DNA of 64,000 nt from Craspedostauros australis (lineage: Eukaryota; Bacillariophyta; Bacillariophyceae; Mastogloiales; Achnanthaceae), in contig JAMXDE010000014.1 in the NCBI GenBank assembly GCA_026770025.1, forward strand, positions 930,001 to 994,000. Direction: 5' to 3'. A program made the position numbers and the translations under genes. Shown here piece by piece: positions 1-64,000 of this stretch (the first letter of the stretch is position 1; each line of letters starts with the position of its first letter). The notes under the pieces are model-generated. The model was not told where the DNA came from and did not search any database. It saw only the letters and a list, made by a program, of their open reading frames with translations.

Positions 1-1
1 T

Positions 2-3000
2 GCCAGCGCTGATGCTGATTCTGACCAAGCCCATGGAAGTGTCAATGAGGCCTCCAACGCAGGCATCGATGACAGCAACGACACCGACATCGACGCCAAC
101 GCGGGGGCTGGTTCCACTACCGTTCGGATGAGATCCATCAGAAGCCTATGCTTCAGCCGTCTTTCGGATGTGTTCAACCGCTTTTGTGGCAGGATGGACC
201 TCGAGCACTTCTCCGGACCACTCTGGGACAGCCTTCATCAGTCCCTCATCATGCTCCCCGAAATGACGGTGGCTTCCAACGGAGTTCCCGCCTTGCTCAC
301 GCTGTTGACCACGATGTCATCATACACATCCACAATCAATATGCTGTCAACCAATCCAGCGACAATCGAAGCAGTGCTCAAGTGCATTGACAGACGATGC
401 TCGCCTGCGACGATCACCTGCTGCCTGAGATTTGTCGAAAATCTTATGGACGACACTGACGATGAAGGCGGGAGGAGGACCTCAGGACAGACCTTGGTCC
501 TGAGCAACCTGTCGCTCGTCTTTGCCCGCTTCATCGACAGGCTTGGTGGCAAAGCCCGCGACGCTGACGATTCGCCCAACACTCCCACTAACGTTGGTGG
601 GAACGGGAGCAACAGGGGCAGAGCCCATCATTCCGACACGTGGCGTCAAGAATTGAGGATCCTGTTCAAGCTGAGCGAGGCAGTGATTTCGCGGACAGAT
701 ATGATACCGGACGACTCGGCGCTTCTCGAGGAGCTGCTGTCGCTCATAGTGCCTCTCGTTGAAGTTCGACGTTCCGTCACCGAGGCAGACCTTCTCAATG
801 CGTTGGGGATTATCAGGACGCTCGTTCCCAAGATCGGAGAGAGATCGGCACTCGATACCTATTTCGACCTCTCAACGGCGCTTGCACCGAAGAAGGGCTC
901 CACGGGATTGATTTCGCTCCAAATCCGTCAGGAGATATCATCGATCATACTGACGATAGCGAACAAGCAATCAGGGTTGCGGCATGTAGCAGACACTCTG
1001 GGAGGGCTGTCCGCTGTCAGTTCAAAACGAGTGGACGAATTGAACTTGGAGATCGTAATCGTGCATTTGGCCAAGTTGTGTTCGGATGATGATCAAGGTG
1101 AATCACCATGGCTCTCCATGCTCTCTGGATCCGAAGATGACCCGACACTCCTCTCGCCCGTGGTCAACGCGTGCTTCCATTTCATTTACGATTCAGACAT
1201 GGTCCTTGCTCGGACCGCTTTCAGTGCCATCAAGCATCTGATCGCCACGGGTGCAAATCAGATTGAGCAGGAGCAAAATTCAAGTGTGGATGGGCCGTGG
1301 CAGAAGTACATGGAATCCTACATCGTCCCTGCCATCCGCAATGGTTTCTCTTCGAGAAATGCGGCGGAACGACGCTATTTTTTGCTCATGATAGCAGAGG
1401 TGGCTCGGAAATTCCAGTCGCATCCATCGCAGCATTTGCACGGCGATCTTTTCTGCCTGTGTTCCGATGAAAATCCAGACGTCGACTTCTTTCAGAGCAT
1501 CACCCACGTGCAGCTTCATCGTCGAGCACGCGCTCTGAAACGACTGCGCGAGACGCTGCGAAAGCAACTTGCTGTTGCTTCTAGTTCTGCTGCTGCTGAT
1601 GATGATGACGGTGGTGAACGGAAACGTGAAGTCAAGACGTACTCCATATCCAACGTGCTCCTCCCAATCGTCATCCATCCTGTGTACGAGGTAGCGACCA
1701 ACGCAGAAGAAACGATGGCAATCGAAGCCATCGCCACTGCCGGTGTCGTGGCGAAGACTCTTTCGTGGAGCAAATACAGTGCTTTGCTGTGGACGTCGCT
1801 GCGTAGCTTCGAGCGCAATCAACAACAGGAGAGGTACATCGTTGGTCTCGTCTGCTCCATCCTCGATGGTTTCCACTTCGACGTGATCCGCAGACTGCCC
1901 GCCAGGGGGGAAGACTGGAAGAGTGGTGACGAGAATGCTCCTGCCGCGGCTGGTGATGGCGACAACATTAACTACGAACAGACCTCGGTCTGGAGGGCAT
2001 TGGAACGAAGGCTCATCCCAGGCGTTGAAGGGCTGCTGACGAAGGAAAAGACCGACAAGCACGGGACGAAGACCAAAACGCCACGCCCGGCCATCGTGCT
2101 GGCCCTCCTCAAGCTGTACCACAAGTTCCCCACGGAGTTCTTCGAGATGCGTCTGCCACGGGTGCTCGCCATCCTGTGCGACGCTCTGAAGGCAAAGGAT
2201 TCCAACATCCGTGACGTGGGACGCAGCACGATTGCCAAGGTATCGACATCCATCGACATCAAGTACCTCGCCGATGTGGTGCGAGAGCTTGCGATCACGT
2301 TGAAGGAGGGGTACAAGTTGCACGTTCGATCGGCGACTGTCCATACCATTCTGCTGGAGGTTGAGAAGAAGTACAACGATCTGGTGTCCAGCGACGAGGC
2401 AGGCGCGCTCGAGCTCTCCAAGGGTCTGGACCATTGCGTCATGCCATTGATGGATATCTTCCAGCAGGACATGTTCGGCGTGACGCAAGAACGGAAGGAC
2501 TCCGAGAATCGCGTGTCTTTCGTCAAGGAGGCATCCGGCAACAAAGGAGTGAACGGCATCGAAATAGTGTGCAGGCTTGTTCAGTTCAAACCATCCCAGA
2601 TCCAGCATGCTACCACCGGCGCGCCCGGCGGCTCTGCCGTGCACTGCATCATTTCTCCTCTGCTGCAACGACTGAGACAACCGGATGTGAGCGCAGTGAC
2701 CGTGCGCAGAATCCAGGAAGTCCTGTCGCGAGCCTCAATCGGGTTTTCCAAGAATCGATCTATCACCCCGGAAGAGGCGTTGCCATTCGTGTACGCAACT
2801 CTTCAGCCTTTCATCACGCCAGAAAGCGCCTCAAGGAATGGGGTGGGAGATGGCACTGCCGGCGAAATGCACGTTGATAGTGACGACGATTCCAGCGATG
2901 ATGACGATGAAGCCGATGACGATGCAATTCGAGTGAGCGGGTCGAAGAAATCGAGCAAAACCAAATCAAAGAGGAAAAAGAGCAGCAAGAAGGCTGGGTC

Positions 3001-5233
3001 GTCATCGGTCGTGGAATGGAGACCGTCGGTGATGAAGTCTACGACAACCGCGAAGGGAGCGTACGGAATGAAGAAGAAGGACAAGGCGGATCTTGCGAAG
3101 GTCCAGGACGGTCGCAGCGCGCCGAAACTGACGGGTAGCGGCCGCCACGATGGTTCCCAGTACACTTCAACGAAGTCGCTGGATGATCCATCATCCATCG
3201 CAGCTGTCGTTTTCGGTCTGGACCTTCTGAATCGATGCTTGAAGTCGCTCAAGACGAGCCCCGAAATGACGGACCCGTACATCCCGCTTCTCACGTCTTG
3301 CGTGAAGACCTGTCGGGATAACCAGGTGGTTTTCAGCGCCTTCAAGTGCTTGGCAATTCTGCTGCGCTTCGACCTTCCATCCACGCCATCGTGCGCCAAG
3401 ATTCTCGGCACCAAATCCCTGGAATCGCTGGTGGTAGCGCAAGCATCATCGAAGCAAAACAATGACCTCATTCAAGTCTGCTTCCGCAACGTAACGTCGT
3501 TGATGAAACTCGCTGGAGAGGACTTTGCTTCAGGAAGCGGTAGTGGGGGTAACTCCAAGACGAATGGGATGGACTTGGCCGCAGCTGTGGAAGCACCGCT
3601 GTTCCCATTCGACAGCGAGCAAATGAAGATGCTGATCTTGTCCATCAAACGAACCATCTTCGAGGCCGATCAGCACCACCCCGCCTTGGGGTTGATCAAG
3701 GCAGTCCTGTCGAAGCGATACATCTCGTCCGAGCTTTACGATCTGATGGACGACATGCTCAAGGTATCGGTGCGAAGTCTGAAGGAGTCGTTGCGCCAAA
3801 ACAGCGGTCGTCTCTTCACCCGCTTCCTCGTCGATTACCCGATGGGCTCGGTCAAGTTCGAACGGTACCTCAAGCAGCTCCTATCCAACGTGGCTTACGA
3901 GTACGCGGAGGGCAGACTGTCCGCCATCAAACTGGTGGACGAGGTTATCTCCCAGCTGCCGATGGAGCTCGTGGACAAGAATTCGAACTCCATGTTCCTC
4001 TCGTTGGTGCTGCAGATGCAGAACGACGAATCCAAGGAATGCAGGGAAGCGCTGTCGTCGTGCTTGTCGAATCTGTTCTCCCGATCGTCGATGGACGTCT
4101 TGCGGTCGTTGCTGGATTACACGAAGCGTTGGTTTGACACAAAGGGGCCTCTCAAGGCAGCAGCGCTGCAGCTGTTCGGGCTGTTCATCGATGCAAGGTT
4201 CGATGCTCTCCAGAGGGGCAGCCACTTCGATGAAGTGCTGTCGCATGTTCACGCGACTCTCACAGATTCCGGTGCCAACTGGGAATGCATGTACTTCAGC
4301 CTAACCTGCCTGGAGAAGATCGCACCGAACCGGCCGCTTTCGCAATTCATGAGCGAGGAGCTGTGGGGCGCCTCGTTGGAATGCCTGATACATGCGCACC
4401 CTTGGGTGAAGCTGAAGTCTGCCCGCGTCATCCATCTGCAGCTGCAGGATGCTGCACACACCGGTGGCATTGCCACGGTGGAGGGCCGCAGCTATCTCTC
4501 GAATTCCATGAAGATCACCGTGAAGCATCTGTGCTCCCAGTTCAAGGTGAAAGACGAAGAGTTCGTCGATGGCGTTGCCGAGCTGTCCGTCAAGTCCCTC
4601 TGCCTGATTCTGCCATGGATCGAGTCACATCCGCACCTCTTCGTCGAGAAGAGGACGGAAGACGATCAGGTCGCCAACAAGAAGGTCGGCGAGGATGATG
4701 ATGACGATGCCGTTGCCATGCATCCCGTCGAGATCCTCATCAAGCGCCTGTCGAACATCGCGAAACAGAAGATGATGAAACGGCGCATGTCGGTGTTCAA
4801 GTGCTTCGCGGCCTTCCTGTCTACCCACAAGGAAATCGTCGTGCCGCACATCGCGGTGATGCTGGAACCCATCCACCGCACCATCGTCGAGTCCACGAAC
4901 GAATTGGAGAATGCGGCGAATGCGACGCGGCGCAACCCGACCGTGTCCGCCGCCGTCGAAGGCCAGGCCGAGTTCGCACAGGATCTGCTGCAGCTCGTGG
5001 AGGACAGCTGCGAGTCGCCGCAGCAGTTCCTGGATGCGTACTCCATCGTGAAGCAACGCGCCCGCAACAAGCGGGAGAAGCGCAAGCTCGATTTCCGCAG
5101 CGAGCTGGTGCGTGATCCCATCCTCGCCACGAGGAAGAAGCAGGGCAAGTACGAACGCGACAAGAAGAGGCGCAAACGCCGTGCTCATGAAGCCAAAACC
5201 GGTTTCCGTCGTCGGCATCCTCCACAGAGATGA
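2..5233 (+). CDS. UTP20: UTP20-like U3 snoRNP / SSU processome protein, C-terminal part (5' end outside window)
   Basis: UTP20 is a large HEAT-repeat scaffold of the nucleolar small-subunit processome, needed for early 18S pre-rRNA cleavages. The frame is open from base 2, so the gene continues upstream of the window; about 1743 residues are visible, against roughly 2500-2800 in full-length family members. Recognition rests on a helical block around 2190-2600 ('IRDVGRSTIAKV', 'LKEGYKLHVRSATVH', then a 'DMFG' stretch) that lines up with the corresponding UTP20 segment, and on the very basic tail ('VKQRARNKREKRKLDF') typical of the family C-terminus. An acidic run followed by a Ser/Lys-rich run (about 2870-3010) is probably a disordered nucleolar linker. 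No intron is needed. An RRP12-type HEAT protein was considered, but the C-terminus fits UTP20 better. Confidence 0.82.
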   Translation, partial: ASADADSDQAHGSVNEASNAGIDDSNDTDIDANAGAGSTTVRMRSIRSLCFSRLSDVFNRFCGRMDLEHFSGPLWDSLHQSLIMLPEMTVASNGVPALLTLLTTMSSYTSTINMLSTNPATIEAVLKCIDRRCSPATITCCLRFVENLMDDTDDEGGRRTSGQTLVLSNLSLVFARFIDRLGGKARDADDSPNTPTNVGGNGSNRGRAHHSDTWRQELRILFKLSEAVISRTDMIPDDSALLEELLSLIVPLVEVRRSVTEADLLNALGIIRTLVPKIGERSALDTYFDLSTALAPKKGSTGLISLQIRQEISSIILTIANKQSGLRHVADTLGGLSAVSSKRVDELNLEIVIVHLAKLCSDDDQGESPWLSMLSGSEDDPTLLSPVVNACFHFIYDSDMVLARTAFSAIKHLIATGANQIEQEQNSSVDGPWQKYMESYIVPAIRNGFSSRNAAERRYFLLMIAEVARKFQSHPSQHLHGDLFCLCSDENPDVDFFQSITHVQLHRRARALKRLRETLRKQLAVASSSAAADDDDGGERKREVKTYSISNVLLPIVIHPVYEVATNAEETMAIEAIATAGVVAKTLSWSKYSALLWTSLRSFERNQQQERYIVGLVCSILDGFHFDVIRRLPARGEDWKSGDENAPAAAGDGDNINYEQTSVWRALERRLIPGVEGLLTKEKTDKHGTKTKTPRPAIVLALLKLYHKFPTEFFEMRLPRVLAILCDALKAKDSNIRDVGRSTIAKVSTSIDIKYLADVVRELAITLKEGYKLHVRSATVHTILLEVEKKYNDLVSSDEAGALELSKGLDHCVMPLMDIFQQDMFGVTQERKDSENRVSFVKEASGNKGVNGIEIVCRLVQFKPSQIQHATTGAPGGSAVHCIISPLLQRLRQPDVSAVTVRRIQEVLSRASIGFSKNRSITPEEALPFVYATLQPFITPESASRNGVGDGTAGEMHVDSDDDSSDDDDEADDDAIRVSGSKKSSKTKSKRKKSSKKAGSSSVVEWRPSVMKSTTTAKGAYGMKKKDKADLAKVQDGRSAPKLTGSGRHDGSQYTSTKSLDDPSSIAAVVFGLDLLNRCLKSLKTSPEMTDPYIPLLTSCVKTCRDNQVVFSAFKCLAILLRFDLPSTPSCAKILGTKSLESLVVAQASSKQNNDLIQVCFRNVTSLMKLAGEDFASGSGSGGNSKTNGMDLAAAVEAPLFPFDSEQMKMLILSIKRTIFEADQHHPALGLIKAVLSKRYISSELYDLMDDMLKVSVRSLKESLRQNSGRLFTRFLVDYPMGSVKFERYLKQLLSNVAYEYAEGRLSAIKLVDEVISQLPMELVDKNSNSMFLSLVLQMQNDESKECREALSSCLSNLFSRSSMDVLRSLLDYTKRWFDTKGPLKAAALQLFGLFIDARFDALQRGSHFDEVLSHVHATLTDSGANWECMYFSLTCLEKIAPNRPLSQFMSEELWGASLECLIHAHPWVKLKSARVIHLQLQDAAHTGGIATVEGRSYLSNSMKITVKHLCSQFKVKDEEFVDGVAELSVKSLCLILPWIESHPHLFVEKRTEDDQVANKKVGEDDDDDAVAMHPVEILIKRLSNIAKQKMMKRRMSVFKCFAAFLSTHKEIVVPHIAVMLEPIHRTIVESTNELENAANATRRNPTVSAAVEGQAEFAQDLLQLVEDSCESPQQFLDAYSIVKQRARNKREKRKLDFRSELVRDPILATRKKQGKYERDKKRRKRRAHEAKTGFRRRHPPQR

Positions 5234-6103
5234 TATGCTTTGAAAGTGCATGTAGGAAAAAGGGTGGTGTAACTCAAGTATAGTACCCTCTCATGAAGAC
5301 TACTACTATACACTACACTATTCTATAACTGGAAGCAATAGTGCGCCATGATGTGGTGTTGCCCTTGTTGCGTTCTGCTTCGTGTTGTTTTTGTTTGCGC
5401 GAACAGGAACATCCAAAAAAGTGAGGATGACGAGTTTCGCGTGTTGTTGACAAATCCTCTTAGCGGAGTATATAACCGTAAATAACGCACATATGTAGTT
5501 TTGACCGTTGCGATTAAATGATGTGGAATGATATCATGTGATACACATGTAGTTTCTCCCAACGCCAAAACCAACGCCTTCGTGCCTGCAACCAACCATT
5601 GATGGTGAGAATTCACGAATCAATCGAGTGCAACAAAGATCACAGGAACTGCCATCTTTGGCCAAGAAGTCATCGAAATCAACGACAGCGAACACCGGGA
5701 ATCTGGCTCAGCACGCAACAAACGCGACGTGAGACACGATGAGACACGCCACCACAACCAACGCAAGAACACCAACAGAAAAGATCTGTTCTGATGGAAC
5801 ACTGACCCATTTGCGGAAGATCACGCGGACGCAAAGAGGCAAAGTGCCACAAACACTCCCTTCCGTTTCTCCAATTGTACGCGCGTTGTGCGAAGAGAAG
5901 GAACAGAAGATCACTTCCGTGTTGGTGAAGGACAACACAGCATAACACAACGCAGTAGAACACAGCGCAACACAACCAAAACGAAATAGTAGAACTCTCC
6001 TCATTTGAGAAAGGACACGGAAGGATACCAACAGCGACCACAACAGTGACCACAACAGTGACCACACAAGTCTACAAACTCGTATCATTGCCAAGAAAGA
6101 AAG
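5234..6103. other. Intergenic region between UTP20 and the SLC10-like gene
   Basis: No supportable gene. Short ORFs on both strands lack recognisable domains. The right end is A/C-rich and holds a tandem repeat of about 15 bases just before the next start codon; it probably contains the promoter and 5' UTR of the carrier gene. Confidence 0.6.
6029..6066. repeat. Short tandem repeat, unit about 15 bp (cacaacagtgac core)
   Basis: Two to three near-perfect copies of a unit containing 'cacaacagtgac' lie within 75 bp of the start codon of the SLC10-like gene, in the probable 5' UTR. Confidence 0.75.
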
Positions 6104-7666
6104 ATGGTGCTGGATATCGCGCTAACGGAGGTGTTGGGCAGCGTGCTGCTGTTCTGCCTGGTGTTTGGCATGTCAGCCACGGTGGACATCGGCTGTCTGT
6201 GGGCCCAGCTGGGCAACAGGAGGGCCATCGCGACGGGGGTGTTACTGCAGTTCGTCATCCTGCCCTTCCTGGGTTTCCTGGTGGTGAAGACGCTGCAGCT
6301 CAACAAGGCCATGGGAATCACGCTCCTCGTCGTCACGAGCAGTCCAGGTGGTTCCTACTCGAACTGGTGAGTTGGACGATCGCTGGACATGCGTTTGCTT
6401 TGCCGTGCTGGGCGGTGCATGGCGCGACGACTGCGGAACCTCACTTGGTTCGTCGTCAAGTGTCGCACATGGGGGATTGGGTGGCTCCTTGAGAACAGCA
6501 AAGCAACAGCAACAAGTGTGTAGTGCACATGGTTGTTTATCAAATTCAGCTTCACCTGCAACCACCACTGCTCTGATGACCATCTGATGACCATTTGATG
6601 ACCACGTGATGACAATGAAACTACCCAACTCATTCATTAACCGACCGACCGACTGGCCGATACATTCGCTGCAATTGCGTTCTTTCAATACCGACACTGG
6701 TACCAATACTGATACCAATACTGACACCAATGCCAATACAAACACAACTGCAAACATGTTCTCAATGCGCAACATCAAACCAGGTGGTGCTCGATGTTCA
6801 ACGCAGATCTGGCCCTTTCGGTGACCATGACCGCAATCTCCACGTTGCTCTCGGTCGTCACTCTGCCGCTGAACCTGCTCCTCCACGCCAGCATGGCCTA
6901 CGATGACAATGTCATCGCCAGCATCGACTGGAACGGACTCTTCGTCAGCCTCGCCATCGTCATCAGCGCCATCGGACTGGGTCTGCTCGCGTCCTACCAC
7001 ATCAACTCGCACAACTTCAACCTGCACGCCAACAGACTTGGCAACACATCCGGAATCCTGCTCGTCATCTTCTCGGCGGTGCTTTCCAACAGCGACGCGG
7101 ACATGCAGATCTGGGATCGCGACTGGAAGTTCTTCGTCAGCGTGGCGGCCCCGTGCGTGCTGGGGCTGGTCGTTGCGAACATCATCACCACGGGCATCGC
7201 TCTGCACCGCCCGGAACGTGTCACCGTGTCCATTGAGTGCGTCTACCAAAATGTCGGCATCGCCACATCCGTCGCCCTCACCATGTTCGACGGCGAGGAG
7301 CTGGCGGAGGCCATGGGCGTTCCGTTCTACTACGGTGTCGTCGAGGCCGTCGTCCTCAGCCTCTACTGCATCGTGGCCTGGAAGGCTGGCTGGACGAAGG
7401 CGCCCAAGGACGTGCCGCTCTGGACGGCCATCTACACCTCCTACGAAATCATCTCCGTCGAGGCGGCGGAGAAGCAGGACACACAGACGGATGCCGCCAC
7501 CACCACCACAACCACGGATTACATGGCCTGCGCTGACCCGGCCGCTCCCACGGAGGAAGAGTCCGCCGAGCTCGTCAACGCCGCACCTGTGAGGAGACAG
7601 ACGATCGTCAACAAGGGTCCCAAGGAACCCAGCTACATCGTCCCGCCAGGCGGCGCACCTGCCTAA
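6104..7666 (+). CDS. Bile acid:sodium symporter family (SLC10/SBF-like) membrane carrier, 2 exons
   Basis: Proposed exons are 6104-6366 and 6784-7666, giving 381 residues; the 417-bp intron is gtgagt...cag. The join restores tgg and gives 'GGSYSNWWCSMFNADLALS', which matches the conserved 'PGGxxSN...GDMxLS' core of SLC10 transporters. A later 'ECVYQNVGIATS' corresponds to the family E-x-x-x-Q-N sodium/substrate motif. Eight to nine hydrophobic helices are visible, and the C-terminal tail of about 65 residues is Thr-rich and polar. Family members use a sodium gradient to import bile acids, pyruvate or other organic anions; plant plastid BASS proteins are relatives. No plastid presequence is seen here, so a plasma- or endomembrane location is more likely. 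The substrate cannot be inferred. Confidence 0.85.
6690..6752. repeat. Imperfect 12-bp tandem repeat inside intron 1 of the SLC10-like gene
   Basis: Several copies of a unit like 'tgataccaatac' (with 'tgacaccaatgc' variants) lie within the intron. It is non-coding and probably a minisatellite. Confidence 0.7.
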
Positions 7667-8372
7667 GCGTTGGTCTTCAAGTCCTCTCCATCGCATTGCG
7701 AGTACGTATGTACGTGCACTCACGCACTTGTACTCGTACTCGTATCATACAACTGTGTAGTATGCTTGTATGAATGGAATGTAATGTAGAGTAATGCAGC
7801 ATCCTCCATGCACGTCTGCCTCGACACTCTAAATATCTGTGAACCAAGTCTGCTCTCTACTCGTGGCGATCTCTATCATTCAAACCAACACATCACTCTT
7901 CGAGCACCCCATCATGTAGGCTAAGCGCATTCCGCTCTGCGGACAGGTCCACGAGTCACGAAACAGCCATTATCCATGGTGACTTGTCTCGTTTGGTGAT
8001 GTGTCCCGCGCACTTCGTTTCTTGGTTACAGCACACGACTTGAAGTGGCGACGACAACTCTTCGGGTCCATCGTGTCAACGTGCCGCCAAAAAACAGGAC
8101 TGTGCCAATGCCCATCAAACTCGTTCCATCCACCACGAACAAAAACGACCATGATGCCGCACAGACACAAGCGTGCAAACAAAGAGAAACCAAAGCACGA
8201 ACAGACCAAGAAAGCAACCAACCAAGTCTGCGAGTCAGCGAGTGACCAAAGAACGTCACAACCGAACATAGTATTGTATTATAGAAACACAAGCAAGACA
8301 ATAGCAAGTAACGTAATCGAACACACGTAGAGAGAGTGAGTGAGAGTGAGAGACAGCCAACGGAAGCTGAAC
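7667..8372. other. Intergenic region between SLC10-like gene and histidine phosphatase
   Basis: No gene is supported. It contains a 'gcacttgtactcgta' element at 7724-7738, part of a dispersed intergenic motif, and a 'gtattgtattatagaa' element at 8271-8286, about 90 bp before the phosphatase start. Confidence 0.6.
8271..8286. promoter_or_regulatory. AT-rich 16-mer near gene start (first copy)
   Basis: The 16-mer 'gtattgtattatagaa' lies about 90 bp upstream of the ATG at 8373. The identical 16-mer recurs at 12801-12816, just upstream of USP5 on the other strand. A core-promoter or initiator role is inferred from position only. Confidence 0.35.
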
Positions 8373-9260
8373 ATGACGGCAGGCACAGAAGAACCTCAGC
8401 AAAACGGGCCAGGATCTGGCGATGCCGAGACGCAGCATCTGTTCATCGTGCGACATGGCGATCGGTGGGACTACTCCAACCCTGATTGGAAGCTGAAGGA
8501 GAAGGCACGCAAGGGCGACTCGCCCTTGAGCACGCTCGGACACCAGCAAGCCAGAGAGGTCGGCCTCTTCCTCGATGCCTACCTCGCCGAACGCGGCATC
8601 GACGACATCACCTGGCTCAGCAGCCCCTTCCTGCGCTGCATCCAAACATCCAACGAGGCCCTCAACGCCTTCCGCATGACCGACGTCGCGACGTTGCCCA
8701 TCCTTCCGGAGTACTCCGTCTTCGAGTGGGATGGACATGGCGGGGAGTGGCACAAGGATCTGCCCTCGCTGGAGGAGCGCACGCATTACTTTCCCAGATT
8801 GGACATTACGCACGAAAGCCTCTTCGTCCCGCAGCTTCCCGAACCGCGAGCCGATTTCATGATGAGATGTCAGAAGACGGCGAAGCTGCTGAATCAGCGG
8901 TACGCATTCAACCCCAACAAGGCCATCGTCATCGTGAGTCATGCTGCCGGCTGCGTCGCCATGAGCGCCGCGTTGAGCGGCCAACCCTTGCAGAACATCA
9001 CGCCCGCCGCTCCGTGTTCGATCTACGGCTTCACCCGGACATCGGAGACGGAGACGTGGACCATAGATCCGCACGATGCTCCCGGCAGCCTCAATGGACA
9101 CACCGCGCACATGTCCGAGTTGGGAACCACTACTGTGCCATGGAACAACTTTGGGGATGGCAAGACCAAGTTCTACACAGGACCAAAGACATCGAGGTTC
9201 GCGCCTGAATCTCTTCCAACTTCAAATGGCGAAGGAGAATGTTCGGCTCAGAAGGGATGA
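8373..9260 (+). CDS. Histidine phosphatase (phosphoglycerate mutase-like, UBASH3/TFC7-like clade)
   Basis: 295-residue single-exon protein of the two-histidine phosphatase superfamily. The catalytic RHG triad is at residues 27-29 ('FIVRHGDRWDY'), with the expected follow-on 'SPLSTLGHQQA' and 'SSPFLRCIQTS'. A downstream acidic/His block 'EWDGHGGEW' and the second catalytic histidine (H190, 'VSHAAGC') complete the active site. The 'RHGDRWD' signature resembles UBASH3/Sts and fungal TFC7-type members more than glycolytic mutase. The frame is also open upstream, but the first ATG is at 8373. 'gtgagtcat' at the second histidine looks like a donor but encodes the conserved motif, so it is not spliced. 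The substrate (protein phosphotyrosine or a small phosphoester) is unknown. Confidence 0.82.
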   Translation: MTAGTEEPQQNGPGSGDAETQHLFIVRHGDRWDYSNPDWKLKEKARKGDSPLSTLGHQQAREVGLFLDAYLAERGIDDITWLSSPFLRCIQTSNEALNAFRMTDVATLPILPEYSVFEWDGHGGEWHKDLPSLEERTHYFPRLDITHESLFVPQLPEPRADFMMRCQKTAKLLNQRYAFNPNKAIVIVSHAAGCVAMSAALSGQPLQNITPAAPCSIYGFTRTSETETWTIDPHDAPGSLNGHTAHMSELGTTTVPWNNFGDGKTKFYTGPKTSRFAPESLPTSNGEGECSAQKG

Positions 9261-9673
9261 ACGGAGACAATAGAGATCAGCAAGCCATTCATCTATCCAT
9301 TCACTCATTCATTCATTCTCCATCGCCATATTCTGTCTGCAGATACTCTGCAGCACAATGCTTTGCCTGTGTCGCGACAATCGCGATGTCCAAGGATACT
9401 CGTTGTGTCCAAACAACCAAAGTGTGCTACGTAAGTTGCTCAAGTCCTTCTACCAGCACCTCAATGCTTTTGAACATAAGTACTGTTCCCGCGATCGCAT
9501 GCGATGGTCTGCTCACCTTCGTTAGGATTCCCTTGCTGGTGCTTTATCGTTTAGTATGCTATTCGTAGCACGCCTCTCCTGGTTCAATCACGTACAGAAT
9601 GGATCAATTTGCACCATCCACGTCTCGCTAAGGCGTCCCACGACACAAATCAATTGCAGCCAGCGCGCCATGC
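9261..9673. other. Intergenic region between convergent phosphatase and USP5 genes
   Basis: About 410 bp shared by the 3' ends of two convergent genes. No further coding signal is seen. Confidence 0.6.
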
Positions 9674-12600
9674 TCAAGAGGACCCTGCGGCGCGCTCGAA
9701 GAGGTACAGGTATGCGTGAGGAAGAGGTGGATTCTCGGACACTGCGACCTTCTCATCGTTGAAGATCACCCACTTGCCTTCCTTCTTGATGTGCGCCACG
9801 TAGTGTCCGCTTGCCGTAGACTTGCCAATGTGAGAAATCCTAAAGTTTCATGAAGGTGGGTACGTAATGTTTGAAATATCATGCGCAAGAGTGAGGAAAG
9901 GCGATTGCGAGTGAGTACGAGTCTGAATATAAACGTCAACGCATCTTCGGAAGTGCATCAGAGTACAGCTAAAAGGCCGCATGCACTTGTACTCGTAGTA
10001 TACTCTTGAAGGAGAGCAGCCAGCACGCCCGCAACAATCGCCTGCAACGATACATGCAAACAGTATATACCCATGCGCTTGCGCATACACAAGCACACTT
10101 ACATTCCAAGCAGACGATATTTGCCGTCGCCGTCGTCAAGTGTCGCTTCGGATTTGGGTGCGCTTTCGGGGGCTGATGCAGACACGGATGCAACGGCAGC
10201 ATCAAGATCATCCATGTGCGAGAAGAGCCAGTCGGCGGCACGGTCAGCCGCTCCATTGGTTTGCTTCAGCGCAGCCCGGACTTGATCGATGGTGAAGCAT
10301 CCCAAACTCGCGACAAGCGACATTACCATGGCGTCGTCTGCGCCATCTGATGCTCCAGCGGCGGCAGAAGCAGCTGCACCGCCACTCGCGTCGCCTTCGG
10401 GCAATGGATCGTTGAAGTCAGGATCCGTGTTGTGCTCAAAGATCCAGGTCATCGCACTCTCGACGTCGCTTCCGCCAACGGCCGTCAGCGCACGTTTGCA
10501 CCCATTCATGCTGAAGCCCATGTCCATGAGCTGCCCCACGGCGGCCTCGCTGATGGCAGGTGCGGCTGCTGCGGTCTTCGCCTCGTCTTCTTCCGCCAGC
10601 ACATCCTCACCGTCCTGCGGACCATGCCCTCTGTATTTGTTCAGGTCGATCTCATCTGGGATATCCAACTCCACCTCGATCTTCACTGGTTGCCAGTTGG
10701 GAGCCAACTCGTATCGCTGAGTTTGCACCCACAAGTACTTTGGGAACGTCTTGAAACGCAGGCGCTGGCTTGATGGATGCACCGCATTTCCCAGGTGAGG
10801 CCATCGCAAGTCATCGAGCGCAGTGTCGGCCGCCCATGAGTCGATGCAGTCCATCAGAGCAAGGTGCGGGACTGGCTTGTCCTCGTCGCCGCCCTCTTCC
10901 TCCTGCTTGAGCTTCTTGAGTTCCGGTTCGTCGTCAGCGTTGGGGATCACCTTGGCTTTGTCCATTGGCAACCGCAGCGACCAGATGCTCTCTGCTGCGC
11001 TCTCCTTGTACTTCAGCTTGCCGTCAGTTGAGCAAGTGATTCTGGACTCTGTCTTGAAGGCGAACAGATTGGATGTGGTCGTCATGTCCTTGTCGAACTT
11101 CATCTCCGCTCGGTCGATCTGCTCGAGCAGGTACTGCAGGAAATGGGCGGCATCCTGCTGCTGACCTGTTCGAAAGTCCACATGATTCTCCCCAATCAGA
11201 TGCTTGAACATGCGTGGCGCGAGTCTGTACTTTGGATCGGTCGGCGTCTCCGAATTCAGCTCATCGGCGGGAATCGCGAATGCCCCACTAGTCAGCGCAC
11301 GCGCCAGTTTGGTGGTTTGCACGAGGATGTTGGAGATAGCATTGCGAGGGGTGCATCCCTCCTGGAATTTGCTTCCGGTCAGGCTCCCTCCATCCGTTGT
11401 GCCGTATCGCTCTGCGAAATCGGGCAAAGTACAAAGCAACTGGACGACAGAGTTGAGGTAGCAGGAGTTGCCAAGGTTCTGCAATCCTTGCTTCGAAGCA
11501 CCAGATACAGGGATGAGCTTGGAACCGGCCTCGGTGATTGCATCAAATGCATAGTTCTGAAGCGAGCGGTGAGGTGAAATGAGTTTATTTGCATGGACGT
11601 AAGAATGCCATGTGATGAGAAGCAATGACGAATGGATGCAACGGAGGGAACGGTTCAAACAATTACGAATGTGGAGAAATGACGAAACGCAATGTCAGTG
11701 TGAACAAGAAAGCAACATGTGAGGATCTGTCGCATCGTCAACTTCGTACATATCCGTGGCATGGAGACGAATGCTGCTGCGCCATCCACAACAACATGCA
11801 ATGCTTGTATAGTACAGCGGTTGTGTGCAACGCATGATGGAGACATATGCATCGGAAAACTTACAGCATTGAGCTCCACTTCCAATTCTGCGGTCGACTT
11901 GGCAGTCTTCTGCAGCGTGGCCACTTCGATGCCGCGTTTTGACAGCAGCTCCGCCAGGTTGGGAATCTTTACTGGGCCATCCTCGTCTTTGGAGTAGGAG
12001 TAGCAGTCGGCGTTGACACCGGTCGAATCGGCGGAGATAGTCCCCAGCTTGACAACGAGCGGGTACTTGTCACCAGTCTCGTTGTAATGATCAAGCGCAC
12101 CGTTGGAACCGCCCGAGCCGTCCCAGTTCTTGCGACCGCCGCCGATGTAGCCGTCGCTGAGGTTGAGCCACAGATTCTCCGTGTCGCCGCTCTTCTCGCA
12201 TTTCCACGCCTTTGGATCAGGCGAGATCTTGATGCCGTTGTCCACGAACTCCAGGTCCTTGTAGTACTTCGAGACTGGAATCTCTTCGTCATCCTGCCAC
12301 GCCGTGAGATCCTGCTGCACTGCGAGGCCAGCGTGGTTGATCACCGATTCGGCAGATTTGACCACCTCCTCCGGGAAGGAGCTCTTGCTGTCCTCGCTGT
12401 AGGCAACCTCCGCGGCTACCTTGTCGGGCTTCTCCAAAACCACGATCGAGTACGTGCTGACTGTCTCGTACTTGTCATCGTCGGTGGCGAATCCGCCCTC
12501 CACCCCGATGGCGAGCTTCGTCGGTTTGTTCGCCTTCTCGTCCGCCTCGCTATCATCCACAGCACGTTCCACGCGCTTCTTGACGATGCGCAGGAACAGC

Positions 12601-12788
12601 GCCTTGTCCTTCGACACGGTGGACAAGGCAAGGCTCTGGATCGTTCCCACGAAGGTCTCCAGGTTGACCAGGATCCCCTCGTCCGTCGTGTACGGAGAGT
12701 GGAAGGTGAAGACGCACTCGGAGTGGATCACCTTGTCCGAATGCCCGGCCACGCGGCAGGTGGATGCTAGTTGTTGGATGCTCTCCAT
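9674..12788 (-). CDS. USP5: USP5 / isopeptidase T ubiquitin carboxyl-terminal hydrolase, 3 exons
   Basis: Exons on the minus strand are 12788-11865, 11556-10103 and 9839-9674, giving 847 residues; the introns of 308 and 263 bp are gtaagt...ag. USP5 disassembles free polyubiquitin chains. The order matches the family: an N-terminal variant zinc-finger region; a ZnF-UBP domain with '[19 protein letters not shown]' and '[13 protein letters not shown]'; the Cys box '[14 protein letters not shown]' (catalytic C340); two UBA domains (about 645-685 and 718-760); and the His box '[17 protein letters not shown]' (H805) in the last exon. Length equals that of animal USP5 (about 850). The first ATG in the family-like N-terminus is at 12788. 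It converges on the phosphatase gene and diverges from the hydrolase at 13530. Confidence 0.95.
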
Positions 12789-13529
12789 GGTTCGTTGGAT
12801 GTATTGTATTATAGAATATAATGTTATGTTAGAACCGAGGGTGTGAGGTGGAGTGTGTAATTGTGCCCTTCCGTTGTCCTTGCATCGGATCAGGCGCGTT
12901 TTCTCTGTCCTTGACCGCACGCAAAGAGGTTGGGCGCCGCTCGTTTTCCCAGACACGTTGCAGATGGACGTCATGGTGGGAAATCCAGAACGTGTCGTGT
13001 GTTTCTGTTGCGGAGATCTCCATCGTTCTTTGTCCATCTTCCACGATTGGTTGACTCAATGGACTTAATCGACATCAATACAGAAATATATTGTATGGTT
13101 CCGCAGCTTCCACCACGAGAACAAAGATTTACTCTGTTTGAATGACGTCTGCTTTGTCGCCTGTGACTGCCAAATACGAGGGCGTCACAACTTCAGACCG
13201 CAAAGGTGACGACTTTCTTCTTTGTTTGGACGAAACATTCGAGGCCGCAGACAGAAACCAGCACCTTCGCTTTGCATCTGTCTGACGAACCTGCAGTTGT
13301 TTGCACAAGAACGAGTACGTGTCCCTCGTGATTAGTCCATCTCTGTCTGCACCCGGACTGCCCACACTCGTCAGAGTATAGTACGACCTAATACAGACAC
13401 AAGATACGACGCAGAATACCAGTCGGGTACCACCAACACTCAAGCACTGCATATATCTTGAGGAGAGGGCATTCCAAGCTGAGCTCCGATCATTCCAGCC
13501 CATCAAGTCACATCAGATCAAGCTGCGCC
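12789..13529. other. Divergent promoter region between USP5 (-) and alpha/beta hydrolase (+)
   Basis: 741 bp separating two divergent start codons. No ORF with family features is present. It contains the second copy of the AT-rich 16-mer at 12801-12816. The region presumably holds both promoters. Confidence 0.6.
12801..12816. promoter_or_regulatory. AT-rich 16-mer near gene start (second copy)
   Basis: Identical to 8271-8286. It lies 13 bp upstream of the USP5 ATG in the minus-strand sense, and so within the 5' UTR or initiator region. It is inverted relative to the first copy with respect to its gene. Confidence 0.35.
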
Positions 13530-15350
13530 ATGGGAGAGACGGGATGCGAGGTGCCGATCCAGTCGGTTGAGGGGGATGAGAAAGGGAAAGACGTTATCAG
13601 TCTCAAAAACAAAACCGACGACAGCGTGAGCATTGCCGATGTCGATGCCGGTGTTGGTGTTGGTGTTGGTGTTGGTGTTGCAGATCGAAAGCACATCGAT
13701 CCATCGAGTGCCGATACTACTTTGCTGCATTCGAAGGATGATGGGATGCAAAGAACGGCCAACGCTGCGGATGTGCCTCCAGCAGTTCCAGCCGATGTTG
13801 ATGAAGGTGAGGCCACCGTTCACGACAGTGACCACAACGATGTCAATGATGTCAACGATGTCAACAACGTCAAGAACCAAGATCCTCTGCAGAAGATTAA
13901 AACTCTGGCTCTAGCAATGCTGTCATTCGCGTCCGAGAACTTCCCGACCTCGACATCGGGGCGGGCCCTCCTCGTTGCGGCAGTGGCATCCGCAATCACA
14001 GCACACGAAGTGCACCTCCAAAAATCGTTGACGCAAACGCCGAAGGTGTACGGCCAAGTCCATTCGAGCGGCGTCATCACCAAGATCCATCAGATCCTCA
14101 CCAAGACGCCTGGGTCGATCCTTTCGAGACCGATGCAACCGGCGCTCTTCGTTGGCACCAGAGGCCTGGTCTCCAGCTTGGCTGCATATGTTCAACCCGC
14201 GGCCGCACCAAACATGGATCACCTGCACTTTCGTGAAACCTTCACGATGACGTACGACAATGGGAAGTTGGGGATTGATTGGGAAGTACGACGCAGGTCG
14301 GGCGACGCCGCGGCGGGATCTGAAACCGACGCAGAGCTCGATGAACAATTGAAAGATGAAATTCAAAACGGACCCATCACACGGCCGGTGATGCTCATCA
14401 TGCACGGCGTCAACAACGACGCGAGCTTCGCGTACATGAAGAGGTTGATGCAGGCCTGCGCCAGCAAGGGTTGGCTCGCTGGCGGCGTCAACTTTCGTGG
14501 CACGGGTGGCGTGGAGATGACGACGCCCAGAGCCTACAATGCATCATACACCGGCGACGTGCGTAACATCGTGCTGCAAATGCAGCAACGTCTGGGGGAC
14601 AACGTCCCCATCTTCCTTGCAGGCCATTCCCTCGGCGCCAACATCATGACCAAGTATTTGGGCGAGGAAGGCATGAGCGGGACGATGCCCAAATGCGTTG
14701 CCGGTGCGATCAGCTTGGGAAATCCAAAGAAGGTCCATTCCGGCGTCATCCCATTTCACGTCAGCGCAGGCATATCGATGGGGTTGAAGAAGTTGGTGTT
14801 GGAAAACGTGAGGGCTATCTCCAAAATGAAGGATCAGCACTTCCAATCCCAGATCCGTCGATGTCTGATGGCGCTAGACACGCACGAGTTCGATGACCAC
14901 ATTGCTCCAATCGCACTGCGCAACGCCCCGTTCTATCCCTACTCGCTCAGGATCGGCTTCAAGAACAATCTGCGGTACTGGCTGGACAGCAGCAGCTACC
15001 GACACATCCGGCACATTCCCGTTCCTTTGCTCACGCTCGATGCTGAAGATGACATGATCTGCCATAAGTCCACCCAGATGAAGATGTGCTACACGCTTGC
15101 CAACCCAAACGTCTTATCTGTGGAGACGCGCAGTGGTGGGCACCTCGGATGGTTCGAGACCTTGCAAGGCGATAGTCCCCTGCACGTCAAATCGTGGTCC
15201 GATGTCGCGGTTGTGGACTTCGTAGATGCAATCCTTCAGCTGAGAGCAGAGGGCCAATTGAATGGCCACACCTACGCGGACTCATCAGACCAAGTGGATC
15301 TCGGGACGAGCGATAGAACTACGCAACCAATTCTCCAGTCGAAGCTGTGA
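13530..15350 (+). CDS. Alpha/beta hydrolase, ABHD1/3 - YheT/EMB8 type
   Basis: 606-residue single-exon protein. The catalytic triad is visible: nucleophile S367 in 'LAGHSLGANIMTKYLGEEG', acid at D507 or D508 in 'LDAEDDMICH', and H538 in 'SGGHLGW'. 'GGVNFRGTGG' forms the preceding strand-loop. This pattern is that of the UPF0017/YheT-ABHD1/3 family, whose members act on lipids or acylglycerols. The N-terminal 130 residues are acidic and low complexity, including a (GV)n tract encoded by a gttggt repeat (about 13648-13680) and Asn/Asp repeats. A hydrophobic segment around residues 145-165 may anchor the protein to a membrane. The frame is open further upstream, but the first ATG is at 13530. 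The physiological lipid is not inferable. Confidence 0.88.
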   Translation: MGETGCEVPIQSVEGDEKGKDVISLKNKTDDSVSIADVDAGVGVGVGVGVADRKHIDPSSADTTLLHSKDDGMQRTANAADVPPAVPADVDEGEATVHDSDHNDVNDVNDVNNVKNQDPLQKIKTLALAMLSFASENFPTSTSGRALLVAAVASAITAHEVHLQKSLTQTPKVYGQVHSSGVITKIHQILTKTPGSILSRPMQPALFVGTRGLVSSLAAYVQPAAAPNMDHLHFRETFTMTYDNGKLGIDWEVRRRSGDAAAGSETDAELDEQLKDEIQNGPITRPVMLIMHGVNNDASFAYMKRLMQACASKGWLAGGVNFRGTGGVEMTTPRAYNASYTGDVRNIVLQMQQRLGDNVPIFLAGHSLGANIMTKYLGEEGMSGTMPKCVAGAISLGNPKKVHSGVIPFHVSAGISMGLKKLVLENVRAISKMKDQHFQSQIRRCLMALDTHEFDDHIAPIALRNAPFYPYSLRIGFKNNLRYWLDSSSYRHIRHIPVPLLTLDAEDDMICHKSTQMKMCYTLANPNVLSVETRSGGHLGWFETLQGDSPLHVKSWSDVAVVDFVDAILQLRAEGQLNGHTYADSSDQVDLGTSDRTTQPILQSKL

Positions 15351-15972
15351 AGAACAAGATAGCTCGGAGATTGGGATGGTGCCGGATTTTGCAATGCATA
15401 ACTACTAGTTCCAGTATGCACATACTGTTTGAGTGTAGAGTGCTCGCATACCCATACACCAACGCGATACTCCCTTGGTCGTCATGGCTGTTGACGATAA
15501 TTATGGCGACGACAAGCTCACTCTGGAAAGTACTCGCTGCTAGTGCTCGTACGAACAATAGTTCAAGCTGTGCTGGGTTGTATCATGTTCCTGAGCTTTG
15601 GGAGAACTTGCCGGCGCAGTCGACTTCGTTGACTGCCGTTCGCTGTCATCAACATCAGCTTCATTCCGAAGCACCAGAGTACCCTCCTTGGGATGAAAAC
15701 AAATAGGTTGACTGGTGTCTTCATACGTACGAACGAGCTACATTACGAAGCTGAGTGTAATATTACATGTGCGAGTACCAAGATAAAGTGCTCCTTTTTG
15801 CCATCACAGGGAGCCTACTGTTCAATTCAAATGGACACAACCAATCAGAGCTTGTCGCAAAAGCTGCCTGTCCAGGTACCGCACTGCGTAGTACAAGTGG
15901 GCCTCTGATGCTTGGCTCTCATGCTCGCTCCTTGCTCCTTGTTCACATCTACTAGTATGACCACTCTCTCTG

Positions 15973-16019
<47 letters not shown>

Positions 16020-16037
16020 CAGATCGTTTTGGGTATT
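15351..16037. other. Intergenic region between convergent hydrolase and channel genes
   Basis: 687 bp between two 3' ends. No gene is seen; it ends in a CT microsatellite. Confidence 0.6.
15964..16016. repeat. (CT)n microsatellite
   Basis: About 50 bp of nearly pure ct dinucleotide with two tgt interruptions, 22 bp beyond the channel stop codon in the 3' UTR. Confidence 0.95.
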
Positions 16038-19000
16038 TTATGTGTTCTGATCCGGACTTCCCAAGAGCGTCCGCATGAGCTCCTTGATCTGCTGAAGGTC
16101 GCTGAGCACCTCGCTCTGCACAGCCTCGACTTCTGCCTTCATTCGGATCATCTCGCTTCGATCGCCCGCCATCTCGCGGCGGACATCGGACTTGAGCTTG
16201 TTGATGCTCGATTGGATCTCGCGCAGCTGGTCCAGCTTGTGACGCTCCAGCTCGGCACGGGAAACCACCGTCTCCTTCTGAACGAAGAGGTATTCTCGGA
16301 TCTGTGGCGGCCACAGCAAGCCGAAGCTCACTAGACCAGCCGCAAGCCAACCGGGGATGAGGACCAGGATCGCAAACCCTTGGTAGCACAGGTAGCACCA
16401 GAACTCGATGCTGCTTGGGCTGAGGTCGATATCATCGTAGAAGTTGGACTCGAAGAGATCCGTGATTTGCTTCCATCCTTCTCGGAAGTATTCTTTCGAA
16501 TCCGTGCTGCCCCCACCCCCGGTGCCGGTGGCACCATCTGATGCAGTTGAATCGAGGTATTCCCGCGATGTTGTTGTTCCGTATCTGCTGTTCGTGCGGT
16601 TGAATGGCTCCTCCTGCGCCGGTGGCTCGCGTGTTTTCTTTTGGCAACAGAAACGTTTGTTGATCACAGATGCGATGCCATCCATCTCAGCGACGAAGTC
16701 CAATCGATTCGACCAGAACACGATGGCAGCTCGGTCGTTCTGGATGATTTCGTAGTTGTCCGTAACGATCGCGATCAGCACGTTGGACAGGAGGAGGACG
16801 ACCAAGAAGGCGTAGAAGAAGTACAGGATCTGTGCCACTGGGACGTCATCGTAGCGAGATTCGGTGCCGATCTCTCCCATCATCATGGTGTACACCTTCA
16901 GAAGAGAGTCTTCGAACGTGCAGTGTGGGAAGCTGCACGGCTCGAAGCCGTACTCCGCTGCGTATTCGAAATCGTCCGCAGGATTTTGTCGGCAGACATC
17001 CCGTTGGCTGTAGATGAAGAAGAACATCTGTTGTCGAAAGATGGGTGAATCGTTCGATCGATCGATAATGAGGTTTGCAAGCAGGGCAGAGGTAAGCAAA
17101 CGAGGCAGACAAGGAAGGGAGAGTGAGGGGGCCAGTGAGTGCAAGCTGGACATGCATCTGCAGTTCTCTTCTTCACAAATAGCAATACATGCACATACGC
17201 ACACAAATCAATGCCGGCGACAATTGATGGGATGGAACGTACCTGTGCGAATGCCAACAAGATGACAGCAACGGCCAAAAGGAAAGCGACGAGACGCCTC
17301 ACGACGTAAAATACTCCACCCACAAACACAGCGACTGAGGTTTGGCCAGGTTCGCGTCGAAAATCAAAGGCACGGTGAATAGATAGAGTAATGAAATGGT
17401 GCCCATGAAAGAGTAGATAGATTTCGAGGTGAGTGAGTGAGTGCATGAATGAATCAGCGCGCGCAAGATGATGCTTTGGGGTGGAAGGAAATCTCGATAT
17501 TTATACAGAAGATGAAATCAGCCGACGAAACCGAGGCCACCACATCAGTGCGAGTACAATACAATGATTGGTCGACTCACAATCCACCAAGGTGTTCTTC
17601 AGAAAGGAAATAATCGCCATCCAAAGCACGAGCTTCGTGAGAGCCGCGCCGGAGCGGAATTCATCGGCACCGTACTCCTCGAAGGCGCCAGCCATGAGGA
17701 TTGAGTAGTACGACACCATGACGATGACTGCCATGTCCAACCAGTTGCCGGGATCGAAGAACCAGGAACTGACGGAGCCCAAGCTGACGAGAGAGACGAT
17801 CTGAATGAGTTCGCGTGCCAGGAAGTAGAACGCTCCTATGAACAAGGCGATGAGTTCTCCTGTGCGTTCATCTTCGTTGCTCCCATCGCCGCCAAAGATA
17901 ACGCCTCGTTCGCCGTTGTTCATGGGATTGCCAATGCGGTAATCGATCTCCTTCGTCGTCGTGATTTCAAAGCAAACGATGATGATGAGCAACCAGTAAC
18001 CATCAGCCATCATGATGCTCGTTGGGAAGCGCTGCACGATCTTTCTGTTGAGGATGTTGCGAACGTGCGGGCTCACAACAGCAACATCCTGCAACTCATC
18101 GGGCAGCTGCTGTATCGAAGTGAGGAAGTCCGGCGTAGGATGTGGCTCCGCTGCCAGATACAGTCGCAAGCATTCGGCGACCTGACTCATGCGATCTCCG
18201 TCTGCTGAGATTGAGGTTGGGTGGTAGTGGTCTGTCCCTCCTGCCATTGCTGCCGCGGCAGCCGATTGCTTCCGCATGCTCAGGCTCATGCCCGTTCCAC
18301 TCCGGCCACCTCCGCTGCTACGAAGCCCGATGGCAAGAGAATGGAGGGGGGTCTTGCCTTCCTCATCACGATCGTTGATGGTTGTTTTGCCAGGACCGTC
18401 CAGCAGCACGGCAATGACGCCGGGATTTGCATTGCGGTGCGCGTTGACCATGGCCAGATGCATCGGCGTCCGGCCCTTGCCATCCTTGGTGACGCATCCA
18501 TCCGAGTACGCATCGACGAGTTTTTGTATGACTACAGGGTAGGTTCCGTAGACACACGCGTAGTGCAACGGTAGCAGCCCAGAGCGCTCCTTCATCTGAG
18601 CAGCGCCCGTGCTGGCAAGGAGTTCCGTGTTGTTGGCCATGGCGACGTGGCTTTCGAACTTGCGGGAAACGTAGAAATGCAGCGGCGTTCGATTCTGCTT
18701 GTCCTGCTTGACGATGGATTCGGGGTACGTGGAGATGAGGAGCTCGAAGACTCCCGTCGAAACGCCGTTGGCCGCTGCGATGTGGATCGGCAGCCAGCCG
18801 TGTGTATCCTGCCGCTTGACGACGTCTGGCTCGACTCGCACAAAGTCCGAGAGGATGTCCGTCGGTGGATCCAACAGACGGCACATGAGATGAAATGGCG
18901 TCATGTCGTCTTGGCCCAGAGTTCGTATGGCGGCGGCGCGAAAGTCGAAGTCTTCGTGATTCCACAACCAAGAACGGATGGTGTCCCATGTCTTCTCTGC

Positions 19001-20002
19001 GACCTCCTTACGACGTTGCTGCTCTTGCGTGTAGGATAGTTTTGCCGCAGCTGCTGTCGGTGTCACCGTCGATGCGCCGGTGCCGTTGGCAGTGCCCGCT
19101 CCCAACGACGAGTCTTCAAACTCCGAGATGGCTCTTTCCAGAATATGATAGAGGTTCTCTGGTAGATCTTCCTCCTGCTGAACACCGTTGCGATCAAAGC
19201 TGAGGCCTGGAATGCTGGAGGGACGCCGGAGTGTGACCCTGGCTGTGAGAGGTTCCACTGGGTCGTTGTGACCGTTCGCGTCGTCGCTGTACCCATTTGG
19301 GCCATCGCCATCGCCATTGCCATTGTTGTTGCCATTATCCATGCCCATACCATCAACATTTCTCATGTCATTGACGTTGTCCATGTGCGGTGCGCCATTC
19401 ATGTCATCGTTGCTGTTCATGTTGCCACTGACACCAGCGTCACCACCAGCTCCGTTGATGCCAACTGGTACACCATAGTCTCCGTCCGTGAGCCTGTCGA
19501 TGTTGGGATCCTGGTCCATGTTGACATTGATGTCCATGTTTATGTTCATGTCAGGGTCCATGTTCATGTTCATGTTCGGGTCCATATTCATGTTTGGGTT
19601 CATGCCCACGTGCTGATCCATATTCATTTGCTGGCCCATGTTCATGTTCATGTTCGGGTTCATACCCATGTGCTGATCCATTGGGGGGCCCATGTGCGGA
19701 TCCATGTGCGGATCCATGCCCACATTCATGTGAGGATGCCCATGGGGGTGCATCTGAGCATCCAGGTGCACATTGACGTTGCCGTCATCATCATAGAACT
19801 GATCTGCTTGGTTGGGATTGGGGTTGTAGTTTGGGTCGTAGTTCTGGTTGTTGTCGAAGTTATTGTCGAAGTTGTTGTCGAAGTTGCCATCGAAGTTGTC
19901 GCGATAACCAGTGTTGTCGTAATTGTCATCAGGGTTGCCGTTGTTGTAATTGCCATCGAAGTGGCCATTGTTGTTGCCGTTTCCGTCGTCGGGGTGCTGC
20001 AT
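16038..20002 (-). CDS. Ankyrin-repeat TRP-like cation channel, 3 exons
   Basis: Exons on the minus strand are 20002-17581, 17334-17243 and 17027-16038, giving 1167 residues. Introns of 246 and 215 bp use gtgagt/gtacgt donors and cag acceptors, and the joins keep the frame ('NTLVDFAVFVGG', 'LLAFAQMFFFIYSQ'). The first 300 residues are an Asn/Asp/Met/Pro low-complexity tail. Ankyrin repeats follow at about 365-560 ('HGWLPIHIAAANG', 'RSGLLPLHYAC', 'GKGRTPMHLAM'). Six hydrophobic helices lie at about 660-930. A pore loop 'TFEDSLLKVYTMMMGEIG' (about 875-892) precedes the last helix 'FLVVLLLSNVLIAIVTDNY', as in TRP channels. The C-terminus has another hydrophobic segment (about 1055) and a coiled coil. 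Ion selectivity and stimulus cannot be read from sequence; a calcium-permeable sensor role is inference. Confidence 0.85.
19320..19800. repeat. Coding low-complexity repeat (Met/Asn/Asp/His) in channel N-terminus
   Basis: Degenerate 6- to 18-bp units such as 'catgttcatgttc' on the plus strand encode runs like 'NMNMDPDMNINMD' and 'DPHMDPHMGPPMD' on the minus strand. It is in frame and uninterrupted. Confidence 0.9.
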
Positions 20003-21350
20003 GGTGGCAATTCGCTTGTCTGCGTCGTTGTGTGGCAAGGCGATCGCTGTTGAGGGGACCGAGAATACTTGTTTTCGCAAAAGCGTAGTTCGTCCACGTC
20101 CGAGGAGAGAGTCCGCGATCAACGATTCGCAAGTCGAGGCCACCAGTTCTTGTCGTGTCTTCTCTCTTGGATCCGGTTCGTGAAAGCGGCAGTGTCAGAA
20201 GCAGCCTCGAGCGAAGATGTTGAGGAGTACAAGTGGAGCACACTGGAACGGTGCTGCCTTGTGGATGGTGTGGAGGCGTCCAACTTTATGCCTCTTGGTC
20301 TTGTTGTGGACTCGTCTCAGTGCAGATCAAGTGTTTCTTTCGCGGAAACGAGCTGCCTGCTCTTCTTGCTCACTCTCCGCTTCCCTCTTCTCTCTGTGTG
20401 CGAGTTGAGCGGGGATCGTTCCCTTTCTTGCTCTTGTTCCTTCTTGTTTTTGTCGACGGTGTTGGCGGGAGTCATCACAAGACCGCCAAGTCACTCCACC
20501 AAACAGGAAAAGGTGTCAGACAGTCGATCTGTGTGACTGCGAGCAATCTATCGTGTGTGATCTAGAGAGAGAGAGATCAAGGTCAAGTATTCTCTACTCG
20601 CAGAGTGCACAAGTACAATGAAGAAAGCACAATACTCGCACTTCTGATGTCCCACCCATTACGTGGCTCAAGAGAGAGAGAGAGGGGCTGCGCCGAGCTG
20701 GGGAGGCAAGAACGCACCGTGCTATCATCCAAGACGTAATTTACGTGTTGATCTTGCCTTGTTTTGCATCACGCCCACACAGTTCGTCAACTTGCTTCCA
20801 CCCAGTTGAAGCCCACAACAACACCAGTACCAGTACCAGTACCAAACGAACGAGTACGTTTCTATCCTGCGTTTACCAATCATTGTCTATGTACTCGTGG
20901 AGTCGTTCACTACTGTATCATACCATGCATAGACCCCGGCCACTCGTTCCCATTCATTCCTTTGTATTATTCCGCAACAGTGTGCGTGTCTCTCCACAAT
21001 AGTCTCGTTTGTGGTACATCAATCGCGCTGCTTGTGTTCTCAGATCGATCGATCAACCTTCGAATATGCACGCGCATGATGCATGATGAGCCCAGCAGGT
21101 TATCCGTATCAAGAATCATATTCGTGCAGCGTGTAGATTCAGCACGTCGCTCGTAGAACAGTCAGTTCTGCGATCATTCTGCACTGAAACTTGCGTGTGC
21201 AAGCGCCATTGGTTTGGTCAGATTTGGATGGTACTGCACGGCTCAGGACAAACGGTCGCATCAGAATGAAACGCACATGTGCATGCGTCTCCTCTCAACC
21301 GCGGCAGAGCATGGATAGCCTCAGCGCCACGATGCAGACCCGCCCACCGA
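20003..21350. other. Intergenic region upstream of channel gene
   Basis: About 1.35 kb. Nothing codes convincingly. It has purine-rich tracts (agagag near 20562-20578 and 20672-20683) and a short 'ccagtac' tandem repeat (about 20822-20842). The left part is probably the channel 5' UTR and promoter. Confidence 0.55.
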
Positions 21351-21653
21351 TCATGACTTGACGAGACGTCGCAGGGCGTGCTCCAGCAGCTTGTCGTTGG
21401 TATTCAGGTCCACCCCGACCTCGCGCAGCGTTTGATCGGCCAGCTCTTCCGTGACCTCCATTTCCTGCACGATCAGCTTCACATCGTCCTTGGATATGGA
21501 CATCGCCGCGATGGCGGACGCCTTGGAATCCTCCTCCTTCTTGGCGGTCGACAGGGCGCTCATCGCCTCCTGCGCCTTCGACGCATCGAGCTCGGTCTCC
21601 GTCACGCGGTCCGTCACGGAGTCCAGCTGCTTGGCCTGTTCTTCTTGCTGCAT
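21351..21653 (-). CDS. Small UBA-domain protein, HYPK / NAC-alpha-like
   Basis: 100-residue ORF starting 'MQQEEQAKQLDSV'. The N-terminal half is charged and helical; residues about 53-100 form a UBA-like fold ('SKDDVKLIVQEMEVTEELA', then 'HALRRLV'). The 'I-x-x-x-D-V/L-x-L-I-x-x-E-M-x-V' pattern is that of the HYPK/NAC-alpha UBA, in which HYPK partners the NatA N-acetyltransferase and ribosomes. HYPK in other eukaryotes is about 100-130 residues. An upstream 5' exon is possible because the family N-terminus is longer and the ATG lies close to 'ag' acceptor-like sites, but none could be fixed. It faces away from the GH81 gene. Confidence 0.55.
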   Translation of the reverse strand: MQQEEQAKQLDSVTDRVTETELDASKAQEAMSALSTAKKEEDSKASAIAAMSISKDDVKLIVQEMEVTEELADQTLREVGVDLNTNDKLLEHALRRLVKS

Positions 21654-23477
21654 CTTGGATTACGGTTGTTCGTTAATGCACTCTTGGCTGTTGGTTGGTT
21701 GCTGTTGCAGATGGGGCTGTGGTTGGTACTTCCTCGCATGCACTGGTATGGTATGGACAGAGTCGAAAGGTATGTGTGGTGTGGGTGCGACGTTATCCTT
21801 CGTTGGCTCTTGGCGGATGTTCTCGTTTGCCGATGCAGACTGTCCACTTCGGTGGGTTTCGTGTTCAGTGTGGCTTTTGTGGTGCGCGAGGAATGCTGTT
21901 TTGGTACATCCGGGTCGTCGCGAGTTTGTGGAAGTCGTATTAGTCGAAGTACCCACATAGTTTCTAAACCTACAAAGACACAAGGCTCCCCAAATGCGAC
22001 TGTCTCTCTCTCTCTCTAGCTTTGGCCATTCCAATGTTGCCAACTAGAATGATAGTATGCGACGATGGAGCACTTCAGCAGCAGCATTATGAATGCCAGC
22101 AGTTACCTCCCGAGACGCAACAACGACTTGCATGTCTTGCAGGTTCCGTGTGCAAAAATGGTGCAGGATAGTCGTAGGTCATAGTTTGTCGTGGAGAACA
22201 TGTGAGAAACAATGAAGAAAGCATCATCGCGCAACTCGGAAGAGCGTCCTGAATCGTGGTGGCGGTTGGGTCCTTGAATGGTGTGGAAGACCACTCTACC
22301 GCAAGAACCGTCACTATTACTTGCGCACCGACCCATCTCTCTCTCTTTCTCTCTTCCCCGGAGATAGAGAGATAGTCCCAGCTCGTACGACCTAGGATTA
22401 AAACTGAAGACACCCTCTGCCACACCATCAAACCTTCGCGTTGAGGTTATCTTCAACAAGAGCAACTCGCGGAGCACTCAAGTGTAGGTACGTACTCCGC
22501 GACGACGTGTTACGCGGAAAGCAGCATGTAAGATGAGGCCTCATACGAGGGTTGGGAGGAATCCACGCTGGCCGATAAACCGAGAATAGGAACTGCATCT
22601 ACACCTCGGGGCAACAGCGGTTGACACCTTCGTCGTCGACGTCCATCAATTTTGGAAAACTGAGAGTGGGCCTCGCTTGTGTTCTCCCATCTAATTTTGG
22701 CGGGCGGTTGGGAGTAAGTGGCGAAGGGTGAACAGTTTTGTTCTGCGCATTCCGTGTGGAGGGTCCTGATGTAGTCCCTTCGAGACACAGCCCTTGTTTT
22801 CATGTGTTGATCGACTCCGACACCAACGAAGACGAACACACTCGAATCCTTTGTCTCTTGTGTCCACTGTCGCCGGCGAGATGGAGGATTTTTGCGTGGG
22901 GTGAATACGTTCCGATAGGCCTCCGCAACAAGACCAAACAGCTGCGTGCTCGTTGGTTGGGGCGCAGGCACTCACACAAAATACCGTTGGAGCAGAGGAG
23001 AGCAGACGAAAGAAAGCAATCTGTGGAGGACGGTTTGATGCCACAAGAGAGCAAGAGAGGTGGTCTGCAAGCACAGATTGCACACAGCATAATAATACAG
23101 TATTCCGTCCCACCAAACTGGTTGTCGCAACGCACTAGCCGGACATCGAAAGACCACAACCGGTCGTTTTAATAGCCAGCAAGCCAACCACAACACCACA
23201 ACACCACTGTAGTGCGATCCACTTCGATTGATTGACTGAGTGACTGATCCAAGGCGAAGCAAGGCTGTTGAGGAAAGGTGTGGAGTGAAGATCACTGAAG
23301 ATCTCTCCAGTGGCGCTGACCAGTGGCACATCCACTTGGCACCCCAAACGATCCACACCAGTTGCACACAGAGTCGCAGCCACACCTACAGCTGCACCTA
23401 CAGCCACTTCTGAAGCACCACAGCACGCACACACTCACACACTCACACAGCGCAGAACGAAGAGCAGTGGTTTGGAC
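21654..23477. other. Divergent intergenic region between HYPK-like gene (-) and GH81 gene (+)
   Basis: 1.8 kb. Minus-strand ORFs at 21614-22043 and 22510-22971 show no family signal and include simple-sequence stretches (CT repeats at about 22003-22018 and 22338-22356). A 5' exon of the HYPK-like gene could lie in the first 400 bp. The 23160-23477 part is a C/A-rich leader of the GH81 gene. Confidence 0.5.
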
Positions 23478-26400
23478 ATGACAACGGCTCATCCTCAGTC
23501 TGCCTCGTATGGCAGCATGGGAATGAACGGCGGCACCAATGGCCGTGTGGCCATCCATGCGGACTCTGAGGATATGGACGAACATACGCATGAGGAATCA
23601 GAGCTGCTGGGCGAGGCGCTGGTCAACACCGATGCTGAGGACGATCTCCAGCAACGCCGTGCTGGTCAGCCGTCCGTGATGGACAAGAGGAGAGAGAACT
23701 CGGGCCTCTTCCGCGACAGTCAGTCCCCCCTCTCGCAAAGCCAAAGACAGAACGAGGGCAGTGGTGGTCAACCCACTAGCGCATACGGAGTCAACAGAGT
23801 CCTCATCGTGGCGTTCCTCACTCTCGTCATGGGCATATTCCTCATCATCTTCTTCCCCCGGTCTGCCAGCCTCGTCATCCCGGCATCGGCGATTCTCCAT
23901 GTCCCCTTCCAATCGGTCGACCGGGCCGATTTCCATGACCCCGTCGAGGGCATCCTCGACATCCGATTGTTTCATTCCGATCTACTGGCGAAGCACAGCG
24001 ATGACAACTTCTTCAGCTTCCCATTCCCAACAGGGGCATTCTGGACCAACCTCGTTGTCCCGCCACCGCAAGGAGAGCAGTTCTCCTACCCGGCAGCCGT
24101 GTATCCGTATGCCTACCGGTGGGCCCAGAACGCCCTGCAGCTATCGTACCCATCCAGCCACAGGACCACCACGGACACGATGATCATTGACAGCAGCATG
24201 CCGGACCTCACCTTCATGGTTCTGGAGGATGGCGTGGACAATCGCAAAGTCACCCGTTTTGATCCTCTCAGCGTCACCTTGGAATTCAGCAAATCGATGT
24301 CGGCCAAGTCGACCAAGTGGGAAACGACGCTGGTGCAAGGGAGTCCGTATGCCACGTTCAAGTTCAAGCGTGCAACGCCCATGATCCATTCCCTCAGCAA
24401 ATTCAAGGCAGTGCAATGCCCGGGAGACGATGCAGAGAACTTTGAGGATCTTCAGAACGATGGGGGCGGATCCAATGGCGACGGCACAGGCCGAAAACTC
24501 TTCGGAGTCTGCACCATCGACGTGAGTGGCTTTGTTCGTTCGTTGTTTTGTCTTGTTTTGTTTGAAACTATCCTATCCTGCCTCACTTCGGTATCAATCG
24601 AACCAGACTGGACTGACCTGAACTTACACGTCATGTTACAGATGCAGTGCAACACAGAAGTGGCACACTGGAAACTCACCCAATCAACGTGCAATCATCA
24701 TCATTCCATGTCGCTATGTATCTATTCTCCGTCTTCCTCTCTCACCGTTGCACCTACACCCGCACGATACATATGCAGGACTCGGATGAGCATGTGACGT
24801 ACGTCCGAGGGGTGCAATTCATCCTCAAGACGCAGGAGGGATATTCCTGGATGGTGTTCACATCAGAACCTGTCGACTTCATGTTTGATCCAATCGAAAA
24901 AACGATGGTCAAATCGACAGAGAAATTCACTGGTGTCATGCGCGTCGCCATCATTCCATCAAAGGATGATGTTTCGCTTGCGTCCACGGGGTTGCGGCGG
25001 CTCGTGCACCACGTCGGGGTGTATCCGGTGGGCGGAGACGTCACATGGGGGTTCAGCCGGACCTCACATGCATCAGGCGCCAAGCAAGAGCAGGACCAGG
25101 CAACGAACGCGACCAGCAAGTACGCCACCCTTCGATTCAACTTTGAAACGGAGCTGATGAATGAGAACTACCTGCAACCCCATGCGGCGAGGAAGGATTT
25201 GCTCATGCTGGCGTTGCCACACCACCTGCAAGTCCTGCCAGCGGACTCGGTGCTCGATCGTCAGCACTTCAACATGACCTACCGTTGCATCAAGGGTGAG
25301 ATGAGGCCGGTGATTGGATCATCGTGGTCGCTTCATGAACCCTTGCTGGATCTCAAGTTCGATGGACCAGTCAGTTCGTGGGATGATGGGGTGCGTGAAG
25401 TGATTTTGGAACAAGCCATGGATGATCTCACACGCATTAGCCCAACCCAAGATGAAGACATTTACGGCTTCGGCAAGCAGACTGCCAGATTTGCGCAGAT
25501 CCTGCACGTTTGCAGGAGATTGTTGGGATTGGGTATTGGTGGTGTCAGCAGCAACAGCGACGGCAGCAGCAGCAGCAGCAGCAACAACGACAACAATGTG
25601 CCTGAGCACATCGTCGACAAGTACCTTCCAGTCCTCGAAAATGCGGAGGTAAAACTATGGGGATTCCTTGAGGTGCTCTTCACTGGTGGCACACAAGATG
25701 AGTTGCTCTTTGACACGAAGCTTGGAGGCCTGGTGGCAAAGCACGGGCTCGAGGTTCCTGATTCTGACTTCGGCAACGGCAGATACAATGGTGAGCGAAC
25801 ATGGAGTGTTTGGTTTCGCGACAGTCCACGTACACTTGATTGATTGTTTGATTGTGTCGTTAGTTTGTGAACATCACAGTTGCTATCCGCGCACAGAAGC
25901 CAAGACTGAGCCTTCGGGTGCGATTGCGATTGCACCCGTCTTCTCACATCCTCGTCAAAATGCTCTGTTTGTGCGAAACTTCCCTCAACCATCACTTGCC
26001 TACCTCGCACGCGTCTCCTCTGGATGATCCACCAGATCACCATTTCCATTACGGGTACATCCTGTACGCGTCTGCGCTGATGGGTAACATGAACTCCACC
26101 TTCGTCTCAACATTCGGCACCTACGTCGATTCCGTCTTTGCGGATGTTGCCTACTACGGCAACAAGGACTCCGAGACGATCGTGTACGGCAGCGAGGCGT
26201 TCTTCCCATTCGCAAGACACAAGTCCTGGTTCGACGGACACTCCTTTGCGACTGGATTGTTTCCATTCGCCGACGGCAAGTCCCAGGAGAGCTCCAGCGA
26301 GGCGGTCAATTGCTACTTTGGCGCGTACTTGTGGTCGCTCATTCGCCATGGTGACAACGATCCATCCGGCATCACCGATTTCGCCCGGCTGATGCTGGCA

Positions 26401-27126
26401 ACCGAGATTCGTGGAGCGCAGACGTACTGGCACATGATGCCACCAGATCCTCCCGTCGAAGATGGCAGCGGCACAAACAGCTCGCTTTCCCCCAACGAAC
26501 ACGGTGCAGACTCAAACTCCCGACGTGCTCTCGGCAAGCAGTCGCAGCAATCGACGGTTGAGAGTGTCGAAATCTACAACGCAGAATTCGCGAAAAGCTA
26601 CATGGTGGGCAACTTGGGCATGCTGGATGTCAACATCCACACCTGGTTTGGCAACAATCCCCTGTACGTCCACATGATCAACGTGCTTCCCATCACGGCA
26701 GTGACTGCCATCCTTCTGAACCGAGACTACGTTGCCAAGGAGTACCCATACCTTCTCAGCAAGATCGGCACCGACGTGCCGAATTCGTGGCGTGGTTACA
26801 CAACCTCAGTTGCTGCCATCCTGGATGCCAACCAGGCTTGGCACGATGCTCAATCCATGGTCAGCTACGAGCTGGATAGCGCGGCAAGCAAGACGCAGAT
26901 CTTGCACTGGATCAGCACGCGGCCGGGTTTCAACGTCACTATCGCCTCGACGTTCCAGGATGCGCCAACCGCGTCGCCGAAAGCGAGCAGTGGCGAAGAC
27001 GCAGATGGAGGTTCTTCCCCACCTCCATCATCGGCCACATGTGAGATGAACCCGGGGTGCGTCGAGGCCAAGCTGACTGGGCTTTGCTGCCCCACCGCTG
27101 ATGGCGTCATGCTGGGATGCTGTTAG
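23478..27126 (+). CDS. Membrane-anchored endo-1,3-beta-glucanase, glycoside hydrolase family 81, 3 exons
   Basis: Exons 23478-24521, 24779-25790 and 26036-27126 give 1048 residues; introns of 257 and 245 bp start gtgagt and gtgagc. The second join produces 'GRYNDHHFHYGYILYA', the GH81 'YNDHHFHYGY' signature. The catalytic block 'FDGHSFATGLFPFADGKSQ' begins at about D752 and is followed by 'ESSSEA', as in fungal GH81 laminarinases. A signal-anchor helix at residues 105-126, after an acidic cytoplasmic tail without a signal peptide, makes it type II, with the enzyme lumenal or extracellular. A Cys-rich tail ('LCCPTADGVMLGCC') may be a small binding module. In diatoms the natural substrate would be chrysolaminarin or callose-like beta-1,3-glucan. 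A Ser/Asn low-complexity insert lies near 25550-25600. Confidence 0.92.
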
Positions 27127-27709
27127 TGCTGTGAGGAATATGTAGAAAGAAAACAACGAAGATCAGATCACAGTGCACTGATCACTGACCATCACAAAGA
27201 TAGAAGTGACGGAGCTCAAAAGACAAGAACATGTCAATGTTGTGTTTGTAATGAAGACTCGAAGCAAGACGAGTTCGACATGATTGGAAGAGTGAGACGT
27301 ACGGTACGAGTATGGAAGTAAGTTTAAGCTCAGGCACACTCGAGAGTGGGACTAAGTTTATTCTTCGTTGTAACGCAAAATGCAATGGTCAACATGAGAA
27401 TGCTGCACGGTCTTGCACTAATAATGATATGCAGAGTCAAAAAGCCAACCACGTACACACCAGAAGACTTGTTGCAGAACTAAATGTTGAGTGTTGTACT
27501 ATGGTTACATGCAGACGACTACGTCAACTGGAGTCGACATTAGTCTTCGGTTCATTATACGAGTATTCTGTCGGCGAGTTTCGTTGCCACCGCTCTACTT
27601 ATTGCTATTTGACGCGTCCTGTGGTCGCCGCCACCTGCAATCCATCCATGGGTGATGGAAAGGGGTAAGCGCAGCGTGCTTGGAAATGAACAGACATGGA
27701 TGATACTGC
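27127..27709. other. Intergenic region between convergent GH81 and Cys-rich membrane protein genes
   Basis: 583 bp between two 3' ends. No supportable feature was found. Confidence 0.6.
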
Positions 27710-28849
27710 TTAGGTGAGGGTCTGGGAGGCGGCGGCAAGGTTGACACGAGCGCGCGACAGCTTGGTCTGGAGGTAGTAGACGTAGGCACCGAGGAGCACG
27801 GCGATGGTGAGGAAGAAGCCGATGCTGACAGCTGCGGCCTTGGACTTCCTTGTGGAGGCACCGCGCATGACACCATCCTCGTGAAGGATCTTGATGCCCG
27901 AGATGTAATCGCACGAAGAGCTGCTTGGGTAGGAGATGGACATCTTCTCTTCGCACTTCCCAGATGTCTCGTAGACAGTCTCGCACAGCTCGGACTGCTC
28001 GTACTCGCCGTTCTGGTTGTACCCTGCGCAGGTCAGGCACATGGAGGTGACGAGGGAGGCATCGGAGTAGGGCAGTTCGTAGCCACGGGAGTTGTAGAAC
28101 ATGGACTCTCCGTTCTGGGCGAAAGTGGAGCAGGTGTCATCAGTGAAGAGTCCCAAGTGGATCTCACCACCCTGGTCGGCGCAGTATGGCCCGAGGAAGT
28201 ACTCGACCTCCTCGTAGTTGTTGTTGTTCTGGTCCAAACGACGTCCGCCACCAAAGTCGAACTGTCCACACTCGGCGTAATCCTTGACGTCGAACTCTTC
28301 CTGGTCGTTCTGGTTTCCATTGTTGTTGTTGTTGTTATTGTACAAGCAGTCTGGGAATGCGAGCTCAGTCATGCAGGTAGCCTGGCAGTCAGTGTCGCTG
28401 TCGCAGAGGCTGTTGCACTCGCTGTATGCCAGGCTGCAGAAACGGTCGGCCTCCTCTTCCTTGGCAGTCAGGTATGCCTCGACGAAAGTGGCCATGTCGA
28501 CGATGTAGTCTCCGTAGTAAGAGGAGCAGCCGGATGCCGAGGACGTGCAGGAGTCGGCTGGGCAGAGTCGGAATCGAACGAGGCGCTTGGTCTTGATGCG
28601 GACATCATCCTCGCCGTCGGCCTCGTTGTTCCACTGCTGGACGTGGTGGCATCCTTGGAACTTGAGGCTGTAGGCTCCGAGGAAGCTGACATCCTGCTGG
28701 TTGTTTTCCAGGCTACGGGCATGCTGCATCAAGTGGCGACCCATGGCGGAGTCGGATCTGATGTCTCCGTTGGCTTGGTTGATCACGCGACCGGTGGCGG
28801 CGGCGGCACCAGCCAGGAGGGTGCTGATGAGGGAGATTCGGAACATCAT
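27710..28849 (-). CDS. Cys-rich type I membrane protein of unknown function (diatom-type)
   Basis: 379 residues. I chose the start at 28849 because 'MMFRISLISTLLAGAAAATG' is a clean signal peptide; the frame is open upstream without one. The ectodomain has regularly spaced cysteines in two halves ('FRLCPADSCTSSASGCSSYYG' region; 'CDSDTDCQATCMTELAFPDC') and a short Asn run ('NNNNNNGNQND'). A C-terminal transmembrane helix ('IGFFLTIAVLLGAYVYYLQ') with a short basic tail follows. I know similar proteins only as lineage-restricted, uncharacterised families in diatoms. Location at the cell surface or a secretory membrane is inferred. No enzymatic motif is visible. Confidence 0.75.
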   Translation of the reverse strand: MMFRISLISTLLAGAAAATGRVINQANGDIRSDSAMGRHLMQHARSLENNQQDVSFLGAYSLKFQGCHHVQQWNNEADGEDDVRIKTKRLVRFRLCPADSCTSSASGCSSYYGDYIVDMATFVEAYLTAKEEEADRFCSLAYSECNSLCDSDTDCQATCMTELAFPDCLYNNNNNNNGNQNDQEEFDVKDYAECGQFDFGGGRRLDQNNNNYEEVEYFLGPYCADQGGEIHLGLFTDDTCSTFAQNGESMFYNSRGYELPYSDASLVTSMCLTCAGYNQNGEYEQSELCETVYETSGKCEEKMSISYPSSSSCDYISGIKILHEDGVMRGASTRKSKAAAVSIGFFLTIAVLLGAYVYYLQTKLSRARVNLAAASQTLT

Positions 28850-29739
28850 CGTCGTGGATTGGTGGTATGGGGGTCTCGGGCAGTTATGTGGGTGCTGGTT
28901 GCTGCTGGTCGATGCTGTCTTGTTTTGTTCTCTTGTGAGAGGCTGATGAAGACAACGAGAGTGGTGGAGAAAGGTGGACCGCTGCGACGACTGAACTGGG
29001 AAAGGATGGATTCGGTTTGGCTGTTGCAACAGATCCGTCCTCACCGTGAGAGTATGGTGCGTAGAGTCCAACGGAGACTGCCACCCTCGCCGCCAATACG
29101 CGGACGGATACAACATGTTCCTCTCTCCCTCGCTGCCGTTGCCTTCATTCGTTTCTTCGCCACAATTCGTGTCGTTGCGCTACGGTGCACTTCGCCCGAA
29201 GTTCTGGCCTCGTCACTTTGCTTTCGACAGCAGTTGGCACGAGGAGCCAACCTTTCGTCGCCAATACCCGCGCCAGCCAGCCACATGGGATCAACGGTCA
29301 GCTTTTCTGGGATGTCATCATTGAATTCTATACAGGCCTGAATAAAAATTTTTTGCATGTGTTTTTCGATCTCGACTATGGACAAACCGAATTTTAAGCA
29401 CGGGCGCCCACAATTGTAAATGAATTGCTGTTGGCGTGAAGTGACCAAAAACGGAATTGCGGAATACCTGTTGTTCTCGCGCCGCACGTCAAATGCAACA
29501 AGGCAAACCACCACACAAACAAGCGTATTGGCACCGTCGGCACGCCCTCTTCTAACCTTTCTCTGCTGCTGCTCGTAAAGAGATGCTGGGACACGGCATT
29601 TGCTGGAGCACTATTCCATTCTGTTGTATTATTATATGCTATTATGGACCACAGAAGCTCATTCACTATTCTCGGACCTTCTAGTCGCAGTCGCAGTCGT
29701 AGTTGTGCGAGAGTGTCCGTGTTTGTGTTCATCCTGTTC
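28850..29739. other. Intergenic region between the Cys-rich protein and the BAR/PH-like gene
   Basis: 890 bp. A minus-strand ORF at 29041-29514 has no recognisable domain and is treated as noise. The part next to 28850 should hold the 5' UTR of the membrane protein, and the part next to 29740 the 3' UTR of the following gene. Confidence 0.5.
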
Positions 29740-32700
29740 CTACTTGCGGCCGTTGCCTGCGTTGGTTTGGGAAGTCACGATATCTTCCTTCACCTTCTCC
29801 AGAACAGACAACCATTCGGAGGCCTCGGCCGGTGATGGGAGCCGCAGGACGCACTTCTTCCCCCGTTGGCCTTGGGCGGCGTTGAGCAAGAACCTGGAAC
29901 CACGGCCGGTGTTTGCCTTGTTCTCCTCCACAATCTCGATCTGGCTTTTTCGCATGGTAGTCACCGAGACGGTGCTCTTCGAGAAGTTCAAGGTCATGAA
30001 CGGCGTGAGACGTTTGACGACCTGCTTTCGCTGTTGCGACCAATCCTGGATCGTGGTCAGATCGTCCGACGGCAGCAGCGAGTTGAAGGCTTCTTCCACG
30101 GTGAGGGAGGACGAGAAAGGTTGCGGCACCTCCAAAACGTGCATCATGCCATCCGACGTCACGATGATCAGCGCCGTCTTCCACGTGGCGTTGACCAACG
30201 ATCCGAGCACCGATGGTTTCAGCTCCACCAGCTGCTTGTTCCGCACCATGGAACTTTCCAACGGGTCCCCGAACACCATTTCGATGTCCTCGATCTTCGT
30301 TTCCTGCGTCTTCCCCTCCAGCCGCGATCGATTCATGATGGACGATTTGTGCATGTACGAGCTCTTCAGGTGTGTGTGAGATCTCTCCTTGATCGATCCA
30401 TCGATGACCGCCTCCAAAGTTTCCTCGTCGATGCGGAGCCCCACCAAATCCTCCAAGATCACCTTGAAGTGCTCGGGCAGGCCTGTGAACAGACGGCGCT
30501 GACGTGGGACGAAGGTGAGCATCGACTCCTGCAGCCTGCGTTGCACCTTGTGCTGCACGCCCGCAATCTTCCCGTACACCTCCTTCAGCTCCTTCCTCCC
30601 AAGATCGAACAAAGTGCTTTGGTACAATACGGCTGAGCGGTAGTACGTCTCCACCAACCAACCGTCCTCTACGACGTTGGCCGTACGCAAAGGTCCCTTC
30701 AAAATTGGAGAAGTCGTGGACATGCCGCCCAATGCTGACTCGGTGTCACCGCGTGGTGTGAGCAGGCCATGCATGCTTGAGCCATAATTGGCGGTCCCAT
30801 GCAAGCTGGAGCCGTGAGTCGATCCATGAAGACTTCCGTGCACGCTGTATTCCATCAAATCCCCTGTCACCATACCATCAAACATGTCTGTTGGTTGAAG
30901 TGCGATGTCCCATACGATGGTGGAATTGTAACAATGGCAGAGTCAAGTCGAAGAGGGCAGAATGTAGTATGAGAGAGTGCAGGAAGTCGACCCGAAGTCA
31001 AATCGAACATGTAGTCAATACCGGAGTGGTGTTGCATGCAGCAGTGTGAGAAAGCGGAGGGTGGCATCTGCACCGGTAGACATGGTGATAATTTGTGCAT
31101 GACGGCATCAATCTGGCATCGCATGGTATCCCATCACATTTGATCAAGATGCAGTTGATGCACGAGCACCAGACTCATTCTGCTGCAGACATTTCAGCTC
31201 GGTCAACTTGCCATGGGACGGCGTGAACGAGACAAACAACGGCAAGGATACCAGCGATCATCTCGATGTTGCACAACAAGCCTCATCAGTGAACTTACCC
31301 CATATCTTGTTGATCTCCATCTCGGATCGTTTCATCTCCGCCAGCACTCTCGAACCATTGAGCTCGAGTTCCTTCGCCGCAGCCTCCACTTCGACCCGCA
31401 GCTCGGCGATGTAGGGCAGAATCTCTTCTTGCATATGCATCGAGTTCTCGCGAAATTGTTCCATGATGAACCTTTGCGATTCGATGATGGAATGCAACAA
31501 GGCCGATTGCTTTTGGCCTTCATTTGCGGCTTTGCCATCGTTCACATCGATGGTGTACTCCTGAATGCGACGACGGTGCATCAGCCGATTCTGGAGGAAT
31601 GAGTTCGTTACCGTCTTCCCCTTGTTGTCAAGAAACTTGTCTTCGTAGATGGACTGTATGGAAGCGGAGAACAGCATGCCCGCCTTGGATGTTCCAACGA
31701 CCAACCGTTCTGCGATTTTGACCTCTTCAATCCCCTCGGCCAAGATATCCTTGGCTGCCTTCCATTCCCCATTCAGGTATTCCAAGTCTGCCATTATGTC
31801 GGACCGACGCTTTGATTCCCACGCTATGAGGTCATTGTGCACTTGGATTCGCAGGGTTGGATCGGAGCCTGGCATTTGGTGCGACAGCGAGATAATGTCC
31901 CCTGCCATCGATGGCTGCGAGATTGCAGAGTCTCTGGATTTATCCTGACTATCCATTGAATTGGTTGCTCCGATGTCCAGGTCTCTGAAGAAGCGCATGT
32001 GCCGTTGGGAGGTTTTGGTCTCATGTCCCTCGACAATTACCGACATTCGCTGCGGTGAAAGTGCCAACGGTATCGGCTGAGCCGAGGGCGTCGCTACTGG
32101 CGTTGTGGGTGCAGATGCCGAAGAGGTAGCAGCTGTGTCGACTGCGTGCGTAACGGCTTCCTCTTCGGGAATAACGCGGTCGAATGGGCCGTCGTCCTCC
32201 ACGTTTGGTCCGGCGTGTCCGTTGTCATTATCATTGCCATTGGCTTCGACTTTCAGTGGGGAATCACCATCAAACCCTGCTTTGCTTGCATGATCATTCG
32301 ACGCCATTCTCTCGTCTCCATTCGCCTGAGCCTTTGTGGTCTGAGATTGAGCAGCCATCATCACAGGAGTTTCATTGACGAAACGGTGTTCCAGCTTGCG
32401 TGTCCCCACTTCCACCTGCAACTCTTCCTCCTTCGCTCGTGCTTCCCATTCGTGCACCAGTGATCGTCGCTTCCCCGTGCCGCGAATGTTGTCGAATCGT
32501 GGGGCTCGCGGTGGTGTGGAAAGGATTGGGCTGTGTGCGTCGATGATGTGCTTGGAATTCTCCACTTCATCATCCTCATCTTCATCCTCTCCAGGTTTCG
32601 CTTCCTCTTGTTCGTGTTCACCAAGCGAGTGCAGTTCATCGGACATCTTGGCTTGATTGTTTGCACCGTCGCCAGGATGCTGCATCTCACTTTGATCGGT

Positions 32701-34611
32701 CTCACCCAAAGGAGGCTCATCCTGCTTGACAGCTACGCTATGCGATTGCACTGAATCCATTCTTTCGGACGCAACATCAAGGATCTCGGGCAATCCGTGC
32801 GAGGAACGCTGTTCGCTCTCATTCTGACCGTCCTCATCTGTCTTGTCGTATGCTGGAGGCGCAGGAGTGACTTCAATTCCTGCTTGCGAGTCGTCCTTTT
32901 CGTCGTTCCACAGCTTATCGAAATCATCACCTTCGTCATCGTCGTCACCAAAGCCACTGACATGGGCATGTGCATTGCCAATGTGATTGACAGCAGAATG
33001 AGCATCAACATTAGTTTGGGTTTCGGAATCGACAACGACGATATGAGGACTGCGATCGTCACCGTTCAAAGTGTCTTCTGACTGCATTGGCGCATTGTCC
33101 GCGACGGCTGATTGTGGCATTTGTACGTCCTCGCTTTGGATCTCCCCATCCTCAGTGCCAGTGTCAGCGAGTTGCTCAGAAACTATCTCCTTGACGATTC
33201 CACGAGTGTGGTCGTCAACCGCAGTGGCGTCGGCATCGACATCAGCATCAGTATGGTGCATGATTCCATCCGTTGCCGCCGCGACGGAAGCGAGGCTTTG
33301 CATGATTTGTTGATCTGGAAGCACCTGTTGCTGTTGGTCTTCTTGTTCTTTCACTTGCCTTTGTTGCGCCGCTTGTTGTTGCACAGGCGTGGCATCTGTT
33401 GGAGATGAAGCGCCATCCTCCGTCGATGACGGTGAACCAATTGTTGGCGCCTGCGGTTGCTCAGCTTGCAGAGATGAGCGCTGTTGAGGAGGCTGCGTCG
33501 TTGCGGATTGATCCTGCGGGGTTGCAGGTGTCGCCTGCTTCGTTGGTGTCCCCGATGCTGCAGGCGCGCTCGTGGTGGTTGTGGTGGTTCGGGACGTCGA
33601 GGACAATATTTCCATGTCGGTCGGTGGCTCCTTCGAATTTATTTCCTGCGGCTGGTGCTGTTCTTGCTGTCCTTGTTGTCCCTGTTGTATTTGCCGTTGT
33701 ATTTGTTGCTCACGCTCCATTTGCTGCTGCATTTGTTGCCGCTGTTCTTCTCGTTCATGTTCCTGCTGCTGTTGCTCCTGCCTCCTTTGCATGAGCTTGC
33801 GCTGCTTTCGTTCTTCGGCCCGACGGTGCTTGGCTTCTTTGGCCTCTCGCTGCGCCTCCATCTGTATTAGTCGCTGCTCCTTGATGAGTTCCTTGAGATC
33901 CTCATGCGCAGCCTCGAATTTGTAATGCGGGACGAAGTAATAGCCGCCGGTGGGCTTGCCACTCATGGACAGGATTCTGTCCTCCTCCCTGCGTTCAATT
34001 CCCAACGCCTGCATTTCGTACTCGGTGATGCTGATGGGGACCTTGTGGCGACGGGCCGATGCCAGTGGATTGTCGTAGAAGGTCTTGACGACGTGGGGAT
34101 GGAAGTGATGCAATGCAACGTAGCGTCGTTTGGATGGATTGGACGAGAAGGCGTCCGCCCCGATGCTTTCGTTGTCCTTCTCCAAATGGCGGACGTAGGC
34201 AGCGCGCAGGTTGTTGCGGAAGACGTATTTGTACGCCGGCGGGTTGCTGCGATAACGGGGCAGTTCCACGTAATGGCAGCGTGGATCTCCGAGCATTCGG
34301 AAGGCCTGCGTCATGCCCGTGCACTTCATTCCACGACCGCAGGCGCAATCCCGATACTGCTTCTTCGCGTCGCGGTTGTCGTTGCGTGGCTCATTGTGCG
34401 CGCTGTTGTGACCATCGCTGTGGGTATCACCATGGGTCCGCGAGTGCCCTCGTGCTTGGCCATCCGAATGGCTGCGCGAGTATCTTCGGCTGTCGCGCTG
34501 TTCGCCGTTTCTGCTCTCGTGAGCGGGCCTCCCATCACTGCGATCCCCATTGCCGAGGCTGGTATGGCGGTCGCTGCTTGTGGCGCCATGGGACGCAGCA
34601 TTGTGCGACAT
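29740..34611 (-). CDS. Large coiled-coil protein, putative BAR-like plus PH C-terminus, 2 exons
   Basis: Exons on the minus strand are 34611-31299 and 30887-29740, joined through a 411-bp gtaagt...cag intron in phase 1 ('EINKIWDMFDGMVTGD'); 1486 residues. After a Ser/Arg/His-rich start there is an ordered region (about 90-250) with 'CACGRGMKCTGM' and 'PHYKFEAAHEDLKELIKEQ'. A Gln-rich coiled coil (about 255-330) and a long acidic disordered middle follow. From about residue 960 to 1290 comes a helical domain ('AWESKRRSDIMADLEYLNGEW' region) that spans the exon junction. The end ('CVLRLPSPAEASEWLSVLE') looks like the last helix of a PH domain. A BAR-then-PH order recalls Slm-type membrane/actin regulators, but that is inference; no family was recognised outright. 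The gene diverges from the KVRR repeat protein. Confidence 0.6.
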
Positions 34612-34643
34612 ACTGCGAGTATTGCGTACTGCGAGTATTACGC
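34612..34643. repeat. Direct 16-bp repeat immediately upstream of the BAR/PH-like gene
   Basis: Two tandem copies of about 16 bp containing 'actgcgagtatt' lie directly in front of the minus-strand ATG at 34611, in the probable 5' UTR. Confidence 0.8.
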
Positions 34644-36003
34644 ACTGTGATGCACTCGTCCTGGTGTATCAGGAGAGTGCTGTGGTTCTGCACTGCTCAA
34701 TCTCCACGTTCCTGTCCGGATCAGCGCCCCCCAAGTCTTCAGCTTCGTCTCTGTTTGTGATGAATTGCGATAAACTGCCTGTTCAACGCAGCCCTTTGCA
34801 ACTCTGCGCAGTCCAGGCCGATTCCGGTTGTGCAGTGGTCGCACTCGCAAAGAGATCTCGGCGAACAGGGCGCTCCACGATCGCACTCGGGTTCGAGTTC
34901 TGTTGACGAGCGTTGATCGATGCAAGCAAGAACGTGTGGAACAGTTGCTCTGCGATGGACGACTTCGGTGGTCCGCCGAATAGTTGCGCTTTGGCTGCTG
35001 ATGACGACAACTCCCACCAACGATCTTTGAGCGATGGTATCGTACGACTCCTCTCTGCCACCCTCCTCTACTGTTCGTATTGGTACACGCGCGCTTGTTG
35101 CTGCAGAAGCAGAGAGTGGATCGCTTTCGTATGGTGCGTGTGTGCTGCGATACGACTGCAAGCGCTGGAGTACGCGGAGTATTCGCAATGGTGGAGGCAG
35201 AAAGGAGAGGAGATGTCGTCACTCGCCGTCGCCTTGTCAGCAAGCCAAGATGGCGCACCTGCGCGGTGCCTCCGCACGCGCCGACGTTCCCCACGATTCT
35301 GCACAACAGCACAACAGCCTCCTGTTCCTCTGTTGTGCCACGATCGTGTGTGCTGTTGCGGACAAACGGTACAAGAAACACGGCGCAACTCTGCACGCGT
35401 CGTCCTTCGACGATATTCTCGTCCCTCATGTTGGTCCAATTGGTCGGTTGTATCATCTTCCCTACGAAGCACAGACGAGTGGAATGGAATCGATTTGATA
35501 CCTTCGACTCAGTCGACCTATTTAGATACGGATTTCACGCATGACCGTGGCAGAAATGACCGATCTGAACAAGGAGTATCCATGCTGCGTCGCACTGTAT
35601 TGCTGTGCTTTTGACTGTGGCAACAAGACCAACCAGGTGCGCGGAGAGATGGTGAGTGACAGAATTGTGTTGGGTGCAGTCGCTGCGACACACGAAGAGA
35701 CTGCTTCCTCTCTCTTCATCGTGTTGTATCGTGTGAGGACGAGCACAGTGTTGGTACACACGAACCGTATCCAGAGAAAAAACGGGTTGGGCGGAGCGAG
35801 GAAGCAAGAAGAGAGGCAAGGGAGAGGTGTCGTCGTTAGCCTTTGGCGGGTCTCCCTCGCGTCTTTCCTTCAGACTTTCCACCCTTTTTTGTTCGACTTC
35901 CATTGCTTTGCGTCTATACTTGCATGCTTCCGCATACACCTTGCTGCATTGCATTGCATCACATCGCATCGCATCAGTTTGCGTCTCTCTCTCTTGATTT
36001 GGT

Positions 36004-36070
36004 CTGGTGACTCATCAATCATCAATCAATCAAATCAAACCAATCCAAATCAACCCAAATCAAACCAAGC
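36004..36070. repeat. Simple-sequence tract (atcaa / accaa)
   Basis: About 65 bp of irregular atcaa-, accaa- and aaatcaa-type repeats. Non-coding. Confidence 0.8.
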
Positions 36071-36695
36071 CGAGCGAAGTGAAGCGAAGCTGCTTCCCCA
36101 TTTGCACGTCTTCGTCTTCCGAGAAGCGGCAGCACCAAGCAGAAGCACCAAACGCAACTGCGAATTAGGGAGGATCGAATCGAGGTGTGCAACGGGAAAA
36201 GACAAGACAAGGATAGACGCCGGAAGCGGATCCAGACCACGTCGCATCCAACGACAGGCGAGAGCACCAAAGGGTCAGAGGGTCTGGTGTTCCCCAGTGT
36301 GCTGTAGCCGCACAGGCATTCCCAGCGAGAAACGAAGGCAGACTCCGAAAGCGAGACGTCCGGGCTGCATCGGTGCACCGCGTCTGACGGCAACGCAGCA
36401 GCACAACAGGACGCGACGACAAATCCGGCCGATTGGGTTCCCCATCACGTCGTCTGGTTGATTCGTTGTCTTGTCAATTGGGTTGTGTCGTGGATTGCTC
36501 CCATCACTCCATCAATAGCCATCAATAGCCAGCAGAAGCAACAACAGTCACAATAGACACAACAGTAACGGACGCGTTGCTGTCGTGTGTGGCACAAGTC
36601 GAGCTTCATTCCAAACGCTCCTTTGCGGAAGCACCAACGCAGTCACAACACACAAACGCGCGCGATCTTCTTCATTCCGAGTGTCAGCGGTCGTG

Positions 36696-36742
36696 CATTG
36701 CAGACATCACATACATTGCACACATCACATACATTGCAGACA
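36696..36742. repeat. Tandem repeat of about 18 bp ('attgcacacatcacatac')
   Basis: Two to three near-identical copies in the leader region upstream of the modular repeat protein. Confidence 0.8.
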
Positions 36743-36953
36743 GTACTCGCATCACTGGTATCCTACCCCAAGCAAATCAACACTCATACAAACAATAACA
36801 ACTGACAGCGCAAGTGCAAGTGCAAGTGCAAGACGATCATCACCCCCCAATCAACAACCAACAGTCAAAGCACAACCAACAATCAACCTACTCTACACGT
36901 GCTACCCACGCATCAGATCACTCACGAGGGAGTAGGAAGCTTCATCCGTCACC

Positions 36954-39900
36954 ATGTCTTCCGAAGAAACTCCCCAGAAGGTGCCCAGCAAATCATCCAC
37001 GGGCAATGGCGAGGTGTACATCCGCGAGGATGGAAAGAAGGTCAGGAGGGTGCGACGCACTGCTCCTGGTCGTTCATCCTCGTCACCCTCAGGCGCAAAC
37101 CTTCAGCAATTCCTTGCAACGACGGCGAGCAGCAGCGGGGATTCAAAACCGAGATCAAGGGGAGGCAGCGCATCGGTGGCTGGCGACGGCAGAGGCGACG
37201 TGTTCATCCGCGAGGACGGAAAGAAGGTTCGACGGGTCAGGAAAACAGCCTCGTCATCTTCCTCGTCCGTGGCTGACAAATCATCGGCCAGCAACGGCAA
37301 CAAATCCCTGGCAGGATTCCTCGACTCCAGAGGCCCATCCAAGCCAAGGCTGGGTGGCAGCGCGTCCGTCGCCGGAGATCAGATCGCAGTCAACAAGAGC
37401 TCCTCGTTGACGGGAGAGGTCTACATACGCGGGGATGGAAAGAAGGTTAGGCGCGTGAAAAAGAGCGCGGCGACCGAGTCCGCGTCAGGGGAGACAGTCG
37501 AGATTATCACCAGGCCAGACGGCACCAAAGTACGCAGGGTCAGGAAGCACAAAACATCCACCACCGCCAAACCTGCAACCTCGGGATCCGCAACAACCGA
37601 CACCACTTCCAAGTCGCAACTGTCTGGCTTCCTCGAAAAGGGCCAGTCTTCCAAACCCAAGGGCTTCTCGGGGAGTCACTCGGTAGCTGGTGATCAACTC
37701 CGTGCCTCTGACAAAACCTCAACGCAGAAGGGAGAGATATACATCCGCGCAGACGGTAAGAAGGTGCGTAGGGTGCGTCGTGTCAAAAAGGACACGGACA
37801 ACGCGGCGAATCCATCTCTCTCGGGCTTCCTTGATTCTAGCGCAGACTCCAAGCCAACTTCCTCCGGCGCAGCGACCGTCTCCGGCGAGATCAACCGCAC
37901 ATCCAAGCCGGAGCAACAGAGCGAAATCTACGTCAGGCCGGACGGCACCAAGGTGCGACGAATCCGGAGGACGAAGCCGAGCGCCAGCACTGCTGCTGCT
38001 GCCGGGGCCAGCACGTCGGCTGGTAGCGGGGGTGGCAAACAGTCTCTCGGCGGCTTTCTGGACAAGGGCGCGTCCAAGCAGCCGAAGAGGATGGGAGGCA
38101 GCGCATCCGTCGCCGGGGATCAAATTGCCGTCGACAAGAAGTCATCGCTCACCGGCGAGGTCTACATCCGAGCAGACGGAAAGAAGGTTCGACGTATCAA
38201 GAAGACATCGCCGCTTGCGTCATCGTCAAATGCCTCCCGCGACAACGTGGAGATCATCACGCGCCCCGATGGAACAAAGGTGCGCCGAATCCGCCGTGGC
38301 AAACCAAAGCCGGCAGCAGACGCAAACGCAGCCTCCGCGCAGTCGGCTGGGGGCCTGGGGGGCTTCCTCGATTCGCAACCAAAGACGTCGGTCAAGGGTG
38401 GTGCCGCGACAGTTGGAGGGGACAGAATCACATCAGCCGACAAGAAGGGCGGGAAGAAACCAATGGACGATTCAGGAATTTCCTCATCCTCGAAGCCTTC
38501 ACCATCCGCAGGCGACACCAAGAAATCCCTCGCAGGATTTCTGGACGCGCGCGGCCCATCGAAATCCAAAGTGGGTGGCAGCGCATCTGTTGCAGGTGAC
38601 CAGATTGCTGTGAAGAAGAGTTCCTCTCTTACAGGGGAGGTATACATTCGTTCCGACGGCAAGAAGGTCCGCAGAGTCAAGAAGTCGGCCGTCAACCCAG
38701 GCGACCAGGTCGAGATCATCACCAAACCAGACGGCACAAAGGTCCGAAGAATACGGCGTGCCAAGAAGTCAGACCAAGGAGGCGCGCTCGGTAACATGCT
38801 GGCATCAGATGAGGCCAACAAAAAGACGCGAATCACAGGCAGTTCCAGCGCTCCGGGCGACCAGCTGCTCAGCAAGGACGAGAAGGGCGAAATCTACGTG
38901 CGAGCAGATGGCAAGAAGGTCAGACGGATCCGGAAACCATCATCTGCGAGCGTTGTCGATCCCGACAAGTACGAGATCATCATCAAACCTGACGGCAAGA
39001 AAGTTCGTCGGCTCAAGAAGCCATCTTCGTCGGCCGCAAAGGAAGATGACAAGGCGACTGCAGCAGCGACAACCCCTGCTGCAGCCACCGCTGCCGAACC
39101 AAGTGTCAAACCTGCTGCGGAGACAGCGCCAGTTAAGACGGAAACCGTAGAGACACCAGAACCGCAGGCAGCTCCGGCGCCGACGCCAGCAGAAGAACCG
39201 GCGACACAACCCGCCTCAGACATTGCGGCTACGCCTGCACCCGCAACGCCTGCAGCACCAGTGGCACCAGCAGAGACACCAGAACCTGCGGCCGTCACTG
39301 AACCAATGACGGAGGAGTCTACAACACCGAAGGTAGAGACACCTGCCGCAGCGCCATCACCGACGCCCGCAGAGTCACCAGCAGAGACTCAGGTGGAAAC
39401 AGCTGTGGAAACGCCAGTAGAGGCAGAAACATCTGTCGCAGAGCCACAGGTCGCTGACGTATCGGCAGCGCCCGCAGTCTCCGCTACTCCAACAGACCCG
39501 GAAACTGACACTCCCGCGGCTCCCATCGCGCAAGCTGCAAGCGCAGTTGCGCCAACACCGGCAGAAGAGACCGCAGCCTCGAGCGAGGAACCTGACGTTA
39601 AACCCGAGACGCCTGCGGAGGCAGCACCAGCTCTGGTCACAGAGGAGGCAACAGAGCCCTCGGAACAGTCCGCGAGCGTCTCGGCAAGTATGGAGACAGC
39701 AGAGCCAGCCCCCGCAGCTGCAGCTGCACCGGCCCCTACCCCTGTTGCTGCGCCAGAGGCTGCTGTACCAGCTGCTGCAGCTGCAACCGTGACCGAAACC
39801 CAGTCCACCCAGCCGATATCAGCCCCTGTCGAACTTCAGGCATCGCCAACGAAGTCTGGCGCAGGTGGCGCATCGGTCATCACAGGAGTCCAAGGCGGTG

Positions 39901-42824
39901 GCGACTCTGAGTGGTCCAAGATTATTCCTCAAACCAAGGTTGTACCGGAGGGAATGACCGTTGTCCGAGAGGACCAAGTGCTGCAACCGGGCATGAAGGC
40001 TGTGCCCGCCGATCAACAGACGCTTCCACCTGGCATGGTCATGGTCCCAGCGGACAAGCTCAAGGAGTTGGAAGATGGCAAAATGCCAGACGGAATGAAG
40101 CCGGTACCTGCCGGTCAGGAAGTCGTGCCAGACGGTATGGTGTTGGTCCCGAAGGAGCAGGCCGAGCGTACGATACCCGAAGGTATGGTGGCGGTCCCCA
40201 AGGAAAAGGCCGCCGATGGTATTCCAGAAGGATTCGTGCTGGTCCCGAAGGACAAGGTACAAGGCAACATCGACGACGACCTTGTTTTGGTTCCCAAGGA
40301 CAAGGTCAAGACAGACGCCGACGGTGACGATGGCAAGGATAAGAACCCAATGGCTCACATCGTGCTGATGATGCCAGAGGAAGGCAAGGCCGACGAGTCC
40401 AAGGAGAAGGAGAAGGTTCCAGAGAACGTGGATATTTCAGGCGCCAACATCGTGTCCATGGAGGACTTGCCGGAGAAGATGGAGCAGCTTCGCAGCGAAG
40501 ATGGCACAAGGGCCAAATCCCCACCCCGGTTCCTGCTGCAGCCTCTCCCCAGCGATGCGAACCTCAGAGATGATTTCATCAAGAAGAATTTGCTTCCGAA
40601 GGAAGCCCCTGCTCCGGCCCCAGCTCCTGCACCAGCGCCAGCACCGGCGCCCCCACCCAAGCCTGCGGAACCATCAGCGGATATCGCGCAACTTCTTGCA
40701 AAGATCTCGACTATGGACAACGTCGACGGCGAGAAGATGGGCGAGCTGATCCGCCGCCTGCAGGACTCAGAAAAGAGACAAAAGAAGCTGGAGAAGCAGC
40801 TGCAGCAGGCAGGAGTTGCCATCGCCGAAGATATCGACTACGACATCTGTATGCAGAAGGTGCAAGAGATCGGAAAGCGAATGAACGAAATTGGAGGAAG
40901 TGATGTCACACATCCGGACAAGGAGGAACAGAACCGGCTGCGCGAGGAGTACTTCAAACTCGAGCAGGACATGGAAAAGTACAACAGTGCGCTGGTCATG
41001 ACAGACGAATATCAGGCCGAGCAAGACCGAGTCGAGAAGAAGTGGGAGGAGGACAACGAAGGTCCCAACATCGAGTCTCTCAAGAAGCTGCGTCGTCACA
41101 TGCCGGTCGAAGTGAGAAACATGAGCGAGGCCATGCTCGTGAACAACCCATCACCGAATGGGCAGTACCTACCGAAGTCCATTGCCAAGAAATTCAAGCG
41201 TACTAACGTGCTGCAGCTCATCCGACGTGACCCAGACGATATCGTCCGCATGCATCCATCGACTCTGGAGAACATGCGTGTTGTCGGTCTTACGCTGACA
41301 GAACGACGAGGATTGTACGAGCATCTGCGACCTGCGGGTCCGAAATGGAAGGCCCAGAAGGCTGAGAAGATGACGGAAAGGAAATGGACGTGGTACAACA
41401 TGATGAAGGGCAACTTCAAGGAGAATCTTGCCGCTTGGAACAGGCACGTGGCCCAATACGGACCTCCAGGAGCGCATCCGTACGCCACCAGAGCCAATCC
41501 AAACGAAGGCTGCCCGCTGATTGGAAAGCAATGTCCGCTGAAGGCCGACAAGATGATCGACTACGACGGAGACTTCGGTTGGACTGAGGAGCCCGAGTTC
41601 GAAGTGTCGGAGGTCAAGAAGGCCGACACCGACGATCCAGGTGCCAAGGCAATGGCAGAAGCAAAGGAGCTCATGAAGGAGAAGAAGGCCGGCGAACGTG
41701 GTGACGCACTCAAGAAGCATTACAAGGGCAAGCTGCTGCAGGTCGCCAAGGCCAACGGTAGTTGCGAGTCCATGGATGACGCCATGGACAAGATGGAGTT
41801 CGGTATGCTGAAATGGATCGAGGATATTGTCATCATGGGCGACGACAAGTCCAAGCTGACGGAAGATGTGAAGAAGAAAGAGATTGCCAACTTCACGGAC
41901 GTGCTGGGAGGTGTCAAGCTGTTGATCCTCGACTTTTGTGAACGCTCAGGAATGCAGCTCTCTGGAAAGAAGAAGGCTGGAGATGAAAATCCTGACATTC
42001 GAAGTGCGGTGGAGTGTAATCTGGCGGAGGAGCTCGTCGAAGCGTTTGAAGTCTTTACGAAGTTCGTGAATGGCAGAATGAAGGACATGGAGATGGTGGA
42101 TACTCGTGTCAAGTCGACCATCGACATGCTTCAGGGTCTGCTGAAGGGTCTCCACGAGCGCAACGAAAGCACTCTGAAGAACCTCGGCGTCGAGCGCGGC
42201 GAGCGATCACGCAAGTTGCTGACGCAGAAGGAGATCGAAGAGGATATCAAGAAGAAGCTCAAGGACAGCGAGCCCCCACCGGGCGAAGAAGACATGGGCG
42301 GTGGCGGTGGTGGCGGACCAGCCATGCCAGGTCCGCCTCGCGGTGGCCTCATGGACGCTATCAAGGGTGGTGGCGGTGGCGGCGGCGGGCGAGGAGGTCT
42401 GCTCGCGGCCATTGGCGGACGTGGAGGTGGACGCGGCGGTGGCGGTGGACGAGGAGGTTTGCTCGCGGCCATTGGCGGACGCGGTCGTGGTGGTGGCGGC
42501 GGCGGCGGCGGGCGTGGAGGATTGCTCGCGGCCATTGGCGGACGTGGTCGTGGAGGTGGTGGCGGTGGTGGACGAGGAGGTTTGCTCGCGGCCATTGGCG
42601 GACGTGGTCGTGGAGGCGGCGGCGGAGGAGGAGGTGGTGGAAGAGGAGGTTTGCTCGCAGCCATTTCTGGTGGACGAGGCCGTGGCGGCGGCGGCGGTGG
42701 TGGAGGAGGAGGCCGTGGTGGACTAATGGCTGCGATCCAAGGCCGTGGTGGAGGGGGTGGTGGCGGTGGTGGTGGAGGCCGTGGTGGACTAATGGCTGCG
42801 ATCCAAGGCAGAGGCGGCGGTTAA
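36954..42824 (+). CDS. 1956-residue modular repeat protein: KVRR modules, PEGM repeats, unknown domain, WH2-like Gly-rich tail
   Basis: One uninterrupted exon starting 'MSSEETPQKVPSKS'. Residues about 18-690 hold twelve basic modules of two kinds, 'GEVYIRADGKKVRRVKK' and 'VEIITRPDGTKVRRIRR'. The linkers recur ('SLAGFLD', then 'GGSASVAGDQIAV'). Residues about 696-960 are an Ala/Pro/Glu/Thr spacer, and about 998-1120 carry eight 'PEGMVxVPKxK' units. A poly-(AP) stretch (about 1218-1238) leads into a coiled coil. A charged, conserved-looking helical domain (about 1340-1780) includes 'LGGVKLLILDFCERSGMQ'. The last 175 residues repeat 'RGGLLAAIGGRG' or 'RGGLMAAIQGRG' eight times, reminiscent of the 'LLxxI' half of WH2 actin-binding motifs but lacking LKKV. 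There is no signal peptide or transmembrane segment, so it is probably cytosolic or cytoskeletal. The family was not recognised; the role is unknown. Confidence 0.9.
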   Translation: MSSEETPQKVPSKSSTGNGEVYIREDGKKVRRVRRTAPGRSSSSPSGANLQQFLATTASSSGDSKPRSRGGSASVAGDGRGDVFIREDGKKVRRVRKTASSSSSSVADKSSASNGNKSLAGFLDSRGPSKPRLGGSASVAGDQIAVNKSSSLTGEVYIRGDGKKVRRVKKSAATESASGETVEIITRPDGTKVRRVRKHKTSTTAKPATSGSATTDTTSKSQLSGFLEKGQSSKPKGFSGSHSVAGDQLRASDKTSTQKGEIYIRADGKKVRRVRRVKKDTDNAANPSLSGFLDSSADSKPTSSGAATVSGEINRTSKPEQQSEIYVRPDGTKVRRIRRTKPSASTAAAAGASTSAGSGGGKQSLGGFLDKGASKQPKRMGGSASVAGDQIAVDKKSSLTGEVYIRADGKKVRRIKKTSPLASSSNASRDNVEIITRPDGTKVRRIRRGKPKPAADANAASAQSAGGLGGFLDSQPKTSVKGGAATVGGDRITSADKKGGKKPMDDSGISSSSKPSPSAGDTKKSLAGFLDARGPSKSKVGGSASVAGDQIAVKKSSSLTGEVYIRSDGKKVRRVKKSAVNPGDQVEIITKPDGTKVRRIRRAKKSDQGGALGNMLASDEANKKTRITGSSSAPGDQLLSKDEKGEIYVRADGKKVRRIRKPSSASVVDPDKYEIIIKPDGKKVRRLKKPSSSAAKEDDKATAAATTPAAATAAEPSVKPAAETAPVKTETVETPEPQAAPAPTPAEEPATQPASDIAATPAPATPAAPVAPAETPEPAAVTEPMTEESTTPKVETPAAAPSPTPAESPAETQVETAVETPVEAETSVAEPQVADVSAAPAVSATPTDPETDTPAAPIAQAASAVAPTPAEETAASSEEPDVKPETPAEAAPALVTEEATEPSEQSASVSASMETAEPAPAAAAAPAPTPVAAPEAAVPAAAAATVTETQSTQPISAPVELQASPTKSGAGGASVITGVQGGGDSEWSKIIPQTKVVPEGMTVVREDQVLQPGMKAVPADQQTLPPGMVMVPADKLKELEDGKMPDGMKPVPAGQEVVPDGMVLVPKEQAERTIPEGMVAVPKEKAADGIPEGFVLVPKDKVQGNIDDDLVLVPKDKVKTDADGDDGKDKNPMAHIVLMMPEEGKADESKEKEKVPENVDISGANIVSMEDLPEKMEQLRSEDGTRAKSPPRFLLQPLPSDANLRDDFIKKNLLPKEAPAPAPAPAPAPAPAPPPKPAEPSADIAQLLAKISTMDNVDGEKMGELIRRLQDSEKRQKKLEKQLQQAGVAIAEDIDYDICMQKVQEIGKRMNEIGGSDVTHPDKEEQNRLREEYFKLEQDMEKYNSALVMTDEYQAEQDRVEKKWEEDNEGPNIESLKKLRRHMPVEVRNMSEAMLVNNPSPNGQYLPKSIAKKFKRTNVLQLIRRDPDDIVRMHPSTLENMRVVGLTLTERRGLYEHLRPAGPKWKAQKAEKMTERKWTWYNMMKGNFKENLAAWNRHVAQYGPPGAHPYATRANPNEGCPLIGKQCPLKADKMIDYDGDFGWTEEPEFEVSEVKKADTDDPGAKAMAEAKELMKEKKAGERGDALKKHYKGKLLQVAKANGSCESMDDAMDKMEFGMLKWIEDIVIMGDDKSKLTEDVKKKEIANFTDVLGGVKLLILDFCERSGMQLSGKKKAGDENPDIRSAVECNLAEELVEAFEVFTKFVNGRMKDMEMVDTRVKSTIDMLQGLLKGLHERNESTLKNLGVERGERSRKLLTQKEIEEDIKKKLKDSEPPPGEEDMGGGGGGGPAMPGPPRGGLMDAIKGGGGGGGGRGGLLAAIGGRGGGRGGGGGRGGLLAAIGGRGRGGGGGGGGRGGLLAAIGGRGRGGGGGGGRGGLLAAIGGRGRGGGGGGGGGGRGGLLAAISGGRGRGGGGGGGGGGRGGLMAAIQGRGGGGGGGGGGGRGGLMAAIQGRGGG
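37008..39022 (+). repeat. Twelve coding repeats 'I(R/T)xDG(K/T)KVRR' with recurring linkers
   Basis: Within the modular protein, module A ('YIRxDGKKVRRVKK') and module B ('EIITRPDGTKVRRIRR') alternate irregularly and are separated by linkers built on 'GFLD...GGSASVAGDQ'. Nucleotide identity between copies is high but not perfect, suggesting old internal duplications kept by selection. Confidence 0.92.
39943..40315 (+). repeat. Eight coding repeats '(I/V)P(E/D)GMVxVP'
   Basis: Successive units read 'VVPEGMTVV', 'LQPGMKAVP', 'LPPGMVMVP', 'MPDGMKPVP', 'VVPDGMVLVP', 'IPEGMVAVP', 'IPEGFVLVP' and 'IDDDLVLVP', spaced about 13-20 residues apart. Confidence 0.92.
42330..42822 (+). repeat. Gly-rich coding repeats 'RGGL(L/M)xAI'
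   Basis: Eight copies are separated by poly-Gly/Arg linkers: one 'RGGLMDAIKG', five 'RGGLLAAI' and two 'RGGLMAAIQGRG'. The DNA is a GGC/GGT-rich minisatellite and prone to slippage, so copy number may vary between strains or assemblies. Confidence 0.92.
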
Positions 42825-44062
42825 AGCACTACCCCGGTCTTCTGCATATTCTACAAGTCATTCTCAAGGACTTCCAGTACATGCCATCCCATTGCATTCT
42901 ACCGCATCACGTTATGTCACATGTGACGATCGACGCATCTTCACAGCACAGGACAGCACAGCACGCATACAGAATCACCCCCAAACTACGCGGCAAGACC
43001 AGAAAAAACAGGTTGTCTTCTCGAGTTATGATGCGCAACATTCAACTACATGCTCATGCGGAGAAAATACGCTCGAGATTGACGCCACGGTGACACCAGC
43101 GTTCCTTGGACCTCTCCACGAGCAGGTACCATTGATAGTTCACCGCAAAGGAAGCACCATAGAGTACTCCTATCATCGGCGCACGCGCCACAGGCCCGTC
43201 TCAATTTTTCGGCGCCAATATCAATAGACTAGTTATGCACATCAACAGCTTGTTTGTTTCGTCATTCCTGCCACAATGTATAGTACTGGTACTCGACATA
43301 TGTGCATCCTTTGCCATCGTCTTCGAGGTTGAGGATGCATGGTCGGCAGATTGCGCCGCGATGGTACTTGGCGTCATGTTGCCGCCGTCCCGGTGTGTGA
43401 CGAACACCACGCAGTTGGAGTTGGAGATTAGGGGAGGGGTAACCCGGCAGTCCCGTAAAGTATTGTTCCTCATTCACGGATCCGAGATACTGCCTCGTGC
43501 GTGGCGCAAGAGCGAAAAGACAACATGCCAAGGACCAAATTCAACATGGGCTCGCACGTATTACCACAGTGCGTGAAGGCTTTGGGGGAGAAACTTCCAA
43601 AACAGGACCTCCCTCCCACCAAATAGATAAGAGCAAACAACCACAAGCAACAAGACTGCCCTTGAGCAGAGCACCTTGCTCCGCTCCGTGAATACCCTGC
43701 TCCACTCAGCTCTTCGCTCACTCATTGGAACTTCTCCTCTCCAGCAACGATCCCAGCGCCCCCCATCTGAGCAACAACAACGGAACCCATCCATCCGGTT
43801 GCTTCCGTTGCCACCACCTTCGCAGCGTTGACTGCGTTGACTGCATTCACTGCATTCACCGTATTTGTTGTTGCACCCACTGGATCCACTATCTATATCT
43901 ACGACCACGACCACGACCACGTGAAGCCAGGAAAGACGGAGATCTACGCGGCTACGTCACTCCTCATACTCGTACAAGTGCGGTGGTGACGAATCCACAA
44001 CTACGGCAACCGCTCCGATCGCAACTACAGCACTGAAAGATCAAAGGAATCCAAACGCCACA
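42825..44062. other. Intergenic region upstream of the plastid repeat protein
   Basis: 1.24 kb with no supportable gene; short ORFs on the minus strand near 43262-43531 have no domain. It contains the element 'tactcgtacaagtgc' at 43967-43981, about 80 bp before the next ATG. Confidence 0.55.
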
Positions 44063-45558
44063 ATGATGCCAGCACGAAGGTTGCGGCAGAAGCAACAGCC
44101 TTGCGCGATCGCTCTTGTCCTGATGATGTGCTTCTTGTGCGACATCACTCGCTTGAGCAAGAGTGGCCACAACAGCGTCGTTTCCGCCTTCGCGCCGCAG
44201 GCCTTCCAAGCCCGGGACGGCCGTCGTTATCGAAGCAGCGCGTGCCCTCCCCTTCAACCCTCTCATCAATCGGGAATCATCACGCGCCTCTCGCTTTCCA
44301 ACACGGACAGCGACACCAAAGGAGACGGTGCGGCGGATGAAGACACCAAGAAGAGCAAGGGGCTGCGGCGGTTGGCGCAGCTCAGCCTCGAGGACTACAA
44401 GTGGAGATCGTCGCTCTTCAAGACGCAGGAGGCCGATCGGAAGGTCGAGGAGAGTCTGGCCCGGATGATGGGCGACGAGGCCACCTACGTCCGACCGATG
44501 GATGCTCAGGAGGCCAAGCGAGGACCGTTGGTACGTCGTAGAGCACTTGATTCCCATCTCCCTCTCTGAGTCTCTTACCGTGCATGCGCCTGTTCCTGCG
44601 TCGCCAATGCCATCAAACAGTACCGTGTGTCTGAGTAATGATGTATATGAGGGTGCCATGCTCACGCCTGCTTCATGCCTTTCAATTTGCAATCCCCCCT
44701 GTTGCTTTGATTCGATTCCATCTCCCCTTCGTCGGCCGCTCTGCACAGGGACGAATGGAGAAGGCGTGGGTGGAATGGCTGGAGACGGTCTTCGACGAAG
44801 AAGCGAGGCGCGCCAAAGAGATCGTCAAGTCGGAGGGGACGCTGGTCCGACCAAAGGACTCCGTGTCCAACAGCGGGGAACTTGGTCCGCTGGGGGCAAT
44901 AGAGAAAGCCTTCGTGGACTTCATCGCCACCATCCGACTGGCCGAAACTGAGCGCGTCTCCACGAAGACTCTGCGGCCAATGGATCTGGACGAGACCAAA
45001 CGAGGTCCCTTGGGAGAGGCCGAGCTCAAGGCCGTCACGGCCATTCGGCAGGTTCTCAAGTCGGAGAAGATGCGCATGGACCAATCAAGGAAGCGCGGCT
45101 GGGATGTCGTGCGTCCGATTGATGTGCCCGGCCCGCTGGGAGATTTCGAGATGGCGGTCATCGACGTCATCCGAACGGAGCAGCAGCGAAAGCTGGAGGG
45201 CGAGAGCAAGGACACCAAGTTCCTTCGACCAAAGGACTCGGCCGCAAAGGGAATCCTTGGCGAGCTAGAGCAGTCCGCCGTGGATGCCGTCAAGAGCCTC
45301 ACGGAGGAAGAGAAGGAGCGGTTGCGCAACATCCAACGTGTGCTTGATGAGAACCGCCCAATGGAGACCAACCGCCTTTCCGTCCTCGGCATCGTCGAGG
45401 CCATCACGGTCGGCATCATCCGGGCACCCTTGGTCATCACGGAAGTGTTCAAGCGTGTGGAAGAGCTCTTGAAGAGCGAAACCTTGGACGGAAGCAGCAA
45501 GGCAAGCAAGGACGGACAGAACCAGAAGCAGGAGGTGGGCAAGACTGGCAAGTATTAG
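44063..45558 (+). CDS. Plastid-targeted repeat protein of unknown function, 2 exons
   Basis: Exons 44063-44530 and 44749-45558 give 425 residues; the 218-bp intron is gtacgt...cag, phase 0. The N-terminus is a bipartite plastid presequence: a hydrophobic signal segment ('CAIALVLMMCFLCDI'), then 'VVSAFAPQAF' with the ASAFAP-type motif at residues 41-45, then a basic Ser-rich transit part. The mature protein repeats a unit of about 45-55 residues built on '(Y/L/V/F)(V/L)RPxD...GPLGxxExA', for example 'VRPMDAQEAKRGPLG', 'LRPMDLDETKRGPLGEAEL' and 'VRPIDVPGPLGDFEMAVID'. The first intron falls inside a GPL-G unit. Each unit ends in an amphipathic helix. No enzyme family was recognised; a stromal or thylakoid-associated structural role is only inference. 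Confidence 0.85.
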
Positions 45559-46496
45559 AGAGGTTGGCAGGACCTGATTGAAACCTGGGCGACGCATGCC
45601 ATTCTCCTCAAACTGTTCGATAGCATCGGATCGTATCATATCACGTGACAGGTGTAGAGAACGGGGATTCCACGATACGAGACGATTGACCCGGCATTGA
45701 TCACAGGAGACAATTGCAAACCCCATCCGCGACGCCGCAGCTCATCATTCAGTTCCACTGAGGTGCGGTCAAGACGACTACGCCATGCTTGTGCGTGTCC
45801 ATCATTTCAACAGCTGTCTCAAAACAGACTGGGATGTCGTGCGAAAACGCCACAAAAGGTCAGCCTCCACCTTTGCCACCCCACTATCGACCTCATCGTC
45901 CCATTGGCCAATGACGGGATCGCAGCTTGGATGCATTCTGCCCCTTTCTCTCTGTTTTGCACACGCACTCGCAGTTCGGATCAAACAGGACGAAGGGCGA
46001 TCCCACGGTACAATTCGGAAATGGTTCCACGCCTGTGATGAAACAAGACTGCACAATGACGATAGATACCCCTTGTCGTGCCGCGCCATGCCATACCAAC
46101 CATCAAAAGCTCCCACAAGTACGGGGACGATCCGAATGAACAATCGCATCATCACGAGAAGATAGGGCACACACTCCAGTACAACGTGGAAGAACTGTCT
46201 TCTGCGAGGTATGACGTGCCACTGAAGAACCAGCGACCAACCACGACGTGACGATTCCCATGCCCACCGACGATGGCGCGATTTCAACCAGCAACCGACC
46301 AGCCAGCCAGCCAACAAACGAACAACTCGTGTGTCAGCACAAAGCATGAAAGATGACGCCAACAACGAATCTTGCTTACATATTATATTATACAAGCTAC
46401 TCGCGCTGTAGAACAATGAAAATCCCAGAAAAGAATATAATGCACTGTACTACCATACGAGTACTCTAATAAGTGTGCCATTCGCATCTTTCACAA
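45559..46496. other. Intergenic region between convergent plastid protein and molybdenum insertase genes
   Basis: 938 bp. A 204-codon minus-strand ORF (45802-46416) has no domain and a composition unlike neighbouring genes; nothing else is supported. Confidence 0.55.
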
Positions 46497-48578
46497 TCAA
46501 TGGTGCGCATTATGTGCCTTGCCTCTCGCCACGTTGAGTGAATGCTTGAGCAGGCCGCGGACGTTGCCAAGGCCGCCGCCCGTGCCTCGGTCGGACAAAC
46601 AAATGACCATTGATCCGTTCAGCGTGGACTCGTCAGATGCAGCAGCAAAGCCAACGACCACTTCGTACAAAGCAGCAGTCGGCTCCGCTGCAGCGGCACC
46701 TTGGCGAATTTTCTGAGCGATCGCGTCCGAAATCTTCGTGAGCTTGATTCGCAGATGCGAGCATGTATCCAGCTGGATTGGCAGCGACCCTGGCGTCGTG
46801 GAGCACACCACGATGACAAATTCGGACGGAATTCCTGGATCCACGATCGATTGATACATCTCGTCCACCGACGTAGCGTCTCTAGCGAATAATTGAGTTG
46901 CCACGATCTGCGCGGAACCGCTCTTGCTCCCTGAGAGCGACTTCTCAATCTCGGCGTCCAAGGCGCGGAGGGATGGTGGACTTTGGGACGATTTGGTGGA
47001 AGCTGCAAGGTGAATAACCCGGATACGGCTTCCCGTCTTTGGTTTTGTACCAAGATGCTTCGATTCCTTCACCTTCACAGCCTTGATGGCACCTCTCACA
47101 TGGGTTTCGAATGTCAATAGCAGAGTGTACGATTCTCCAGCAAGAGCCTTTTGTTTGCTGGGCGTTGCCTGCGGAAGCACCAAGAGACCGTCAGCCCGGT
47201 GCAGACTCATGAGACGTGACGAACGCTGCACGCCAGTGGAGGAGACGTAAATCTTCCCATCTTCGAAGCGGTCGACCGTGACTCGACGATACTCGGGCCG
47301 TTCTGCATCCAGTGCGATATCGTGCGTGAGAACGCCTCTGGCCTCGGGATGAGTGTTGCAATCATCAACACAGAGTTGCATGAGTTTGTCGTTGCTGCTG
47401 CTGCTGTCGCTGTTGCTAATTGTCTGATCGGATTGCCGCGGGTGGTTCATTTGACATAGCGCAGCGAGGCACGGCTTGACGAGCAGGTGCGTGCAGACGG
47501 TGCAGGAGACAGGATTACCCGGCATGGCGAATGCCAACCTCGTTAATCCATCATGCGGAATGGTGACGAACGTTGTTGGTTTGCCCGGCTTCATGTGCAT
47601 CCTTCCAAAATGCAGCGTTCCGCCGCACTTGCTCACCAGGACGTCCTCGACGATATCAGACTCGCCCACGGAGATGCCGCCGGTGGTGATGATGACATCG
47701 CAAACCGCCAACGCCTTGCGCACGCAGTCCGCCATCGCATCGATATCATCATCGCGTTGGATACCAAGGTCCACCGAGTCACAATTCTCAAACGTGGAGA
47801 GCAAGGAGAGGAGGATCGGGCGATTGACATCCGGTATCTGACCGGGGCGCGTAATGTCCTTGCGGCTGCGGACGAGCTCATTTCCCGTGGATAGGACGCC
47901 GACCTTTATCCGTGACTGAACGCGAAAGGAATCGACTCCAGATTGCTTGAGCAGACCAAGCGAGATGGGGTCAAGCGCGATGCCCTTGTGAAGCAGGACC
48001 GAACCTGCCGGAATATCGCAACCAACGGAGCGAACGAACTTTCCCGGCTGAATGGTGGCTGATGGCTGGACTTGGATCAAAGACTTGTCGGCAGACACTT
48101 TGCATTCCTCGATAGGCACAATGCAGTCGCAGGAATCAGGTACCAGGGCCCCCGTTGTGATGTAGCATGCAAATGCCAATGCAGGCTGTCCGGTGCTGGA
48201 TGCTCCTGTGGCCGAATCATGATCGATCGCTGGTGGTTGCTCCGAGCCTGCGTAAACTCTCTCCGCGACCCTGTGAGTCCAGCCCTGCTGAGTGGTTTGC
48301 AAGCCATCGATCGAGCGGACGGCGTATCCATCCATGATGCTCGCGTTGTACGGCGGATAGCCAGGCTCCGCCATGACAACATCCTCGGCCAAAACACGAC
48401 CAACGAGCTCTTCCCACGGATCATCGGGCGACTTTGCCTCGCTGTTGGGCATGCCGTGTGTGGCCGCAGGGGATCCTGATGGTGCAGGTGATCGCGACAG
48501 TGCACATCGCACAGTCTCGCGAAGGACAGTGCGGATGGCATCCGGAACTGCCACCATCGGGTGTTGTTTGATGTCCAT
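46497..48578 (-). CDS. Molybdopterin molybdenumtransferase (MoeA / Cnx1 E-domain) with degenerate MogA-like C-terminus
   Basis: 693-residue single-exon protein. The MoeA part inserts molybdate into (adenylated) molybdopterin to make molybdenum cofactor. Diagnostic segments are 'YNASIMDGYAVRS' (residues 77-89), 'GVLSTGNELV', 'DVIITTGGISVGESD', 'KPGKPTTFV' and 'AMPGNPVSCTV'. MoeA domain IV ends around residue 510. Residues 516-693 have the secondary-structure rhythm of the MogA/Cnx1 G domain ('RIRVIHLAAST', 'EFVIVVCSTTPGS', then 'GSMVICLSD' and a C-terminal helix). The signature 'GGTG' and the usual aspartates of an active adenylyltransferase are missing. The E-then-G order is the plant Cnx1 order. 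Function of the tail as a scaffold rather than an enzyme is inference. Confidence 0.88.
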   Translation of the reverse strand: MDIKQHPMVAVPDAIRTVLRETVRCALSRSPAPSGSPAATHGMPNSEAKSPDDPWEELVGRVLAEDVVMAEPGYPPYNASIMDGYAVRSIDGLQTTQQGWTHRVAERVYAGSEQPPAIDHDSATGASSTGQPALAFACYITTGALVPDSCDCIVPIEECKVSADKSLIQVQPSATIQPGKFVRSVGCDIPAGSVLLHKGIALDPISLGLLKQSGVDSFRVQSRIKVGVLSTGNELVRSRKDITRPGQIPDVNRPILLSLLSTFENCDSVDLGIQRDDDIDAMADCVRKALAVCDVIITTGGISVGESDIVEDVLVSKCGGTLHFGRMHMKPGKPTTFVTIPHDGLTRLAFAMPGNPVSCTVCTHLLVKPCLAALCQMNHPRQSDQTISNSDSSSSNDKLMQLCVDDCNTHPEARGVLTHDIALDAERPEYRRVTVDRFEDGKIYVSSTGVQRSSRLMSLHRADGLLVLPQATPSKQKALAGESYTLLLTFETHVRGAIKAVKVKESKHLGTKPKTGSRIRVIHLAASTKSSQSPPSLRALDAEIEKSLSGSKSGSAQIVATQLFARDATSVDEMYQSIVDPGIPSEFVIVVCSTTPGSLPIQLDTCSHLRIKLTKISDAIAQKIRQGAAAAEPTAALYEVVVGFAAASDESTLNGSMVICLSDRGTGGGLGNVRGLLKHSLNVARGKAHNAHH

Positions 48579-49292
48579 CTTTGTATTCGTACAGTGCGTA
48601 CCAGTGAGAAATGTCGATTTCTCCGTGCATGTACGTATTATAGTCGTATGACGTGTGAAATAGAAGAGAGAAAGAGCAGACTAGATTTGTGCTGCTATGC
48701 TGTTCTCGGGCCCTGTCGTAGAGTGCTTTGTGTTTGAAGACTGGGATGCAGCAGATCGACAAGCGCGACGAAGCAGTGTTGTGCCGTATCCTCTCGTCCT
48801 TGTCTCTTTTGTGTGTTGTTGTGTTCGCCTTTGGCCTGTTGCTGAAGCTGATAGATTATGCGTGTTGAAGGCAGACCATACGACCTGCACAGACCCAAAA
48901 GCGAAAGCGAAGGCGAAGCAGAAAGAAGATCCTTTCCGATCTTCGTGCGGACTCTTGGCACACGAAGGCTGCGCCCGCAAGCACATGTACGCATTGAGAC
49001 GGATCCTTCGGTACAGCTGACAATCATGCAGTGTCCATGGTGCGGTGATTATGCGCATGCCATGCGCAACACTATTGCATGTTGCCAGCACACAAAGTCG
49101 TGTTTAGTACAAGCGCACAGGTTGATTATGATAGTGACTGTTTCTTCGTTCGTTCGAGAGTTATAGAGTGCATTGCACTGCGCTTTATGCGCGTTCTGGA
49201 GCAATGCGATGTTGCGACCTCTTCCCAAGAGGCTGGCCAGACTTTCATCATACCATACGCGGACAGTTTTGCTTGGTGGCGTGTTGCCCGCA
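48579..49292. other. Intergenic region between molybdenum insertase and GOST genes
   Basis: 714 bp. No gene is seen. The motif 'gtattatag' at 48635-48643, about 57 bp upstream of the insertase ATG, matches the core of the AT-rich element at 8271 and 12801. Confidence 0.55.
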
Positions 49293-52200
49293 TCATGTCA
49301 ACCTGCCATCGTCAACTGCGAGGCCGTCTGGATGGTCGGGATCGTTTCCATCGGCGCTGTCATCCAGTCCGGTTCCTATCGTGGACAATTCCAAATCGTT
49401 GTCGCCGTCCATGTCCTCGGTGTTCAGTTCCATGATGTATGCGTACTCCTTTGCGTTGGTGTTGGGCATCCACAGGATGGCGACGGATGTCAGCACGAAC
49501 ACGTAGTTCACGTGCACGGATGCATCCAACACCCTGAAGAAGTTGCAGTATGATAAGTAGGTGAAGAAGAAAAAGCAGTAGCAGTACCAGCAAAACAAGG
49601 ATCGAAGGTAACGAATACAGATGGTCAGTACGGATGCAGAAGCGCAGATGAAATTCTCTTTGTTTGGAGGTTGTTGTCGGGATGCTTTCACTGCAGTGTC
49701 GTACGTGGACAAGAGCGACCAAACGTTTTGTGCAGAGCATGTCGTCAAATAGTAGGTGCAGCACAATGGTATAGCCAACGGGACATGAACGTACCATTCC
49801 TGATCGGCTGTCAGGACATCGAACAAGACCTCGATGGCCTGCAATGCCAGCCATACCCCAGCGAACACCATCGAGAGCATGATGACGATGCCCAACTGGT
49901 TGTGCTTCTTCAGCTTCGACGACTGGTTCATGTTCTCAAGGTACACCGATGTCGCCTTGAGGTTGTTGACGATCCAGAAGTAGAATGTGATGTTGATGAC
50001 GATAATGACGGTGGTGAGGATGACAACCAGACCCACCAGCTCCTTCTCTCCCGTCGTCGAAATCGACTGGACTTCCTCCACAGCGACGACCTCAAAGATG
50101 TCGCGGAATCCGCTCAATCCTGTGTAGATCAGACCAAGCAGGATGATTTGGTACAGTGCTGCTCCGAGCGAATCGCGGACGATACCCCATCCCATTGCCA
50201 CCATCACCAGGAGGCAACGAGAAATACCTCGCTTTAGCACGCCAAACACGATTGCTGAGACATGAAGAGTTGAGGATGCATCGAGTATGATGGAGTTGTA
50301 GGTTTGGGATTTGCACAGGATTTGAAATGTGAGACGAAGATCGAAATTTCATGACATCCAGCAGCAAGCAGCTAATCATTCGAATGGGCCACAGCCGAGA
50401 GATAGTGATCACCACGTCCGAAACCGTTGGCTGTTGTTGATTCCATCAATTCCATCGTAGAAGATGTACTCAGAACAGCGCGTGTCCTCGCACGGTACCA
50501 TACGCTGAAGAATCACTCACCGGGGTACATCAAGAATTCAGACCTGATGCCATTGCTATCCCATACATGCAAGTCCAAGGCTCGGAACGACAGTTCCAGA
50601 AGTCCAAGACCGATGGTGGCAATGATGTACTTCTGGATGGGAATCATGGAGTCCTTGTACACCCTCATCAGAATGCTGTAAATCACGAAGGTGACCAGGT
50701 ACACCAATGCAAGGATGATGTAGAACTGCATGAGGCTGTACAATTCGCCTGTTGTTGGTGCCATGCACAGAACGCAAATGAAAGAATGGGATTTGTGACA
50801 GGTGAGAGAGAAGCAATCGTCGTACGGAGGGTCGATGTGTTGACGGAAGAGCGTAGAAACATGGTTGAAAAGAATGAAGGGGAAATTCGTAAGAGAAACA
50901 CAGAGAAGTAGCATACGACTCACGACATGTGGAGCAATCAATCAATCAATCAATCAATTTATCAGTACACCAAGGTTGGCGGTGATGGAGAATGCGAGTG
51001 AACGCAGCGTAACGCGACGCAACGATCGTGCTTACCTGGCAAGAAACCTCGCTCGTTCTTCCATTCCATCTTTCCGATTGCCAAGACATCTCGTCCCAAC
51101 GGATTGCAGTTGGCCAGGACAAGAGCGTACGTTCCGTCATGCTTTAGCTTGAAGATGGCGTCCTGATCATCAAGCCTGTTGACAATCTCGCCAGTGGCGG
51201 CAAACCCCATCTCCCTTTTTTGGCCCTTGAAGTTGGCCCGGTCGATGAGGAGGCGATTCTTCTGCGAGCGTTGACAGAGCCCGCGATCGATGGTAGCTTG
51301 AGTGCAGCAGTAGCTGACGCCTCCCTTCTCAGAGTCGTCGTTGACGCCAATGCCCAGTGGAACCCAATTGCAGCCGGTGCGCGAGGATGCACACGAATCT
51401 GGCAGGCGAAACAAGACAATATCCAAGGTGGAATCCTCCCTGTCATCTGATCTGATTTTCAGACTCCTGGCGTCTCCTTCGGCTGCGTCGGCTGAAATGG
51501 AAAGAACTCGAAGCCTGTCACCATCCGTGTCCTCGGCAGTTGGCGCTTCGGTATTCGCAGTATCGGGAGTTGGCTCGCCACCCTGGTCTTGTGCGACGGT
51601 GGGCTGTGCGGTTGGAAGGGGTGTTGGCGCCTCCGTCGAGTCTGCGGTATCAGGTGTCGGCCCTGCTGTAGAATCCGTTGGTTCAGCAGTTGGTTCCTCT
51701 GTGTCATCAGATCCGTCAGCAGCCGTCGGTGAACCTGTGGGAGCGGATGTTGGTGACTCTGTGGATGCGGAAATGGAAGAAGATGACGGCGCCGGAGTCG
51801 GGGCACGGGTTGGAACGTGCGTTTTGTGTGGCTTCGAAGTTGGCGATGCAGTCGTGGCAGGTGTGGGCGGCTCCGTGGAGTCCCCGTCTTCGTCACCTTC
51901 TGGTTCATCGTCGCCGTCACCGTCATCGTCGTCTCCAGGCAGGCCTGCATCGTCGTTGGTGATGAAATCCATGCCACTCAGATTGATTTCTGCTGGCGCA
52001 TACAAGAGGCCTTTGTGGCGGAGAGCAAGGAAGATTCAAGTTGTGGTGCATGTGAAAATATGCAAGAGGAGAGTGGAGTGGAGCGTGTAGCAGCGGCCGC
52101 ACCGGCCAACGCATGAGGCAAGGAAGCAAGGGAAGAGGGCATGAGAGGATGATCTTGAAAGCCGTATGGAAGTGGAGTAGAGTGGAGCATCGCCTGTGTG

Positions 52201-52767
52201 TTCTGTGCATGGAGTAGTGTTGCTTGACCGTGCGACCATGAAGATACCATTGCCGATCCAGCATTTCCAGTCTCCACCAAGGGCATCGGAGTTGTTGTTT
52301 CGCGCCATCCGCCAACATTCCCATGGTGCGAGGACATGCAGAAGTCGTGATCGTGGTCGTGCGGGGTAGGGTAGCGATCGAGCACCCCTTCACTGTGCCT
52401 GCAATTGCATCACAAATGCAAGATCAATCGTGCATTCGAGATCGGCTGCGTCACAGGTTGGCTGGCATGCAGCACGCAGGCTTTCGTCGCTGGCAGTTGG
52501 ATGGTCATGCACCACGAGTGGAACGGGTACTTCTGGAGACTAGAGTAGACTAGAGTGGAGCAGAGCAGAGTCCGCAAACAGAGCACAGCATTGTGCTGGA
52601 GCATGCGATGAGGAGAAGCATCAAAGTGCCGATACGTACGTACCTTTGACATAGTGGATCTTGGATGGCAGTGGCTCCAGGTTGATCGTGGCCTTGAGAA
52701 TCACGCCAGATACTGCTTTGCTGCTGAGCAGCACCAGCAGTGCCGAGCAGACAGCCGGGAACTTCAT
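49293..52767 (-). CDS. GOST / lung seven-transmembrane receptor family protein (TMEM87/GPR107-like), 5 exons
   Basis: Minus-strand exons are 52767-52644, 51992-51036, 50748-50521, 50254-49795 and 49533-49293, giving 669 residues with consistent phases. Exon 1 is a signal peptide ('MKFPAVCSALLVLLSSKAVSG'). Exon 2 encodes the ectodomain: an acidic, then Pro/Thr-rich repeat region ('PTPDTADSTEAPTPLPTAQP'), then a beta-rich part with cysteines. Exons 3-5 hold seven helices with hallmark 'LKRGISRCLLVMVAMGWGIV', 'YQIILLGLIYTGLSGFRDIFE' region and 'AILWMPNTNAKEYAY', matching the TMEM87 end ('W-x-P-...-YAY'). Family proteins act in Golgi/endosome trafficking or mechanosensation. The last intron (49534-49794) lacks in-frame stops; splicing it restores 'ADQEWVLDASV'. 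The exon 2 acceptor could be 3 nt further in. Confidence 0.82.
50936..50957. repeat. (atca)n microsatellite inside GOST intron 2
   Basis: Five copies of a 4-bp unit in the intron between exons 2 and 3. Confidence 0.9.
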
Positions 52768-53563
52768 CGCGAGTTGGATCCTGCGGGTGTTGTGGCGATA
52801 GTGTGGCAAATTGTGGATACTCCAGTCTGCGCTCGCAGTGTGATGGATTCCTCAGAGTGCTCTTGAGTATAATAGAATACTTCCCTCTGCAATTTCTCAT
52901 GCGATCGCAATAATGCCAACGGCAGCGACAGCGACAACGGGAATGATGATGCTGTTGATGCTGAGATCGATCCGTTGCCTTGTGCAGTTTCCCGTGTCGC
53001 GTTGCTTGTGGCGGATCGCGAATCGTTTGTTGTCGGAAGGAGTTGTTCACGCATTGCTTTCCGTTGCATTCCTTCCTCTCTCAACGCCAAAAGCAGTCAT
53101 CCGAGAAAGACACCTTGTCTTCCACGCTTCTCTCTTGTGTGCACGATACCGCCACTCTTCTCGAAACGGACGCGTGCAGTCGTTCGAGTCGTCTCGAAAG
53201 CAGAAGTGGTCGCATGAGTCAATAGGTGCATTGTTTCATTCCGCGATATCGGTCGAATCGTGCATTGCGTCCAATCATGTTGGAGACGAATAGCCTGTAA
53301 CAGTGGGTGTAGAAAATGACTCTTCATCAAAATGACACATTATACCAATACGAGGACGGGTACTCGCAGTCGCCGTGCGTGGCGCTTTAATCATGCTCCG
53401 CAGCAGTATTGTCCAGCACTGGATGTAGTTTTCTGGTTTTTAGTATTGGTTTATTTGATTGGAGTGGAGTATCCGTTGGAATGGACCTGCTCACCGCATC
53501 CGTGTGCTTGGATAATGTGTCCTTCCTTTCTTGCTATCTTCCTCGCATGAGATAAGATATGAT
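52768..53563. other. Intergenic region between GOST and IF-2 genes
   Basis: 796 bp: 5' flank of the GOST gene and 3' flank of IF-2. Small overlapping ORFs show no family signal. 'gagtataatagaatac' near 52866 resembles the AT-rich start-proximal elements. Confidence 0.55.
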
Positions 53564-56500
53564 TTACTCGACGAAGCATTCGATGACATCGCCAGCCTCG
53601 AATTCTTCGAAGTCCCTCAAGCCGATACCGCAGTCGTTTCCGGCCTCGATGGAATCGGCATCCGCCTTGAAGTTGCGGAGTGTCTTTATTGTCGTCTCGA
53701 TCAGGATCTTGTCTCCTCTCAGCACACGGACGTTACCACCCTTGCGGAGGATGCCCTCGGTACACTTGCTACCGGCGATGTTACCGGTTCCCCCGATGTT
53801 GAACACCTCCTGGACGACGGCTGCTCCTGTGAACTCACCGTCTGGGGTTGGGGAGAGCACCTCCTGCATTCGGGACTCCACGGACTCGATGGCATCGTAC
53901 ACGACGCTGTAGTACTCGATAGGGATGCCGAGCATGCGTGCCTCCTCGGACGCTTCGTAGGATGCAGCGACGTTGAAGGCGATGATGGTGGTGTCTTTCG
54001 TCACGTCAGCGATGGCGATATCACCCTTGTTCACCTCTCCGGCCTCGCTGGTGAGGACCTTCACTGTCACGATGGCCTCCTCGTCTTCGCGCTTCAGGTC
54101 GCGCAAGGCACGGGTCAGCGCCTCCGCGGTACCCTGCACGTCGGCCTTCACGACCACGCACATCTCGCGGTGATCCTTGGTCATGGTGAATGCGCTGTTG
54201 ATGGACGACATCAGGTTGGTCTGGTACGATGACGAGGATCGCTCACGGGCAAGTCTGTCCACGACGGAATCAAGTTGAAAATTGATGGCGGCCAGCAAGT
54301 TGTAAAGGGGGATGGAGACATGCATCAATGCAGACGGACAATGTTGAGTTGAATCAACAATCGAAGGGTGAGACGAGAACAAAGCACACCACACGGTTGG
54401 CAGATTCCGAATCAAAAGCAATCTCCAAACATCACAGATAGGAAACAGAAAGTATGGTGCATGTGCCGCGTCGATCGTTGTTCCCACATCACTCATGTTG
54501 CAACGTACCTCTGTCGGTTCTCGGCAAGACCTCTGGCGGTTTGTTCATCATCGACGGAAATCAGCACATCTCCTGCGGATGGGATTTCGTTGAATCCCAC
54601 AACGCGAACTGGGACGCTTGGGCCGACCTCATCGTAACGGGTCTTGCCGTCGTTGGTGGAGATCAAGGCACGGACCTTTCCGTGGGCCTCACCAGCGACG
54701 AAGTTGTCGCCGACACGCAGGGTTCCCTTCTTCACGAGGCAGGTTGCGACGGTACCGAGCCCACGCTCGACCTTTGCCTCCACGACGATGGTCTCGGCAT
54801 CGCGGTTTGGATTGGCCTTGAGGTCTTGGATCTCGGCCTGGAGCATGATCTTATCTAGCAGTTCATCGAGGTTGGTGCCCTCCTTGGCACTGATCTCGGA
54901 GCAGAGGACGTCTCCACCGAAGTCTTCGGTGAGGATGTCGTACTGGGTGAGCTCGGTCTTGACCTTGTTCGGGTCGGCGGCCTCCAAATCGATCTTGTTG
55001 ATGGCCACCACAACTGGGACACCGGCCTGGCGTGCGCAAGCGATGGAGTCAGCCGTCTGCTTCATGACTCCATCGTCCGCGGCGACGACAAGGATGACAA
55101 TATCCGTAATGTTGGCTCCGCGCTCTCGCATGTCAGTGAAGGCAGCGTGACCCGGAGTATCGATGAACGTGATGTCCCTTCCGGCGTGATCAACCTGGTA
55201 GGCAGCAATGTGCTGGGTGATACCACCAGCCTCGCCGGCGGTGACGCGGGTGTTGCGGAGTGCGTCCAGCAAGGACGTCTTTCCATGGTCAACGTGTCCC
55301 ATGATGGTGACGACTGGCGCACGCGGTTCCAAGTCTTCTTCGTCATCCTCCGATGTAACGTAGCCAACGCTGATGGCACTGTCCTCGTCTTCCTCCTCTG
55401 CGTCTTCGAAGCTGCGAGGAGTGATATTACGACCAAGAGGAATAGCAAAGAAGAAAACCAAGAGGAAAGCCAAGAGCAAGGAAGAAAACGAAGACAAAGA
55501 GCAAGAGGAGTGTGTGGTGTGAGAAAGAGACGGAGAAAGAAGAAGTTGAATTGGATTCACAATGGACCCGTTGGTTGGGATATGTCTTCAAAAATGTTGT
55601 TGCAGACTCATTTGATGGATAGCATCCCCGCCTCACTGCAGAGCGCGCAACAAATTAGGATGCACTCTGGCAGAATGCGGTACTTACTCCTCATCATCCT
55701 CGTCCAATTCTTCTGCTCCGCCGACGATCTTTCCGAAACCTTCCGCAACAGCAGCAGCGGTAGTTGGGTCAAGGTTCTGCGTCATGGAGGCCATGACGCC
55801 CAAGTCGGTCATCAAGAACTTGATGACGGCGACTGGCTTTTCATCGATGATCTCGGCAAGGGCGCTGACAGACACTGGACCTCTGCACACCACATGAGTG
55901 ATTGTTGTTGTTCGTTGTTGTTGTTGTTGTTTGGTGGTGGTGAAGTGTTGCGCAGGAAGAAATGGGTTGGGAAGAGTGAAATCAGAAGACAAAGTTGTGA
56001 GTGTGTTGCCGTGCCATGCTTGTGGTGGCACCTCAACATCCTCGCTCAACGCCAATGCCGACAAGAGATGACACTGAGTTGCATCCCAGTTTTTAAAAAT
56101 AGCAAAATGAAAGAGATGGTCTCGTGCGATGCGCATTTCATGTCATGGAAAAGTATGTCAAGTAGTATGTCACGCATGCGTGCATGCAGGGTATGTCATG
56201 GTTGTCCCACTTGGGCATCAGATGCATCGAAATGGACATGATGGATGGATGGATGAATGTCAGAACAAACAACTTACTCTGGCAAGTCGACAGTACGACT
56301 CTGAATGGCGGCCTCAGCCTTGGCAGCTCTCTGGGCTGTGCGATCGCGCTTCTTCAAACTGCTACGTCCCATGCTGAGAGACGCGGCACGTCCTCGCTTG
56401 CCGGTTCCCATTCGCAGGGATGTCCTTGGCTGATTTTTCTTGTATTCGTCGCCACCTCGTGCCTTCTTGCCTCTGCCGGCAGCTTTGCGCTTGTCGAAGG

Positions 56501-57574
56501 CTCCGCCACCTGCTCCTCCGCCGCCGCCGCCTGCTCCGCCAGTTGGTGAGCTTGGGCCTCCCCACGAAGTTTTGGGCCCAGAACCACCTCTGTTGTTGGA
56601 GTCATTGGATGCTCCTGGTCCTCGGGGCGACCTCTCCCTCTGATTGTTGTTGTTGTTGTTGTTGTTGTTGTTTCTCTGGTTGTCACGCGGTGGACGTGGT
56701 TCCATCACCTTGACAATTCTCTGCACCTTCTTCGGGTTGACAAGTTTCAATGCAGGCTCTCCTCCTCCGCCGCCTGCTGGTCTGCCACCGTTGCCTCTGT
56801 AGCCACTGCGTCTGCTGTTGTTGTAGCCGCCGTTTCTACCATTGCTGTCCCTGTTCTTATTGTTTCTGTAATTGTTGTCTCTGCTTCTGCCATTGCTGCC
56901 ATTGCTGCCATTGCTGTTGTACCGACGGTTGTTCGGTGGAGCCTCGCCGCTGGACGTCTTTTCAGGCGTTGAGTAGAGTCTGGATCCATATGAACAATAC
57001 AACGTGCGTGTTGGATAGTATTGCAATGATGCAAATATGGAGCCAGTCAAGTCGGATGGTTGAGTGAATGGATGTCAGTCAGTGAAAAGGTGATTGTGTG
57101 AGTGAGTGATATGTGCGAGAATGTGTGGTTGGATATGACGAGCCATCGGTGGGCCTCATCATTATGTTGCGAGACACGTTGTGGCTCATCGGACAACACC
57201 ATACCAATAGACACAGAATCGCCCCATACCTTCCGAAGTCGCAGGATGCCGATGGTTGGATATCCATCCATAACCGTACAGGCAAGCAATCGCGCAGCTG
57301 AAGATCGCAAGAGGAGAACAGCTTCATCAGTCCCATGACATCATTGTCATCATCGTCGTCGTCGCCGTCCTCATCACGTGTCATACACTACATGTCACAC
57401 AGAGTACGTCGCTCACCTGGAAACAGGAGAGAATGTGGTGACCTGTCTGCCGATCGCCTGATCTCTCGCAATGGGATGCCCAAGTGGGGAGAATGACAGC
57501 ACAACATCAGTCATGCCAACAAGGACTGCGCAGGCCAAGACTTTCATGGCCGTTGTTCCCATGGTGACAGTCAT
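53564..57574 (-). CDS. infB: Plastid translation initiation factor IF-2, 5 exons
   Basis: Minus-strand exons are 57574-57417, 56979-56278, 55882-55688, 55411-54509 and 54254-53564, giving 882 residues; all four introns (437, 395, 276, 254 bp) are phase 2. IF-2 is the GTPase that delivers initiator fMet-tRNA to 70S ribosomes. Exon 1 encodes a signal peptide ending '[11 protein letters not shown]', a plastid-type bipartite cue. Exon 2 is an Asn/Gly/Arg/Lys-rich linker with poly-Asn. Exon 3 holds the IF2_N fold ('[20 protein letters not shown]'). Exon 4 holds the G domain: 'GHVDHGKT' (390-397), 'DTPGH', 'NKID'. Exons 4-5 hold domains II-IV ('[14 protein letters not shown]', 'GKVRAL'). Mitochondrial targeting is the alternative, but the hydrophobic leader favours plastid. 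The first in-frame ATG is at 57574; ATGs at residues 5 and 10 are also possible. Confidence 0.9.
56643..56675. repeat. (GTT)n coding trinucleotide tract, poly-Asn in IF-2
   Basis: About ten gtt units on the plus strand encode a run of ten Asn in the IF-2 linker on the minus strand. A length polymorphism is likely. Confidence 0.9.
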
Positions 57575-58359
57575 TGCCAATTCCTTTCTCGTGCTTCGGT
57601 TGCGTTACTTCACGTTGCTTAGTCCTTCCTTCCTCTCTTGATGTCTCTTTCCTCGCGAAAGGCTAGACCGTAGTATCAGGATTCGTACTCGTAGCTTGTG
57701 TTGTTCTTCGATGTGATGGACGACGGCACGAAGTGGATCAGATCGGTGAACATCAACTCTCCTCTCCTTGTCTAACGCTAATTTTGTGTTGATGTGGGTT
57801 GAGGTTGTCGGATGACGGTGAGTGGAGGAGGCTGTGTCATTCCGCGCACACTTTTCTTCTCCTTCCTTCATTTCGTTGGTTGTTGAGTCTGATGGGACAA
57901 TCGTCAGTCAGCACGCACGGAAGGCGTACAGACGTGCGCAATCAATTCTTTCAGACAAGCTGACAAGTGAAATCAAGGACTTTTTTAGACCCTTTATTGA
58001 CACCGATTTTCGAACATCGTGCTTGAAAATGGCAACTGACTCTCATCAAATTCGTTCGTATCAGTGAATCCGTATTGTCCAACACCTAATCAATCACAGC
58101 CTCCGATGTCACGGTTTTCGTGACAGAGGGAGAAAGAAATGAGGATGTTGAATCAACCCAACACCAGACAAGAATCCACAGAAAAGCAGATGGCCGCCAT
58201 CATTCTACCTCATCACGCCACACCACCCCACATTGCGTTGCATTGCATTGCATTGCATTGCCCATGACCGCCACCTTCGCCTGAACAGCTATCGTCACCA
58301 CCACCGTCATCTCTGCCCGTACCATACATTGCCGTCATCGTTACCATCTGTTGCACGAC
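57575..58359. other. Divergent intergenic region between IF-2 (-) and SEN34-like gene (+)
   Basis: 785 bp. An 81-codon ORF at 57822-58067 (+) has no recognisable domain. A (ttgca)n microsatellite lies at 58231-58261, about 100 bp before the SEN34-like start. Confidence 0.55.
58231..58261. repeat. (cattg)n microsatellite
   Basis: Six copies of a 5-bp cattg/ttgca unit, one of them imperfect, upstream of the SEN34-like gene. Confidence 0.95.
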
Positions 58360-59011
58360 ATGTCTGAATGGGAGGCAAAGATCGCGATCCTACGAAAGCA
58401 CTTCGAAGCCAAGGGATACCGTGTGCATTCGGGATTGCAGTTTGGATGTGAGCTCGTTCTTTACGCTGATGATCCAAGCAAGGTGCATTCTGACTTTTGC
58501 GTTCATCTGGTTCGTGATGGTGCGTTTCTGCTCACATAAAATGTGCAAGTGGCAATGGCGAGGCTCTCTTGAACAACGTGGCCATGTTGAGAGCGTCAGC
58601 ATTGCTTAGTACTCTATTCGTATCGCCAGCACAGTGCAGAACCGCGCAGATTGCTCGGTTTCTCGATTGTTCTCGTGTCAAAAGGTGAGGCGGAGGTTCT
58701 CACATGAATTGTTCTCTCTCTCTTTCCCTCATCCCCATGCCTTCTGCTTGCTTTCCCTTGATTGCCTCAACTCTACTCTCTCTGTAGACGACTTCCTGGA
58801 TTGGAAGCAGATGCAGGTGCTTGTGCGATCCATGCCGGATCTTCACAAGACTCTGATCTTGGCAAAGATTTGCTACGAGGATGATACGATTGATCACACT
58901 GGCGAACGCAAGGCGATCGTCCAAGAGCTGGCGTTGGCCACTGAGCACGCGCCATTTCGCCACAAGAAGCACAAGATTGAGGTGGGTGGTCAGATCAAGC
59001 CGCCGAAGTGA
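58360..59011 (+). CDS. Minimal tRNA-splicing endonuclease catalytic subunit, SEN34-like, 2 exons
   Basis: Exons 58360-58519 and 58788-59011 give only 127 residues; the 268-bp intron is gtgcgt...tag, phase 1, and the join reads 'HLVRDDDFLDWKQM'. The protein is almost exactly one tRNA-intron endonuclease catalytic domain: 'GYRVHSGLQFGCELVLYADDP', then 'HSDFCVHLV' and 'LHKTLILAKI'. The catalytic triad Y35-H43-K74 has spacings of 8 and 31 residues. That is the human SEN34 spacing and not the longer SEN2 one, so SEN34 is favoured. Family SEN34/SEN2 proteins usually carry an N-terminal domain of 100-200 residues, absent here unless an upstream exon was missed. The enzyme excises introns from pre-tRNAs. 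Confidence 0.78.
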
Positions 59012-59988
59012 GCTGCAGCCATGGTCTCTATACGTCACGCCAACAGCGCTCACGTCGACCGGCTAGTATGAAGCGCAATGGGAGCATCACAATTGGGGAC
59101 TGCAGGGCAAGACAAGAGCGAAAGGGGAAAGAGAAGCAGCATATCCCATCAAGTCAATCTTGGATCAGCAGAGAGAGAGGCATGGCAAACGAGATCAGTA
59201 GCTTGACGTTCACGTCAGCACCGAAAGTTCCGACCTGGCTCCTCCATGTGCGGTGTAGCCAGGTTGCTGTCGCAACTCTTGATGACCAGGCGCGCCACGT
59301 ATGATGATCATGGACCCACCGTCTTCGCGATCTATGACGTACCACTTGACCTACCTACCTTGCCATGCACGACATGCCCGTACTTGTGTCTTGTGCACTT
59401 GTCTACCAAGAGGCTGGTGTTCGCAACGCCATCCAACCGGAGCTCGTTGAAGCGCGTTTTTACGTCGTCAGAAGAGAAAAATCTCCAGGAGACGGCACCA
59501 GGAGATAGGCCTTCGTTCTGCGGCTTCTGCAATTAGATTCTTCAATGCAAAGTGATGGGAAACATGATGTCATCCATGTTCGCAATTCCACCGCGGTCGT
59601 AACCCGAGGAGAGGAACAATCTCGGCGAAGGGCCCACACGGCACGAATGGAACGCATTCTGCTCCCCTGCCCCTTCTCTGGGCAGCTGCCCATGTGATTG
59701 CAGATGCTGATGAGCTATCCCACGATCGTACGACCACGTCCCGCAAAATGTTCCCATTTTCGGTAATACTCCTAGACTATATAATCTTACCTTTGGTAGC
59801 ACGATATGTGTGGCATGTAGATGTTGGTATTATACTTGTTGTTGTAAATGTACGTAATGGTATCATGGAAAAAGCTAAGCTACCCTAATGGAACAAAATG
59901 CAGCGGTAGCGAGACAAATGCAGCAATAGAGCTGCACTTGCCACCCGTCTTGCCGATCGGATGGCTGGGATAATGGAGATCATGTGAA
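59012..59988. other. Intergenic region between convergent SEN34-like and HSF genes, with possible degraded minus-strand coding sequence
   Basis: 977 bp. The minus strand holds protein-like stretches in two frames: 'RFNELRLDGVANTSLLVD' near 59440, then 'WYVIDREDGG' near 59330. They are separated by a gap that breaks the frame. No family was recognised. This may be a frameshifted gene, a pseudogene or chance; see findings. Confidence 0.35.
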
Positions 59989-62043
59989 TCATACGTAGGC
60001 CTGTTGCACTGGGACCTCGTCCATTCCAGGGCTGTTGCCGATGTCGTTCGATTCGAGGTAGTGGAATGGGAGACCTTCGAAGAAGATCTTGTCTCCTGAA
60101 TGTGCCCCATCGTCGAAGTATCCATGGCCGCCCGTAAAGCTGATCTCTGCCGGGATGGAGATCATGGGGAAATCGCCTGAAGAGGACCCCGCCGTTGTCA
60201 AGATGCATGGGCGTGACACGTTGGTCGGTGAGACCACGTGGACCAACGAACTTCTTGTTGGAACGACTGAGCTGCTGATGCTGTCAGATCGTGCCCTCAT
60301 GAGCTTGTTGCGGTCGCTCTCGGACTCGTCTGATGCCGAAACGACTTCGTGGCGGAACTGCTCTTCGCCGAAGGGCTTCGGCGGTGCCGTGATCAAGCCT
60401 TGGTGGAATGTTGGTGTGGTTGGGCATGTCTTCAGGTCCGATGTGATGTCGAGATACCGGGAGACGTCCAGGACCTGGCCCCCCTCTTGCTCCTGGCATG
60501 GTTCCATCTTGTAGAAGTCAGGCTCCGTTTGTGGAGACGATGCTGCCTTGCACCCGTTGCCCTGTGGTTGGTTGTGATTGGTTATGGAGGTTGTTGTGGA
60601 AGGTCATTGAAAGAAAGATGAGTGATGAGGTAAGTGAGTGAGTGAATTCAATCTGGCAAAGATCATCGCCTTGTCGACATGGGCAAGCAAACGCATAGAG
60701 ACACTACTCTCCAGAGTCTTTGAGCACATCACATTTCGATACTCTGCACATGTCTCTTGACAAGCGCAATGGACAACAGGTGTGCCGAGAGAGGCAGGAG
60801 CCGACGACGTGATCACGATGGTTGCTGTTCTATTGACGTACCTTGACTCGTGTCCTCACCATGCGCTTGCAGAGATCCATTCTGCCTCGGATGAAGAGTT
60901 CATGGTAGTACCTGTGCAGTGTACGAATGGAGCAGAAAGGAATGCAATTGTGTTGGTGGTGTGTTGGTGCCGTGCAAGGTGTGAGAGGAGGGTTTGATGC
61001 GCTCTGCTGCTGCTGTGAATGTGAGCTGCTGCACGCCACGAGGAGCCTGCAATGCGAGTTAACAACGATGTGATCAATTGGATGTGAAAGAGCACATCCC
61101 AGGGCAGTTTGACAAAAGCATCTTTTGGTGCACGAGCATTGCATCATGCGATGAGATGTGCTTTTCGGAGCATGGAGAACGCGACCTGTGCGAACTTACC
61201 CTCCTCGATCTGGACCGGTTGTGAGTCTCGAAAACCCGTAAAGGTTGAGTTGGCGTTGGAAGCTGGTGAGCTTGCTTTGTCGGAAGTATCTGGAGGTCGT
61301 GTTGGTGATGGTGTTGGTGATGGTGTTGATGTTGGAGATGATGGTGGCAATTGGTGGTCGCAGTCGCGGCGAAAAAGATACACATCGAAGCGAAGATAGA
61401 TGGTGAGTTGGGCGTTGTTGTGTGTCACCTTGGTGGAACTCATTGGTGTTCGAACCAGCGACATCAGGTGCAAGTGTAGGCGAGGGATCAACGCAACACC
61501 AACGCAAGATCGGCGGGAGAAGAAAGCCAAGAGAGATCGCAGGTCGCGACAGTGAACTTACTTGGGCATCACTTGTTCCAGAAACTCCTTCGGCTTGTGT
61601 ACCATGAAGCAGCGTCCGTGGGGTTGCCACCTGACGATGCTGCTCATCCCTTCACCATCAATGCAACCGAGCATGAAGTGAAGCTTCTCGGGGAATGGGA
61701 CGGCCACACCACCACGGTGTCCCTTTCGTCGCTTGGCTGCGCCTTTGTTTGCGACGGCGGCTGGAGCCTCGTGATGGACGGGATCGCGGGAGTGGTCGTG
61801 GTAGTTGTGCTGGACGTAGTGCTTCTCGCGCGCGCCATTGCCTGGAGCAGACGCATTTGCGTTCGCCCCACGATATCCCCGCGATTGGCCTCTTGGAGTG
61901 CGCGGACTGCGCTGGCCTTGTCGTTGAGGGGGCTGTGTGGTTGGGCTCATCTTGATTTGGATCTTGATCTCGGGTGCGTCGGCTTTGTGGATTGGGATGA
62001 TGGCTCGGGTTGGGTTGGATTCGGTAAGATGATCTTTGGTCAT
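59989..62043 (-). CDS. Heat-shock-factor-type transcription factor, 4 exons
   Basis: Minus-strand exons are 62043-61562, 61289-61200, 60911-60842 and 60561-59989, giving 404 residues; introns of 272, 288 and 280 bp are GT-AG. The HSF DNA-binding domain (about 117-220) is assembled across three introns: 'FPEKLHFMLGCIDGEG', 'FMVHKPKEFLEQVMPKYFR', 'QSKLTSFQRQLNLYGFSR' and 'GYYHELFIRGRMDLCKRMV'. The recognition helix 'SFQRQLNLYGF' is intact. After the domain, 'KAASSPQTEPDFY' is a tail motif common in diatom HSFs. The N-terminal 115 residues are basic and disordered. No clear HR-A/B trimerisation coiled coil was seen, as in many diatom HSFs. A downstream in-frame ATG at 61950 is an alternative start. 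Target genes are unknown; this family is greatly expanded in diatoms. Confidence 0.9.
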
Positions 62044-63302
62044 GCGCGCTGATGCTTTGGATTTGTGAGTGTTTGGTGTTCGTCGTCTGGTGCCTGCTGC
62101 GTGCTACTTGTTCGTAGGAATTGTGGCAGCTGATGGCAGTGATGGTTTTGCTTCTGTGGATTTTCTGCTTTGTCTCTTCTCTCGCGCACTTACGCACCTT
62201 GTTGTGTTCTTTCTCGTTTTCTTCTTCGCTTTTGCGCGGAGGGTGTCTGAGGGGGCTCCCTTGATGGATTGGGTCTGCGTACCCACTTTGTTCCTGTCTC
62301 ACCTCCCACGGCGTGTTGATCGCTTCTGCGAGTACGAGCAACGATGGCACGCGAGCAGTCGTACGCGTACGAGTATGTGTGGCGCAGCGCACCAGCTTGC
62401 CAGGTTACCTTCTGCTCTTGTTCCGCGAAAGACACCACACGCAGCTGCGCAGCCTCGGCTTTTATCACAACCTCTGTCTGCTGTTCAGTTGTCACTTCGC
62501 TCTGCGTCGTTGACATTTGCTTTGTTTCTTTGGTTGGAACTGCAACATGGCCCGTACGAGCTACCCGTACGGATACCTCGTGCGAGAGTGCGGATCCGGC
62601 ACTGAGGACAACGCGCGTTTGGGCGAGGAAGGTTCGGAGTGTGGGCCCGAGTGTGGCGCGGCCACGAATGGCCAGAGCAGAGGTTTCTTCCTCTCCCTGC
62701 CTTCCTGTGTCTGTTGGAGTAGGCGCAGCAGGTTGATGGGTGCCACAGGACATCGAAAACGTTTCGATGTTCCTCATTTGGTGGCCTTGATGTCTCAGAC
62801 ATCAAAACCCAACAACAGATGGCCAGCGCCTGATTGTCTTCCTTCACCTCCCAATCACTAACTGCCTTGCGTGTCATAATTGCCTCCAATCGCACCCATG
62901 TCGGAAGAATTGATGGTTGATTGCAGTGCGACATTCATGTGACACGCCTCACCAATGTCAACCAGCTGGCGAACACAACCTTGTTTCGCTCATCCCCAAT
63001 CACAAAGAAGAATCCGGTACCCAGTTGATCCCTTCGACCATTGGAAACTATTGCAGTACTATGACGTCGCCGTATGCCGTAAGGCTATTATTTAAACCTA
63101 GATATTGTATTGCGACGACGATAGTAGTTGCAAGGTACTCTATCTCTACAGACTCTACTCACACTAAGCCACATGCACTTACATGGTATGGTATGGTACA
63201 TTTGACGCACGAGGCATATGCACAAGATTGGTTGGTGTTTGTCGGCTCTCTTTTTCTCCATCTCTGTCTCTGCCTCTGCGTCGCCTCTGCGCCCGTGTGA
63301 GC
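62044..63302. other. Intergenic region between HSF and kinase genes
   Basis: 1.26 kb: 5' flank of the HSF gene and 3' flank of the kinase. Overlapping ORFs at 62069-62777 lack domain features. Nothing is supportable. Confidence 0.55.
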
Positions 63303-64000
63303 TCAGATGCTCGTTTTTCGAACCAAGACGCGTGTTGGGGCACCGGCTGCCGATGCGGTGCCGCGGGTCTGATACTGCGCGCGATGATGATTGTTGGTGA
63401 CTCTGCCACCCTGCGGGTTCCGCTTGCGAAGCACCGGACTCTTCTTGATGCGACCCGGCGATGCCAGCATGCTGACCTTTGACGCATTCTTGCCGGTCAC
63501 CCAGGGATGCGACAGCGCCTGCTCTGCCGTGTACCGCGTGGCAGGATTGATGTCCAGGAGATGGTGCAGCAAGTCCTTCGCGGATGGTGACAGATTCCTC
63601 GCCCATTGCGGAAACCTCAGGACGAACTTCGACCGCACCAGATCGTCGCTGGGCACCGTCTGCGAATCATCGTCGAATGGGAGGCAACCGCACAGCAACA
63701 CAAACACGATAACTCCAAGAGCCCACGTATCGACCGCCCTTGTGTATTCACGGCGCTGCAGCATCTCCGGCGCCAAGTATCCCCTCGTACCCAAGAAGCT
63801 CCCCGTGACAGGCTCATCCATGTTCTTGCTAAGGCCAAAATCGATAATCTTGACGTCGACCTCGTCGTTGCTCGTTCGCGGCACCTTCTTGAGAAGCAGG
63901 TTTTCTGGCTTGAGATCCCTGTGCACGATGTTTTTGGAGTGCATGTACACCAGCGCGCTCGTGACCTTCTTGACGATCCTCGATGCCTCTTCTTCCGTGA
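63303..64000 (-). CDS. Serine/threonine protein kinase, CAMK-type, C-terminal part (cut by window edge)
   Basis: The minus-strand frame is open to the window end, so the N-lobe lies outside. The visible part begins in the C-lobe: 'EEEASRIVKKVTSALVYMH', catalytic loop 'HRDLKPEN', DFG loop 'IIDFGLSKNM', and activation-segment end 'GTRGYLAPEML'. 'DTWALGVIVFVLLCGCLPF' and the final 'RYTAEQALSHPWV' complete the lobe. This is the CAMK/CDPK layout. The tail after the kinase domain is about 65 residues, basic and Ser-rich ('SPGRIKKSPVLRKR'), with no EF hands and no obvious calmodulin-binding helix. Substrates are unknown. The stop at 63303 is clear. Confidence 0.9.
   Translation of the reverse strand, partial: TEEEASRIVKKVTSALVYMHSKNIVHRDLKPENLLLKKVPRTSNDEVDVKIIDFGLSKNMDEPVTGSFLGTRGYLAPEMLQRREYTRAVDTWALGVIVFVLLCGCLPFDDDSQTVPSDDLVRSKFVLRFPQWARNLSPSAKDLLHHLLDINPATRYTAEQALSHPWVTGKNASKVSMLASPGRIKKSPVLRKRNPQGGRVTNNHHRAQYQTRGTASAAGAPTRVLVRKTSI

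Follow-up and report, generated by a model that had tools for sequence, protein, structure and literature searches.

A small family of unnamed diatom proteins includes a repeat-built member with a basic module array and a half-WH2-like tail, a candidate actin-linked scaffold

The genome of the diatom Craspedostauros australis (74.8 Mb in 90 contigs) encodes a giant protein rich in repeats, and what such a protein might bind is the question that this locus raises. The gene lies within the window, the whole 64,000-nucleotide stretch of DNA that was analysed (contig C12:930001-994000), at 36954..42824 on the forward strand. It is a single open frame of 1956 codons followed by TAA, starting at the earliest in-frame ATG downstream of the preceding stop, and predicts a protein of 203.5 kDa with a pI of 9.2. 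The first-pass annotation described one 5.9-kb exon, three repeat systems and an architecture without a named family. Judged by the open frame, which runs from ATG to TAA, the single exon holds, and no entry in Pfam, NCBIfam or the PDB corresponds to the whole layout. The three repeat systems are there, but the count was too low, as adding the two linker motifs brings the total to five. Is this protein a one-off, or does it belong to a family? Would its basic modules and its Gly/Arg-rich tail serve nucleic acid, filaments, silica-linked partners or actin? Our preferred reading, to which we give a probability of roughly 0.4, is that of a multivalent cytosolic scaffold linked to actin.

Judged by hydropathy, the N-terminus has no hydrophobic segment (the best 11-residue mean near it is -0.6), and no 19-residue stretch in the whole protein has a mean hydropathy above 1.4. 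This is consistent with a protein that has neither signal peptide nor membrane span, and agrees with the earlier claim that a signal peptide is missing; the secretory signal peptide that marks a silaffin-like cell-wall protein is absent by the same hydropathy measure. A charge-hydropathy disorder index was set aside because it scored even the conserved domain as disordered.

The basic N-half, residues 1-690 (36954..39023, +), consists of eight supra-repeats that together hold 12 modules, eight GFLD-type linkers and eight SVAGD-type linkers. In this grouping, which is our own reading of the sequence, each supra-repeat has one or two KVRR modules and then GFLD-type and SVAGD-type linkers. The modules are of two types, A (GE[VI][YF]IRxDGKKVRR) and B (EIITRPDGTKVRR), each with close variants. 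Twelve modules had been claimed and DG[KT]KVRR is counted in 12/12; the conserved linkers are likewise present, eight of each type, although the GFLD-type count of eight belongs to a wider pattern and a narrower one gives six. When the 12 modules are aligned, D, G, K, V, R and R do not vary, and 2000 shuffles of residues 1-690 produced no occurrence of DG[KT]KVRR.

Pooled over all unit pairs, pS and pN are 0.767 and 0.243 for the KVRR modules (12 units; 15 codons), 0.696 and 0.338 for the GFLD linkers, 0.776 and 0.258 for the SVAGD linkers, and 0.704 and 0.085 for the RGGLxxAI units at the other end of the protein. Because pS is high and pN low in all of these, the repeats point to protein-level selection and not to recent DNA duplication. 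By this measure the KVRR modules are old copies under selection, with saturated synonymous sites. The module DNA pattern has 20 matches in the whole genome, 12 in the window gene and 8 elsewhere; read backwards as a control, it has 3. Of the outside matches seven were translated, three of them reading KVRR and none of the seven having an EVYIR-type strand before the turn, while in the eighth (C3:2226945) the matched bases give Ser where the first Arg is expected. A protein search of the own genome found no second gene similar to residues 1-700 at E <= 0.001. From the sequence we propose for the basic array a role in targeting or in multivalent binding.

Could the modules be isolated hairpins arrayed along a filament, in a scaffold at the side of microtubules, centrioles or other filaments? 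Their look of strand, PDG turn and strand, as inferred from the sequence, is a likeness to the G-box of TCP10/CPAP, and in this reading each module would resemble one unit of the TCP/G-box found in centriole proteins. Tcp10_C (PF07202) does match weakly, at E 0.001 for the whole protein and in 3/12 modules alone (best E 0.0023), but its 19.1 bits lie far under the family cut-off of 36, the unrelated Tail_tube does equally well on another module (20.7 bits against 23), and long linkers isolate the modules of the window protein from one another. We regard a scaffold of this kind as very unlikely. Alternatively, the modules might be RNA- or DNA-binding elements or a series of nuclear-localisation signals, as parts of a nucleic-acid or condensate scaffold in which the tail would be an RGG box that binds RNA and drives phase separation, and short helices would make intermolecular sticky contacts. 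The net charge of +69 over residues 1-670 speaks for this, as do, a little, sub-threshold matches to Ribosomal_L24e (19.2 bits against 27), to ribosomal_L24 (1/12 modules, E 0.057) and to MazE (1/12 modules, E 0.028); against it, no RNA- or DNA-binding family of Pfam or NCBIfam rises above its cut-off. As assignments for the modules Tail_tube, Ribosomal_L24e and MazE were rejected at these scores, and the weak family matches to DUF1972 and DUF5689 were rejected also.

The modules give way to an acidic linker rich in Ala, Pro, Glu and Thr, recognised by composition (residues 691-960; 39024..39833, +), and residues 671-960 carry a net charge of -33. Eight PEGMxxVP-type units follow at residues about 996-1116 (39939..40301, +). 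The claimed number of eight is recovered on reading the printed sequence; regular expressions give six and seven, and the eighth unit, QPGMKAVP near residue 1011, was recognised by eye. No second genome copy of this region was found by protein search at E <= 0.001, and DUF1380, tried on it, was rejected at 18.9 bits against a cut-off of 26. A poly-Ala-Pro hinge at residues about 1217-1240 (40602..40673, +) draws the only PDB matches of the protein at E <= 0.1. The three matching sequences (E 0.0023) are every one a myosin light chain 1/3, a likeness that comes from low complexity.

Beyond the hinge, residues 1261-1558 (40734..41627, +) form an unnamed family domain, which has a predicted helical hairpin and then a conserved core with the blocks KFKRTNVL, MHPSxLE, GLTLTERRxLxxHL and CPLIGxQCP. 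A search with residues 1241-1787 returned six places in four genes of the own genome, and the same six were returned when the search was started from another copy. The five other copies are 40-46% identical to that of the window (E 8.8e-99 to 2.7e-64 against the window query). They are distributed as a single domain at C17:1118839-1120455 (41% over query 19-546) and as two tandem copies at each of C17:71417-73408 and C11:388837-390738. The helical middle noted in the first-pass annotation is therefore present and conserved but not unique, having five further copies in three genes. Among the six copies 58 columns are invariant, including two His and two Cys seven apart (CPLIGKQC), and a metal site at these Cys and His residues is possible. 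In a tree the window copy joins that of the single-domain paralog with support of 90/88, which falls short of the 95 mark; the two first copies of the tandem genes group at 96/96 and the two second copies at 100/98. The grouping of the tandem copies suggests one tandem duplication older than the separation of the two tandem genes.

The second helical region, residues 1559-1786 (41628..42311, +), is matched in the own genome only in the C17:1118839-1120455 paralog, at 32% identity. Besides the domain and this helical region, the paralog has five RGGL units in its tail. No RGGL tail was found in the open frames of the two tandem-domain genes, and neither a KVRR module nor a PEGM unit in those of the three paralogs. 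Since domain and C-terminal layout are shared with a paralog, the window protein is, by sequence comparison, not a one-off: it belongs to a small family, and its basic N-half is specific to this gene. Does the gene, then, join two genes through an unrecognised intron or a frame error? The single-domain paralog, which has the C-half and neither KVRR nor PEGM, speaks for such an artefact to the extent that the two halves have separate histories. We nevertheless find a fusion highly improbable, given 1956 codons in one frame without a stop, a G+C by codon position that is steady over residues 979-1793 and shifts at parts of extreme composition (AP-rich and Gly-rich), and repeat units at either end of the gene that show selection on the protein.

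Two smaller observations concern the paralogs. LPGFLD occurs once in the single-domain paralog (L010:2052-5276 (-)), at residue 142 of its open frame; it is like the repeated L[AGS]GFLD linker of the window protein and, as a lead only, might represent a short binding motif common to both proteins. On C11 the tandem-domain gene is directly preceded, on its own strand, by a frame of 763 aa (L009:4713-7001 (-) and 2284-4416 (-)) with KKLKKVEKLL-type segments, and the C17 tandem paralog has a similar segment ahead of its domains. An intron may separate the two C11 frames within a single gene.

No confident match of the central domain to a known family was found in Pfam, the PDB, or viral and prokaryotic contigs. 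A Pfam scan of the six copies touched 18 families, each for a single member (best E 0.015), and a PDB profile search of the core gave three chance-level matches only (E 0.26 to 0.68). Non-exhaustive pre-screens with short conserved peptides found no relative of the core domain in contigs from viruses or from bacterial and archaeal genomes: the viral scans returned 47 and 3 peptide-matching stretches and the prokaryotic scan 28, none of which encoded a relative. The databases covered were Pfam, NCBIfam, the PDB, the viral and prokaryotic contigs and the own genome. Core domain and architecture are unnamed within these libraries, and diatoms may well have orthologs among their uncharacterised proteins. 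In a literature search of incomplete coverage we recognised no work on the window protein, and 'KVRR' with 'diatom' led only to work on other organisms. Single-sequence AlphaFold gave the family domain a mean pLDDT of 45.8, with block values of 54-85 over domain residues 1-107 and below 50 over the remainder, and the second helical region, modelled as helical, a mean of 45.3. According to the model the domain probably begins with helices in a hairpin. At these pLDDT values the models are too poor for fold searches or for judging whether the tail helices dock.

The C-terminal tail, residues 1796-1956 with the stop codon (42339..42824, +), carries amphipathic RGGL[LM][AD]AI units in Gly/Arg-rich spacers, and all eight of the RGGLxxAI units first reported are counted. 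Scanned in isolation, the tail matches Pfam WH2 (PF02205) at 32.9 bits and E 4.5e-8, with a cut-off of 23.1. This score is a sum, as none of the stretches passes by itself at E 0.5 and seven pass at E 5, and the best stretch covers model positions 1-17 of 28, Gly/Arg runs replacing the second half. None of nine controls matched (one reversed tail, three shuffles and five with only the helix letters permuted). WH2 is absent from the list for the full 1956-residue protein, the paralog's entire tail gave no Pfam match at all, and the window and paralog tails show no resemblance to solved chains. When ten pieces were scanned singly none exceeded the WH2 cut-off and five matched weakly; the weak single-unit matches (E 0.025 to 7) came from all four window units tried, of the eight, and from one of the five paralog units, and the end of a tandem paralog, scanned alone, gave no WH2 match. 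By sequence the N-terminal amphipathic helix of WH2 (LLxxI) is found in 8/8 units. The C-terminal basic extension of WH2, which is of the LKKT/V type, is not, and Gly/Arg comes after the helix. With 17 of 28 positions covered, no piece passing, and both the paralog tail and the full-protein scan negative, the tail is on this evidence half-WH2-like and does not make this a WH2 protein. The WH2-like tail of the first-pass annotation stands in that the WH2 model detects it in isolation, but for the first half only.

The same tail contains 16 RGG and 20 RG, against one RGG in the other 1790 residues. Clustered RGG triplets in one C-terminal Gly/Arg-rich tail are its likeness to RGG/GAR-box proteins, and they add to what favours a nucleic-acid or condensate scaffold, the chief competing reading, which we hold possible if doubtful. 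An RGG box needs no fixed helix letters, yet 13/13 units of the two paralogs (eight in the window, five in the other) keep RGGL and an Ile or Leu at the eighth place, and the WH2 match was lost in 5/5 cases when only helix letters were permuted. Unlike RGG/GAR-box proteins, the window protein has regular 8-residue amphipathic units conserved between paralogs, and it has no RNA-binding domain above cut-off. Were the RGG reading true, this would be a large RGG scaffold.

We favour the actin-linked scaffold for two reasons: the WH2 signal comes from the helix letters and not from the Gly/Arg composition, and two diverged paralogs have kept those letters. From the observed anatomy, selection, paralogy and WH2 half-match we infer every binding step of the scheme and its direction of action. 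The eight RGGLLAAI helices in their flexible Gly/Arg tail would dock weakly on actin, as the N-terminal helix of WH2 does, so that one tail could gather several actin subunits. The family domain would let the protein oligomerise and would offer a partner site that the four paralogous genes have in common. The twelve basic modules would bind an acidic surface, which could be nucleic acid, the side of a filament or phosphoinositides in a membrane, and would thereby place the actin-gathering end. According to a review (PMC4506460), a WH2 domain lacks order before it binds, many proteins use amphipathic helices to dock into a single actin cleft, tandem WH2 repeats nucleate actin in Spire, Cordon-Bleu and VopF/L, and one Cordon-Bleu WH2 with a Lys-rich flank is enough for nucleation. 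The tail of the window protein resembles the tandem WH2 of Spire and Cordon-Bleu in having several spaced short amphipathic helices of LLxxI type. It differs from them in its eight units, each half a WH2, and its Gly/Arg spacers, and the protein has an unnamed family domain in place of any detected known actin domain.

Two further observations favour the actin reading: the own genome has a match to P34-Arc, an Arp2/3 subunit (50.3 bits, positions 116-239 of 243), with one internal stop that is perhaps an intron, and in diatoms actin rings outline the margin of silica while it forms (PMC3000822). Whole-genome searches for WH2 and profilin are uninformative, being empty in control genomes too, and the WH2 search missed even the window tail. 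In the accessible part of an actin-evolution review (PMC12050087) we found nothing on diatom actin regulators. A more specific and rather doubtful extension is that these proteins are lineage-specific factors of actin assembly or gathering, with an undescribed 300-residue domain and a half-WH2 array in a Gly/Arg tail, and that the window member gained a 12-fold basic targeting array; they would then belong to the actin machinery that silica-building algae use at the cortex or in valve formation. To our knowledge, proteins that control actin at forming diatom silica are hardly known. If the actin reading is true, an unnamed domain joined to a multivalent actin-type tail offers concrete genes to tag and delete; under either reading, six copies of an unnamed domain make a family worth adding to annotation libraries.

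Might the protein instead organise the silica-deposition vesicle or frustule from the cytosol, its modules binding acidic or silica-linked partners and its tail linking to the actin ring? The genome is that of a silicifying organism, and PMC3000822 describes actin rings along the border of growing diatom silica. The sequence, however, shows no tie to silica, and hydropathy gives it no signal peptide or membrane span, so we consider this quite unlikely.

We call the genome silica-building because the silicon transporter family Silic_transp (PF03842) has 88 matches across many of its contigs. By hand count 31 of these span nearly the whole model (from <=11 to >=504), 28 of the 31 without an internal stop. 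Most diatom species typically have 3-5 silicon-transporter copies, according to PMC10700740, and the excess here could be an unusually large expansion, or several haplotypes, or mobile copies. Around the gene, a low-complexity frame of 1136 aa lies upstream on the opposite strand (31258-34668, -) and has no Pfam match at E 0.5. Further neighbours are a glycosyl hydrolase family 81 frame (24617-25843, +) and a MoeA-type molybdopterin gene (46497-48680, -).
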